A DNA stretch of 64,000 nucleotides, taken from NCBI GenBank assembly GCA_001972305.1, contig BDDD01000993.1, forward strand, positions 124,001-188,000. The letters run 5' to 3'. This DNA comes from Cephalotus follicularis (taxonomy: Eukaryota; Streptophyta; Magnoliopsida; Oxalidales; Cephalotaceae). The position numbers and the translations under genes were made by a program. How positions within the stretch are numbered: position 1 is the first letter of the stretch; every line of letters starts with the position of its first letter. The notes beneath the pieces were generated by a model. It ran no database searches. It saw only the letters and a program-made list of their open reading frames with translations, and was not told where the DNA came from. This document shows, piece by piece, positions 1 to 64,000 of the stretch.

Positions 1-1540
1 GACAAATCGTTAAATCTAGATTTTAAACCCAATTTATTTTAATTCCGTCCAATTTTCCAAGTTTTAAGCTGCTGGAGTTGAGTTTGAACCTTTTATTTGC
101 TACTGGATTTGTTTTTCTTCGGGCCTTTCATTGAATAGCAGATTTGAAACTTAGGGCCTTTTATTTGATGAATTCGGACTTAAAATTTGAGTTTGATACT
201 TGTATGATTAGGTCCAGTTTTTTTTTTAACTTTGTCTTAGATTGTCTTTGGGCCTGATTCTTATCAACCCTTACCTTAGCCCATTTCCTTTTTTTTTAAT
301 AAAAACAAAAATTACAAAAAATAGAAGAATAAAAACACAAAGAAAAGGATCACCCTCATGTCTCCTACACTAATACCCCTGCACCGACCATCAGCCTACC
401 TTCACTGAAAATGCCCAACTTGACCCCCCAATTTGCCCCACATTTCCCACCAAAAAACCCAATCATTAACCCTAATTCCTACCTCTATATATGCTAGCTA
501 TAGTGCACACAACAAAGAGGGGAGACCTACCAGAGGAACAACGAAAACACAAGAAAACCCAAAAATTACAACACCAGGAACCAGAACGCCTGCAATAAAA
601 AACCTTTAACCCATCAACCCCACCCCAATGCATAGCGATATTCAACCAGACAACCAGAATCTACAAAGAAAACAACCATTTTCATCAGAAAACCAGAAAC
701 CACACATAGGAGCAATACAACAACGGAGCAACCAAAAAGAAGGAGAACAAATGAAAACACAACAGAAAAATTACAAAGTGTATTTGAGGTATCTGCTCTC
801 TCTTTTTTCTCCATCTTCATCACCCACGCACACACCCAACACTTAATACCTGTATTAGCAAAGCACTATATATCAAATGCAAACCAAATAGCCCAGAACA
901 ACCCAAAACACAACACCACAAACTGACACTCAAAATATGTAATCACATACCACATTTTCACACATACACTACTGTACACAACACACACTAACATATACAC
1001 CATCTTACACAACACACACCACTCCACACTCACTGTGCACCACCCTACACCACCACTCACGGTTGCACACGCCCTCTGCCCCATGTGATGACACACCATT
1101 CACCACCAACCCGTTGATTAAACTACACGAGGAGCGAGAGTCGAGCCGTCGATTAGACGTACTCGAGCAAGTAGAGATGCAGAAATAGTGAATGTAGCCC
1201 AAGAGATTGAAGTGGTAGCGAGGGTCATGATGTCTGAATTGGATAAGTGACCGACTGTATGGATTGGAATGAACGAGTGATCAATCAAATGGACCGAAAG
1301 GCATGAGCGTTTGACTGAGTGGATTTCGTATCGGATGACAATTGACCGATCGATTGGTTGAGTAAGTGGTTTAGTGGATCCTAAGCTCGAACCCTCGGGG
1401 ACTGGCTAGTAAGTATTTGAGTGAATGATTGATTGCATAATTGATTAACCGAATGAATGATTGAACGTGTGACTGAGTGAATGATCGAATGATTGATTGG
1501 ACGACTAAGTGAATGAACGACTGATTAAAAAAGGGGAAGC

Positions 1541-2060
1541 GGTTAACTACTTATATATGCTGGTATGGGACAGTATATATATTTAGTCAACTACTAGATG
1601 TTAACTATTTATATATATGTTGGTATGGGACGACATATATATACCTAGTCAGCTTCTAGATTCCTAGTAGAGTGCTAAGTGGATATGGATAGTAACGATA
1701 TCGTATCGTTATTGAATCGTATCGAAGCATTACGGATCATTGTTGGACCAAGACTTTCGAGGGACTGTGAATGAACGAATTGTTATTGAATGGATATGGA
1801 ATGGCAATTGAATGATTGTGGATTGTATGGTTATAGGCTATAGTGTTATTTAATTAAATCGTACCCTTATCGTATTGTTATGGAATGATAATGGAAATTG
1901 ATGTGGATCGTACGGTTATGGATTGAATGAATGTTAGATGATGGTTAACTACTTATATATGCTGGTATGGGACAATATATGTATTTAGCTAATCGCTAGA
2001 TGGTTAACTGTTTATATATGCTGGTATGGGATAGTGTATATACTTAGTTAGCCTCTAGAT
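1541..2060 (+). repeat. Four-copy 58-60 bp repeat near the 3' LTR
   Basis: A unit starting GGTTAACTACTTATATATGC and continuing through TGGTATGGGA to a TAGTCA/TAGCTA and CTAGAT end occurs at about 1549, 1609, 1943 and 2000. The units form two adjacent pairs separated by about 280 bp. Each holds the self-complementary tract TATATA on both sides of GGTATGGGA. The function is unknown; the position just inside the 3' LTR is a common place for tandem repeats in plant gypsy elements. Confidence 0.7.
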
Positions 2061-2198
2061 TATCATCAAATGAATTAGTGACTTGAAATGAATGCGTATT
2101 GCAAAAGCTGCGATCCATGAATGTGCATAACCGCCGAGACCTGATACTTATACGCCCTCACTTGTTTTGATTATGGAATCTCAGGACGAGATTCTCTT

Positions 2199-2212
2199 AA
2201 GGGAGGGAGGAT
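2199..2212 (+). other. Polypurine tract
   Basis: AAGGGAGGGAGGAT lies immediately 5' of the LTR start. It follows a GAGGACGAGATTCT context typical of the 3' end of Del/Tekay-type chromoviruses. It would prime plus-strand DNA synthesis and fixes the orientation of the element as plus. Confidence 0.8.
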
Positions 2213-2483
2213 TGTAACACCCCGAAATTTTTATAAATGGAAGGAATGTCATTTGGGCCTGAAATACTTGTTATTGCTTTTGGGCCGAACTGGATTAAGG
2301 AAGAAAAAGGATTATTGGGCCGACATTGACAAGCCCTCAGCCCAATTTAGTAAAGAAAATGACAAGAATGGTCCAAGGAAGAGAAAGAAGGAGCTGGGCC
2401 GACCATCACCATATTACCAGCTCAAAAATTGTGAAAGAAATTGGTAGAATGGTGTAGGAAGTTCCAGAGCCTTCCATTGTGTT

Positions 2484-2490
2484 TATAAAA
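2484..2490 (+). promoter_or_regulatory. TATA box of the long LTR
   Basis: TATAAAA lies in the context GTGTTTATAAAAAAGG, about 270 bp into the LTR. The nested solo LTRs have a TATA box at a comparable distance from their start, so this is the likely U3 promoter. Confidence 0.6.
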
Positions 2491-2959
2491 AAGGAAAGTG
2501 AAGAATGTGGGGAGGGTTGTTGCTGAAATGGAGAGAAAGAGACAAAGGAAGGGCAGTGTCCGGAGAATTCATGTCTCCCCCTTCCTCTCTTGTTTAAATC
2601 CCTCATTTTCACCTTGAAAAGGGACATGGAGTGAGCAACCCTGGAAGTGGAAGGAGAAACAGAGAAAGAAAGAGCTTAGTGTAAAGGCAAATGAGAAATT
2701 GTAGCAGTTGAGTAGAGCAAAGGAAAGCATAATCAAACTCCAGAGGATTTAAGGTAGGATCTACTTCCTACTCAGAGCCTTTACTCTTAATGTGTATTGT
2801 TATGGGTACTGTGATAATAATGAATGCTCAGGCTAGAATTAGGTAAATGTTATAAAGGTAGAATGACTGAGATGGGTTAAATGGTCCTCTGCAATTGATG
2901 GGTATTAGAGTTAGTGAATGTTGTGTGTTAATTGAATAAGTGACAGTGCAAGTAGAGGC

Positions 2960-4320
2960 GGCGCCCAAGTGTGAATAAGCATGCGCTGAGCAATGGGTCG
3001 TAGCGCTCCACGCATGCGTCCGTGCAGTGCTTCCAAGCACGCCACGCCTGTACCAAGCATGCCGAATAGTGTTTCCAAGTACGCCATGCATGCGTCCGAG
3101 TATACGGAGATGACGCCTAGGCATGCCATGCATGCGTCCGAGCTATGTGCCCGAGCTCTCCATCGTAGGCGTGCAACCTGTGCATGCCCAACGTGTCGAG
3201 CTCTCCATTGTAAGCGTGTGCGTCCTATGCGTGCCGAGCATGCCTAGCGTCATACCTAAGCTCTCCACTAGCATGCGTCCTGAGCATGCAGTGCCTTGCG
3301 CTGAGCTCTCCAACATAGGCATTCTGAGCATGCACCCCAAGCACGCCAAGCATAGCGTCCGAGCTCCCTATCGCCATACGTCCCGAGCATGGCATAGCCT
3401 CCGAGCTCCCTATCACCGCGTCCCGAGCATGTGATGATATACACCCGAGCTCTCTATCGTAGGTGTATGTCCGAGCATGCAACGTCATGGCTGAGCTCTC
3501 CACATCGTGAGCATGCAGTGTCATGGCCGAGCTCTCCACATGCATGCATCCCGAGCATGCAGTGTCATGGCCGAGCTCTCCACTAGCATACGTCCCAAGC
3601 AAGCAATGCCTTGCCCCGAGCTCTCCAACATAGGCGTTTTCGAGCATGCCGAGCTCTCCACAATGTTAGCATGCGAGGTGGTATGTCCTAACACACCAAG
3701 CGCCGAGCATGCCAAGTTGAGGGCTCTAACACGCCTACACCCGAGCATGCTGAGCAGTGCTTCCAAGCACGCCATGCCTGCTTCCGAGCATGCAACGTCA
3801 TGCCCGAGCTCTCCACAGTGTGAGCATACGTTCCAGGCGTGCGTCCTGTGCATGTTGAGCGTTATGCAGAGCATGACATAACGCCCTGCGTCCTAAGCAT
3901 GGCATAACGCCCGAGCTCTCCTTAGCGTGAGCATGCGCTCGAGCATGCAGTGTTGTATCCTGAGCTCTCCCTAACGCCATGCATCCCGAGCATGGCATAG
4001 CGCCCGAGCTCTCTATCGCCATGCGTCCCATGCATGTGATGATGCGCACCCGAGCTCTCCATCATAGGCATGCGTCCTGTACATGTCGAGCATGCGTCCA
4101 AGCATGCAATGTCGTGTACCCGAGCTCTCCATCGTAGGTGCACGTCCCGAGCATGCAATGTTGTGCGCCGAGCTTTCCATAGTGCAAGCATGCGTCCCGA
4201 GCATGTGTTGTAAGGCTCTCGAGCTCTCCACAACATGCATCTTGAGCATGCAGTGTTAGGCGCCCGAACATGCCATGCACCGAGCATGCATGCTATGCGC
4301 CAAGTGCTCTTGATGCAAGT
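2960..4320. repeat. GC-rich degenerate repeat field of GAGCTC and GCATGC motifs
   Basis: Dozens of imperfect units alternate CCGAGCTCTCCA with CCGAGCATGC or GCATGCGTCC at 25-45 bp intervals. Both cores are palindromes. Many open frames on both strands result from the repeat composition and show no protein family. The field lies inside the LTR between the promoter-proximal leader and the 3' hairpin, and is absent from the shorter related LTR at 21356-22475. Confidence 0.8.
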
Positions 4321-4499
4321 GCATTCAATTTGTACCTGACCTAGGCGTCGTGAAGGACTAGAGTAGCAGAGTGAATAAAAGTAAAAGAATAATGAGTGTA
4401 GTGTAATGTAGTGAAGGCAGACCTCTCAGAGAAATAGAAATGTAGTGTTACTGTAATGAGTAATGAAATGTTAATGTAGTGTTAATGTAGTGAAATGGA

Positions 4500-4980
4500 A
4501 TGTAATGGACTTGGTCATAGCTGAGATGAACCCTACGGGGTTCACTGGCCGAGATGAACCAGTAAGGCTATCCTTGAGATGAACCAATGGGTCACCAATT
4601 GAGATGAACCAGGAGGGTACCGAGATAGCCCAATGGATCACCGATTGAGATGAGCCAATGGATCACCGATCGAGATGAGCCACACTGATTGAATGAATGT
4701 TACTGTATAGTGTGATAGTGTTAAGGTACTGTTAAATGAATGTTAATGTTTAGTGTAGTGTATAATGACTGACTAATGGAAATGAAAGTGTGAATGTTCC
4801 TCTCCTCTGCCTATAACGCCTAGAGCGCATATATCGATCTTCCTAAAGCCGGGGAACCCGATGAACTGGTCTGTCTAAAATATAATGTTTATTCCATCTC
4901 GACTCCTCTGCCTTTAACGTCTGGAGTGCGTCTACCGCTCCTCCCTAAGTAGGGGATGCCGAGGGAGAATCTGAATGATT
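4500..4980 (+). repeat. GAGATGAACC repeats and a duplicated 65-bp block
   Basis: From about 4520 to 4685, GAGATGAACC or GAGATGAGCC recurs about seven times with CAATGGATCACCGAT spacers. A second block around CTCCTCTGCCT, ending in a GGGGA tract, occurs twice, near 4800 and 4900. Around these lie AATGTTAATGTAGTG simple repeats. No coding signal is visible. Confidence 0.7.
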
Positions 4981-5147
4981 GTTAATGGTACTGTAAATGA
5001 CTGTACTGTGAATGATTATTAATGGTACTGTGAATGTTATGAATGCTTGTACTGTGTGGTTAATTATGCATTGCATCTCTCATTGCATACATGTTGCATT
5101 GCACTCCACATATGCATGCGCAGTAGTTCCTACACAACCAGTAGTTA

Positions 5148-5179
5148 CTGACCCATTGCATTGTCATATAATGGGTCAG
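5148..5179 (+). other. Conserved hairpin near the LTR 3' end
   Basis: CTGACCCATT and AATGGGTCAG form a 10-bp stem around a 12-nt loop. The same hairpin with different loops occurs near 22139-22166 and 25647-25673, in the two solo LTRs, each followed by CAGGT(A/T)CAGG. This suggests a structured RNA signal in R/U5. Confidence 0.6.
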
Positions 5180-5493
5180 GTACAGGTGGAGCTTCGCAGC
5201 AAGTAGAAGATTGAACCCTGAGTAAGTCTCCTCCTTTCAGTTGCAGTTGGACGACCCGAGAGCATAATGATATTAAATATTGACCTGTCGGTTTGTGGCA
5301 GAGCTATAATTGTGAACAGTATTGTACATTGGGTTTTATCCACATAAGTGATGTTTTTATTAGATTTTTTACCGGTATAATTATATTGTTAAATGTTTTT
5401 TAATTATTCCGCTAAATTGTTATAAGTATTGAATGGTACTGTTTGTAGCGCACCAGGCCTTGGGAGTTTACCCTTGGGGTTTGGGACGTTACA

Positions 5494-5976
5494 GTCTACC
5501 TATAATGGTTATCGTTATTATAGCCCATGGTGCATGCATGTCTTCCTCTCATATGCTCCAAACAATATGTCACCTTACAAAAGGAGAGGGGACTTGGTTA
5601 GGTGTCTTGTACATATCATTGTTATACCATTGTTAAAAAACTGAAATCAACAATTAATAAAAGCCTAAATTTTATAATATTTCTTCATTTGGACAATTTT
5701 AGTTGTGATTTTAAGAATTTGAAAAAACAATAGTTTAGAAAGCAACACTTTTAAAAGATATTTAAATCACAAGCAACTATAAAAGTTATGATAACGAGAC
5801 GACACCTCATAAATTATCTGGCTTCATAAAATTATAAAACATAGAATCATAGCGTTAATATACCGACACTAACATAACACCATTTATGATTACATATGTC
5901 AATAACTTTATTAACATGGATCCATATATGGTAGTGTAGCAATAGAATAACATGTAAAAAGTCGTATCATAATATG
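5494..5976. other. AT-rich intergenic spacer
   Basis: AT-rich sequence lies between the long LTR and element 1. I see no open frame, repeat or promoter that stands out. Confidence 0.7.
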
Positions 5977-5981
5977 CTACT
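5977..5981. repeat. TSD of element 1, left copy (CTACT)
   Basis: CTACT immediately precedes TGTTGATAC and is repeated exactly at 20466-20470 after the other LTR. Confidence 0.9.
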
Positions 5982-6629
5982 TGTTGATACAGAAATCCTC
6001 CCGTCAACAGTACCCCACGTGTAAGGGTTTAATTTGTTTAGAGGAGACGCGGGAATCTGTCCGAGAAAGGGAGTTTAGTGATAGCTGATGATCCCTGCAC
6101 AAGCAAGAGGGAATGGTAGAAGGCCCAGGAGGTGGTACTCCCGGGGACACTCCGACGCTCAAGTTAGCAGTTGTACAGAGAGTATTGAGGTTCTTTATGT
6201 GCTAGAAAAATGGCTGACCTTTGTATTGACTGTTGAACTGGTATTTATAGGAACGTCTGTGATTGATGAGTGTCTAATCGGGAGTTGGCTGCCCCTAGGG
6301 AGAAGACGTCAGTGGCCCTGACATTTCCCTTGGTCTCCTCCCCACTTGGTGTCCATAGCCGCAAGCCCATTAATGGATTGGAGGGCGGTGGCGGCTTGTC
6401 AGTTTCTTTCCTCACACTAATGTGATGGGGTGTCAGTCTATCTGTGTGGCTACGCGGGCGTGCGAGACTGACTTCCTGGCCTGTGTGGGGTGTCAGACTG
6501 TTTGGGGAGAACTTTTCCTTGATTGATGACAAGACATATACTCCATGCTCTCATTCCCTAGAAGGACAACTGTTATCCTCCTCTCCTGACACGTGTGATT
6601 AGGCTTATAAGAGATTTTTTCCCACATCA
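5982..6629 (-). mobile_element. Element 1, 3' LTR
   Basis: On the plus strand it runs TGTTGATACAG...CCCACATCA; in element sense it is TGATGTGGG...TCAACA. A TATAAATA box lies at 6249-6242 (minus). A G-box (ACACGTGT) lies about 30 nt from the LTR's own 5' end. It aligns end to end with 19818-20465. Confidence 0.93.
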
Positions 6630-6660
6630 TACACCCCTCCTGGTCCTGCTTCTCTGGCCG
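6630..6660 (-). other. Element 1 polypurine tract
   Basis: Read on the minus strand, the purine-rich run GGACCAGGAGGGGTGTA abuts the 3' LTR start TGATGTGGG. Element 3 has a closely similar tract ending GGGGGGCATA before TGATATGGG. Confidence 0.75.
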
Positions 6661-6744
6661 TGGCAGAGGAGGGGGAGCAGAGTTGAAGAAACGGGACCGG
6701 GAGTGTTCACCCGGGGAAGATCTCCCACGGATCGGCTAACGGGA

Positions 6745-7900
6745 CTTGCCTGGGCTGACCAGGTGAATGGAAGAGACCGGGCTGGGGACCCCTCTTAGGC
6801 TGGCGTGCAGAACCTGCCTGGGCTGACCAGGTGAGGGGAGCAGGCTGGGCTGAGGACCCCTCCTGGGCTGACGTGCGGAGCCTGCCTGGGCTGACCAGGT
6901 GAAGGGGAGAGACCGGGTTGGGGACCCCTCCTGGGCTGACGTGCGGTGCCTGCCTGGGCTGACCAGGTGAAAGGAAGAGACTGGGCAGGGGACCCCTCCT
7001 GGGCTGGCGTGCTGAGCCTGCCTGCGCTGTCCAGGTGAAGGGGAGAGACCGGGCTGGGGACCCCTTCTGGGCTGACGTGTGGTGCCTGCCTGGGCTGACC
7101 AGGTGAAGGGAAGAGACCGGACTAGGGACCCCTCCTGGGCTGGCGTGCAGAACCTGCCTGGGCTGACCAGGTGAGGGGAGCGGGCTGGGCTGAGGACCCC
7201 TCCTGGGCTGACGTGCGGAGCCTGCCTGGGCTGACCAGGTGAAGGGGAGAGATCGGGTTGGGGACCCCTCCTGGGCTGACGTGCAGTGCCTGCCTGGGCT
7301 GACCAGGTGAAGGGGAGAGACTGGGCAGGGGACCCCTCCTGGGCTGGCGTGCTGAGCCTGCCCGGGCTATCCAGGTGAAGGGGAGAGACCGGGCTGGCGA
7401 CCCCTCCTGGGCTGACGTGTGGTGCCTGCCTGGGCTGACCAGGTAAAGGGAAGAGACCGGGCTGGGGACCCCTCCTGGGCTGGCGTGCAGAACCTGCCTG
7501 GGCTGACCAGGTGAGGGGAGTGGGCCGGGCTGAGGACCCCTCCTGGGCTAACGTGCGGAGCCTGCTTGGGCTGACCAGGTGAAGGGGAGAGACCGGGCTG
7601 GGGACCCCTCCTGGGCTGACGTGCGGTGCCTGCCTGGGCTGACCAGGTGAAGGGGAGAGACTGGGCAGGGGACCCCTCCTGGGCTGGCGTGCTGAGCCTG
7701 CCTGGACTGACCAGGTAAAGGGGAGCGACCGGGCTGGGGACCCCTCCTGGGCTGACGTGTGGTGCCTGCCTGGGTTGACCAGGTGAAAGGGAGAGACTGG
7801 GCAGGGGACCCCTCCTGGGCTGGCGTGCTGAGCCTGCCTGGGCTGACCAGGTGAAGGGAAGAGACCGGGCTGGGGACCCCTCCTGGGATGGCGTGTGGGA
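6745..7900 (-). repeat. 68-bp minisatellite with 340-bp higher-order period
   Basis: A GC-rich unit containing CCTGCCTGGGCTGACCAGG and GGGGACCCCTCCTGGGCTG repeats about 17 times with an exact 68-bp step (for example 6813, 6881, 6949, 7017). A variant unit marked CAGAACCTGCC and GTGAGGGGAG returns at 6813, 7153 and 7493, a 340-bp, five-unit period. The array lies between the antisense gene and the 3' LTR, where Tat elements commonly carry tandem repeats. The 406-codon minus-strand open frame across it reflects a stop-free unit rather than a known protein. Confidence 0.95.
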
Positions 7901-8041
7901 CCTTGCTGGGTTCCTGTGTTGGGTGAACTAGGTCCAAGTCTAGCAAACCACCCCAACCGTCAACGAGGTAGGGTGTGACAGGTGTTGCCTCGGGCCACCC
8001 CTCTTCACTTAATGCTCATCATCACGCCGTTAATTTTGGAT

Positions 8042-8165
8042 GTCTGACGCTTCGATGCCTGCGCGCGTCCCTTCGAGACCTTAAATGCTTGACTTCTCGA
8101 TGCCTACGCGTGTCCCTTCAAGATCTTAAATGCTTGACATTTCGATGCCAGCGCATGACCCCTCG
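8042..8165 (+). repeat. Three 45-bp repeats upstream of the antisense promoter
   Basis: CGATGCC recurs at 8053, 8098 and 8143 within units that end CCCTTC(G/A)AGA(C/T)CTTAAATG. They sit 80-200 bp upstream of the TATA box of the element 1 antisense gene and could be promoter elements. This role is inferred from position only. Confidence 0.7.
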
Positions 8166-8245
8166 TTAACCACCCCCGAACTAACAGGGGGATCTCCACC
8201 CTTGATGGTCCATGGGATCCACGGTTCAGATTCGCCCTGGGGGCC

Positions 8246-8253
8246 TTTAAATA
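8246..8253 (+). promoter_or_regulatory. TATA box of the element 1 antisense gene
   Basis: TTTAAATA in GGGCCTTTAAATACCCC is followed by a C/T-rich leader. TATA-like boxes occur at the matching place in element 2 (22719) and element 3 (50748, minus), supporting a dedicated promoter for the antisense gene. A GT donor (AAG|GTGAGC) for a 5' UTR intron is visible at 8378. Confidence 0.6.
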
Positions 8254-8462
8254 CCCCTTCCTTCTCCAAGGGTTCTCTTTACGTATTCTCAAACCCTAAG
8301 AGCTGTAGAGAGAGAAAGAAAAAGCTTTTGACCTTCGAACCTTCAACCTTCATCTTCCCTCTAACGCAAGAACTAAGGTGAGCCCATCTCTGTTCACCCC
8401 TTCTCCTATTTAAACCATCCATGTCCACCTCGTCCTCCTCGTCCTCTCTTTCTGGCAACCCT

Positions 8463-9389
8463 ATGGCGAGAACGAAGCAAACAAAAAGACTCCTCAGGGG
8501 CCCTGAAGCGGTCGCCCGTGTGTCCAGGGGAGTAACAGTGGTCGTCCGCCCCTAGATATGAAGGTGGAGATGGGGGCCTCCACTGCTGGGAACCCCAAAG
8601 TTGAGGCCACCGGGGCCGGAGTCCAGGTCTTCCGGGCGGACTTTGAAGAGTCCACCATGCGCCCATACAAACTGGCGCAGCTGGCCAAGGAGTACGCCAT
8701 CCCTGGCGGGTTGGACTTGGAGATCCCAGCTGACCCCTGGTCCGCTACTGTGAGCCAACCGGGGCATTTCGTGGTGTTCCAGGATGCCTTGGAGCACGGA
8801 CTGAGGCTCCGCCTGCCTCCGTTCGCTATCACTGTCATCAGGCATTACCAGATCCACCCCTCTATGCTACAAGCTCAGTCCTGGGGGTTTATCGTGGGAT
8901 TCCTCGTGCGGTGCCTTGAACAGGGGGCGGTGCCCACCATTGGATTGTTCAAGGAGTTCCATACTGTGGCTCCTACTCTGAAGAAGCGCGGCTTCCACTT
9001 CAAGTCGTGTGTGAGCCGCCCTAACCTGCTGACAGAGAACACCAAGTCAGTCAAGCGTTGGAGGGAGAAGTACTTCCTGGTCAAGAACCTCCCTGGCTTC
9101 ACGCCCTTCCCTTGGGCAGACTCACTGGACATCGGGCGCCTGAACCAGAGGTCTTTCCTGACCAGGGAGGAGGCAGCGGACTTGAGGAGGCTCTCAGCCC
9201 TTGAGTCGGAGGACGTGCTGAAGGTCGTATCCGAGGACCATCTGCGGAGGCGCGGGCTGAGCATGTCTGTGGGCTGCAGGGTTAGGCTGGAGTTGGAGGC
9301 CGAGGAAGGACCCATGAGGGCGCAGGGAGAGAGAGGGAGAGACGGTCATGGCGGAGCTGCTTCCTCCGCGGCCCCGCAAGGAGAGAGCC
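8463..9389 (+). pseudogene. Antisense gene exon 1, element 1: H3-tail-like start plus Transposase_28-like domain (frameshifted)
   Basis: The ATG at 8463 opens MARTKQTKR, which matches histone H3 residues 1-6 and 8. That frame stops at 8551-8555, and the rest of the exon is open in another frame from 8507 on, so one indel separates start and domain. The domain (roughly 8640-9270) resembles Transposase_28, the 'putative gypsy type transposon' family: conserved blocks include FVVFQDALEHGLRL, HPSMLQAQSWGFIVGF, GLFKEFH, KRGFHFK and WREKYFLVKN. The exon ends at a GT donor at 9390 in phase 1, as in elements 2 and 3. The gene is antisense to Gag-Pol. Its function is unknown; the mimicry reading is inference. 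Confidence 0.75.
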
Positions 9390-9483
9390 GTACTATGCTT
9401 TCTCTATGGCTACTTTATTTTTAAGTATGTGCTAAACCTTTATCTTTCAACGTCTCTAACTGTTTCTTTCTTCGTCTGTGCAG
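9390..9483 (+). other. Intron 1 of the element 1 antisense gene
   Basis: Donor GTACTATG and acceptor TTCGTCTGTGCAG give a 94-nt T-rich intron. Splicing places GGATGACGCGT in phase after exon 1, as at the matching introns 26596-26699 and 45234-45333. Confidence 0.6.
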
Positions 9484-10210
9484 GGATGACGCGTCAAGAC
9501 TCAGCTATAGATCTGCTCAGGGCTGGGCGCGAGCAGGCCCGCTCTGAGGACCCCGAGACGCAGAGGAGGGACGCTGAATGGAGGCGGAGAGCCTTGGAGA
9601 AGTCACAGAGGGCGACCGAGAGGAGGGCGGCCAGGCAGGCCGAGGCGAGGGCAAGGCTAGAGGAGTTACCCCAAACCATATATGCGGAGGCCAGGGCGGC
9701 CAGTGATGCTGAGGAGAGGGAGGCTAGGGAAGCAAGGGCGGCGGCGGCCAGGGAGGCCAGGGCCGCGGCGACCTTGGCTGCGAAGGAAAGGGAGGCCAGG
9801 GCTGCGAGGGCCCGGGCAGCCGAGGAGGCGCGTACCACCGAGGCGGTGCGGAACGCTGAGGAGAGAGCTGCTGAAGGGGCCGCAACTATCCGAAAAGTCC
9901 GGACGCCTCCGCCAGGGAGCCCATGTCTGACGGGGAGCTGGGCCGTCCCACGAAAAGGCCACGGACAGAGAAAGGGAAGGCCCCCGAGGGCGAGGCAGTC
10001 GAACGGTGCCTGTGTGATCCCGACCATCCCTATCCTGCCGCGAAGCTCGCGCAGGTGAGGGATATTCTGGGAGAGCTTGGGCGTGCTGGGGTGTGCCTGA
10101 GGACGCCGGGGGTCCCTGCGGAGCTGGGTCGGGTAGGCATGTTCCCTTACGAGGCGGGGCTGAGAGAGGAGTGGACGGTCGGCCAGCTTTGGACCAACCT
10201 CTTCCAGAGG
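9484..10210 (+). pseudogene. Antisense gene exon 2, element 1: Ala/Arg/Glu-rich coiled coil with a basic stretch (frameshifted)
   Basis: The exon opens MTRQDSAIDLL, matching MASRRGF in element 3 and MTSRHPF in element 2. It then runs about 100 residues rich in A, R and E in heptad-like order (a probable long helix or coiled coil). Near 9905-9923 the frame shifts: the downstream part (open from 9923) continues with a basic NLS-like stretch PTKRPRTEKGK and a block ending WTVGQLWTNLFQR, similar to the other copies. The exon ends at 10210 before GTAAGCCC. No enzymatic motif is visible. Confidence 0.65.
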
Positions 10211-10293
10211 GTAAGCCCACCTGTCTTCGATCTTCTTCTTTGGACTTCGAATCTTTTTGTCGAACCTGCATTGACGCGTTCTCTTTTTCACAG
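10211..10293 (+). other. Intron 2 of the element 1 antisense gene
   Basis: GTAAGCCC...CTTTTTCACAG, 83 nt. The next exon starts GCTATGGTCAAC (AMVN). Elements 2 and 3 have an intron at the same site, followed by GCTCTGAAT or GCTTTAAAT (ALNN). Confidence 0.7.
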
Positions 10294-11109
10294 GCTATGG
10301 TCAACGCCCATCTCTTTATGGAGAAGACCGACCAGGAGTCCAGCCTGAACGAGCAGCTGGGGCCTGAGAACGCCGAGCTGGGCAGATCTTTGGCCGCGGC
10401 TCGCGCCCAGCTGGAGGAGGTACTGGGGGCCCAGGAAAAGCTGGCGGCTGAGAAGGAGGAGGCCGTGCAGGAGGCTCGGAAGGAAAGGGGGCTCAAAATT
10501 GCCTTAGCAGAGCGGGCAGATGGGCTCGAGGGAAGGGTGGAGGCTCTGAGTAGCCAGCTGGCCAAGTGTCAAGAGCTTGGAGACGCCAGGGCCAGGGCCG
10601 CTGCAGAGAGGGCTGTCCTGGACTTCAAAGCCTCGGCGGAGTACCGGGACGCAATGGACCAGGCCGTGGAGCTCTACAAAGCCTCCGAGGACTTCAATCG
10701 CGAGGTCTTGAAGAAATCCTTAGCCAATTTGGGGTACTACACCTGCCGGAATATGGTGGAGTGCTTTCCGGACCTCCCGCTAGGGTCCTTCGTCTGTGGC
10801 CCTTCCGTAGCTGAGTACACTTCATTCCGGAGGGCGTCGAAGAGGCCGAGGAAGAGGCCTTCAGAGCCTTTAATGAGGAGCAGAGTCAAGCTCAGGGTCC
10901 CCACTGGTCGCCCAACGGTCACGACATTGTCCCCTTCGATGCATCTGCTGAGGCAGCTTTTGATGCCGAGCCCCTCTCGTGGATCATTGGTGAGGAGTCC
11001 GCCCCAGCACGGACGACCGGGGGTGATCCAGCTCCCCCTCCCGGTCTCAGCCATGAAGACCCTCCTCCTCCCGCCGATAGTGGACATACCCTCGGGGGAC
11101 GAGGCCTAG
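10294..11109 (+). pseudogene. Antisense gene exon 3, element 1: coiled-coil C-terminal region
   Basis: The exon is open from AMVNAHLF to the stop at 11107. It encodes a Glu/Ala/Lys-rich heptad region (about 10340-10600) and then a conserved block with YRDAMDQAVELYKASEDF and a YYTCRN motif, which match SLMEASVEDFKAFEAF and YNYRNW in element 3. The final part is basic, unlike the acidic tails of elements 2 and 3, which suggests a late frameshift. A T-rich region follows and may hold the 3' end. Confidence 0.6.
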
Positions 11110-11112
11110 AGT

Positions 11113-14100
11113 AGCTTTTTTCTTTTTTGTTTTTAGTTTCACTTTGTAACTTTTTCCTTTTTCTGCCTTGTAATTTTGAGTTATTAATACAATGAAGTGT
11201 TTTTACATTTAACTTGTCTGTTTCGTTTATTTGCTTTTAACAATCCATAAAGCACTTAGGGAGCATCGCGCTCCCTGGCCCCGGGCTCTGCCAGCCTTGC
11301 GCGCTGCGCTTACGCTCCTCCCAGGCCTGCACTGTCCCCTTAGGGCATTTGAACGCAAACAACATCACAATCCTATAACTTGACAGGCTCGATCACTTAG
11401 GTTTGGCCGTCCTCTTAGGGTGATGAAGTGTAAATAGTATAACCGTCTCTGACTTGATAAACTTGGTCACCTAAGCTTGTTAGTCCCCTTAGGACAACAA
11501 AGTGTGAATTGTATAATCATCTTTAAACTTTGATCGCCCAAGCTTGGTAGTCCCCTTGGGACACCTCGTTTTAAAGGTGCTTAGGCAAAAAAAGACTTAG
11601 CCTGTTGCGTTCGCAGACTAAGCTTCTGGTCTGCCCGGACAAGTTCCTATGGGTTTGCCGCGTAGGTTGTCGTCTGGCTCAGCAAGTGGTGAGCTAGGTC
11701 GTCTGAGCTTGCAGTCCACGTAGGGACACTTGAATTCAAGTGCTCAGTACGGAGAACTTGATCGTTGCGAGTTCCCATGGATTCGCCTTTCAAGACACGA
11801 CTTCGGGTCCGACCGAGAAAGTTCCCGACCAGGGGACACTCCCGTGGGAGTCTCTCTTTTTTTTGTGTTGGGTGCTAGGTACCCTACTGGGGAGCTGGGG
11901 TCGAGCGACCACAAGCTGGGTTCTGGTGGTGTGCTCGGGCGTTGGAGCCCGGACCGGCTCGCGGTTGTTAAGGAAGAAAAGGAAGTTTGTCTTAGCTTTA
12001 CCCGCGCTCCCGACCTCGGACCAGCCCGGCCCCTGGAGACACTTTGTCAGGTGTGCCCCGGCGGAACCCTCGAGTACGTAGCCAGGATGAAATTCTGCCT
12101 CCTTAGCATTAGTTGAGCGTTCGGGGGAAGCTGGGGTAGTTTTCCCCGCTTGGCGTTGCTAGGTCTGCCCCCTGGGGGGTCTTTGTGGTGCTCCCCTGGT
12201 GGGGATGATTTGTTAGAGTTGGTCGGCGACTGTTCAGAGGTTTAAGGACATGAACATTGGACCTCCGGCCCCTTGCAAACTTGGAACTATAGTCTTGAAT
12301 AAAATTTTCAAAGGAAGAGTTGAAGAAAAAGTCTGCTTTATTTCCTGAGTTTGTGTACATTTAACAACTATTGTTAGTATTTCCTCAAATGCTCGGCGTT
12401 CCAAGCTCTGGCGATCTCCCTACCCCCTAGAGTTTCAAGTTTGAATATTCCCGGTCGGAGTACTCTCTTGATCTTGTATGGCCTATCCCAGGCAGGGGCT
12501 AGCTTTCCTCTAGTCCCGGTGGGGTCTGAAATTACTGAGTTGCGCAGGACCAGGTCTCCTTGCCTTAGTGGTCTGGGGCTCACCCTCTTGTTGTAGTAAC
12601 AGCTCACCCTTTGTTGATAAGCTGCAACTCTGATGGCGGCCTTGTCTCTGAGCTCTCCTACCAGATCGAGGAGGCATCTGAGCCCTTCTTTGTTATTTTG
12701 CTCTGTGAAGTGCACCACCCTTGGTGACTGGACACCAATCTTCACCGGTATCATGGCCTCCGCTCTGAAGCAAAGATTGAATGGGGACTCCCCGGTGGTG
12801 GTCTGAGGAGTAGTTCTATACGCCCACAAAACACTTGGTAGCTCATTTTTCTTTTTTCTTTTTAGTTTCACTTTGTAACTTTTTCCTTTTTCTGCCTTGT
12901 AATTTTGAGCTATTAATACAATGAAGTGTTTTTACATTTAACTGGTCCATTTTGTTTATTTGCCTTTAACAATTCACAAAGCACTTAGGAAGCATCGCTC
13001 TCCCTGGCCCCGGGTTCTGCCAGCCTTGCGCGCGGCGCTTGCGCTCCTCCCGGGCCTGTACTGTCCCCTTAGGGAAGTTGAACGCAAACAACATCTCAAT
13101 CCTATAACTTGACACGCTCGATCACTTAGGTTTGGCCGTCCTCTTAGGATGATGAAGTGTAAATAGTATAACCGTCTCTAACTTGATAAACTTGATCACC
13201 TAAGCTTGTTAGTCCCCTTAGGACAACAAAGTATGAATTGTATAATCGTCTTTAAACTTTGATCGCCCAAGCTTGGTAGTCCCCTTGGGACACCTCGTTT
13301 TAAAGGTGCTTAGGCAAAAAAGACTTGGCCTGTGCAGGCTCTGTTGCATTCGTAGACTAAGCTTCTGCTCTGCCCGGACAAGTTCCTATGGGTTTGCCGC
13401 GCAGGTTGTCATCTGGCTCAGCAAGTCGCGAGCCAGGTTGTCTGAGCTCGCAGTCCGCTCAGGGACACTTGTATTAAAGCGCTTAGTACAACGAACTTGA
13501 TCGTTGCGAGTTCCCATGGATTCGCCTCTCAAGACACGACTTCAGGTCCGGTCCCGCAAGTTCCTGTGGGATTGCCGACCGGGGGATGCTCCCCGGGGGG
13601 TCTTATTGTTTCTTTGGAAGTCTTCACGTGATCCCCCGGGGGAGGCTTTTTGTTGGTAGCTCCGCTGGAGAGCTCGGGTCGGTCAGCCATAAGCTGGGGT
13701 CTGGTGGAGCCCTCGGGCGTCGGTGCCCGGGCTCGGGCGCGGGCTTTACGCAGGAGTAAGAGGCTTGGCCTAGTTTTGCTCGTGCTCCCGTCCTCAGTTC
13801 AGCCCGGCCCCTGGAGATGTTTTTTCAAGGGTGCCCCGGCGAAACCCTTGAGCATGCCGCCCGGGTGAGACCCCGTCCCTTCGGCGTCGGTTGAGCGTTT
13901 GGGGGTGGGGGTTGTTCCCCCTGCTTAGCGTTGTTAGGTCCGCCCTCCTGGCGCTTCGGGGAGGCTTTGTTAGAGTTGGTCGGCAGCTGTTCAGGGGTTG
14001 AAGAACATGAACATTGGACCTCCGGCCCCTTGCGAACTTGGAACTATAGTCTTGAATATAATTTTTGGAGGAAGAGTTGAGAAAAAAGTCTTTTATTTCC

Positions 14101-14590
14101 TGAGTTTGTGTACATTTAACAGCTATTGGTAGTATTTCCTCAGATGCTCGGCATTCCAAGCTCTGACAATCTCCCTACCCCCCAGAGTTTCAAGTTTGAA
14201 TGTTCTTGGTCGGAGTACTCTTGTGATCTTGTATGGCCCCTCCCAGGCAGGGGCTAGCTTTCCTCTAGTCCCGGTGGGGTCTGAAATTGCTGAGTTACGC
14301 AGGACCATGTCTCCTTGGCTTAGTGGTCTGGGGCTCACCCTCTTGTTGTAGTAACGGCTCACCCTTTGTTGGTAAGCTACGACTCTGATGGCGGCCTTGT
14401 CTCTGAGCTCTCCCACCAGATCGAGGAGGCATCTGAGCCCTTCTTCGTTATTTTGCTCTGTGAAGTGCACAACCCTTGGTGACTGGACACCAATCTCCAT
14501 CGGTATCATGGTCTCCGCTTCGAAGCAAAGACTGAATGGGGACTCCCCAGTGGTAGTCCGAGTAGTAGTTCTATACGCCCACAAAACACT
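11113..14590 (-). repeat. Tandem duplication of about 1.74 kb: pol 3' end plus intergenic region
   Basis: The segment 11113-12842 reappears at about 12843-14590. For example, TAGTTTCACTTTGTAAC starts at 11134 and 12863, and the integrase C-terminal end lies at 12374 and 14123. The junction near 12838-12850 joins the GGTAGCTC of pol to the T-run beside the antisense gene's end, with GTAGCT shared at both breakpoints. By eye the copies differ at roughly one base in 20. Each copy holds short hairpins and the conserved GATCGTTGCGAGTTC block. Confidence 0.85.
12374..12842 (-). pseudogene. Duplicated integrase C-terminal fragment
   Basis: About 155 residues, from LPSVLWAYRTT to the AWNAEHLRKY end, repeat the integrase C-terminal region at 14123-14610. 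No catalytic core precedes the fragment; upstream in its frame is the T-rich tract created by the duplication junction. It is a by-product of the tandem duplication. Confidence 0.85.
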
Positions 14591-15345
14591 TGGTAGCTCC
14601 TCCGTCCATCTTCCTTTGCTGTCTTCAAGGAGCTTCTTCAAGCCCGAGATGATTTCTCTGTTTATTACCTCTGCTTGGCCGTTGCTCTGGGGGTAGGCCA
14701 CAGAGGCGAGCCTATGCTCTATTCTCCACTCTTGGCAAAAGTCGCAGAAAGCCTGGCAGTCAAACTGCTTCCCATTATCTGAAACTATTATCCTTGGGAC
14801 TCCGAACCTGCAGATGATGGACTTCCATACGAAGCTTTCGGTGTTCTTCTCTGTGATAGTGGCCAGGGGTTCCGCCTCTACCCACTTGGTAAAATAATCC
14901 ACTGCTATAATGAGGAACTTCCTCTGGCCTGTGGCCATTGGAAGTGGTCCTACAAAATCCATCCCCCATTGTGCAAAGGGCCAGGGGGCCGTTATAGATG
15001 TCAGAGGTTGAGAAGGTCTTCTGCTTATGTTCGCATTCTTCTGACACTTGTCGCATCTCCTCACCAAATCGATGCATCTTGGTGCAAAGTTGGCCAATAG
15101 TAGCCTTGCCTTAGCAGCTTATGGGACAACGTCCTGCCCTCTGTATGGTTACCACACACTCCTTCATGGACCTCCCTTAGAGCATAATCGGCCTCTAGGG
15201 GAGCCAGGCATCTCATCCAGGGAAACGAAAAAGACCTTTTGTAAAGAATCCCATCACGGAGCTGAAATCTGTTTGCTCTGTACACCAGTTTCCTCACCTC
15301 CGCGGGGTCCTCGGGCAAGATTGCATCCCTTAATCCAATTAACAA
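14123..15345 (-). pseudogene. Element 1 integrase (frameshifted)
   Basis: The N-terminal zinc-binding region (HEGVCGNH, later CDKC) lies at 15345-15040 and is broken by a frameshift near 15065-15095. The catalytic core follows in the 14123-15097 frame: D in WGMDFVGP, D in VSDNGKQF and E in NGQAEVINRE form the DDE triad. The C-terminal part ends AWNAEHLRKYYQ. Integrase would insert the element cDNA and make the 5-bp TSD. Confidence 0.88.
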
Positions 15346-15819
15346 ACGGGGTCATCCAGTTCGGCTCCTGTGGCAAGTCAATGTCCATCACGTCTACCTC
15401 AGAGATGGTGGGCCTGTCCAGGTAGTCTACCATCACGGTTTGATTCCTCTCTAGCTCCCCTGCAGTGGCCAGTTTTGACAGCTGGTCTGCTCGGGAGTTT
15501 TCTACTCTGGGTATTTTCATGACTCTGAGAACTTCGAAAGCTGGCTTCAAACTCTGAAAGAGTGATAAGTATTTTGCCATTGAATCTTCTCGTACTCTCC
15601 ACAGGCCAGACCAACCACTAACTGAGAGTCGCTGGAGGCTTCTATCCTCTGCACTTCTAGATGTTTCGCAATTGTCAGCCCGGCTATAAGAGCTTCCCAC
15701 TCAGCTTCGTTGTTTGTGGCTTTGAAGCCAAACCTCAGAGCATACTCCAATGTCCACCCACTTGGACTTACCAGTACCACCCCTGCGCCACTGCCCGTGG
15801 TATAGGAAGAGCCATCCAT
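15254..15819 (-). pseudogene. Element 1 second (archaeal-type) RNase H and linker
   Basis: DGSS near the start, EAEWEAL, SDSQLVV and RADQLSKLA supply the acidic residues of an aRNH domain. The acquired second RNase H is diagnostic of Tat-lineage elements. The domain is in the same frame as the upstream RT but separated by a TAG at 15845-15847. A frameshift near 15590-15600 then moves the reading to the frame ending at 15254. Confidence 0.82.
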
Positions 15820-15846
15820 GGATAACTTCCAGCTCTCCCTCTCGCT

Positions 15847-18033
15847 CTAGGAGGGGTCCTCCTCCATACACTCCACAGGTGTATTATCTCCAACAAAGTC
15901 GGCCAGGACCTGTGACTTGGTCACTGGTCTGGCTTCGAACCTCACATCATACTCGTCTAGCTTGACTGACCACTTAATTAGTCTGCCCGAAGTGTCAGGC
16001 TTCGCGAGAACTTGCTTGAGCGGCTTGTCAGTCAGAACTTTGATTGTATGGGCTTGAAAATACGGCCTTAACTTCCTCGCCACGATGATTAAAGCATAGG
16101 CGAACTTCTTCACCTCCGGGTACCTCCCCTCGGCATCATTTAGCGCTTTGCTCACATAGTACACCGGTCTTTGAACCTTCTCTTCCTCCATGACCAACAC
16201 TGCACTCACTGCGCCCGGGGTGGCCGCGAGGTACAAGTACAAGTATTCCCCGTCCTTAGGCTTTGAGATCAGGGGCGGGGAGGCCAGGTATTCCTTCAAC
16301 TTGTCGAAGGCTGCTTGGCATTCATCTGACCAGGAAAATCCCTTGGGGTCCCTCAGCACCCTGAAGAAAGGGAGGCATTTCTCTGCCGACTTCGAAACAA
16401 ACCTGCTCAGGGCCGCTACCTTTCCATTCAGCTTTTGCACCTCCTTGACAGTTTGGGGAGGCCTCATATCTTGAACAGCCGAGATCTTCTCCGGATTGGC
16501 TTCTATTCCTCTGCATGAGACCATGAATCCTAGGAACTTGCCCGAGGTGACCCCAAAAGTGCATTTGGAAGGATTGAGCTTCATTTGATATCTTCTCAGT
16601 ACCTCAAATGTCTCATCCAGGTCTCTGATGTGAGGGCTCCTGGCCGGGGTTTTGACGAGCATATCATCGATATAGACCTCCATGTTCCTCCCGATCTGGG
16701 GATCAAAAATCTTGTTGACCAGTCGTTGGTAGGTGGCCCCTGCGTTCTTCAGACCAAAGGGCATGACCTTGTAGCAGTACATCCCCCGGTCCGTGATAAA
16801 GGTTGTTTTGTCCTCGTCGGGCTTATACATAGGGACTTGATTATACCCTGAGTAAGCATCTAGGAAGCTCAACATTCTGTAGCCAGAGGTCGCATCCACC
16901 AGCTGGTCTATCTTTGGAAGAGGGAAGTGATCCTTGGGACAAGCTTTGCTGAGGTCTGTGAAGTCGATGCACATCCTCCACTTGCCGTTTGCCTTTTTGA
17001 CTAGGACCGGGTTCGCCAGCCAGTCTGAGTAATGCACCTCCCGTACGAACCCTGCCTGCATGAGCTTGCTCACCTCATCAGCTATCGCTTGCTGACGCTC
17101 GGGAGCAAAGTTCCTCTTCTTCTGTTTGGTTGGGGTCCTTGCCGGGTCCACGCTTAGTTTGTGAACCATTACGCTTGGACTGATCCCGGGGACCTCTTCT
17201 GCCAACCAGGCAAACACATCTCGGTTACTCTGAAGGAATGTCATTAATTCCCCCTTATCCACCTCTCCGAGCTGTGAGCCGACTTGGAAGACTCTCTCGG
17301 AGTTGCCCGCTTCCAGGGGCACTTGGGCCACGTCTACAGCCGACTGTGGCCGCTCGGGCTCCATGTCCCCACGGAGCTCTACGTTCACTACCATAAGCAC
17401 CTTGTCCTTTCCTCGGTCAGTGACTGACGTCTTGTAGCATTGCCTGGCTGCCTGCTGGTCTCCTTTGGCTTCTCCCACACCAAACCTCGTAGGGAACTTC
17501 ATGAGTAAGTACCTCGTGAACACTATTGCTTCCATCAGGTTCAGCCATGGTCGCCCGATTATAGCGTTGTATGGGCTTGGCGTATCAACCACCAGGAAAG
17601 TCATCTGCACCTGGGTTTGGCATGGAGCTGTGCCTGCAACTACCGAAAGGTCGACGGATCCTAGAGGATGGACTATCTCCCCTGCGAAGCCGACCAGCGG
17701 GGTCTTCACGGGCTTCAACTGTTCGACCGGTATCCTGAGTTGATCAAAAGCATGCTTGTACAGAATATCGGCCGAGCTGCCGCTGTCGATCAAAATCCTT
17801 TTCATGGTGAAAAGTTCCACCATGAGAGTCACCACCACTGGATCGTCGTGAGGGAGACGTACTCCCTCATAGTCCGCCTCGGAGAAGGATATGACCTCCT
17901 CAACTCCGCCAGTTCTCAGCCTCTTGCTGTGATGGACCTGTTGCACCGCCAGGGACTGCCTCCCATAGGCTTTTCTGCCATTCTTGTGGTAGCCACCGGA
18001 AGCGACCCCCCCCAGAGATGGTGTGGATAACAC
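15847..18033 (-). pseudogene. Element 1 protease, reverse transcriptase and degenerate RNase H
   Basis: A 728-codon frame. The aspartic protease motif LIDSGSSADIL is at about residue 80. RT follows, with MCIDFTDLSKACPKDHFPLP, FLDAYSGYNQ, MPFGLKNAGATYQ and the catalytic YIDDM. The first RNase H (LYLAATPGAVSAVL...TDKPLKQVL) lacks the usual leading catalytic Asp, consistent with replacement by the aRNH. The frame differs from the preceding Gag frame: the shift falls at an eight-base G run (8 C on the plus strand near 18006-18013), where element 3 has seven. Confidence 0.9.
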
Positions 18034-18440
18034 CCCTGAGGTTTTTGCTGCAACTCTTCCTCCTGCCGGGGAGCCTCCTCTCTCCTTTGCTCCCTCCTTC
18101 CCTGGGGAGCGTCCCTATCTACATACTTGCGTAAATGCCCTCTTCGGATCAGATCCTCAATCTGATTCTTCAGTTGCCTGCATTCATCGGTATCGTGTCC
18201 ATGGTCACGATGGTACCGGCAGTATTTCTCCACGTCCCTTCTCTCTGCTGGGGACCTTAACTTCTCGGGCCACTGGATGGGGACCTTATCCTGCTCCACG
18301 GCCAGTATCCTGGTACGGGTGTCTAGGAGGGGGGCAAAGTGGTTGTAAGATGGGGTCGGTGCCCCTCCCTGAGTAGGGCCCTCCCTCCTAGAGAGCTTGT
18401 GTCTGAGGTCGTCCTTGGTCAGGTCCGTTCTCTCCCTCAT
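17916..18440 (-). pseudogene. Element 1 Gag-protease linker with Cys/His cluster
   Basis: This frame continues in phase from the Gag frame after its TAA at 18510-18512. It carries KYCRYHRDHGHDTDEC, a Cys/His cluster resembling an altered zinc knuckle, then an Arg/Gln/Glu-rich stretch before the frame is lost at the poly-G run. The same block is found in all four Tat elements. Confidence 0.75.
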
Positions 18441-18512
18441 CTTCTCTTTCCTTTCAGGAGCATTTCGTGAATGGTCTTCTCTCTCCTCCTGATGGCCCGA
18501 CCAGGGGGCTTT

Positions 18513-19772
18513 TTATTTTCTGGCCGCCATCTCTTCTTCCGCGTTGACGTATCTCTCTGCCCTCCTCAGCAAGTCTGCCATGTCCAAGGCGGGTCTCTTC
18601 AGAAGGGAGAAGGTGAAAGAGGAGTTGTTCCTCAGGCCGTTGCTTAATGCCGCCATAGCGAAAGATGGCTCCAGGTTCTTCACCGTGAGCGACTCCTTGT
18701 TGAACCTGGTTAGGTAGTCCCTTAATGACCCATCCCTTCCTTGCACCACGTTCATCGGATGGGTGACATTCCTCCTCTGCGTGGTACTGTTGAGGAATTT
18801 GGTGACGAAGAGCTCCGTGAGTTGATCAAAGTCGTCTACTGACTTCTGGGCCAGGGTCGAGAACCATGACTGGCCGGCTCCAGTCAGTGTGGACGGGAAC
18901 CCTCGGTAGAGCGTGGCGTCTGAAGCCTGGTGTACCAACATATTTTTGATGTAGGTGAGGACATGCTGGAGGGGGTCCGTGGACCCGTCATATTTGTCAA
19001 GGCTGGGGAGCCGGAACCCACTGGGGATGCGCTCTGCCATGATCTCTGTCGTGAACGGATGGGCGCTGAGGCTGCGCACCTCCGCCAGGTATCCCTTCGG
19101 CTTCTCGGCTCCTTGGAGCCTTTTCTCCACCTCCGCAAGCCTTCTGTTCATTGCTTGCTCCACGTCTTCGATGTTTCTAACCCTGCTAGAAACACGCAAC
19201 CCCCCAGCCAGAGCGGCTGTGTGGTCGTGCCTGCTCCCCCGCTCCGCTCCTTCTCTGCGCGAAGCGTTGGTGCACGTCGGCGCCTGCTCTATGCCTCTGG
19301 CCTCCCCTTGAGGGTCCACCTCCATTGGCTAACGCTTAGGACGCGCTCTACTGGGATCGTTAGGTTGATCCCGAGCGGTCGAGGACTCGACCCGCTGAGA
19401 TGCGTTGATCTCAGGTCTCCTCCCCAGGGGAACATGGTCCCCTGACCGCCTTAGGGGAAGTTCGTCTCCCCTCGGCGGGTTTTGCCTGGCACCATGTGGG
19501 TGCCGTGTCTCCACCTCTGGTCTACTGGGACCAGAAACTCCTCAGACCACTTGCTGGACAGGCCTGGCTGGCTGCTGTTGGTTGGCCAAAGTAGTGACCA
19601 ACAAATCGGTAATACGCTCCACCCCTTGGAGCAGACGATTGAGCTGCTCCCCCGTAACCGGAACCTGCTCGACGTCCATGGAAACTTGACTGATTTGGGC
19701 TGGGTCGTTCCCCGCCGTACGTTGGCTTCCACCTGCTGTGGAGTAGTTGTTAACGTTCTTCCTCGGAGGCAT
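18513..19772 (-). pseudogene. Element 1 gag
   Basis: The ATG at 19772 (MPPRKN) lies 28 nt beyond the primer site. One frame runs to TAA at 18510-18512, interrupted by a TGA after QQVV (about 19540) and a TAG before MEVDP (about 19327). The retrotransposon gag domain spans about 19060-18520 and includes IPSGFRLPSLDKYDGSTDP, ALYRGFP-type and SWFSTLAQKSVDDFDQL blocks, ending MAARK. Gag would form the virus-like particle. Confidence 0.85.
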
Positions 19773-19799
19773 GATTCTAGATGACTTTTCGCTGCGTTT

Positions 19800-19815
19800 C
19801 CCACAGACGGCGCCA
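19800..19815 (-). other. Element 1 primer binding site
   Basis: On the minus strand TGGCGCCGTCTGTGGG begins 2 nt from the 5' LTR end. Its first nine bases match the complement of the tRNA-Asp 3' end used by many plant elements; the remainder does not, so the primer tRNA is inferred. The same motif, with changes, follows the 5' LTRs of elements 2, 3 and 4. Confidence 0.75.
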
Positions 19816-19817
19816 AC

Positions 19818-20465
19818 TGTTGATGCAGAAATCCTTCTGTCAACAGTACCCCACGTGTAAGGGCTTAATTTGTTTAGAGGAGACGCGGGAATCTGTCCGA
19901 GAAAGGGAGTTTAGTGATAGCTGATGATCCCTGCACAAGCAAGAGGGAACGGTAGAAGGTCCAGGAGGTGGTACTCCCGAAGACACTCCGACGCTCAAGT
20001 TAGCAGTTGTACAGAGAGAATTGAGGTTCTTTATGTGCTAGAAAAATGGCTGACCTTTGTATTGACTGTTGAACTGGTATTTATAGGAACGTCTGTGATT
20101 GATGAGTGTCCAATCGGGAGTTGGCTGCCCCTAGGGAGAAGACGTCAGTGGCCCTGACATTTCCCTTGGTCTCCTCCCCACTTGGTGTCCATAGCTGCAA
20201 GCCCATTAATGGATTGGAAGGCGGTGGCAGCTTGTCAGTCTCTTTTCTCACACTGATGTGATGGGGTGTCAGCCTATCTGTATGGCTGCGCGGGCGTGCG
20301 AGACTGGCTTCCTGGCCTGTGTGGCGTATCAGACTGTTTGGGGAGACCTTTTTCTTGATTTATGACAAGACATATACTCCATGCTCTCATTCCCTGGGAG
20401 GACAGCTGTTATCCTCCTCTCCTGACACGTGTGATTAGGCTTATAAGAGATTTTTTCCCACATCA
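19818..20465 (-). mobile_element. Element 1, 5' LTR
   Basis: It is 648 bp, the same length as 5982-6629, with TG...CA ends. The TATAAATA box is at 20085-20078 (minus). It is followed on the plus strand by the second CTACT. Confidence 0.93.
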
Positions 20466-20470
20466 CTACT
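20466..20470. repeat. TSD of element 1, right copy (CTACT)
   Basis: Exact repeat of 5977-5981, directly after CCCACATCA. Confidence 0.9.
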
Positions 20471-20827
20471 CATTATCCATCCATGATTTCTCTAAAACAA
20501 CACGAGAAATCTCAAGATTTCACAAAGAAGTCAGTATATCTCAATTATCGAATATATGCTAGGATTCCAACAATGTGTTAATATGAGACATATTTAACAT
20601 GTGACATAAATAGTTATAGTTGAGATAGACACTAGTATCAAGATTTTATGAATAGGATATGTCATAACAAAAGTAACAGACAAATAGAGGAGATAGTTTT
20701 ATTTTCTAATAATGAAAATCTAACAAGTTACATTGTTTGAACGAATTATTGGTGTCATATCATCTTAAACTATTAATGAATGAAATGACTTCCCTTTTTA
20801 TTTATATAACTAAAATTACGTCGTTTT
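20471..20827. other. AT-rich spacer between elements 1 and 2
   Basis: No open frame, repeat or RNA gene is visible. It is likely ancestral host sequence that received both insertions. Confidence 0.7.
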
Positions 20828-20832
20828 ATTAG

Positions 20833-21303
20833 TGTTGATGCTGAAATTAACTATACAACAGTCCTCCACGTGTGAATGTTTGATTTGTTGGAGGAAACGC
20901 GTTGGATACTCCAAAGAAGATAGTGGATTGGTGTTCTTTAGTTTTCCCTGCATACAAAGAAAGCAAATAATCGAAAGTCCAGGAGGTTTTCCTTTTGGGG
21001 ACATTCCTATGCTTAAGTCAGTTGTTATGCAGAGAAAATAGTATGTGTAAATGGCAAATTGCTCGACTCACCCTTAGTCTTTTTTGGGAGTATTTATAGC
21101 CTTACCTGGTTGTAATGTCTGCTAGCATCATTGTAGAGTTACTGGCCCCTTGTAATGGTCGGGATTCCAGACCATTACTTCATTGTGGGTAGAGGCGTTT
21201 TCTCCCCCATTATGACTACGTATTTGGTCGTTTTTACCCGTAATTGTGGGTATTAAAGGACACGTTTCAGTGCCTTATTAATAGATGAATTTTTCTCATA
21301 TCA
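20833..21303 (-). mobile_element. Element 2, 3' LTR
   Basis: TGTTGATGCTG...TCTCATATCA, 471 bp, aligning end to end with 34319-34789. On the minus strand the purine-rich GAAGACCATGGGGCATA abuts its start and is the likely PPT. The left flank is ATTAG. Confidence 0.92.
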
Positions 21304-21355
21304 TATGCCCCATGGTCTTCGTTTTCTGTACTTAGTAAATGAGGAGAAGCATTAG

Positions 21356-22475
21356 TGTAAGAGCTCTAAATATTATTAAATATTATTATTGGACTTTGTA
21401 ATTATTTTCCCATCTTTTGGGCTGGGCCCTAATTTTTTGATGTATTTATTTGGACCTTAATGGGATATAACTTATGACCTTGGGCTTCAGAATTGTTTTG
21501 TTCCCTTTTGGGCCGAAGTTAACATGATATAAGGTGATTGGGCTTAAAAATGTAAAGAAGAGAAGGCCCAAGGGAGGAGGTCGGCCTAGGCGCTAAACAA
21601 GGCCGGCATTCGTTAGAATTGTGTAGGAAGTTCTTGATTCTTCCACTTGTGACTATAAAAGGAGGAAAATGCCGAGGGACACACTGTTGCCATTTTTCAT
21701 ATTGTGTCTAGAGAAATCGAGAGAAGTGTGAGAGAAGTCGGAGATAGGGCCAGATGCTAGTGGAAATGGAAGAAGAAGACAAGCTGGGGCCTTCCTCGGG
21801 AGAATTCCTGCCCCTGTATATATATACGCCCATATCCTGGAAGCAAGAAAATCGTGCAAGAGTGAAGGAATAAGGCAAGCTTAAGCGAGTAGCAGTCCTC
21901 GGCTAGAAGGGAGTCCAGAATCTAAGAAGGAAGAAGACAATCTCCGTTTCCAACCGTTCTCCAGGTAGGTTGCTCCATGTCCGAGTGCCTACCAGCATGC
22001 TTGTGTGTGTATGATTGTTATGTGTTATGTTATGTTAAGGTCTGCACTTATGTTATGGCATGCACGCATTTCCTCTGTTTATTGTTGTTCCTCTGGTATG
22101 TGCCGTACATGTGGTTACCTACACAACCCTCAGGGTTGCTGACCCGTTCTCTGAATGGGTCAGGTTCAGGTACAGAATCAGGTTTCAGTGGAGCACCTCG
22201 GCAGCAGCAAAGATAAAGAAAAGAGTGAGTCCTCCTCCTCGGCAGTGCGCTTTTATGGGTGGTTACACAAGAGATATTTATGTAATTACTTGTTTTAACC
22301 TGCTGGTTGTAGCAGTGTATTTTGATGTAAAAAACTGGGTCTGTATATCCACATGATAAATAATTGGTTTATGTTTATGATTATTAAGTTTTAAATTTTA
22401 TGGTATTGATTAATATGATTGTACAGATTGCCACGTGTCGAGTCGTGGGGCCAACCCACGGTTCGGGGCGTGAAA
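21356..22475 (+). mobile_element. Nested solo LTR A (1.12 kb, TSD ATTAG)
   Basis: TGTAAGAGCTC...CGGGGCGTGAAA is flanked by ATTAG at 21351-21355 and 22476-22480. The last bases TGAAA replace the TGACA of its relative at 23205-25980. A TATAAAA box lies at 21654-21660. The conserved hairpin CTGACCCGTTC/GAATGGGTCAG is near 22139-22166. No internal region remains, so it is a solo LTR left by LTR-LTR recombination. The 68-codon minus ORF inside it has no family resemblance. Confidence 0.85.
22139..22166 (+). other. Conserved hairpin in solo LTR A
   Basis: CTGACCCGTTC and GAATGGGTCAG pair around a 3-4 nt loop, with one G-T pair. It matches the hairpins of the other two long LTRs. Confidence 0.6.
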
Positions 22476-22480
22476 ATTAG

Positions 22481-22954
22481 TGATGTGAACTAGCTTTGAT
22501 CGGACCTTTGGAGCGTAATTAGGACTGTTTTGGCTTATGGGATTTGCTCTTTGGCCCAACTCTGCCTTTAATTGTTGCGTGGTAGGACGAGCATGACTCC
22601 CGGCGTCTTCTCTTCTTTTACCGTGCGCAGTCTTTTCGTTTCCCGTGCTTGATGGTTGTGATTATCTAGGCCGTTTGATCCTGTAGAGATCGTATAGTCT
22701 GGAGTCAACCCAAAACTCTTTAAAAGGCTTTTTCTTCTTAAAGAAGTTTCTTTACTCTAATCTTCTTCAACTTTCAAAGTTCTTGCTCTACAAAGCTTTT
22801 CGATCATCCAGACTTTCAATTGACTTCTCTTCAAATCTTCTTTTGCAGAATCTCAGGTTAGCCGTTCTTTGCTACTTGCTATCGCAAATTGATTAAGACG
22901 TCTCTTTGGGTTTTTCTAACTTCTCATATTCTCTCTCTCTCTACGGGTTTATAG
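22481..22954 (+). promoter_or_regulatory. Promoter and 5' UTR of the element 2 antisense gene
   Basis: A TATA-like TTTAAAA lies at 22719-22725 in CTCTTTAAAAGGC, followed by a C/T-rich leader. A GT donor (CTCAG|GTTAGCC) is near 22856 and the acceptor TTTATAG ends at 22954, directly before the former start codon. The layout matches elements 1 and 3. Confidence 0.55.
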
Positions 22955-23204
22955 ATAGCTAGAGTTAAGCAAACCTCTAGAAAAGCTACTCCAGCAAAGG
23001 TACGCCGCATGACTGAGGCTGTAACAGATGCCGAGCATCCTCTTGACACGGAGGAAGCCATGGATGCCTCCGTAGTGGGCGAACCTGAAGTTGCCTCTTC
23101 CGAAACTGGGACTCAGGTCTTTAGGACCCATTTTAACAGAAGCGTACCTAATCTCGAGAAAGTGTTGAATCTGTCTAGATCATATTGCTTCCTTAGAGGC
23201 TTAA
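22955..23204 (+). pseudogene. Antisense gene exon 1, part a, element 2: H3-tail-like start with lost ATG
   Basis: Codons from 22955 read ATA (formerly ATG) then ARVKQTSRKATPAKVRR. Aligned without gaps to histone H3, identities fall at A1, R2, K4, Q5, T6, R8, K9, T11, K14 and R17. The frame continues through an acidic region and FRTHFNRS to 23204, where solo LTR B interrupts it. The surviving ATG at 23006 or 23009 would omit the tail. No histone-fold sequence follows, so it is not an H3 gene. Confidence 0.75.
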
Positions 23205-24434
23205 TGTAAGAGCCTTAAATATTATAAAATATATTTATTGGGCCTTGTAATTATTTTCCCACTTTTTGGGCTGGACCCGAATTTATGACGTAATTATTTG
23301 AGCCTTAATGGGATATGAATTATGATCATGGGCTTAAGAATTGTTTTATCTAAATTGGGCCAAAGTTAATATAGCATAATGTAATTGGACTTAATTAAAG
23401 AGGAGAAGGCCATATGGAAATCCAGCCCAAGCCCGCAAGAGAAGCCTGCCTCCATTCAGAATTTCTTGAAAATTCTAGGACCTTCTGCTGGTATATATAT
23501 AAAGAGGAAAGTTGCCATGAAACACGCTTTTGGCATTCTTCATATTTACTGATGCTAGAAGAATCGAGAGAAGAGAAGAAGTGTAAGTGGGTGGGGACAT
23601 GCTGTTGGGAAAAGAAGGAGAAAGAAGACAAGAAGAAGGGTCCCTGCCTATATATATATATATTTGTTGAAGGTGTGTGCCATCTCCTGTGAAGTAAGGA
23701 AAATAAAGCAAGAGTAAGAGAAGAGACAACTTGAAGTGTGGTAGTCCTTGGCAAGGAAGGAAGTCCAGGAATTGAGGAGCAAGAAGACGATCTCCGTTTC
23801 CAACCATCTTCAGGTAGGTTGCTCCTTATCCGAGTGCCTACCAGCATGTATGTATTTGTGATTGTTTTGTGTGTGTGTATGCATGCCTTCTCTGCTCGTC
23901 TCATTGCGTGCTGTTATGCTTGTTTATAGGCAGATGACATATATACATATAAATGACTAAATAATGGATTACTTGGCATAATAACAATATACCTATATAT
24001 GTATATATATTGCAATATTGAGAGGAAGAGAAACAGAGTAGGCGCACGAAGGCGCCATCTCTGCTACACATTCAAGAACGCACCAGCCAAGTGCAGGAGG
24101 CACCCCTGTCCTCTGCGTGCGCTCCCCACCACTGCCATAACCACTCACGCGTCCTGGTGTCAAGAACGCTGCCGAGGACGCCAAGTTGAGCTCTTCATTT
24201 TCCCCTGCATGTAATGGCATCGGGCTTTCACTGTGAAGATGCCAGAGGTGCCAAACGCAGAGGAAGCTTCCGTCCTTTGTCCTTTGCTCGCGTCTCCTCC
24301 ACTGAGTGCCCGGGGACCATGCCAGATGAGCCATTTCTAGGAGATGCATGCGTTACCTTTCACTGCATATGCCTCGCCCCACTGTGACGACCGAGATGAA
24401 ACACCTGAGGAGTAATGGCTGTGGAGTAACGCCT

Positions 24435-24565
24435 GAGGTGCCAAGCTCCCCTGTCCGAGCTGAGGTGCCAAGCTCCCATGTCCGAGCTGAGGTGCCAAGC
24501 TCCCCTGTCCGAGCTGAGGTGCCAAGCTCCCATGTCCGAGCTGAGGTGCCAAGCTCCCATGCTGA
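24435..24565 (+). repeat. 27-bp tandem repeat in solo LTR B
   Basis: GAGGTGCCAAGCTCCC followed by CTGTCCGAGCT or ATGTCCGAGCT repeats five times at a 27-bp step. Being a multiple of three, it gives several open frames of repetitive peptide (for example GAWHLSSDM on the minus strand). These are compositional. Confidence 0.85.
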
Positions 24566-25189
24566 GCTACCTTGGTGCCAGGGGTGCCATGAGTGCAAGA
24601 AGACGAAGCCTGGGAAGCAATGTGCCTGGGGTGACCGAGCTGGAGGAGACACATGCCAGAGGTGCCGTCCGTGGCCTACTGTGTCGTGGGTCTCCTCTGC
24701 CAGGCGCCAGTGAAGCCGCCTATGGTCCTTCCTTACCCGAGGTGCCCAATGGCTCTTCCCTGCCATAGACCGTGCTTTCACTTGAATAAGATATCCTCTA
24801 CCATGTCTTCCAGTAAGCGTTTAACAAGAAATACTACTATTGTAAGCATGCATGCATCCCCGGCCATAGTATTGCTTCCTGCAAGTATTCATAAGTAAGG
24901 AAATTGTATGTGTGTGTACCCCATGCAGATAAGGAATAAAGCAATGGAGCATATATATATATATATACATGCATGCGTGGGCGGTTAATTGACAAATATG
25001 CATGCATGCAACTAACGGAAGAGATGGGATTTAAGAATAAAGGCCACACGGTGCGTTTAGCACCCAAGCCCCTGCATGCGTTTTATTTGTAGTTAGTGGC
25101 GTTTTGCTGTGCTTGCAGGAGATGGAATTTAAAGTGTGCTTTATAAATGTTAATGAGAATAAATAGAATTAGTAAAGGAAATTTAAGGA

Positions 25190-25435
25190 TAATACCAAGC
25201 TGGTGAGCCCGACTAGGGAGAATTCTGCCGAGCAGGTGAACCCAATGGGTGAATACCGCGAGGCAGGTGATCCTTGGGCGAATCCGCTAGTGGTGAACCT
25301 AAAGGTGAATTCCGCCAGAGCAGGTAATCCAAAGGGTGAACCGTCAGAGCAGGTGAGCAAAGGGCGAATTCTGCTCGGCAGGTGAACCCGGAGGAGAATT
25401 CCGCGGGCAGGTGAGCCTAAAGGTGAACCATGTAT
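25190..25435 (+). repeat. GCAGGTGAAC / GGTGAATTCCGC repeat field in solo LTR B
   Basis: About seven units of 25-35 bp alternate GCAGGTGA(A/G/T)CC with GG(T/G/A)GAATTC(C/T)GC. The position matches the GAGATGAACC field in the 2213-5493 LTR. Confidence 0.7.
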
Positions 25436-25646
25436 ATTGACCATGACCATAGGATGACCGGACTAGACTCCTCTGTGATATGATTTTTATGTATGATTCG
25501 AGTAGAGTAGTCCGAGGATAAAGGCATGATGATGATTATGTTTTGGTTGTGATTGCATATTTATTATTATTTTCTCCTCTGTCTGTATTGTTTGTTCCTC
25601 TGGTATGTGCCCGTGTATGGGGTGACCTACACAACCCTCAGGGTTG

Positions 25647-25673
25647 CTGACCCATTCTTTTGAATGGGCCAGG
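25647..25673 (+). other. Conserved hairpin in solo LTR B
   Basis: CTGACCCATTC and GAATGGGCCAG pair around a short T-rich loop, with one mismatch, and are followed by GTACAGGTACAGG. This is the same structure as in the other two long LTRs. Confidence 0.6.
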
Positions 25674-25985
25674 TACAGGTACAGGTAGTGGTGGCACATC
25701 GCAGCAGCGCTAAAGACAAAGGATTATTGTGTAAGTACCTCCTCGACAGTACGCTTCCATGGGTAAAGTTGCGAGAAATAAATTATGTATTTATTTTATT
25801 CTGGTTCATGATGATGTAATTTATATGATTTGAACTGGGTCTGTAATCCACACATTAAATAAAGGATTTTGATTTTATTTATTTTATTAAGTTTTAAATT
25901 TTATGCTTATTAATAATGATGATTGTACGGTTTGCCACGTGTCGAACTGTGGGGCCCATCCCACGTTTCGGGGCGTGACACTTAA

Positions 25986-26506
25986 AGTTCTCCCTTCCCC
26001 GAGATCCCAAGAATTCCACAGAGAGCAAACCTGGCTTTTTCGTGGTTTTTGAGGATGCTCTCTCACATGGTTTGAGACTTCTTGTACCCTCATTCACTAT
26101 TACGGTTTTGAGGAGTTTCAGACTTCATCCCTCACTCCTTCAAGCACAGTCTTGGAGTTTTATAATGGGATTCTTTGTGAAGTGTTTACAAGCATGGGTG
26201 ACTCCAACGGTGGGGTTGTTCAAGGAGTTTCATGCTCTTGTTACGTTTTCTAGTAAGCGTGGCTATTATTTTAAGGCGCGCACTGGTCTGACTAAGAAAC
26301 TGTTGGTATGATTCGTTGGACACCCAGTGCCTCAATCAAAGAACAATTTTATCTGAGGCAGAGAAGACAGACCTTGCAAAACTGTCAGCGCTGGAGCCAA
26401 AGGATGTGAATTCTACCATAACCGAGGACCATCTACGCGATGTTGGGCAGAGTATGTCCCGAGGTCGTAGAGATGTCTTGGACGATGAAAAGGAGATCCC
26501 TGTGGG

Positions 26507-26552
<46 letters not shown>

Positions 26553-26595
26553 AGAGAAGAATCCGGAGCTGCGCCTGATGTCGAGGGGGAAAACT
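25986..26595 (+). pseudogene. Antisense gene exon 1, part b, element 2
   Basis: The Transposase_28-like domain resumes after solo LTR B: FEDALSHGLRL, HPSLLQAQSWSFIMGF, GLFKEFHAL and KRGYYFKARTG. A TGA at 26309-26311 and a deletion of about 30 codons (the WRR-YFLIKN block of element 3 is missing) follow, then LNQRTILSEAEKTDL and EDHLRDVGQSMSRG in another frame. A (GA)n run at about 26510-26549 expands an Arg-Glu tract. The exon ends at the donor GTATTAAG at 26596. Confidence 0.7.
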
Positions 26596-26699
26596 GTATT
26601 AAGCATTCATCTCCTCCTCTGCTTCTAATTTCTACACTCTACTCATTCATTATTTTTTGTAATTCATATTCTTAACTTCAATTTTATTGTTCTTGGCAG
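26596..26699 (+). other. Intron 1 of the element 2 antisense gene
   Basis: GTATTAAG...TTCTTGGCAG, 104 nt and T-rich. It sits at the same phase-1 position as in elements 1 and 3, with exon 2 starting CAATGACTTCTCGG. Confidence 0.65.
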
Positions 26700-27206
26700 C
26701 AATGACTTCTCGGCACCCTTTCGCAGACGTCTTGAGGGCTAACAGAGAAAAGAGCAGGGCGCTGTCAAGGAGGCAAGGCAGAGAGCCTTGATGGAAGCCC
26801 CTGCGGAGGCTAGGAAAAGAGCAGAGAAGGAGGCTGCTGCTGGTACATTGCCAAGATAAGGTATGACCGTGGCAAGCGGGTTGTGGAGGACATGCCCTCT
26901 CCTGCTCTGCCTGTTCCTCCATCGAAAAAACAAAATAAGGGAAAATGTGGAGAAGGCTCTTCTCGGGAGCAAGCTGATGTTCCCTCCGTGGTGAGTTCTC
27001 GGGACACCATCCACCTTGGTGAGCCTAGGGACGTCAATCGGGTGGAAGAAGAGCTTGAGGTGCTCGGTTACTCTGGTGTGGACCTGAATACTCCAGGGGC
27101 GCCTTTTGAGCTTAGCAGGCTATGCTTCCTTCCTGCTAATCTGAACGCAAGAAAGGGTTGGACCATTGACCAGCTTTGGAATCACTGCGTTCGGAGCATT
27201 ATTACG
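26700..27206 (+). pseudogene. Antisense gene exon 2, element 2
   Basis: MTSRHPFADVLRANREKSRA opens the exon; a TGA follows near 26788. From about 26883 the frame is open again with a Lys-rich PPSKKQNKGK stretch and the conserved block FELSRLCFLPANLNARKGWTIDQLWN, matching FALSDLCLFPDELKERKDWSNKDL in element 3. Donor GTATGTGAC at 27207. Confidence 0.65.
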
Positions 27207-27281
27207 GTATGTGACTTCTTCCCCTTTTTCTTTTTAAATACACTTTCCGCTCTTCCTTTGACTCTGGTCGTTCTTTGGCAG

Positions 27282-27994
27282 GCTCTGAATAATATCCATT
27301 TGATGATGGAAATCTCTAAGACTGACCATGACCTTATTAACCAGCTTTGCGAAGAGGTCGCATAGCTCAAGCAGGCACCTAATTCAGCCCACGCCCTGCT
27401 GGAGGAGGTTTTTGGGGCCCAAGAGTCTGTTCTAGAAGAGAAGAGGCAGGCTCTTGAAGCTTTGGCCAAGGAAAAGAAGGATAGAGAGATAGTTGTCGAG
27501 AATAATATAAAACTTTGTGATCTGCTGCAGGCTACGAATGAAAGGTTTTCTAAGATCCAAGAGTTGGAAACTGCTCAGACTCAAGCGGCAGTGGACAAAG
27601 CCCTCATGAAGTTCACAGCTTCGGCTAAATTCCAAATTTTAATAGAAAGTGTCGTGGAGGACTATAAGGCTTCTCCAGCTTTTGAGGAGGAAGACTTCAA
27701 GGAGTCTGGGAAATTTTATCACCGGGGCTTCTACACTTGCCGCAACTGGGGGTTGTTCTTCATCCGGAGGTTCCTTTCGCTCCAATTGTGTATTGTGAGT
27801 CAGCGGAGGCCTTCGATTTCTTTCCCGAGGTGGTTAAGGCAGAGGAAGAGAAAGCTCACCTCGCCACAGAGGAAGAAAATTGCCTCCCTCAAAAGGATGA
27901 AGAGTTAGCAAGGGCAGAGCTTCTAGATCCAAATATCCCTTCCTCTGAACCTGCTACAGAACCTGTCTTTGCTCCTCTACCCGAGGACTCCTAA
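27282..27994 (+). pseudogene. Antisense gene exon 3, element 2
   Basis: ALNNIHLMMEISKTDHDLINQL opens the exon after a 75-nt intron (27207-27281). An in-frame TAG follows at 27363. The coiled-coil region and the block TASAKFQILIESVVEDYKAS...YYHRGFYTCRNW-like are preserved, with a further frameshift near 27740. The acidic C-terminal end lies in the frame ending at 27994. A polyadenylation signal AATAAA is at 28087-28092. Confidence 0.65.
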
Positions 27995-28379
27995 GAGCCT
28001 TATTCTTCTCATGTAGATAATGCCCCTTTAGGGATGGCAATATTTAAATTCTTGCTTTTGTACACTTGTGTAATTTTCTCTTAAGTAATAAAACTTAACT
28101 TTTGCTTCATTTGAGCTTTTACAATTCCCTTAGGAAAATTTTTTGCCTTTGTAAACATTTTCTACTGGTATGATATTGTTCAGACCAGGTTGCTTAAGCT
28201 TTTTAACCCATATATGGCACTTATATCAAAGCACTTAACAAACTAGACTTGATATTTGCGAGTTCTTAAGTGTTTGCAAATCAAGATCTTAGGTCTGGTC
28301 TGACAAGTTCTTATGGATTTGCAGGTCAGGATCTCGTACTGGTCTGATATTTTTCAGACCAAGTCGTCTGAGCTTTCTA

Positions 28380-28960
28380 GCCCCCGTGGGGATACTTGTA
28401 TCAAAGCGCTCCGTCCAACAAACTTGATCGTTGCGAGTTCTTATGTATTCGCCTCTTAAGATACGATACAGGTCTAGTCTGACAAGTTCTTATGGGTTTG
28501 CCGACCAGCATTTGCTCCCTTGGGAGTCTTTAAGTAAACTTGTGTTAAAGTTTTTGTCTGCTTGAGACTTGGTCTGATTGCTCCCGTGGGAGTCTTGCCT
28601 GATTACTCTCTTAGGAGTCTTTCTAGGATTGCTCCCTTAGGAGTCTTCTCTGAATGCTCCCTTAGGAGTCTTTTAGGACCTTAGGAGTCTTCTCTGATTG
28701 CTACCTTAGAAGTCCTTTAGGATTGCTCCCTTAGGAGTTTTTTTGGATTGCTCCCTTAGGAGTCTTTATTTGTTGAAATGTTGAAGGGTGTTCATTGAAC
28801 ATCCTTGTTTGATTGTTCCCGTGGGAGTCTTCTCTGATGGCTCCTTTGGGAGTCTGCTCTGACTGAAGACTTTAGTCTGTTCGAGACATTAGTCTGCTCG
28901 AGACCTTAGTCTGCTTAAGACCTTGGTCTGCTCGAAACATTAGTCTGCTTAAGACCTTGG
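28380..28960 (+). repeat. Hairpin array between the convergent genes, element 2
   Basis: About eleven units of the form TTGCTCCCTTAGGAGTCTT (variants CTCCCGTGGGAG, CTCCCTTGGGAG) occur between 28510 and 28850, followed by CTGCTCGAGACCTTAGT repeats. Each unit can fold as a short CTCC/GGAG hairpin. The array lies between the 3' end of the antisense gene and the 3' end of pol. Confidence 0.75.
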
Positions 28961-29138
28961 TCTGCTCTGATAAGCTTGTATTAAATCTTTTATTGAGGGA
29001 ATTGTTGAAGGCTATTCAGAGGTTTAAGGACATGAATATTGGACCTCATGTCCCTTGAAAACTTGGAACTACTTCTTGAGTTAAAAGAAAATTCATATTT
29101 ATTGACATGTCTTGAACATTTGTACATATTTCCAAACT

Positions 29139-32100
29139 TCATTGATAGTATTTCCTAAGGTGCTCGGAATTCCAAGCCCTGTGAATCTCTCTGCCCCCCA
29201 GAGTTTCAAGTTTGAACGTTCCTGGTCAGAGCACTTTCTTCACCTTATAGGGTCCCTCCCAATTAGGAGCTAACTTCCTTTAGTGCCAGTAGGATCAGCA
29301 ATTGCCGCATTTCAGAGGACTAAGTCTCCTTCCCTTAGTGGTCTGGGGTTTACTCTTTTGTTATAATAGCGGCTCACCCTCTGTTGGTAGGCTGCTACTC
29401 TGATAACTGCTTTATCTCTGAGCTCTTCCACTAAGTCGAGGAGTGCCATCAAGCATTCTTCATTATTAGTTTGATTGAAATGTACAACTCTAGGAGAATG
29501 TACTCCAATCTCAACTGGTATCATGGCTTCTGATCCAAAACAAAAGCTAAATGACGACCCTCCAATTGTGGTCCGAGGAGTAGTTCTATAAGCCTACAAC
29601 ACACTGGAGAGTTCCTCTGTCCATCTTCATTTGCTAGCTTCGAGGCGTTTCTTCAACCCTAAGATGATTTCTCTGTTGATGACTTCTGCTTGACCATTAC
29701 TCTACGGGTAGGCTACAGAGGCAAGCCTATGCTTGATTCTCCATTCTTTACAAAAATCTCGAAAGGCTTCACTATCAAACTGCTTCCAATTGTTAGAGAC
29801 AATTACTCTGAGGACCCCAAATCTGTAGGTGATTGATTTCTAGACAAAGCTCTCCATCTTGCTCTCTATTATTCTGGCCAATGGCTTTGCTTCTACTCAT
29901 TCGGTGAAGTAATTCACTACCATGAGTAAGAACTTTCTCTGCCCTGGTGCCACAGGTAATGGTCCCACAAAGTCCGTTCCCCACTGTGCAAAGATTCAAG
30001 GGGCAGTGATTGATGTCAGAGGTTCTGATAGTCTTCTGCTTATGTTGGCATTCCTATGACACTTATCATATTTGCGCACAAAGTTGATGGCGTCTTGGTG
30101 CATAGTAGTCCAGAAGTAGCCTTGCCTCAACAATTTATTGGACAAGGTCCTGCCCCCCGTGTGATTTCCACAAACTCCTTCATGGACTTCTCTCAATGCA
30201 TAATCGGCCTCTGAGGGAGTTAGACATCTTAACAAAGGAAAAGAGAAAGACCTTTTGTACAAAATCCCTTCTCTAAATTGGTAGCGGTTGGATCTATATA
30301 CCAACTTTCTCATCTCCTTTTGGTCCTCTGGAAAAACTCCATCTGTTAGCCAACTAATGAATGGGGTCATCCAATTTGGCTCTTGCTGGATGTCAATTTC
30401 CATCACCTCCACCTCTGAAATAGTAGGCCTGTCTAGATAGTCTACTAGCACAGCTTGGTTTTTCTCCAATTCTCCTGTTGTAGCTAGTTTCGACAACTGG
30501 TCTGCTCTAGCATTTTCTACTTTGGGAACTTTCAAAATTCTGCAGACTTCAAACTTTGCATATGAGCTAAGTATTTAGTCATGGTATCTTCTTTGGCTTC
30601 ATACTCTCCACTGGTCAAACCAACCACCAGTGGAGAATCATTAGAGGTTTCTAGTTTTTGAACCTCTAAGTACTTCACTATTGTCAATCCGACAATTAAA
30701 GCTTCCCATTTTGCCTCATTGTTTGTTGTTTTGAATCCAAATTTCAGAGCATACTCCAAGGTTCACCCATAGGGACTAGTCAACACCAATCCCGCTCCAC
30801 TTCCGGAGACGCAGGATGATCCATCAACGGACAACTTCCGCATGCCCTTCTCACTCTCAGAGGAGTCCTCTTCCATATACTACGTAGGTGTATTGTCTCC
30901 TACAAAATCAACCAAGACTTGAGATTTTATCCCAGGTCTGGCTTCATACCTCACATCGTATTCGCCCAACTTGACATACCACTTGAGTAGCCTTCCTGAC
31001 ATATCTGGTTTTGCTAGCACCTGTCTATGTGTTTTTTTGGCTAATACTTTGATGGTGTGGGCTTGAAAATATAGTTTGAGTTTTCTTGCCGCAATGATCA
31101 GAGCATATGCAAACTTCTCCACCTCTGGATACCTTCCCTCAGCATCGTTCAAGGGCTTGCTTACATAATACACCGACCTCTGAACCTTATCTTCTTCTCT
31201 TACTAGCACTGCACTCACTACGCCTTGTGTCACCACTAAGTACAAATACAAGTCTTCTCCATCTTTTGGTTTTGACATCATAGAAGGGGAAGTCTAATAT
31301 TCATTCAATTCTTTGAAGGTTGCTTGACACTCTTCAGTCCAGAAGAAAGGAAGACACTTCTCTGCTGACTTGGAGACAAATCTGCTCAGAGCTGCATTCT
31401 TGTCGTTTAGCCTCTGCACATCCTTGATAGACTGTGGAAGCTTCATGCTCTGTATAGCAGAGATCTTCTCTAGGTTGGCCTCTATTCCTCTGCTGGAGAC
31501 CATAAACCCCAGAAATTTTCCAGAAGTGACCCCAAAAGTGCACTTGGAAGGATTGAAGCGCATCTTATATTTTCTCAACACCCCAAATGTCTCTTCCAAG
31601 TCCTTGATGTGTGGACTCCTCGTTGGTGTTTTGATGAGCATGTCGTCAATGTATACCTCCATATTTCTCCCAATTTGAGGCTGAAATATTTTATTAACCA
31701 ACCGTTGGTAAGTCGTTCCAGCATTTTTTAATCCGAAGAGCATGACTTTATAACAATACATACCATTGTCTGTGATGAAGGCTATATTGTTCTCACCTGG
31801 TCCATACATAGGAATTTGATTATAGCCAGAGTAAGCGTCCAAGAAGCTCAACATCCTATAGCCGGAGGTTGCATCCACTAATTGGTCAATCTTCGGGAGA
31901 GGAAAGTGATCTTATGGGCAAGCCTTGTTGAGGTCTGTGAAGTCTATACACGTCCTCCATTTGCCATTTGCCTTCTTGACTAATACCGGGTTCGCCAGCC
32001 AGTCAGAGTAGTGCACTTCTCTTATAAACCCCGCTTGTAGAAGTTTATTCACTTCTGCTTCTATTGCTTGTTGTCTCTCAGGGGTGAAGTTTCTCTTCTT

Positions 32101-34268
32101 TTACATGGTCAGGGGCCGCATTGGATCCACATTGAGCTTGTGGACCATTATCTCTAGGCTGATCCCCGAGACTTTCTTTGTCGACCAGAAAAGTCATTTG
32201 CACCTAGGTCTGGCAGGGGGTCGTGCCTGCAATGACGGACAAGTCAATGGATCCCAAAGGATGGACCATCTCTCCCGCAAAGCATAGCAGATGAGTCTTT
32301 ACTGGCTTTAACTGGTCATCTGGAATTCTCAACTGATCAAAAGCCAGCTTGTAGAGGATGTCCGTCGAGCTTCTACTGTCGAGGAGGATTCTCTTTATGG
32401 TGAATAACTCCACCTGAAGAGTGACCACCACTGGATCGTCATGAAAAAGACGTACTCCCTCCAAGTCCGCCTCTGAGAAGGATATTACCTCCTCTTCTCC
32501 ACCAATCTTCAACCTTTTTTCCATGAGTGTGTTGTTGTTGCACGGAAAATGTTTGTCTGGCATAAGCTTTTCTAGCCCAATTATGATCGCCGCTAGATGC
32601 GACCCCTCCAGAGATGGTGTGTATCACACCCCTGGGTTGTTGCTCCACTTCTTGCTCTAGAGCTTCTTCTCCGCACTCTCTTCTTCCCTGGGGAGCATCT
32701 CTATCTACATACTTCCTTAGGTGACCTTTGCGGATCAGATCCTCTATCTGATTGTTCAAATGCCTACACTCCTCCGTGTCATGTCCATGATCACGATGGT
32801 AACGGCAATATTTGTTTGAGTCCCTCTTGTCTGCTGGGGATCTCAATGGTTCTAACCACTGGAATGAGACTCTTTCCTTCTCCACTACCAGTATTCTGGT
32901 CTGCGTCTCCAAGAGAGGGGCAAAATTGTTGTAGTTGGGGATTGGTGTTCCCCATTTCTGTGACTCATCCCTCTTGGAGAGCTTGTGCCTTAGGTCATCT
33001 TTTGTCAGCTCAACCCCCCTCCACTCCCTCCCTCATTCTCTTTTGTTTCTTCTCTGGAACACTTCTTAAGTACTCCTCTTTCTCCTGATGGTCAAACCAT
33101 GAGGTCTTCTACTTCCTAGCTGCCAACCCCTCCTCTACATTTACATATTTCTCTGCTCTTCTGAGGAGGTTTGTCATATCATGAGCTGGCTTCTTCATCA
33201 GTGAGAAGGTGAATGGCGAGTTGTCTCTCAACCCGCTGTTCAAAGCTGCCAAAGCGAAGGACGACTCCAAGTCCTTCACCATCAGAGACTCCTTATTAAA
33301 CCGAGTTAGGTAGTCTCTGAGGGACTCATTCTTCCCCTGCACCACATTGATCAGATGATTTGAATTCTTTCTCTGAGAGGTGCTATTTAGGAATTTTGTG
33401 ACGAACATCTCCCTGAACTGCTCGAAGTTCGCCACTGACTTTGGGGGTAACGTGGTGTATCACGTCTGAGCTGCTCCTGTCAACGTCATCGGAAATCCAC
33501 GGCAGAGGACCGCGTCTGAGGCTTAATTCACCAGTATAATCTGAGTATAAAACCTCACATGTTGTATGGGATCAGATGACCCATCATATTCTCTGAATGT
33601 GGGAAGTCTGAACCCTCTTGGAATGCTCTCCCTTAGTATCTCTGGAGCGAAGGGAGTGCAGTTTAGATTCCTCACCTCTGATAGGTACCCCCTAGTCTGC
33701 TCAGCTCCTCTGAGCCTCCTCTCTATCTCTGCAAACCTCTTATTCATGGTCTGCTCAATATCCTTCAAGTTCTTAGTATTGCTAGAAACCTGAGATGGCC
33801 CTGGTCTGACCGAATAGTATGAGTAGCTCCTCACTCTTGACTCAATTCTATGAGAAGCATAGGAACGTGCAGGAGGCTCCTCTGCTTCTGGTGAATAGTC
33901 TGAGTAGTCCTCCTCCATTGGGTCTTGCTCGAGTAAATCCTGTTGGAGATCATAGTTATAGTCCCTAGCGCTGGAGGACTCTGCTCGTAGAGATGTATCA
34001 ATCTCTAACCGCCTTAGAGGGCGCGTGGCCCTCCTTTGCAAGTTCCGCCTAGCCTCTAGAGATTGTTGTAGTTTCGGAGCTGGTCTGCTTGGTCTAGCCT
34101 GTTCCTGGGGGGCTGGTGGGCTTGGTCCAGCCTGATTTTGGCTGGCCAAGTTGTTTGTCAGCAAGGTTGTGAGTTTCCCCGTCTCTTGGAGGAGTTGGTT
34201 AAACTGATCTCCGATGAGAGGAGCTTGGCTGGGAGTGGCTGCGGATTGGTGATTCTTCTCGGAGGCAT
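29139..34268 (-). pseudogene. Element 2 gag-pol, heavily eroded
   Basis: Gag starts near 34268 (MPPRR) with an early frameshift; the gag domain is at 33780-33110 and ends LAARK before TAG at 33109-33111. The Cys/His cluster is near 32800 and the protease (ILLDSRSSTDIL, the motif's Gly changed to Arg) near 32390. About 0.4 kb between protease and RT is deleted (junction about 32190). RT (YIDDM near 31650) and the first RNase H lie at 31880-30880, aRNH at about 30830-30480 and integrase at 30430-29139. Many stops and frameshifts interrupt it, so no functional polyprotein is possible. Confidence 0.85.
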
Positions 34269-34318
34269 TGTTGAATGAATTGAAACAACTAATGTCGTTT
34301 CCCACAGACGGCGCCAAC

Positions 34319-34789
34319 TGTTGATACTGAAATCAATTATACAACAGTCCTCCACGTGTGAAGGTTTGATTTGTTAGAGAAAACGCGTTGGATGCTCCGA
34401 AGAAGATAGTGGATTGGTGTTCTTTAGTCTTCCCTGCACACAAAGAAAGCAAATAATCGAAAGTTCAGGAGATTTTCCTCCTGGGACACTCTGATGCTTA
34501 AGTCAGTTGTTGTGCAGAGAAAATAGTAAGTGTGAATGGCAAATTGCTCGACCCTCCCTCAGTCTTTTTTGGGAGTATTTATAACCTTACCTGGCTGTAA
34601 CGTCTGCTAACATCATGGTTGAGTTACTGGTCCCTTGGCAATGGCCGGGATTCCAGGCCATTACTTTATTGTGGGTGGAGGCGTTTTGTCCTCCATTATG
34701 ACCACGTATTTGGTCATTTTTATCCGTAATTGTGGGTATTAAAGGACACGTGTCAATGCTTTAATAATAGATGAATTGTTCCCATATCA
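34319..34789 (-). mobile_element. Element 2, 5' LTR
   Basis: TGTTGATACTG...CCCATATCA, 471 bp. TATAAATA at 34583-34576 (minus). The primer-site remnant GGCGCCGTCTGTGGGAAACG follows on the minus strand at about 34317-34298. The right flank is ATTAG. Confidence 0.92.
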
Positions 34790-34794
34790 ATTAG

Positions 34795-35190
34795 ATTATA
34801 TACTCTCTTAATTGAACTATTTATGATTTTACACTTTTAACAACCAAAATGAGGTTATTTTATTACATTATTCATTTCAAAAAATTAAAATTACGTATTT
34901 TGGTTATATTATATATTTCTTTTTAGAATTATATGTAATACCTAAAATAATATATGCAAAAAATTCCAAACTTAATATTGTTATTTTATCAATTTATTTA
35001 ATAAGATTTCTATTACTCCCTATTTTGCTTAATATATAGTTATTTTGTTGGAGACTTCAACGTCTAACATATATGTAATTTTGATTGTTGAATTGTATCT
35101 AAATACAAAATATTACAATTTGTTTTTCGGGTAACTTTAGATCCATTCATTTTTTAAATTATAATAAAAGATAAAAGATGAATGATGAAT
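34795..35190. other. AT-rich spacer
   Basis: Strongly AT-rich sequence without open frames or recognisable repeats. Confidence 0.7.
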
Positions 35191-35195
35191 GATTA

Positions 35196-35891
35196 TGTTG
35201 ATGCAAAAATCATTTCCTCAACAGTATCATACGTGGGGAACTTTGATTTGTTGAAGGAAACGCTGAGATATGCCCGAGAAGAAGGTTAAATGGTTGTCCC
35301 TGCACAAATGAACGAACAAGTCGTAGGTCCATGAGGTTGATCTCCCGGGGACACTCCGACGCTCAAGTTAGACACTGTACATGAATTCTAGGTTCTTTAG
35401 AATGTAAAAATGGCTGACACAAAGTACTTTAAAGTGTTAAAGTAGCCGACTTGAGTTATGTGTTTGATTCCGATATTTATAGTGTCGAATTATAACTGTT
35501 TGAGCATGAATCTCGGAGGTGATTGTTGTCCCCTAAGGAAATGTCGAGAATCTCGAGATTTCTCTTGTCTCCACCTGATTTTACGTAACTGCTTGCTGAT
35601 TTTACGGAGGTAACTCCTTGAAATGCTGGTTGTCTTTAAGACCTTATTCTGTGTAGGAAGAGGATATCCTCAGAAATACCGCTGATGATCTGGGCTGGGG
35701 TCCTCTGGAGAACCACCGAGGATCGTTGCTAAGGTCCTCGGGAAAACTGTCGAGAGTCTCACATGTTTCCTTAGCTGAAATTAATGAACTTCCTCTATCT
35801 GGTATTCACGCAAGTTTTAATTCACTTACGCACGTGACAATATCTATAGAAGACACGTATCACTTTTATAGATTGATTTTTTGCTCTATCA
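35196..35891 (-). mobile_element. Tat-family solo LTR (TSD GATTA)
   Basis: TGTTGATGCAAAAATC...GCTCTATCA, 696 bp, is flanked by GATTA at 35191-35195 and 35892-35896. It resembles the element 1 LTR at both ends and in the internal block GGGACACTCCGACGCTCAAG, with a TATAAATA box at 35481-35474 (minus). No interior remains. The small plus-strand ORF across its end is incidental. Confidence 0.88.
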
Positions 35892-35896
35892 GATTA

Positions 35897-36184
35897 TATT
35901 ATACTTGTGCAAAAGTGATTATAAAAACATAACATAGATATTGAGAAAAGAGAGGTGGTTACGTGTACAAGTAGCTCAATGTTCATGTTGCCAAGTACAT
36001 ATTCTATGAAAAATGTATTTTTTTTCTCCAACTATTTAACTTCAAATTAACTATGTATTTAATTTCCAATCAATATTGTTGATATAGAACTTGTATTATC
36101 ATTTTTTTTAAACTCTTTCTTCTAATATAAAAGATTCTATATTTTTCGTTTAATAAATAATTTTTGTTTCTTCATTCAACTTTT
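35897..36184. other. AT-rich spacer before element 3
   Basis: AT-rich sequence without visible features. Confidence 0.7.
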
Positions 36185-36189
36185 ACACT
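36185..36189. repeat. TSD of element 3, left copy (ACACT)
   Basis: Matches 52016-52020 exactly. Confidence 0.9.
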
Positions 36190-37054
36190 TGATATGGGGA
36201 AAAATTGAATTAAACCAGAAACGACACGTGTCCTCTGTAGACACAGCCAAATGTTCAAGAGTTTCAAAGGTTGTACCAACTCAAGTCAGAGGAAGCTTAT
36301 TAACTAAGGAAACAGTGACATGTGGAGAATTCCTCCTCGACATAGGTGCCGAGGAGCCACCCCGCGGTTGTCATGCAAAGATTACTCTCCTCGGCATCAA
36401 AGCTGAGGACCCCCTCTGAAGCATCAGTGCCGAGAACCTCCTCGGCTACATAGCAGAAAACCACTCTTTTCAAGCACAAGTCTATGAAGAAACTCTAGAC
36501 GTTGAAGACCTTGAAGGAAGGGACTGAATACCTCAGTAGCATCACTACGGTTTGCCTCCTCGGCAGATTTGTGGCAGAGGATCCCCTCTTCATTTATGGA
36601 ATGAAGCCATGAAGTTAGCCTACTCTTCAGGGATCCATATCTTCCAAGTATAGAAGATAAGATACAATTAACAACCTACAAGGAAAGTGGCGATAAATCA
36701 GGTGGAGATAAGGGAAATCCCGAGATCCTCGGCATTTCCTTAGGGGACAGCCATCACCTCCGCTTTTCACGCTCAGACAGTTACAAACCAGTCCTATAAA
36801 TACAAGAATCAAACACAAATCAAAGGTCAGCCATTTTTACATTGCAAAGAACCTTATACCCTCTGCACATTGTCTAACTTGAGCGTCGGAGTGTCCCCGG
36901 AAGAACAACCTCCTGGACCTTCCACCAGTTTGTTACTTTGTGCAGGAATCAGAGATCGACGTCTTCCTCCCTGGCATCCTTTTTGAGCGTTTCTCTTAAC
37001 AAATTAAAGTCCTCCACGTAGGATACTGTTGAGAAAAGGATTTTTGTATCAACA
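36190..37054 (+). mobile_element. Element 3, 5' LTR
   Basis: TGATATGGGGAA...TATCAACA. It has a G-box (ACACGTGTCC) about 33 nt from its start, TATAAATA at 36795-36802 and the block CTTGAGCGTCGGAGTGTCCC in the transcribed part. Confidence 0.93.
36795..36802 (+). promoter_or_regulatory. TATA box of the element 3 LTR
   Basis: TATAAATA in GTCCTATAAATACAAG. The same octamer occurs in every Tat LTR of the window. Confidence 0.7.
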
Positions 37055-37055
37055 G

Positions 37056-37078
37056 TTGACGCCGTCTGTGCGAAACGC
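37056..37078 (+). other. Element 3 primer binding site (mutated)
   Basis: TTGACGCCGTCTGTGCGAAACG follows the 5' LTR after one base. It corresponds to the TTGGCGCCGTCTGTGGGAA of the other elements with G-to-A and G-to-C changes, so priming efficiency is doubtful. Confidence 0.65.
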
Positions 37079-37099
37079 AGCAAAAAGTCATCAACAACC

Positions 37100-38365
37100 A
37101 TGCCTCCAAGGAAGAACAACCAGGTTGGAGCCACAGGTAGCCAACAACAGGAGGTCGCAGCTCCTCACCCTGAAGCCGCTCAAGTGGCGGCCCAAGAACA
37201 AGCTCCTGTCACAGGGGAGCAGCTCAATCAACTCCTCCAGGGAATGAAGCGTATTACTGATCTATTGGTCACCACTTTAGCCAACCAACAGCAGTAAGTC
37301 GGGCCCACTCAGCAAGTGGTCTGAGGAGTATCTGGTCCCCATAGACCAGAGGTGGAGGTACGGCACCCACGAGGTGCCAGGCGAAACCCGTCGAGGGGAG
37401 ACGAACTTCCCCTTAGGCAGTCAGGGGACAACGTTCCCCTGGGAAGGAGGCCTAAGATCAATGCATCTCAGAGGGCGGAGTCCTCGACTGCTCGGGATCA
37501 CCCAAACGATCCCAGGAGAGTGCATCCTCAGCACCAGGCCATGGATGTGGATCCTCGGCAGGAAGCCAGGGGAGCAGAGGAAGCACAAGTGCGTTCCAAT
37601 GCTCTGCGTAGAGCTGGCACGGCGCGAGGAAGTAGGGTTGACCCCCCAGCCTCAGCAGCTGGAGGATCACGTGTTTCTAGCAGAGCTAGGAACATAGAAG
37701 ATGTGGAGCAAGCAGTGGATAGAAGGCTTACAGAGTTGGAAAGGAGGTTCCGAGGAGTGGAACAGCACCGGGGGCATCTATCCGAGGTGCGAAATATTAG
37801 CGCCCACCCCTTCACATCCGAGATCATGGCAGAGCAAGTCCCCAGCGGGTTCCGAAACCCGAGCCTTGATAAGTACGATGGGTCCACGGACCCCATCCAA
37901 CATGTGCGCTCTTACATTCAGGCTATGTGGATGTACCAGGCCTCGGATGCCATGCTTTGCCGAGGATTCCCAGTGACCTTGATTGGAGCTGCCCAGTCAT
38001 GGTATTTTACCTTGACGAGGAATTCAGTGAAGAGCTTCGATCAGTTTATGGAACTGTTCGTAACCAAGTTCCTCAACAGCACCACGCAGAGGAGAAACTC
38101 TACCCACCTCATCAACGTGGTGCAGGGTAAAGATGAGTCGCTGAGGGACTCCCTCACAAGATTCAACAAGGAATCCCTCACAGTGAAAGACCTGGAGCCA
38201 TCTTTTGCACTGGCAGCCTTAAACAACGGGCTGAGAAGTAACTCGTCGTTCACCTTCTCCCTGTTGAAAAAACTGACCAAGGACATGGCAGACCTGCTAA
38301 AGAGGGCGGAGAGATATGTCAACGCCGAGGAAGAGATGGCGGCCAGAAAACAAAAGATGCCCTGA
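37100..38365 (+). pseudogene. Element 3 gag
   Basis: MPPRKN start at 37100. A single frame runs to TGA at 38363-38365, with internal TAA (37295) and TGA (about 37319) stops. The gag domain covers about 37800-38350: PSGFRNPSLDKYDGSTDPIQHV, SWYFTLTRNSVKSFDQFMELF, FLNSTTQRRN, VVQGKDESLRDSLTRFNKESL and the end YVNAEEEMAARKQKMP. The frame continues in phase past the stop into the Cys/His and protease region, so gag and pol were one reading frame. Confidence 0.88.
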
Positions 38366-39694
38366 TCAAGCCATCAGGAGGAGAAAGGGGGGCATTCACA
38401 AAATGCCCCAGATAGGAACGAGAAGAGGAAGGAGAGGTCAGACCTGTCCAAGGAAGACCTCAGACACAAACTCTCCAGACTTGAGGGTTCATCCAGGGGA
38501 GGGGCACCAATCCCATCTTACAACACTTTTGCCCCCCTCCTGGACACTCGTACCAGGATACTTGCTGTGGAGCAAGATAAAGTCCCTTTCCAGTGGCCTG
38601 AGAAGCTGACGACCCCGACAGAGAACATGAATGTTGAGAAGTACTGTCGGTATCATCGTGACCACGGGCACGATACAGAGGAATACAGGCAGCTGAAAAA
38701 TCAGATTGAGGACCTGATTAGAAAGGGGCATCTGCACAAGTATGTGGACAGAGATGCTCCCCAAGGAAGGAGGGAGCAGAGAAGAGAAGAGGCTCTTCGA
38801 CAACAAGAGGAGCGACAGGAGCAGCAGCAACCCAAAGGTGTCATCCACACCATCTCTGGGGGGGTCGCATCTGAGGGCGACCACACAAATGCAAGAAAGG
38901 CCTATAGGAGACAGTCCCTAGCTGTGCAACAAGTCCCTCACAGCAAAAGGCTCAAAACTGGTGGAGACGAGGAGGTGATAACCTTCTCAGAGGTGGACTA
39001 TGAGGGAGTACGTCTCCCTCACGATGATCCAGTGGTGGCAACTCTTCTGGTGGAACTCTTTACCATGAAGAGGATCCTTATTGACAGTGGCAGCTCGTCC
39101 GATATCCTATACAAACACGCATTTGATTAGCTGAGGATACCGGCAAACCAGCTAAAGCCCGTAAAGACTCCACTGGTTGGCTTCACAGGTGAGACGATCC
39201 ATCTTCTGGGATCTATCAACCTGTCCGTGGTTGCAGGCACGGCCCCACGCCAGACTCAGGTAGAGATGACGTTCCTGGTGGTTGATACCCCAAGCCCTTA
39301 CAATGTTATAGTAGGGCGACCAGGTCTGAACTTGTTGGAGGCAATAGTGTCTACGAGGCACTTAGTGGTGAAGTTTCCAACAAGGTTTGGTGTGGGGGAG
39401 ATCAGAGGAGATCAACAGGCAGCAAAGCAGTGTTACAAAACTGTCATCTCGGATAAGGGGAAGGGCAAGGTTCTCCCCATAGCAAACGCGGAGCTCAGAG
39501 GAGACCTGGAACCAGAGCGTCCACAGCCTGTTGAAGATGTGCTCCAAGTGCCCATGGAAGAGGGCAACAATGAGAAAGTGCTCCAAGTTGGCTCACAACT
39601 TGGAGAGGCAGAGAAAGGGGAATTAATAACATTCCTCCGAGATAATAAGGATGTTTTTGCATGGTCGGCCGAGGAGGTCCCTGGATTAGCCTAG
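38366..39694 (+). pseudogene. Element 3 Cys/His linker and protease
   Basis: In phase with gag. KYCRYHRDHGHDTEE is the altered knuckle region; its following Cys is Tyr here (EEYRQ). SGGVASEGD crosses a seven-G run where element 1 has eight. The protease motif is LIDSGSSSDILYKHAF near 39080-39127, interrupted by TAG at 39128, with the flap-side block TFLVVDTPSPYNVIVGRPGL at about 39270. A TAG at 39692 and a frameshift near 39665-39690 separate it from RT. Confidence 0.85.
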
Positions 39695-42633
39695 ACGTAA
39701 TGGTTCACAAGCTAAGTGTGGACCCAGCCAGGCCCCCGACCAGACAAAAGAAGAGGAATTTTGCCCCAGAGAGGCAGCAGGCAATAGCAGAGGAGGTGAG
39801 CAAGCTGTTGCAGGCAGGTTTCATAAGAGAAGTGCACTACTCAGACTGGCTGGCGAATCCAGTGCTAGTCAAAAAAGCCAATGGCAAATGGAGGATGTGC
39901 ATAGACTTCACGGACCTCAACAAAGCTTGCCCAAAGGATCACTTCCCTCTCCCAAAAATAGACCAGCTGGTAGACGCAACCTCGAGTTACAGAATATTAA
40001 GCTTCTTGGACGCTTACTCAAGATATAATCAAATCCCCATGTACAAGACTGATGAGAACAAGACAGCGTTCATAACAGACCGAGGAATGTACTGCTACAA
40101 GGTTATGCCCTTTGGCTTGAAGAATGCAGGGGCCACCTACCAGCGCCTGGTGAACAAAATTTTTGAGCCTCAGATTGGAAAAAATATGGAGGTCTACATC
40201 GACGACATGCTCGTCAAGACCCCAGCCAGGAGCCCCTACATAAAGGACTTAGATGAGACGTTTGAGGTGTTGAGAAGATATAATATGAAGCTCAATCCGT
40301 CCAAGTGCACGTTTGGGGTCACCTCGGGAAAGTTCCTCGGATTCATGGTCTCTAGCAGAGGGATAGAGGCCAACCCAGAGAAGATCTCAGCAATTCAAAG
40401 CATGAGGCCACCTCAAACCATCAGGGACGTCCAGAGGTTAAATGGGAAGATTGCAGCCCTGAGCAGGTTTGTGTCCAAGTCGGCAGAGAAGTGCCTCCCA
40501 TTCTTCAAAATACTTAGAGATCCCAAGGGATTCTCTTGGTCAGACGACTGTCAAGCAGCCTTCGACAAGTTGAAGGAATACCTGGCTTCCCCACCTCTGA
40601 TCTCGAAACCTAAGGATGGGGAAAACTTGTATTTATACCTTGCGGCCACCTCGGACGCAGTGAGTGCAGTGCTGGTCAGAGAAGAGGAGAAAGTTCAAAA
40701 GCCAGTATACTATGTGAGCAAGGCTCTGAACGATGCTGAGGGAAGGTACCCAGAGGTGGAGAAGTTTGCTTATGCTTTGATCATCTCGGCCAGAAAATTG
40801 AGGCCTTATTTTCAAGCCCATACAATCAAGGTTCTGACTGACAAACCGCTTAAACAAGTTCTCGCAAAACCTGACACCTTGGGCAGGCTAATCAAATGGT
40901 CAGTCGAACTAGGCGAGTATGATGTGAAGTTTGAAGCCAGACCAGTAATTAAATCACAGGTACTGGCCGACTTCGTTGGAGACAATACACCTACGGAGTG
41001 TATGGAGGAGACCCCTTCCGAGAGCGAGAAGGGGATGTGGAAATTGTCAGTAGATGGATCTTCCTGCCTCACTGGCAGTGGGGCAGGGTTAGTATTGATG
41101 AGCCCGGATGGTTGGACGTTGGAGTACGCTCTGAGGTTCAAGTTTAAAGCTACAAATAACGAAGCTGAGTGGGAAGCTCTGATAGCTGGACTGACAATTG
41201 CAAAGAACTTGGAGGTGCAAAAGATAGAAGCCTCCAGTGATTCTCAGCTAGTGGTTGGTTTGGCAAATGGGGAGTATGAGGCCAGAGAAGACCTTATGGT
41301 AAAATACTTATCCCATTTTCAGGGCATGAAGTCAGCATTCGAAGTTTTAAGAATTGTGAAGGTACCCAGAGCAGAAAACGTCCGAGCAGACCAGTTATCA
41401 AAACTAGCAACGGCAGAGGAGTTGGAGAAAAATCAAACCGTGCTAGTAGACTACCTGGACAGGCCAACCATCTCTGAAGTAGATGTGATGGACATAGATG
41501 TACCGCATGAGCCAAACTGGATGACTCCCTTTATCAATTGGCTAAGGGACGGGACCCTGCCCGAGGATCCCGTGGAGGCGAGGAAGCTAGTCTACAGAGC
41601 AAACAGATTCCAATTCCGAGATGGGATCCTCTATAAAAGATCCTTCTCATTTCCTTGGCTGAGGTGCTTGAACCCCTCAGAGGCTGACTACGCCCTAAGG
41701 GAGGTCCATGAAGGAATCTGTGGCAACCACATTGGGGGCAGGACATTGTCTCACAAGCTGTTGAGGCAAGGTTACTACTGGCCGACTATGCATCAAGATG
41801 CTATAAACTTAGTGAGGAAGTGTGATAAGTGCCAGAGGAACGCCAATATAAGCAAGAAGCCTTCTCAACCTCTGACATCTGTTACAGCCCCATGGCCCTT
41901 CGCACAATGGGGAATAGACTTCGTTGGACCATTACCTATGGCAACAGGCCAGAGGAAGTTTCTCGTTGTAGTGGTTGATTACTTCACTAAGTGGGTGGAA
42001 GCAGAACCTCTGGCTACAATTACAGAGAAGAACATGGAGAGCTTTGTATGGAAGTCAATCATCTGCAGATTCGGAGTCCCAAGGACAATTATCACTGACA
42101 ATGGTAAGCAGTTTGATTGCCAAGCCTTCCGTGACTTTTGCAAAGAATGGAGGATAGAGCATAGGCTCGCATCAGTAGCCTACCCCCAAAGCAATGGTCA
42201 AGCCGAGGTGATCAACAGAGAAATAATCTTGGGCTTGAAGAAGCGCTTAGAATATAGTAAAGGAAGATGGACCGATGAGCTACCAAGCGTTCTATGGGCA
42301 TACAGGACAACTCCTCGGACTACTACTGGTGAATCCCCATACAGTCTATGTTTCGGAGCAGAGGCTATGATACCAGTAGAGGTTGGAATACAATCTCCAA
42401 GAGTTGTACATTTCACTGAAGATAATAATGAAGAAGGTCTCAGATGCATCCTCGACCTAGTGGAAGAGCTCAAATACAAGGCTGCAATCAGAGTTGCAGC
42501 CTACCAGCAGAGGGTAAGCCATTACTATAACAAAAGAGTAAGCCCCAGACCACTAAGGCAAGGAGATCTAGTCCTACGCAACTCAGCCGTCACAGATCCT
42601 ACTGGTACCAGAGGAAAGCTAGCCCCTGCCTAG
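39661..42633 (+). CDS. Element 3 RT, RNase H, aRNH and integrase (990-codon open frame)
   Basis: This is the longest intact pol frame in the window. RT spans residues about 40-250, with MCIDFTDLNKACPKDHFPLP and catalytic YIDDM near 178. The first RNase H (about 320-430) begins LYLAATSDAVSAVL, lacking the usual Asp. aRNH (about 460-590) has VDGSS, EAEWEAL, SDSQLVV and RADQLSKLA. The integrase has HEGICGNH and CDKC (about 680-725) and the DDE residues in WGIDFVG (about 752), TDNGKQF (about 812) and NGQAEVINRE (about 848). A TAG at 42631 replaces the Trp of PAWEGPYK; the remaining C-terminus is open to 42756. The ATG used here is internal, because the frame was part of one polyprotein. Confidence 0.9.
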   Translation: MVGRGGPWISLDVMVHKLSVDPARPPTRQKKRNFAPERQQAIAEEVSKLLQAGFIREVHYSDWLANPVLVKKANGKWRMCIDFTDLNKACPKDHFPLPKIDQLVDATSSYRILSFLDAYSRYNQIPMYKTDENKTAFITDRGMYCYKVMPFGLKNAGATYQRLVNKIFEPQIGKNMEVYIDDMLVKTPARSPYIKDLDETFEVLRRYNMKLNPSKCTFGVTSGKFLGFMVSSRGIEANPEKISAIQSMRPPQTIRDVQRLNGKIAALSRFVSKSAEKCLPFFKILRDPKGFSWSDDCQAAFDKLKEYLASPPLISKPKDGENLYLYLAATSDAVSAVLVREEEKVQKPVYYVSKALNDAEGRYPEVEKFAYALIISARKLRPYFQAHTIKVLTDKPLKQVLAKPDTLGRLIKWSVELGEYDVKFEARPVIKSQVLADFVGDNTPTECMEETPSESEKGMWKLSVDGSSCLTGSGAGLVLMSPDGWTLEYALRFKFKATNNEAEWEALIAGLTIAKNLEVQKIEASSDSQLVVGLANGEYEAREDLMVKYLSHFQGMKSAFEVLRIVKVPRAENVRADQLSKLATAEELEKNQTVLVDYLDRPTISEVDVMDIDVPHEPNWMTPFINWLRDGTLPEDPVEARKLVYRANRFQFRDGILYKRSFSFPWLRCLNPSEADYALREVHEGICGNHIGGRTLSHKLLRQGYYWPTMHQDAINLVRKCDKCQRNANISKKPSQPLTSVTAPWPFAQWGIDFVGPLPMATGQRKFLVVVVDYFTKWVEAEPLATITEKNMESFVWKSIICRFGVPRTIITDNGKQFDCQAFRDFCKEWRIEHRLASVAYPQSNGQAEVINREIILGLKKRLEYSKGRWTDELPSVLWAYRTTPRTTTGESPYSLCFGAEAMIPVEVGIQSPRVVHFTEDNNEEGLRCILDLVEELKYKAAIRVAAYQQRVSHYYNKRVSPRPLRQGDLVLRNSAVTDPTGTRGKLAPA

Positions 42634-42756
42634 GAAGGTCCATACAAGATCAAAAGGGTCCTCCGCCCAGGAACATTCAAACTTGAAACTTTGGGGGGTA
42701 GGGAGATTGCCAAAGCTTGGAATGCCGAGCATCTGAGGAAGTACTATCAATGATTG
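42634..42756 (+). pseudogene. Element 3 integrase C-terminal tail after a TAG
   Basis: EGPYKIKRVLRPGTFKLETL and AWNAEHLRKYYQ continue in phase after the TAG at 42631-42633 to TGA. It is the normal pol C-terminus, now separated by a nonsense change. Confidence 0.85.
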
Positions 42757-42934
42757 TAAGATATTTTGAATGAAGTTTGAATTTTTCAAGATTTGTTCAA
42801 GATTTGTGTTCAATATTATATTTCCAAGTTTGCAAGGGACCGGAGGTCCAATGTTCATGTCCTCAAACCTCTGAACAACCACCGGTAAGCTCCCTCAGTT
42901 TTTACTTTGTACATCTTGGATCACGCCCCCAATG

Positions 42935-43160
42935 GGGCACCTAGAGATCCAAAGCTTCCTAAGTCTTACGGAGACTAACCCTCAAAAAGAAAGCCTCCTT
43001 CCGAGGAGCCTACAAAAGCCTCCTTCCGAGGAGCATACAAAAGCCTCCTTCCGAGGAGCATACAGAAGCTTCCTTCCGAGGAACCCCCCTATACTCATCA
43101 ACAAAGACTCCTTCCGAGGAGCACGCCCAAAGACTTCCAAGGAAGCACTAAGACTCCTCA
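42935..43160. repeat. Hairpin array between the convergent genes, element 3
   Basis: AAAGCCTCCTTCCGAGGAGC recurs about five times, with CTTCCAAGGAAG and CCCCCAATGGGGC variants. Each is a short hairpin with a CTCC/GGAG-type stem. The position matches the arrays of elements 1 and 2, but the stem and loop sequences differ. Confidence 0.75.
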
Positions 43161-43194
43161 GAGAGCAAATTCTGGTCGGCAACACCATAGGAAC

Positions 43195-43280
43195 TTGTCC
43201 AACCAGACCTAAAGTCGTGACTTGAAAGGCGAATCCATGGGAACTCGTAACGATCAAGCTCGTCGGACTGAGCACTTTAA
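43195..43280 (-). other. Conserved non-coding block between the convergent genes
   Basis: On the minus strand it reads GATCGTTACGAGTTCCC followed by ATGGATTCGCCTTTCAAG. Closely matching blocks are at 11760-11810 and 13500-13550 (element 1) and 28426-28475 (element 2). It is more alike among the three elements than the sequence around it and has no shared open frame. Confidence 0.65.
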
Positions 43281-43813
43281 TACAAGTGTCCCTAAGTGGA
43301 CTGCAAGCTCAGCCGACCTGTCCTAAAACCTAATAGGTCAGACGATACTCTCCTCGGGAAACCCATAGGAACTTGTCCGAGCAGACCAAGAACTCAATCC
43401 ATGAGTACAATAAAAAATTTTGAAGACTGAGTTACAGTTACTTAAGCACTTTCAAAGTAAAAGGGTCCTACGAGAATTGCCAAAGCTAAAGTGACCTCGT
43501 CTACAAAAAGTTAGTGATTTGGGCTAAGTTAAAATTCCTAAGGGAATTATCAGTGCATGTATACCCACAAAGCTCAAGCACACAACACAAGGGACCAGCC
43601 GAAGGCAAAGTCCAAGAATACAAGAGGTTTTTTATTAATATTTTTGATAAGTTACTTTAAGTCCTTTTGGAGGAGTGTCTGCTTCTACGAGAAGTCAGAG
43701 GTCCCAGTGAGCAAAATCCCTAAGGGGATTGTAAACATACATGTCAAGTGCAAACACATCAAGCTCACAATGCGAAAAGTAAAGACAAAAAGCAGAGAAT
43801 GTAAACAGTTATC

Positions 43814-43819
43814 TTTATT
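43814..43819 (-). terminator. Polyadenylation signal of the element 3 antisense gene
   Basis: AATAAA on the minus strand, about 80 nt after the stop codon at 43898-43900. Confidence 0.55.
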
Positions 43820-43897
43820 CATAAGTTGAAGATACAAGTACAAGAAAAGGAAAATCATTACAAGGCAAAAAAAAAAAAAAAAGCTAGCCTATAAAAA

Positions 43898-44629
43898 CTA
43901 AGCTAAGGAAGGAGCATCAGGATAAGTTCCATCTTCAGGAGGAGGAGGAACAAAAGGCCCAGCTGGAGGAGGTTGAGGACTCACGAGGTCCAAGGCAGGA
44001 TCATCAGAGGCAGGCTGAACTCCCAGTTCCTCTTCCTCAACTCCTTGGCCAGCACTCCCTTCCAAGGCTTCCTCGGCCTTCAGCTCCTCGGCTTCATACC
44101 CATCAGGATAGTAATCAAAAGCCTTGGCAGCTGAGCAGTGGGCGACCTCGTCCAAAGGAACCTCTAGATGCAGAGTCTTGACCCAATTCCTGTAATTGTA
44201 GAACCCCCGACGATAGTATTCGGCAGATTCCTTGAAGACCTCCTCCTCAAAGGCCTCAAAAGCTTTGAAGTCCTCCACGGAGGCTTCCATCAAGCTGTGG
44301 AACTCGTCCGAGGACCGGAACTCTGCCAGGGAGTCTTCCACTGCCTTGGTCTGTAGCTCCTCATGCTTCTTGATGGACTCCTCGTGCTTTTTCTGCAGAG
44401 TCTGGTACAGATCGCTAACTTTGGAGAGGTACTTCTTCAATTGGTCCTTCTCCAGGACAGCTTTGTTCCTTTCCTCCACAGTAGACTCTTGGGCCTTGAG
44501 GACTTCCTCAAGTTGAGCTTTGGCCATCCGAGAAGTCTCCTTCTCCTCCATCAGCTCCCCCCTCATCTGGTCACACCTCTCCAAGATGATCGACAAGTTC
44601 TCGACCAAGAGGTGGTGATTATTTAAAGC
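43898..44629 (-). CDS. Antisense gene exon 3, element 3 (intact)
   Basis: The exon starts ALNNHHLLVENLSIIL in phase 0 after intron 2 and is open for 244 codons including the stop. About 100 residues of Glu/Lys/Leu heptads form a probable coiled coil. A conserved block (LMEASVEDFKAFEAFEEEVF then YYRRGFYNYRNW) follows. The tail is acidic and then Pro-rich (QPPPAGPFVPPPPEDGTY). Coiled-coil content suggests oligomerisation. It is convergent with pol. Confidence 0.75.
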   Translation of the reverse strand, partial: ALNNHHLLVENLSIILERCDQMRGELMEEKETSRMAKAQLEEVLKAQESTVEERNKAVLEKDQLKKYLSKVSDLYQTLQKKHEESIKKHEELQTKAVEDSLAEFRSSDEFHSLMEASVEDFKAFEAFEEEVFKESAEYYRRGFYNYRNWVKTLHLEVPLDEVAHCSAAKAFDYYPDGYEAEELKAEEALEGSAGQGVEEEELGVQPASDDPALDLVSPQPPPAGPFVPPPPEDGTYPDAPSLA

Positions 44630-44703
44630 CTGTAAAGAAGACTGGAATGAGAACAGAAGACACATAAGAATGTAAAGCACGTAGGCTGAGGATCACCCTT
44701 TAC
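44630..44703 (-). other. Intron 2 of the element 3 antisense gene
   Basis: Minus-strand donor GAG|GTAAAGGGTG and acceptor CTTCTTTACAG, 74 nt. It is at the same site as 10211-10293 and 27207-27281. Confidence 0.7.
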
Positions 44704-45233
44704 CTCAAATTGGCTCCGCAGAGAGTTATGGATTAAGTCCTTGTTGGACCAATCCTTCCTCTCCTTCAGTTCGTCTGGAAAGAGGCAGAGATCACTAAGG
44801 GCGAATGGCACCCCCTGTGTGTCCAGACTGGAGGAGCCATTCCCAACCCCCTCCAGCTCTTCAATCATCCTCTCCATGTCCCGAGGAGGAGGTAGGATAA
44901 TGGGGACATCTGAGGTCCGGCCGAGGATAGAGTCCAACTCGGTCTCGGTGATAAGTCTCCCTTTCTTGCTTGGGGGACGAGGAGGACCGCCAGAGGAACG
45001 CCCACTGGCAGGACGCTTGGATCCTTTATCCTTGGCTGCAGCTGCAACCTTCTTCATTTGTTTGGCCCCCACGACGGCGGCCTTGGCCCTCTGCTTGGCC
45101 CCCTCAGCAGCAGCCTTCTCCTTTTGTTTGGCTGCCTCCTCGGTAGCCTTCTGCTTGTCTGCCGTGGCAGAGGAAGGCTTGCTGATTTTGGTGGCACTGA
45201 AAAGAGTGTCGAATCCACGGCGAGAAGCCATTA
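44704..45233 (-). CDS. Antisense gene exon 2, element 3 (intact)
   Basis: In phase with exon 1 after splicing. The exon begins TA-ATG (MASRRGFDTLF), then an Ala/Lys/Glu-rich helix of about 60 residues, a basic stretch (KDKGSKRP, PPSKKGRL) that could be a nuclear localisation signal, an acidic stretch, and the conserved block FALSDLCLFPDELKERKDW. No stop or frameshift. The basic stretch recurs in elements 1 and 2. Confidence 0.75.
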
Positions 45234-45333
45234 CTGCATAAACAGAGGTTAAGAAAGTTAGTAACTTAAAAATGAACCACAAGACAACAGAAGTACGAAG
45301 ACAAGAAAGATGGAGGAAACGAAAGCTTTATAC
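45234..45333 (-). other. Intron 1 of the element 3 antisense gene
   Basis: Minus-strand donor AACT|GTATAAAGC and acceptor TTTATGCAG, 100 nt. The phase is 1, as in elements 1 and 2. Confidence 0.7.
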
Positions 45334-46225
45334 AGTTTTCCCCCATCTCTTGGGGCATGGATACATCTGGGGATCCCTCACCCCCTGAGGCCTCCTCGAC
45401 CTCTGTCGAGTATGATCCTTGCATGGGAACTACACTCAGCCCGGCTCGGAGCAGACGCTCCTCGACCACGGCAGAGTTCACCTCCTCGGGCTCCAGGTGT
45501 ATGAGTTTGTCGAAGTCAATGTTCTCGACCGTTGTCAGTAGGGGTCTCCTGTTTAGGCGTGTAGTTTCCATGGAATCACACCAGACAGAGGGAGTGAACC
45601 CCTCAAAGTTCTTTATGAGGAAGTATCTCCTCCTCCAATTTTTGATGGATTTGGTGGGATTGAGGAGAAGTTTCTTTATACCAGGGCGCGACTTGAAGAA
45701 ATAGCCACGCTTCCCTGGTGAGGCTGAGATGACATGGAAATGTTTAAGCAGTCCCACTGTTGCGGTCACCTCAGACTCCAGACATCTAACTAGGAAACCT
45801 ATAATGAGACTCCAAGATTGGGGTTGGAGAAGAGAAGGATGGAGATTAAACGTCTCCAAGACTGAGAGGGCAAAAGAGGGTACTGGGACCCTCAGACCAT
45901 GGGAGAGAGCACCTTCGAAGACAGCGAAGAGGCCATCTCTACTCTCTGTGACCAGCCGAGGATCCGAGGGGAGACTAAATCTCAACCCAGGAGGGAAATT
46001 GTATTTGCGAGAGAGTGCAAGCACCTCATCGCGAGTAAGAGCGCTGACACCAAAGCTATCAGGGGCAGGGGTGTCAGTCTCAGTAATGGGAACAACAGGG
46101 TCACCCACCGCAGCCCCCAGGCTACCCTCGGAGGGAAGGGGACTCTCGGCGGTGGGAACCACCATAGCCAGGGGTTCGACCTCTAAGGGAGGAGAAACCC
46201 TAGCAGTCTGTTTGGTTCTGGCCAT
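45334..46225 (-). CDS. Antisense gene exon 1, element 3: histone H3 tail mimic plus Transposase_28-like domain (intact)
   Basis: The ATG at 46225 directly follows the acceptor CTTTTGTCTTCACAG. The protein begins MARTKQTARVSPPLEVE: after Met removal residues 1-8 equal histone H3 residues 1-8. An acidic/Pro linker of about 50 residues follows, then a Transposase_28-like domain (about residues 55-250) with LRFSLPSDPRLVTESRDGLF, ALSHGLRVPVPSF, HPSLLQPQSWSLIIGFLVRCL, KHFHVISASPGKRGYFFKSR and WRRRYFLIKNFEGF. Spliced with exons 2 and 3 the gene is open for 717 codons. The family is known from plant gypsy elements but has no assigned activity. Nuclear action on chromatin is my inference from the tail and the basic stretch in exon 2. 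Confidence 0.8.
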
Positions 46226-46243
46226 CTGTGAAGACAAAAGAAA

Positions 46244-46248
46244 AAGGA
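46244..46248. repeat. TSD of the nested copia, left copy (AAGGA)
   Basis: AAGGA precedes TGTTGGCC and recurs at 50554-50558. Confidence 0.85.
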
Positions 46249-46412
46249 TGTTGGCCTTTGCCACCCCGTTAATTGTATTAACATATGTTATTTTGATGAT
46301 TAACAAACATATAACACTTGTATGCATAATTCTCTGAGTTACAACTTCATATACTCACTTGATTTTGTGTCCAAAGTTGTGCCCAGGTCATTTCTGCAGG
46401 TACAGGGCAATC

Positions 46413-46778
46413 CAGCCGACTACCAAGAAATCCAGCCGACTGCCAAGGTTGAGTAGTCGACTGCCATGGGTTGAGTAGCCGACTGGCTCTTCAAACAACT
46501 CTAGAAACTGCAGGAACACATGATCCAGCCGACTGCCACAGGGGAGCAGTCGACTGCCAGGCCAGTCCAGTCGACTGTCCACATATGTGCAATATCAGGC
46601 AGTGGAGTTTGTAATCTCCATTTCTAGCACCAACAGCCGACTGGAACCGAGCACCAGTCGACTGCCAGGTCCACCAGCCGACTGCCCAGAGGAAGCAGCC
46701 GACTGTCCATCACCAACGGCTATATTCAAAATACGCGCCATCAAATCCAGCTGACTGCCGTATAAATCCAGCCGACTG
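46413..46778 (+). promoter_or_regulatory. Array of 13 CAG(C/T)CGACTG motifs in copia U3
   Basis: Sites start near 46413, 46433, 46454, 46476, 46527, 46547, 46568, 46634, 46655, 46675, 46696, 46748 and 46769. Allowed variants are TAG for CAG, C/T at position four (CTG once) and A for the last G. Runs of about 21-bp spacing (two helical turns) are frequent. The array ends 45 bp before the TATA box, so it looks like an enhancer of binding sites. CAGTCGACTG is a perfect palindrome. Confidence 0.8.
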
Positions 46779-46822
46779 GATTTGTAACAGACCTTCAAAA
46801 ATAGATCCGTTGGAAGCACAAG

Positions 46823-46830
46823 TATATAAG
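46823..46830 (+). promoter_or_regulatory. TATA box of the copia LTR
   Basis: TATATAAG in ACAAGTATATAAGGC, directly downstream of the motif array. Confidence 0.65.
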
Positions 46831-46859
46831 GCAAATTGGAGTTCTTGCATAACGGATCA

Positions 46860-48579
46860 AGCATTCAAGTTGAATATTCATTCTAGCTATCTCAAGCAAC
46901 ATTTTAGCACTCTAAACATCAAAAGAGAGCAACACAAGAGAAACACAAGCACAAAGATCATTTTATATCATGATTTTGTTCAAGCAGTATACAATGGAGT
47001 AGCGAAAGAAGAAGAAGAACAAGGAGGTTTCGGTAGTTACGATAAACTCGGTGGAGAAGTAAACTCAGAAGTAGGCTCGATCTGAGTAGTGATAGCAGGG
47101 TACAACGCTAGTACCGGAAGAAGAAGAAGAAGTTATCCAGGAAGAAGAACTCCGCTCCCGTTAGTGAAAACATCACGGGGCCAAATAACGTGAGCTTCGT
47201 ATACTAAAGAAGTTCGAACGAACTAAGAGGAAAAACCACCTTAAAGAATAAACCGGAAGGTGGTTTAAAGAAGAACGACCGTTCCATTAAAAACTTGGAG
47301 GCCCACTACTTACGATCGAGAAGTAGTAGTAGTAGTAGTAGAGCCTTAGAAGCCAAACCCTACTAAAATTCCGGTGATAGAAGAAGAAGAAGAAGAGGAA
47401 AAGAAGTAGCAGTAGGAAGAAAACGTAACTATCAAGTACTCAGTAATTACTGGGTTCTTCTAGAAGTTCACCTTCCTGCAACTCCAAGAAACGAAGGAGT
47501 TAACGACACTGGAAGCCGTAGGTTCAGGAACCATTCGTGGATTCTTAAAAAGAATGGTAAAGTGACAATCTTATACAGAATAGATTTCGAACATTTCGTA
47601 ACTACTACAAACATTTAGATCTCTTGTACCTAAATTATAGAAGCAAGAGTAAGTATCATTTGTAAAGTATTAGTACATGTTCGTACGATTAAAACCGAAG
47701 GAATTGAACTAATCAGGGAAGCATCCACTGGAGTTCAGATAGGGTGTAAAGGAACCGCCTTTGCGTTCTGCTTTAAGATAACTTTAGTAATCTTAAATAC
47801 CGTGTTTACTACTATACGAATCGGAATCGTAAATAAACTTGAGAAAAGGATAGTAATAGTAGTATATCTAAGGATCCGAACCTTTGATGTAGGGGCAAAA
47901 GTTCACACTGCCACCCCTCTAATCCTGGTAGTTGATACTCCAGGGTATCCAACATCAGTTCCCTAACTTACTTTTACCAGTAGAATCGGAAGGTTACCGA
48001 TATCAACAACGGTAGCTTTATTCCCCCAAATCTCTACAAAACCGAGAGAGGATGCAAACTCAAGTAACAGTTAGATCTAGCAGTTTCCGAGATTGTTAAT
48101 TCTTATTATTCGGATGGAGAGACTATGGTTAACTTATTTGATGTTTCCCCCCCCCCCCCCCCCCCCCCCCCCCACTTAACATCAAAGATTTTTAATAAAT
48201 TTGAAAAGCGTTAAATTTTGTTACTTGTTGTTTTAGTTCGTTATCGTTAAATTTGTTGTTAGATTTCTCTCTCTCAATCTCTCTAACGTTTGTGATCAAA
48301 TCTCACCAAGCCGCATTGAGAACGGATGCAGGTGAAAAGGGTTCCTAGAGGAACTCAAAGGTGATCAGAGGCTTATGTTAAGGCCCACGATAAGCCATGT
48401 GGAAACACTAACTGGAGTTAGTGAATGTTAAGAGAACCCAAGTGAGGGGTTAAAGAGAATCCCAAGTGAGGGGATAATGTTAGTTTTATCTACTTCATCA
48501 CAAAACTAGATTTGGAGAGTGTTCCAACCTAAAATGTTCTATTCAAACGAGTTACATTAACTTATGTTTCTATCCGATT
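46860..48579 (+). other. Copia LTR transcribed part and leader, no coding frame
   Basis: A/G-rich sequence with GAA and AGT triplet runs (for example 47325-47342) and a 27-C homopolymer at 48147-48173. GGTGATCAGAGGCTTATG near 48359 resembles a degenerate tRNA-Met primer site (TGGTATCAGAGC), but the LTR 3' end cannot be fixed because the 3' LTR is not assembled. Confidence 0.5.
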
Positions 48580-48604
48580 NNNNNNNNNNNNNNNNNNNNN
48601 NNNN
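48580..48604. other. Assembly gap of 25 N
   Basis: The sequence jumps from a non-coding leader to the C-terminal RNase H region of copia pol, so several kilobases of gag-pol are probably absent here, unless the element is internally deleted. Confidence 0.9.
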
Positions 48605-49042
48605 GTGGATAGAAAGAGCACAAGTGGCACATGTCAATTCTTAGGCAATATGCTCATTTCTTGGTTTAGCCAGAAACAAAATTCGGTAGCTCTTTCGACT
48701 ACCGAAGCCGAATACATTGCCGCAGGCAGTTGTTGCGCTCAAATCATGTGGATGAAGCAACAACTCCTTGACTATGGGTTTAACTTTGTAAAAGTGCCAA
48801 TTATGTGTGATAACACTAGTGCAATATGCTTAGGAAAAAACCCAGTTCATCACTCTAGAACTAAGCACATTGACATAAGATATCACTTCATAAAAGATCA
48901 CATTGAAAAGGGTGATATCGAATTAGTTTTCGTCCCGACCCAAGAACAAGTCGCGGACATATTCACCAAACCATTAGATGAACAAACCTTTTTAAAATTT
49001 AGATTGGAATTAGGTTTGTGTGATATTGAAATGCCTTGCTAA
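48605..49042 (+). pseudogene. Copia RNase H C-terminal fragment (pol end)
   Basis: Open from the gap edge. DRKSTSGTCQFLGNMLISW, KQNSVALSTTEAEYIAA, CDNTSAICLGKNPVHHSRTKHID and the terminal VADIFTKPL block are characteristic of Ty1/copia RNase H. The Asp/Glu/Asp catalytic residues of this part are present. It is the end of a normal pol; only the missing 5' part makes it partial. Confidence 0.92.
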
Positions 49043-49225
49043 TTGTTGTGTGAATTGGCTTGAAAAATGTTTTTCAAAGATCATCATGCATTAAACATTG
49101 AGTTTTCAACTCAATTACATAAAATAGCTCATATACCTAGGTTGCTATTAGTCCATAATAGTCAACCAAAGGTTTGTAAAACAAATTGGATTGGCATTTT
49201 CTGCATTTCCAAAATCTGCAGAAAA

Positions 49226-49278
49226 CAGCCGACTGGACAATTTGTCCAGTCGACTGGCATTAAAGGCCCAGTCGACTG
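49226..49278 (+). promoter_or_regulatory. Second CAG(C/T)CGACTG cluster, upstream of the 3' ORF
   Basis: Three motifs start near 49226, 49247 and 49269, again about 21 bp apart. The first two form a 15-bp inverted repeat (CAGCCGACTGGACAA / TTGTCCAGTCGACTG). A TTTTAAA tract and a C/T-rich leader follow before the accessory ORF, which suggests an internal promoter using the same factor as the LTR. Confidence 0.65.
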
Positions 49279-49393
49279 GAAGTGCGGGAATCAGGGTTTT
49301 AAACCCGAATTCCCATCTGCTCTCTCACATCTCTCTCACTCTCAAAACGCACAAAAACCCTATTCTCTCAACTCTCAACCTGCAAATCATCTA

Positions 49394-50521
49394 ATGGCAC
49401 CAAAAAGACAAAAGAGCATGGCTTCTAGGCTACCAAGTGCATCTTAAGCGGAAATGGACTACAACAACAACCTCTTTCTCTCCAAAGAGAAAGAAATTCG
49501 GTACAATTCCGTTTTTAGCTTTGTGAAATTACATTTTGAAAAATGGTTATCTAGAGATGTGTTAGTTAGTAATCTAGCTATTGTTATGACATGGTTAGAA
49601 GGAATGGGTTGGTTTGACTATCTTTGCTCATCACATATCATTTACCCTAGACTAGTCAAGTTGTTTTATGCCAATCTTGATAGCTCAACCTCTTGTGTTG
49701 CTAATTCTTTTGTCCTAGGCAATCCCATATCCATAACTCCTGAATTGATTGCTGAAACCCTAGGAATTCCCAATTCCGGAATAACACATTTTAATGATGT
49801 TGACAAAGTAGAGGCCTTAGGGATTTGCTTGGAACAACCCAATGTTAACCCAATTATGAATGTGACTAGTAGCCATCTACCAATTGCCACTAGGATTATT
49901 CTCTTGCTTGTCACAAACACTTTCCTACCTAGAGAAGGCTCGCACACTCTTCCTTCGGAGCGAGACCTTAAATTTGTAGCCTGTGTCAAGAATGGGACAT
50001 TAGTGAACATTCCCTACCTAATAGTCAATCACATGCTTTTTAGACCAAATTACCTCCCTTATCCTATGCTTCTTAGTAGGATTTTTGAATCTCTAAACCT
50101 AAACATTCCTGATGATGAGCAGTATGTCAAACCATCTCATAAGCAATTGATTAAGAAGGCTGGGCTTAAACTTTGTAATATTCGATTTGAGGATGGAGTA
50201 TGGGTTAAGTTACATGCTGGGAGAAGAGAGCAAGTGAGAGAACAAGCTAATGTTAGAGCTGGAGATGATGAGGATGACGATGAGGATGATGCTCAACAAT
50301 TTGAGATGAGAGCAAATGTTGGCACGAGCAGCAACAGCACCAGACCTACCCTGGAGTCTCTTCAGGCTAGGATGGACTTAGCTCAAGCCGACATTGAGTA
50401 CCTCAAAGGGAGAATGGACCAGTTTTGTGAGGGTCAAGCCACTATCATTCAGGGTCAAGCCAATCTTCTTCAAATGTTTCAGAACGCATTTCCTCAACAC
50501 CCTCCTCCCGACTCCTCTTGA
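49394..50521 (+). pseudogene. Copia 3' accessory ORF, putative plant transposon protein (PF20167-like), early stop
   Basis: The probable start is MAPKRQKS at 49394 (basic, NLS-like). A TAA at 49445-49447 interrupts it; the same frame continues from 49454 for 355 codons. The N-terminal 230 residues resemble the putative plant transposon protein domain (VKLFYANLDSSTSCVANSFVLGNPI, then LIAETLGIP). An acidic stretch (DDEDDDEDD) and a heptad-rich C-terminus (LQARMDLAQADIEYLKGRMDQF) follow. I see no signal peptide or membrane segment, so it is not an obvious envelope-like protein. Re-initiation at 49454 is possible. Confidence 0.7.
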
Positions 50522-50553
50522 GCTACATGTGCTGCATCTCANTAGTTTATTCA

Positions 50554-50558
50554 AAGGA
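50554..50558. repeat. TSD of the nested copia, right copy (AAGGA)
   Basis: Matches 46244-46248; precedes GAAGAGGAC. Confidence 0.85.
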
Positions 50559-50760
50559 GAAGAGGACAGGGAAGACGCTGGATTCAACTTAGAGCGAAGA
50601 GAAACAAGCACCTTACCAAAATCTTTGGCGAAAAAGTTGCAAGAGGACGAAGATTGGAAGCACTGAAGATCTTAAGAGCTCTCAAAGGTATTGGAAAGAA
50701 GTTAGAAGGCGTAAAAGGTTGGCTTAGTGAAGTAGGGCTCCTTTTATAGCCCCTGGCTTG
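50559..50760 (-). promoter_or_regulatory. Promoter and 5' UTR of the element 3 antisense gene
   Basis: On the minus strand TATAAAAG at 50748-50741 is followed by a C/T-rich leader. A donor TTTG|GTAAGGTGC is near 50615. The matching acceptor is at 46226-46227, beyond the copia insertion, so the 5' UTR intron would now be about 4.4 kb as assembled. Confidence 0.6.
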
Positions 50761-51150
50761 GATCCTGACCCTCCATCTAGCATAGATCCAATGGCTGAGA
50801 AGTGAACCGACATATTGAGCACGGGAGACGAAGAGACAGAGGCGGGAAACGCTCTGCTTGTGCCAGGTGTGAGTTGTGTTCAATACGCAACTTAACTGCA
50901 ATGATTTGGGCTCGTGGCACGAGGCCCGTTAGATGGGACAGTGCAGACAAGGGGGCAGACTTTGATCCTCTGCCAAGGCACATTCAATTTTGTGCAAAGG
51001 ATCGTCCAAAGCAACACCTTTGTCCTCGGCTCGCTCACAAACAGGAAAGCTAGTAGGAAGCTCTGCAGAGGAGTTTGGCCTGAGCCACGGCTCTCAACTC
51101 TGCTCCTCCTCCTCTGACCACGGTCAGAGAAGAAGGACCAGGGGGGCATA
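50761..51150. other. Element 3 3' untranslated region with PPT
   Basis: No credible gene. The end AGAAGAAGGACCAGGGGGGCATA (about 51128-51150) is purine-rich and abuts the 3' LTR, as the PPT should. Unlike element 1, no minisatellite is present here. Confidence 0.7.
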
Positions 51151-52015
51151 TGATATGGGAAAAATTTGAATTAAACCAGAAACGACACGTGTCCTCTGCA
51201 GACACAGCCAAATGTTCAAGAGTTTCAAAGGTTGTACCAACTCAAGTCAGAGGAAGCTTATTAACTAAGGAAACAGTGACATGTGGAGAATTCCTCCTCG
51301 ACATAGGTGCCGAGGAGCCACCCCGCGGTTGTTATGCAAAGATTACTCTCCTCAGTATCATAGCCGAGAACCCCCTCTGAAGCATCAGTGCCGAGAATCT
51401 CCTCGGCTACATAGCAGAAAACCACTCTTTTCAAGCACAAGTCTATGAAGAAACTCTAGACGTTGAAGACCTTGAAGCAAGGGACTGAATACCTCAGTAG
51501 CATCACTACAGTTAGCCTCCTCAGCAGATATGTGGCAGAGGATCACCTCTTCATTTATGGAATGAAGCCATGAAGTTAGCCTACTATTCAGGGATCCATA
51601 TCTTCCAAGTATAAAAGATAAGATACAATTAACAACCTACAAGGAAAGTGGCGATAAATCAGGTGGAGATAAGGGAAATCCCGAGATCCTCGGCATTTCC
51701 TTAGGGGACAGCCATCACCTCCGCTTTTTACGCTCAGACAGTTACAAACCAGTCCTATAAATACAAGAATCAAACACAAATCAAAGGTCAGCCATTTTTA
51801 CATTACAAAGAACCTTATACCCTCTGCACATTGTCTAACTTGAGCGTCGGAGTGTCCCCGGGAGAACAACATCCTGAACCTTCCACCAGTTTGTTACTTT
51901 GTGCAGGAATCAGAGATCGACGTCTTCCTCCCTGGCATCATTTTTGAACGTTTCTCTTAACAAATTAAAATCCTCCACGTAGGATACTGTTGAGAGAAGG
52001 ATTTTTGTATCAACA
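51151..52015 (+). mobile_element. Element 3, 3' LTR
   Basis: TGATATGGGAAAA...TATCAACA, 865 bp, aligning end to end with 36190-37054, followed by ACACT at 52016-52020. Confidence 0.93.
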
Positions 52016-52020
52016 ACACT

Positions 52021-52640
52021 TATAAAAACCAGGTTTTTATTAAATTTAATTTTTTTGTGTATTTACAATTATTATATTGTATATATATATATATTATTTA
52101 TTGTACTATTTTATTAGTATAGGTTAGAAATTTATTGTTTTTATTTATTAATTTTTATTTTCAATATTATTATTATTTTGTGATTTTAATACTAATCAAT
52201 ACGAATACATTTATAATATAAGTTAGATATTAGTTGATTGATTATTACAAAAAAAAAACATTTTATATTTTAGAGTAGAATAGAATCATATTTATTATAA
52301 TTCTTAATATAATTACTTCTGTCATGGTATAGTTCAGTGATTTAAAAATTGGATCGATCTGGACGATTAGACTAGATCCAAAGTCTTGATCAATCCCGGG
52401 GTTAAGCCTAATGGGTCAAAATAAAGTTTAAAAAAAAAAATATTTCAATTCCAACGGTTTTAACAACATTTGTCACTTAACAAGTTAATATCAAAAAATA
52501 AAAACAAAATCTTTAACATCAAACACTTAAAATTCAATATTTTAAAAAAAGTATTGTTTGTCAAGGTCTCAAGTTGGGTGGCCGACTGGACGTCCGTGCG
52601 GGTCTAGATCAGATCCTAATTTTAAAACACCTGTAAACTT
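52021..52640. other. AT-rich intergenic DNA upstream of KTI12
   Basis: AT-rich sequence with short TA runs (52080-52094). No gene is visible. Confidence 0.6.
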
Positions 52641-52649
52641 ATTACTGGT

Positions 52650-53009
52650 GATTGGTGAGAGTCCATTTCCTCCCTCTCCCCTCTCCTCTCTTCCTCTTGA
52701 CCTTGGTTGATCTCAACCAAGAACACACACTCCCCTCAAGGGCCTTAGCTTTGTAGAGCTTTATAGGTTTGTTTGTACCTGTTTTTTTAATGTTTAATTT
52801 TAGACATATTTAAATTATGGTTATATTTATATTGTAGCGTTTGATTGGTGTTTTTGGATTATTTTTATTTTTATTTTTTGGTCATTTGATTTGTCATGTA
52901 TGTATTTGTGTTTTGGACAATGGTCAAATACTTCATTGTTTGAGCTTGTAAGTTGGTGAACAGAATTTTGGCTGTAATCGTGATTTTATTGATCCTGCGT
53001 ATTTAACTT

Positions 53010-53044
<35 letters not shown>

Positions 53045-54869
53045 CAGTTTTATTGTTTTTGAATTGACTAGGCAAACAGCTGCATAATTTATGGTTATTA
53101 AAGTGGGTTTTTTGCGATTGTGAAGAAGGGAAATATTTTAATGCTACCGTTCTACCATTCTATCGCCTCTATGATTTCAGGTTATTGTTTGGGTTTCATT
53201 TTTGAAAGTAGGAAAACTGAAAATGATGCCATTCTGCAGTCAGTTTTTCTTTTTATTCAAAGTGGGTTTTAAATAGATGGTTTTGCTTGGGTAATTCAGG
53301 TGAGTTGGGTATCAAAGAGTTGATGTAGTCAATGATTATCACACCGGGGTCGTCTACTTTATGCTTTGCTTGTTGGGGCAGGTTCTCTTATTTTGTTGAT
53401 GCCCATGCCTTTTGCCGACCATCAAGGAAGCGTTAAGAGAGTTATAGCTGATGTACAGATTGATCTTTGATTATGTTTCATCTAATTCTCTATTGAAACT
53501 CATATAATATAAGTTTTTTGCCATATCTTAGCAGTTACATGACTCTCTTGCCCAGTTAGTGCATTTTTGGTAGAGCTCTCTGTCTTTAGCTTGCTATCAA
53601 GGATGTACTAGATAGAGAGCTAAAGCCTATCTGCTAATCATTATTATATTGTATTTTGTCAGGCTCTCTAATTAAACTTGTATATTCTACAAATTTAGCA
53701 GTTTGAGTTTGTTGAATTATTTGTGCCCACTTAGATGCCTTTTGGTACTCTATATTTGTTTTTCTTTCTCTCTTTCTTTCTAAGGATGAATTATCCTTTA
53801 TTATTCCTTACATCTCTTCTCTTCTCTCAGTTGCAGGTAAATTACCTTTAAAATTTTTATGGAATGTCTTATCATAGCTGTTGAATTGTATTCATAGAAC
53901 AGATTAATTGGGACCTTCTGCAGAAATTAATTTGCAGGGAATGATAGTGAATGCATATAATGGTATTACTTTCTTCTGAAATTTTGATTTGATGGAAAGT
54001 GATATCTCTTCCTTGTTTCCTTTCCTTCCAAAAGATTTGCATTTCTTTCTTCAAATCTATGTGCCTGTTAATGTCCAGGAGATTGATCTTGGATGGTGTG
54101 TTAAGCGAATGCACAAATTTTCATTTGCATCTATTTCAATGTTCACTTCAATATATACCTTTCGTACTTCTCCTTGTTAATATGAAATAATTTTCTTCAA
54201 TAAATTTATGTCCACAGAGGGTAAGTTTTCTCTTGCTAGAACTGAAAATGCATGCTTCACATTTTTTTGAAATTAAAAAAATATATACGGTGCCCTCATA
54301 AGTAAGCTTTGTGCAGTTTTTTGTCAATTACACAAATATTGTGTTTTAGAATTGGAAAACTAGCTTAGTGGGTCAAATCTGTGCCAAATAACTCTGTTAG
54401 CTCCATGATCTGCCATAGTATTTGGTTCATACTGAAAAATAGGTTTTCCCAAACTCTGAATTCCAATTTTTTGATACTGTATGCGTGTTGATGTATGTAA
54501 CTTGAAAACTTGAAGGAATGACAGCATTTAAGATTCTTTACAATTAGGGAAAGCTTTTAAATAAGATGAGTAACAAACCCTTAAAAGACAATGATTCCTG
54601 TTAGATGTTTCAACTTATTTATTCTGAATAACTAAATCGAGGGCAAACTAGAATTCTTGAGAGCTTTTTTGCTTTCTCGGTCCAAGCCCTTGTGTGCCTT
54701 GAAAATTTTCTCCAACAAATGGTATAAACTGAGTTCTATCAATACTAAATTAGTTACTTACTTGAGGCCCAAAATATTTGTGTTGATGCATATTTCTTTA
54801 ATTTTTTGTGCAGTATATTTCGGGGAAAGGAGCATCAGCATTTCATAGAACCAATTTAATCTTCCTAAA
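52650..54869 (+). promoter_or_regulatory. Probable KTI12 promoter-proximal region and 5' UTR with intron(s)
   Basis: A C/T-rich tract at 52668-52740 looks like a plant transcript leader. A T-rich, intron-like stretch follows, including a (TA)n microsatellite at about 53013-53042, up to a good acceptor TTTTTTGTGCAG at 54813, 57 nt before the ATG. Several GT donors are possible, so the exon structure is uncertain. Small open frames inside are not supported. Confidence 0.45.
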
Positions 54870-55781
54870 ATGGCATTGGTTGTAATTTGTGGGCAACCAT
54901 GCAGTGGGAAGTCAACAGCTGCAGTATGCTTAGCAGAAGCTCTCAAAGAGTCAGAATCAAAACAAGCTGTGAGAATTATTGATGAGACTTCCTTACATCT
55001 TGATCGCAATGAGAGCTATGCCACCATGACTGTAGAGAAGAATTTAAGAGGAGTGCTCAGATCTGAAGTGGATAGATCTTTGACAAAAGAAAATATCATT
55101 ATAGTAGATTCCCTGAACAGTATCAAGGGTTACAGATATGAGTTATGGTGTTTGGCTCGTGCTGCTGGCATAAGATACTGTGTGCTATATTGTGAAGTGG
55201 AGGAAACTCATTGTAGAAAATGGAATGAAGGACGCAGGGAAAAGGGAGAGTCCACATACAATGATAATATATTTGAAGATTTGGTAAGAAGGTTTGAAAG
55301 ACCGGATAGAAGAAACCGGTGGGATTCACCCTTGTTTGAGTTGTGGCCATGTAAGGATGGGATTGGGAAATCTTCCGTTGCCATTAGAGATGCTGTTTCT
55401 TATTTGACTAAAAAAGTGGACTCCACATCACGGGATGTTAAAATCTTACAACCAACGATTGCTACACAAAATGCGCGATTTTCAGAAGCAAATTCTCTGT
55501 ATGAGCTAGACAGAGCAACACAGGAAGTTATTAATGCTATTGTGGAAGCTCAATCTCAAGCAATTGGGGGCCCTATCAACGGGATACCCCTTGGCCCGGG
55601 TTTACCAACTATTGACATTTCAAGATCAGTTGGCCTGCCGGAGCTACGTAGGCTACGACGGACATTCATGAAGTTGACAGGGCAAACAAGTTTAAGTGGG
55701 CGACCGCCACCTTCAGATGCAGACAGTGCAAAGAGGATGTTTGTGGACTACATGAACAGAGAATTGGGGAATATTGCTTGA
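54870..55781 (+). CDS. KTI12: Protein KTI12 homolog (DRL1/ELO4)
   Basis: A 303-residue uninterrupted frame, close to the usual length of plant KTI12. The N-terminal P-loop ICGQPCSGKST (about residues 6-16) binds nucleotide. IIIVDSLNSIKGYRYELWCLAR (about 75-96) matches the Walker B and following region; YCVLYCEVEETHCRKWN and a Trp/Pro block FERPDRRNRWDSPLFEL (about 146-162) are family blocks. The C-terminal LRRLRRTFMKLTGQ is basic and amphipathic, resembling the region reported to bind calmodulin in plant DRL1. KTI12 associates with the Elongator complex and is needed for wobble-uridine tRNA modification; the Arabidopsis mutant drl1/elo4 has leaf and meristem defects. The ATG follows a splice acceptor by 57 nt. 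It is the only host gene recognised in the window. Confidence 0.95.
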   Translation: MALVVICGQPCSGKSTAAVCLAEALKESESKQAVRIIDETSLHLDRNESYATMTVEKNLRGVLRSEVDRSLTKENIIIVDSLNSIKGYRYELWCLARAAGIRYCVLYCEVEETHCRKWNEGRREKGESTYNDNIFEDLVRRFERPDRRNRWDSPLFELWPCKDGIGKSSVAIRDAVSYLTKKVDSTSRDVKILQPTIATQNARFSEANSLYELDRATQEVINAIVEAQSQAIGGPINGIPLGPGLPTIDISRSVGLPELRRLRRTFMKLTGQTSLSGRPPPSDADSAKRMFVDYMNRELGNIA

Positions 55782-55820
55782 AGGAGGATGTTGTGATTGT
55801 ATTTGAAGAAGTGTTATAGG

Positions 55821-55826
55821 AATAAA
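55821..55826 (+). terminator. KTI12 polyadenylation signal
   Basis: AATAAA about 40 nt after the stop codon. A second AATAAA occurs at about 55981. Confidence 0.55.
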
Positions 55827-55829
55827 CGT

Positions 55830-56680
55830 TTTGATTATCACAGTAGATTGTCTCATTGTTGTTGGTTTTGTACTAAGAAATGTGGTTGATCGATGGATGA
55901 CTTCTTCACCACATATTTTGTTTTATAAGTTTTGTCATGTTTTTATGTTTAGATTGTCGCAAAGTAGGAGGTTTTGTACTAATAAATACGGTTGATCGAT
56001 CGATGACGTCATAACCAAAGTATTTTTAATTTTATAGGTTTTCGCACTCATACATATAAATATGTTACATTTAATTTATTAGACTAAATATTTGTTCTTA
56101 TATTTTAAACTTTTCATTTTGAGTAAAACTAATTAAAAATATCTTTTTTTTTTGTTTTTACACAGATAAATGTAAATAGATTATTTTATTATAATGAGAT
56201 CATAGGTTTTTTTTTTCTATATAGCATCTATTTTTTATTCTTATTCGATATGGAGTGCAAAAGTGAATTTTGAGTTGTTCGATAGATTCTAAAAAATATT
56301 ATTTAGTTATTTTAATCATAAAATTAAGACATTCGGTTGGGATAGTTATGATATATATAAATAAATTTTTGAAGGGTTTATGGGGTGATAGGCAAATTGG
56401 TTCGTGCACTTTGATCGTAGTAGATAGAATTGCGAAAAGTACTGGAATTCGTGATTCATTGACAAATTCGTGCGGTTTACTTAAGACAAGAAGCATCATC
56501 GTCTTATATTTGTTTATTTTTTATCATTGTCACCAACAATTTACTTTTACCTTAAATCTACCATTTTTACTTTATACCATCAATAACTTTAATCATTAAA
56601 GTTTTGATATTTTCGCTTGAATTTGATTTGATGGTAAAGAAATGACCTCTAAGATGAATTGTGCATTTGTTTATTTTAAG
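55830..56680. other. AT-rich sequence downstream of KTI12
   Basis: No gene is supported. A 35-45 bp stretch around TTTTGTACTAA and GGTTGATCGATGGATGAC is repeated (55868 and 55972). The 109-codon plus ORF at 56270 has no recognisable domain and lies in low-complexity AT-rich DNA. Confidence 0.55.
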
Positions 56681-58101
56681 TAGGGCTGTAAACGAGCCGA
56701 GTCGAGCCGAGTTTTAGGTTGTTCGGGCTCGTATTGTTAAGAAATTAATGAGTTCGAGTTCGAACCGAGCTTTTATCGAACTCAAAATTGTTGTTCGAGC
56801 TCGAACTCGAATCGAGTTGGACTCGTTATGATTTACGAGTCGAGCTCGAACTCGTTAAGAAGTTTGAGCTCATTAAAAGCTCGAACTCGAGCTCGTTTTT
56901 TTTTCTCTTCAGTTTTTCTGTTTTTCAATAAACACAAAATGCAATTTAACACATAACAAGCAAACACATAAATATATCTTCATAGGTTTGGCTAGGGTTG
57001 GCAAACCCTAGCCCCAATCCGATTTTCGCCACAAAGAGACGGATGAAGAAATACTTACTCAAAATCTTTTTTCCTTCCTTTATGTGCTTCCTCAACTCTC
57101 TAGCTCCATGAATCCATCTTCAAACCCACGGGTCCTTAAGCTCCATGCATGATCCGAATTTGACCCACTTCAAAACTCACATTCAAGCTAACTTTCTTCA
57201 CCAAAGTTACTCTTAAAACCAAGGCCAAGAAGTTTAATGAAGGTGGGAAGCTTGATTGTGTAAACTTAAAATCTAACAATCACAAAGACTAAAGATAAAA
57301 GACATTTTGTAAGGTATCTTCACCCTTAGTGATTATGTGAGTAAGATGGAACGAGTAGTGTAGTCTAACTTCTCTAAAAGTTTTAAGCCTTTTGATCTAC
57401 CATTAATGGAGGAAGAAAACAATGAGAAGGAAGATAGGGGAAGAGAGAATACGGGTTGGTGGAGACAAAAACGTGAGAGAGAGGTTGAAAGTGTGTTATG
57501 CACAAAAGTAAAAAGCAAGTCAACTTACTTAAGTCTCATTTTTCCCTTTTGCATTAAGTGTGGCCGTTCTTCTTATTTCAAAAATATGCCAACACTTAAT
57601 GTCTCTCCCTTTTGTTCCTTGTGTAGCCGTGCCACTCTTACAAATTGTAAGAGTTGGCCCCACCCCCACCATTAGTCATCTTATTAAATTTTTTTTATAT
57701 CATGTAGACAATATTCTCACCAATAAAATAAAATAATCTAATAAGTTATATTAAAAATTAAAATATATATTATATATTGTATAATAAAATTTTAAAATAT
57801 TTAATAAAATAAAATAATATATATAATATATATATAAATTCGAGTTTCTAATCGAGTTATTATTGAGTTTATAATTAAGTTTTTAATGAATATACAATCG
57901 TGTTTTTAATGATCTCTTAACGAGTTGTTCATGAACGTTAACGAATCGAGCATACCCATGTTCAACCTCAGCTCGTTAAACTAACGAGCCTTAAAATCAT
58001 GTTCGTGTTCGTTCGTTAAACTTATCGAACGAACGCGAAAGAGCCGTTATCGAGTCGAGTCGCGAGCTGTTCACGAACGGCTTGGTTCGTTTGCAGCGCT
58101 A
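56681..58101. mobile_element. Terminal-inverted-repeat DNA element (hAT-like or foldback)
   Basis: The left end TAGGGCTGTAAACGAGCC and, read in reverse complement, the right end TAGCGCTGCAAACGAACC form imperfect terminal inverted repeats. Both subterminal regions are rich in TCGAGCTCGAACTCG-type motifs and GTTAACGA repeats, which give large palindromic potential. The middle is ordinary AT-rich sequence without a transposase frame. I could not find a clean TSD (ATTTTAAG on the left, ATTAACTT on the right), so the superfamily is unsure. Confidence 0.6.
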
Positions 58102-58462
58102 ATTAACTTTAAGTGATAAGTGATTGAATTTGAATGAACATCTGGTTGATGTTGAATAATTAAGAAACAGTAACTGAATGCTGAATACTGAATGGATAAA
58201 ATTGTTTGATAACTGTGCTGATTAAAAGATTTGAATATTTATAATTTCTCATTTTGACATTCTGAACTATATATTAAAGAATATGTTATTTTATAAAAAT
58301 TAGAGTAAATTAAAATGTTAGTTATTTTTGTCCAAATAATCAATCAGCACTCCTTCTTATCTAATAAGTGATGAAAATAATGTTTTTTGGATAAGAAATA
58401 ATAAGTGATATTCAGATACTTATTTTAAAACTCAAACAAATGCACTTATTGGATTTTTTATT
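58102..58462. other. AT-rich spacer before element 4
   Basis: No features seen. Confidence 0.7.
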
Positions 58463-58950
58463 TGATATGAGAAATTTTCTATCCAAAGCAGAATCGCCAC
58501 GTGTCCTCTGAAAAAACGAGACAAGTGTCATCTGGAGCTAAAGACGCGTGGACAAGACATTTAAAATCTGAAAAAATAACGCACAACAAACGCTCTGGCG
58601 CTAAATAAGGGAATGACGAGATACTCGGCCGTTTCCTAGGGATACAATAATCATCTATGTGATGCAAGCCAAGGCAGTTATAACAAAGTCCTATAAATAC
58701 CACAAAGCAACACTTTACACAGGTCGGTCAATTCTAGACTAAAAGAACACTATTGTTGTCGTATCTTCCATTACTGACTTAAGCATCGGATAGTCCCCGA
58801 GAGTAATACCTCATGAATCTTCTTTTAGTTTGCTTTCTGTGTGTAGGGAGGACTATCAAACACCTTTCTCAGAGCATTCGCGGCGTTTCCCTGAACAAAT
58901 CAAACATCTACATGTAGGGAACTATTTTGGTGTCTATTTTGACATCAACA
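58463..58950 (+). mobile_element. Element 4, 5' LTR
   Basis: TGATATGAGAAA...GACATCAACA, 488 bp. It has CCACGTGTCC near its start, TATAAATA at 58692-58699 and a variant of the AGCATCGGATAGTCCCCGAGAG block. The end is fixed by the primer site; the start is set by the TGATATGAG match to other Tat LTRs. Confidence 0.8.
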
Positions 58951-58951
58951 G

Positions 58952-58970
58952 TTGGCGTCGTCTGTGGGAA
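58952..58970 (+). other. Element 4 primer binding site
   Basis: TTGGCGTCGTCTGTGGGAA follows the LTR. It has one change from the element 1 motif. Confidence 0.7.
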
Positions 58971-59007
58971 ATGCAATAAAAAGTTTTTAACGAAAAACCA
59001 TTTAATC

Positions 59008-60255
59008 ATGCCTTCGAGGAGAAACACTAGCTCTGCAGCCACCGGCAGCCAAGCTCCTGCTGACAATCAAGCGCCTGCTGCCGATCAGGCTCCAGAGCAA
59101 GCTCCCATCACTGGCGAGCAATTTACTCAGCTGCTCCAGGAAATGGGGCGTCTTACCATGTTGCTGACAAACAACTTGGCCAGCCAAAATCAGGCTGGGC
59201 CTAGTAGGCTAGCCATCCAAGATCAAGCCGAACCGAGCAGGCCAGCTACAGAAGTTCAACAGCCCCAAGGGGCCAGGCGAAACCCGCCGATGAGGGCCAT
59301 GCGCTCTCCAAGGCAGTCAGAGGTTGATACATCTCTGAGGAAGAGAACAAAGATTGATACATCTCTAAGGGCGGAGTCTTCAAGTGTAAGGGATTACAGT
59401 TATAATCCCCAACAAGACATTCCAAAGCAGGATCTGATGGAAGAGGATTGTGCAGTGGAGGAAGGGGAGACCCGAGCACGTTCATACGCTTCTCGTAGAA
59501 TGGGAACTCGCCAGAGGAGCAGGTCAGACCATTCAGTCAGACTTGCAATGGGTGCATCGAAAATTTCTAGTCTGATCAGGAACATTGACGATGTGGAGCA
59601 GACCATGAACATAAGGTTTGCTGAGATGGAGAAGAGGCTCAGAGGAGCCGAGTAGTCGAAGGGGTACATGTCCGAAGTGCGAAACATCAACTGTACCCCC
59701 TTCAGGTCAGAGATAATGAGGGAGCGTATCCCGAGAGGATTCCGATTCCTAAGTCTCAAGGAGTATGATAGGTCTTCTGATCCAATCCAACATGTGCGCT
59801 ACTACACACAAATCATGCTAGTGCACCAAGCTTCAGATGTTGTGCTTTGCCGAGGATTCTCGATAACTCTGACAGGCACAGCCCAGGCGTGGTACTCCAC
59901 GCTACCTCAGAATTTAGTGACGAACTTTGAATAGTTTACGGAACTATTCGTTACCAAATTCCTTAATAGCACCACGCAGAAGAAGAACTTGAACCATCTA
60001 ATCAACGTAGTGCATGGGAATGATGAATCCCTCAGGGACTACCTCACCAGATTCAACAGGGAGTCTCTGGTGATGAAAGACTTGGAGCCATCTTTTGCGT
60101 TTGCAGCTCTGAACAATGGGTTGAAAGACAACTTACCATTTACTTTTTCCCTAATGAAGGAACCTGCTCTAGATATGGCGGACCTACTGAGAAGAGCAGA
60201 GAAATACGTAAATGGAGAGGAGGTAATGGCAGCTAGGAAGCAAAAGATTTCCTGA
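59008..60255 (+). pseudogene. Element 4 gag
   Basis: MPSRRN start at 59008. The frame has TAG at 59653-59655 and 59932-59934 and ends TGA at 60253-60255 after MAARKQKIS. The gag domain (about 59700-60240) keeps IPRGFRFLSLKEYDRSSDP, AQAWYSTLPQNLVTNFE, VVHGNDESLRDYLTRFNRESL and YVNGEEVMAARK. Confidence 0.85.
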
Positions 60256-61540
60256 TCGGGCCACTAGGCGGAGAAAGAGGAGCACTCACGAAGTCATCCA
60301 GGGAAGAAGCAAAAGAGAAAGGAGATGTCAAAGCTGACTAAAGATAACCTTAGGCACAAACTTTCCATGAGGGGGGAATCACCAAAAAGGGGAACACCAA
60401 TCCCCAATTACAACAACTTTGCCCCTCTCTTGGAGACACGAACCAGGATACTGGCAGTGGAGAAGGACAAGGTCCCTATCCAATGGCCAGCACCATTGAG
60501 ATCCCCGACAGAGAAGAGGGTTTGGGACAAATATTGCCTGTACCACCGTGATCACGGGCATGATACGAAGGAGTGCAGGCACCTGAAGAATCGAATAGAG
60601 AACCTGATCCGCAAAGATCATCTAAGAAGTTATGTCAACAGAAATGCTCCCCAAGAAGGAAGGGAGCACATAGAACAAACTCCGTAGCAAGAAGAGGAGC
60701 AGCAGCCCAGGGGTGTAATACACACCATATCTGGAGGGGTTACATATGGCAGAGACCATAGCGAGGCTCGAAAAGCCTATGCTAGACAGACCTTTGCTAT
60801 GCAACAATACACGCACAACAAAAGGTTGAAGTTAGGTGGAGAAGAGGAAGTCATAACCTTCTCAGAGGCGGACTATAAGGGAATACGTCTCCCTCACGAC
60901 GATCCAGTGGTAGTAACTCTTCAAGTGGAATTATTCACTATGAAGAGAATTCTTATTGACAGTGGAAGCTTGACCGATATCCTTTATAAACATGCATTTG
61001 ATCAGTTGATGATCCCGACAGACCAATTAAAGCCTGTCAAGACTCCACTGGTAGGTTTCGCGAGAGAGATGATCCATCCTCTGGGATCCATCAATCTGTC
61101 AATGGTTGCAAGCACAGCCCAAAGCCAGACCCAAGTACAGATGACATTCCTGGTGGTTGATACACCAAACCCGTACAATGCTATAATTGGGCGACCAGGA
61201 TTGAACTTGATGGAGGCAATAGTGTCAACAAGGCACTTATTGGTGAAGTTCCTGACCAGGTTTGGTGTGGGGGAAGTTCGTGGAGACCAACAGGTTGCTA
61301 GGCAGTGCTACCAGACTGCCATAAAAGACAAGGTGAAGGGAAAATCCCTTCCTATAGCAAATGTGAAGCTTAGAGAAAAAGTGAAGCCCGAGCACCCACA
61401 ACCCGCGGAGGATGTCGTGTAGGTGCCTTTGGAGGAAGGCTATGCTGTGAAAGTATTCCAAGTTGGCTCACAACTTGGAGAGGTGGAGAAAGATGAACTA
61501 ATAACGTCCCTCAAAAACAACAGAGATGTGTTCGCCTAGT
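60256..61540 (+). pseudogene. Element 4 Cys/His linker and protease
   Basis: In phase with gag. KYCLYHRDHGHDTKEC is the altered knuckle. The protease motif is LIDSGSLTDILYKHAF (a Leu where the others have Ser), with TFLVVDTPNPYNAIIGRPGL downstream. Stops lie at about 60277, 60685 and 61420, and at 61538, where the expected Trp (as in FAWSAEEV) is TAG. Confidence 0.82.
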
Positions 61541-63377
61541 CGGCAGAGGAGGTTGTAGGGATTAGCCCAGAGGTGATGGTGCATAAGTTAAGTGTAGATC
61601 CAATGTGGCCTTCGACCAGGCAAAAGAAGAGAAACATCGGGCCCGAGAGGCAACAGGTGATAGCATATGAGGTTAGTAAGCTATTACAAGCGAGGTTTAT
61701 TAGGGAAGTGCAATACTCTGACTGGCTGACGAACCCGATACTAGTCAAGAAAGCAAATGGCAAGTGGAGGATGTGCATAGACTTCACAGACCTCAACAAA
61801 GCCTGTCCAAAAGACCACTTCTCCCTCCTAAAAACTGATCAGTTGGTGGATGCAACATTCGGTTATAGAATGTTAAGCTTCTTAGATGCGTACTCTGGCT
61901 ATAATCAAATCCCAATGTACGGACCAGATGAGAACAAGACAACTTTTATCACTGATAGGAGTATGTATTGCTATAAAGTCATACCCTTCGGACTAAAAAA
62001 TGCCGGAGCGACCTACCAACTGTTGGTAAATAAAATTTTTGAACCTCAGATCGGGAAGGATATGGAGGTTTACATTGACGATATGCTCGTCAAGACACCA
62101 GAGAGAAGTTTTCATATTAAAGACTTGGAAGAGACCTTTGAGGTATTAAGAAGATACAAGATGCGCCTTAACCCTTCCAAATACACTTTTGGGGTCACTT
62201 CTGGTAAGTTCCTCGGGTTTATGGTTTCTAGCAGAGGAATAGAGGCCAACCTAGAGAAGATATCAGCTAATCAGAGCATGAAGCCTCCTTAATCTATCAG
62301 GGATGTGCAGAGGTTAAATGGTAAAATTGCAGCCTTGAGCAGGTTCGTCTCTAAGTCAGCAGAAAAATGTTTACCCTTCTTCAAGGTGTTAAGGGACCCT
62401 AAGTGGTTCCTCTGGTCAGAAGAATGTCAAGCAGCCTTCGAGAAATTGAAGGAATACCTGACTTCCCCTCCTCTGATATCAAAACCAAGAGATGGGAAAG
62501 ACTTGTATTTGTACCTTGTGGTGACACAAGGCGCAGTGAGTGCAGTTCTAGTTAGGGAAGAAATGAAAGTTCAAAGGTCAGTGTATTATGTAAGTAAGGC
62601 CTTGAATGATGCTGAGGAGAGGTATCCGGAGGTAGAGAAGTTTTCCTATGCTCTGATTATTGCTACGAGAAAGCTAAGGTTGTATTTTCAGGCCCATACT
62701 ATCAAAGTTTTAACTGACAAGCCACTTAGACAAGTGCTAGCAAAGCTAGACATGTCGGGCAAACTAGTCAAGTGGTTCGTCGAATTGAGCGAGTACGACG
62801 TGAAGTATAAAGTCATACCAACAATAAAATCACAGGTCTTGACAGATTTTGTAGGAGATAATACACCTATGGAGTATATGGAAGAAGACTCCTTAGAAAA
62901 TGAAAAGGGGTTATGGAAACTATCGTTGATGGCTCATCCTGTGTATCCAGAAGTGGAGCAGGATTGGTGGTTACTAGTCCAGATGGATGGACCTCCGAGT
63001 ATGCTCTGAGATTTGGGTTCAAAGTGACAAATAACGAAGCGGAATGAGAAGCTCTAATTGTTGGATTGACAATTGCGAAGCACTTAGAGGTTCAAAAAAT
63101 TAGTGATTCTCAACTGGTAATTGGTCTGGTGAGTGGAGAGTACGAGACTAGAGAAGATTCTATAGCTAAATACTTAGCCCATGTTCAGAATTTGAGGTCG
63201 GCTTTTGAATTATTCCAATTTTTGAAAGTTGTCAGAGCAGATAACGCAAGAGCAGATCAGTTGTCAAAGTTAGTTACAGTGGGGGAATTAGAAAAAAATC
63301 AAACTGTACTTGTAGACTATCTAAACAGGTCCACTATCTCAGACACGGATGTGATGGACATCGATATTCAACAGTAG
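61541..63377 (+). pseudogene. Element 4 RT, RNase H and aRNH
   Basis: RT runs in the gag frame from KLSVDP (about 61590), with MCIDFTDLNKACPKDHFSLL, IPFGLKNAGATYQ and YIDDM near 62075. TAA at 62290 replaces Gln. The first RNase H (LYLVVTQGAVSAVL) lacks the leading Asp. A one-base loss near 62930, within the expected SVDGSS of the aRNH, shifts the frame. The aRNH rest (ISDSQLVIGL, ARADQLSKL) is in the frame at 63066-63377. Confidence 0.85.
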
Positions 63378-64000
63378 CCAAACTGGATGACCCCAGATGG
63401 AACTTTTTCAGGGGACCCAGTGGAGGGGAGAATGTTGGTCTATAGATCAAAGAGATACCAATTAGATAAGGGATCCTCTACAAAAGGTCATTTTCTTTCC
63501 CGTTGTTGAGATATTTAACTCCCTCAGAGGTCGACTACGCTCTAAGGGAGGTCCATGAAGGAGTGTACGGAAACCACATGGGGGGCAGAACCTTGTCCAA
63601 TAAATTGTTGAGACAAGGCTATTTTTGGATGACCATGCACCAGGATGCCATCGACTTTGTGAGAAAATATGATAAGTGTTAGAGGAATGCCAACATAAGC
63701 AGAAGACCATCAGAGCCTTTGACATCTATCACTGCCTCTTGGCCCTTTGCACAATGGGGAATGGATTTTGTTGGATCATTACCAGTAGCAACAGAGCAGA
63801 GAAAGTACCTCATTGTGGTGGTGGACTATTTCACCAAATGGGTGGAAGCGGAGCCCATAGCCACAATAACTGAAAGCAAGACGGAGAGTTTCATCTGGAA
63901 GTCAATCATTTGCAGATTTGGAGTCCCAAGAGTAATTGTCTCTAATAATGGGAAGCAGTTTGATTGCCAAGCTTTCCGAGACTTTTGCAAAGAATGGAGA
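63378..64000 (+). pseudogene. Element 4 integrase, partial
   Basis: The zinc-binding region (REVHEGVYGNH near 63550; the CDKC positions are altered to YDKC then TAG at 63679) and the catalytic core start (WGMDFVGS near 63760; VSNNGKQF near 63945, with Asn in place of the second catalytic Asp) are visible with frame breaks. The frame is cut by the window end at 64000. Confidence 0.8.

Follow-up and report, generated by a model that had tools for sequence, protein, structure and literature searches.

Does a retrotransposon protein that begins like a histone do so as a mimic of histone H3? The question is raised by the antisense gene of element 3, which lies in the 64,000-nucleotide stretch analyzed here (the window), part of a contig of the carnivorous plant Cephalotus follicularis. 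Residues 1-8 of histone H3 are ARTKQTAR, and the minus-strand reading of element 3 from 46225 (MARTKQTARVSPPLEVEPLAM...) opens with MARTKQTARV (46225..46196), which confirms the reading of H3 A1-R8 in the initial annotation. On base composition alone, an ATG followed by this octet is expected 1.6e-7 times in the window. As had been proposed, the octet is followed by TRP28 (Transposase_28) and not by a histone fold: the Pfam scan placed PF04195 at residues 103-166 (E 1.1e-8; 35.6 bits versus a cut-off of 26.2) and reported no histone domain for the element 3 antisense protein. We divided the coding exon into a low-confidence linker (about residues 9-60) and the TRP28 core (residues 61-265). In the structure model (mean pLDDT, 64.7), residues 61-160 are confident and the N-terminus has low predicted confidence, so the model portrays an N-terminal arm that is probably flexible; the core model had no PDB match at an E value of ≤0.001.

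Tat elements carry a dual RNase H. In the pol of element 3, RNase H and RVT_3 precede the integrase, an order that would fit Tat. The antisense gene (43898-46225, minus strand) sits between pol and the 3' LTR (Table 1). Its genomic frame is open further 5', with an ATG at 46327, but a good 3' splice site (TTTTTCTTTTGTCTTCACAG, then ATG) adjoins the ATG at 46225, and the reading upstream of it is therefore probably intronic. The gene had been described as intact, but its first intron is interrupted. The sequence of the close relative L050 corresponds to window positions 43793-46248 and then to 50553-52018, with a 6-bp overlap; this split match points to an insertion of about 4.3 kb in intron 1, 23 bp upstream of the ATG, and the promoter and exon 1 of element 3 lie beyond the insert. 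The insert holds a Transposase_32 ORF (49454-50521) that starts MAPKRQKS and contains a stop. Near 48900 it has, by eye, the look of a copia RNase H fragment or end. Runs of N occur at 48580-48604 and 50542; since the insert contains these assembly gaps, an assembly join could account for part of it.

Table 1. Positions in the window of the features of elements 1, 2, and 3
Feature	Position	Strand	Remarks
Element 1, counterpart MARTKQTKRL	8463..8492	+	In-frame upstream ATG at 8421
Element 1, TRP28 ORF	8558..9424	+	Out of frame with the MARTK start
Element 2, TRP28 fragment	25982..26654	+	N-terminal part gone
Element 3, 5' LTR	36190..37054	+	96.9% identical to the 3' LTR
Element 3, pol	39661..42633	+	RT, RNase H, second RNase H-like (RVT_3), integrase
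Element 3, last coding region of the antisense gene, coiled-coil-like	43898..44665	-	Coiled coil by eye; no Pfam family above cut-off
Element 3, next exon region (MASRRGF...)	44623..45231	-	No Pfam match; splicing inferred
Element 3, coding exon of the antisense gene	45334..46225	-	H3-like tail, linker, TRP28 core; exon end inferred, donor-like site by eye
Element 3, MARTKQTAR (octet)	46199..46225	-	Equals histone H3 residues 1-8 once the initiator Met is removed
Element 3, 3' splice site directly before the ATG	46226..46245	-	Pyrimidine tract and CACAG
Nested insert (4.3 kb) in antisense intron 1	46249..50552	.	Transposase_32 ORF and assembly gaps
Element 3, own TATA box and ATG-free exon 1, donor GTAAGG	50617..50748	-	Inferred, by homology to L009 and L050
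Element 3, 3' LTR	51151..52015	+	

The start of element 3 is one of many. An ATG-anchored MARTKQTA pattern and a reversed-pattern control were run over the whole C. follicularis assembly (1.577 Gb): the pattern occurs at 567 places (292 + 275) and the control at none, a result that, with the window expectation, bears out the earlier view that chance is an unlikely origin of the eight residues. We read 66 of these places, all among the matches listed (L001-L028, L031-L048, and L119-L138). Sixty-five run into TRP28-type antisense proteins and one (L027) into a Transposase_32 protein; none continues as H3, and true histone genes were thus rejected as the source of the 66 matches read. For 45 of the 65 TRP28-type loci, we looked for the core (residues 61-265 of P0001) within 1000 nt; it is present in 44, beginning about 58-73 codons downstream. 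The remaining locus, L025, gave no core match and is TRP28-type by its linker, as are the last 20 loci, for which about 300 nt was read. Across the 45 loci and element 3 (46 copies, L027 left out), 44 retain R8 and 34 have S10; at position 9 they carry P, A, V, Q, S, or T, never K.

Two samples drawn by TRP28 homology complement the pattern count. Sample (a), with P0001 as the query and its N-terminus included, yielded 14,553 first-look candidates, of which 125 were scored and 70 of those read. The 70, element 3 among them, are the top 74 rows minus C8, C12, C22, and C272; because all four carry MARTKQTA, their omission lowers the motif fraction in this sample. Exact ARTKQTAR is found in 30 of the 70 E3-like copies, and the H3 residue is kept at A1 in 66, R2 in 65, T3 in 69, K4 in 69, T6 in 68, A7 in 60, R8 in 69, and S10 in 69. 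Q5 is present in 43, with leucine in 17 and a stop in two, and lysine occurs at position 9 in none. Among L049-L118, Q5 is swapped for Leu, Met, and others via several different codons while its neighbors are kept, and residue 5 is possibly diversifying.

Sample (b) is independent of the motif, as its query, the Cephalotus protein P0009, lacks the N-terminus (128 scored of 14,023 candidates). About 340 nt upstream of the match was taken for 40 of the 128, spread over the ranking and with matches starting at query residue 1-4, and a start was counted at ≥5 of 9 residues identical to MARTKQTAR in any frame. A MARTKQT-like start lies 64-68 codons before the TRP28 core in 37 of the 40 regions; no such start was found in L145, L146, and L152, and the next-best matches in the 37 regions score 3-4 of 9. 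Exact ARTKQT accounts for 17 of the 37 starts (17/40 regions). Conservation among the 37 is again uneven (A1 32, R2 27, T3 36, K4 35, Q5 33, T6 34, and R8 35), R2 being gone in 10, A7 in all (R or K in 35), and K9 absent throughout. This sample spans one deep subfamily (P0009/E1); the L008 and L019 types are known through the motif alone.

The predicted enrichment of ARTKQT starts among antisense ORFs is therefore borne out by pattern and homology alike. The part of the proposed mimicry that concerned H3K9 does not fit, as no TRP28 copy counted has lysine at position 9; among the first ten sites, this is the only one at which E3-type copies differ from H3 consistently. The N-terminus of the TRP28 protein is a conserved short linear motif, ARTKQT(A/R)R, in which H3 residues 1-8 are reproduced (seven of them in the E1 subfamily). 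These counts demonstrate that the octet is abundant and that it holds a set position ahead of the TRP28 core even between divergent subfamilies.

How well the octet is kept depends on the time scale. P0009 and P0001 are 44-52% identical, and the cores of elements 1 and 3 are 48% identical. In 100 pairs sampled between 40 copies of sample (a) (L079-L118) and the 37 of sample (b), the octet is 71% identical versus 28% for residues 9-60, even when these are optimally aligned, and 37.5% of the identical residues use different codons between the subfamilies. With cores about half identical, these values show that no other piece of the N-terminus has been kept as well as the octet over long periods. 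The picture differs in 30 close copies (L049-L078), where the octet has a pN/pS of 0.56, a value resting on few changes (25 nonsynonymous and 15 synonymous), versus 0.48 for the linker and 0.21 for residues 61-265; residues 266-296 have 0.55. Strong recent purifying selection on the octet was not found, and the proposed check on the first codons returned a start no more constrained than the linker. Drift in recent copies is roughly as free there as it is in the linker, and most of it falls on Q5 and A7.

An H3-like end further demands that translation begin at the MARTK ATG. The E3 subfamily presents a TATA box, exon 1, a donor (mostly G/GTAAGY), an intron, and then this ATG. The arrangement is readable in 33 of the 46 copies (30 E3-type plus L019, L032, and L033), with an intron 1 of 69-108 nt and an exon 1 devoid of ATG in 27 (25 of the 30 E3-type). 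AG directly precedes the MARTK ATG in 23 of the 33 readable copies and in 30 of the 46 overall, the site being altered in the rest; L008, L015, L019, and L025 end in CAA directly before the ATG and have an open stretch upstream without an in-frame ATG. In the spliced mRNA, mainly of the E3 subfamily, the MARTK ATG would hence be the first. Copies of the P0009/E1 subfamily have no AG directly before it, and in 30 of 37 another in-frame ATG lies upstream, always 12, 14, 16, or 18 codons away (steps of 6 nt) and within a serine-rich, pyrimidine-rich stretch; 7 of 37 have none. At the MARTK ATG, position -3 is A in 37/37 and position +4 is G in 35/37, and the upstream ATG contexts are weaker by eye. 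In this subfamily, leaky scanning would yield the H3-like end and upstream initiation would not. The placement of the octet at the true N-terminus thus finds support in the ATG-free first exons, and the E1-type upstream ATGs speak against it.

The claim that related copies in elements 1 and 2 keep the likeness stands for the former only. Element 1 (LTRs 5982-6632 and 19818-20469, 95.6% identical) has its counterpart at 8463, and five of the six ARTKQT residues use a codon different from that in element 3; its antisense frame breaks between the MARTK start and 8549. Element 2 has lost its N-terminus, with no MARTK-type start in the 980 bases before its TRP28 match. Two other features of the window are a 68-bp tandem repeat (about 17 copies, or a 340-bp period; 6747-7895) between the element 1 antisense gene and the LTR and a host gene ORF for the chromatin-associated KTI12 (54870-55781; PF08433, E 2.8e-80).

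Protein searches returned Cephalotus proteins alone among the matches listed (one gave 120 of 168). None of the 20 TRP28 database proteins listed (P0002-P0021, all from Cephalotus) has a MARTK start; those that can be aligned begin at later methionines, and these records therefore say little on true N-termini. The single locus of the pattern count outside the TRP28 type, L027 (G000:C58:253193-253215, minus strand), encodes an unrelated Transposase_32 protein (PF20167, E 6.8e-12) that starts MARTKQTAKKKG, with K at positions 8 and 9. Nine of the 120 relatives listed retain the N-terminal part, with starts such as MPRTKQTAKKK, MPRTKQPAKKK, MARTKLGAKKK, and MVRSKSSA, among others, and position A1 varies. 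Transposase_32 proteins may be a second, loosely H3-like family. With one exact case and relatives that vary at A1, convergence between the two families was not accepted and is kept as a lead only.

We know of no earlier transposon-encoded H3-tail mimic, and among the open-access literature matches listed, taken by title and start of abstract, none described a plant retrotransposon protein that starts like the H3 tail. Among non-histone proteins, SNAG-domain proteins imitate the H3 tail at LSD1 with their N-terminus; these are host proteins and not identical to H3, whereas the Cephalotus octet belongs to a transposon protein. A precedent for an ARTK-like mimic is the ARSK of influenza NS1, described as a short copy of the H3 A1-K4 region that binds the host chromatin-linked PAF1C (PMC7600879); it comprises four residues at a C-terminus, compared with eight at the N-terminus of Cephalotus TRP28 proteins, where a free alanine is possible as in H3. 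VANC proteins of VANDAL transposons counteract host silencing in a sequence-specific manner (PMC10398659) and are transposon-encoded like TRP28, but they stem from an unrelated element class, and the accessible description involves no histone mimicry. The accessible text on Retand/Tat elements reports TRP28 antisense ORFs in Grande (gene23), RIRE2, and Retand (ORF4), a nuclear location of the maize Grande antisense protein, and the function of these widespread proteins as an open question (PMC11963269, PMC7264820), together with a prediction that TRP28 proteins bind DNA (PMC11963269). The Cephalotus genes share with these ORFs the place between pol and the 3' LTR and TRP28 itself, and the Grande gene also has its own promoter (PMC11963269, PMC7264820). 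From these likenesses, the Cephalotus elements would belong with the Retand-type retrotransposons. An H3-like N-terminus goes unmentioned in the accessible text of both papers ("histone" 0 and "artkq" 0 in PMC11963269; "histone" 0 in PMC7264820), and the introns seen in the Cephalotus antisense genes have no counterpart there, the word "intron" being absent.

Mimicry of H3 is the leading explanation of the octet in this one species, although we hold it tentatively, a little short of an even call. Proteins of the PHD, WDR5, and LSD1 types read the H3 N-terminus, and position 9 of H3 is the site of heterochromatic methylation. Removal of the initiator methionine would expose a free A1-R2-T3-K4 end on a flexible arm, ahead of the folded TRP28 core of a nuclear protein. 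Host readers of the H3 N-terminus around K4 (PHD, WDR5-like, or LSD1-like) could recognize this ARTK end, and the element might thereby recruit or titrate K4-directed host proteins. That K9 is absent speaks against a decoy methylated at that position; the options left are recognition directed at K4 or competition for K9 enzymes by an end that is itself non-methylatable. The missing lysine may keep the mimic itself from being marked as silent chromatin.

The same octet could instead be a basic motif conserved at the N-terminus for a different role, such as nuclear import, RNA or DNA binding, or N-terminal stability, and its likeness to H3 coincidental. We consider this unlikely, though it deserves real weight: E1-subfamily copies mostly read MARTKQTRRLVRR, which is strongly basic, basic M-x-R-T-K starts recur in Transposase_32 proteins (M[APV][RK][ST]K, mostly followed by KK, in the nine starts above), and the pN/pS of the octet is ordinary. 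Against it, T3 and T6, which bear no charge, are retained to the same degree as K4 and R8, the E3 subfamily has little further basic charge after the octet (VSPPLEVEP), and on base composition ARTKQT behind one ATG has a chance of 1.7e-8. Mere chance likeness in one degenerate copy, for all that short motifs do arise randomly, has a practically negligible probability, being ruled out by the 567 matches versus none and by the 37 of 40 motif-independent regions.

Two other accounts keep the likeness and deny it a meaning or a place. The start may have been captured from a host H3 gene (5' UTR intron plus first codons) as a promoter/start cassette and persist as a functionless relic. Plant H3.3 genes carry a 5' UTR intron, which the intron ending right at the MARTK ATG resembles, and E3-type copies match H3 exactly from their first residue through residue 8, and again at S10. 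Such a relic is not expected to stay alike, in different codons, across subfamilies with half-identical cores, and the missing splice-site AG of the E1 subfamily also stands against a captured cassette, which we regard as quite improbable. It is about as improbable that translation starts upstream, which would make the octet internal, leave no free A1, and render start-of-protein mimicry wrong: the upstream ATGs of E1-type copies, including the one in element 1, invite this view, but their weaker contexts, their absence from seven copies, and the E3-type first exons free of ATG run counter to it.

Returning to mimicry, our analysis suggests that these elements may imitate a histone to influence host chromatin. 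In its fullest form, which we put forward as possible but doubtful, the antisense gene of this lineage, with its own promoter and introns, would encode nuclear proteins whose K9-less H3-tail N-terminus engages H3K4/A1-directed host proteins and steers silencing or integration, a trait that would have been kept while the subfamilies diverged to about half identity. A copy of the H3 tail at the N-terminus of a retrotransposon protein makes it possible to ask, in a concrete and cheap test, whether retrotransposons counter silencing by passing themselves off as chromatin.
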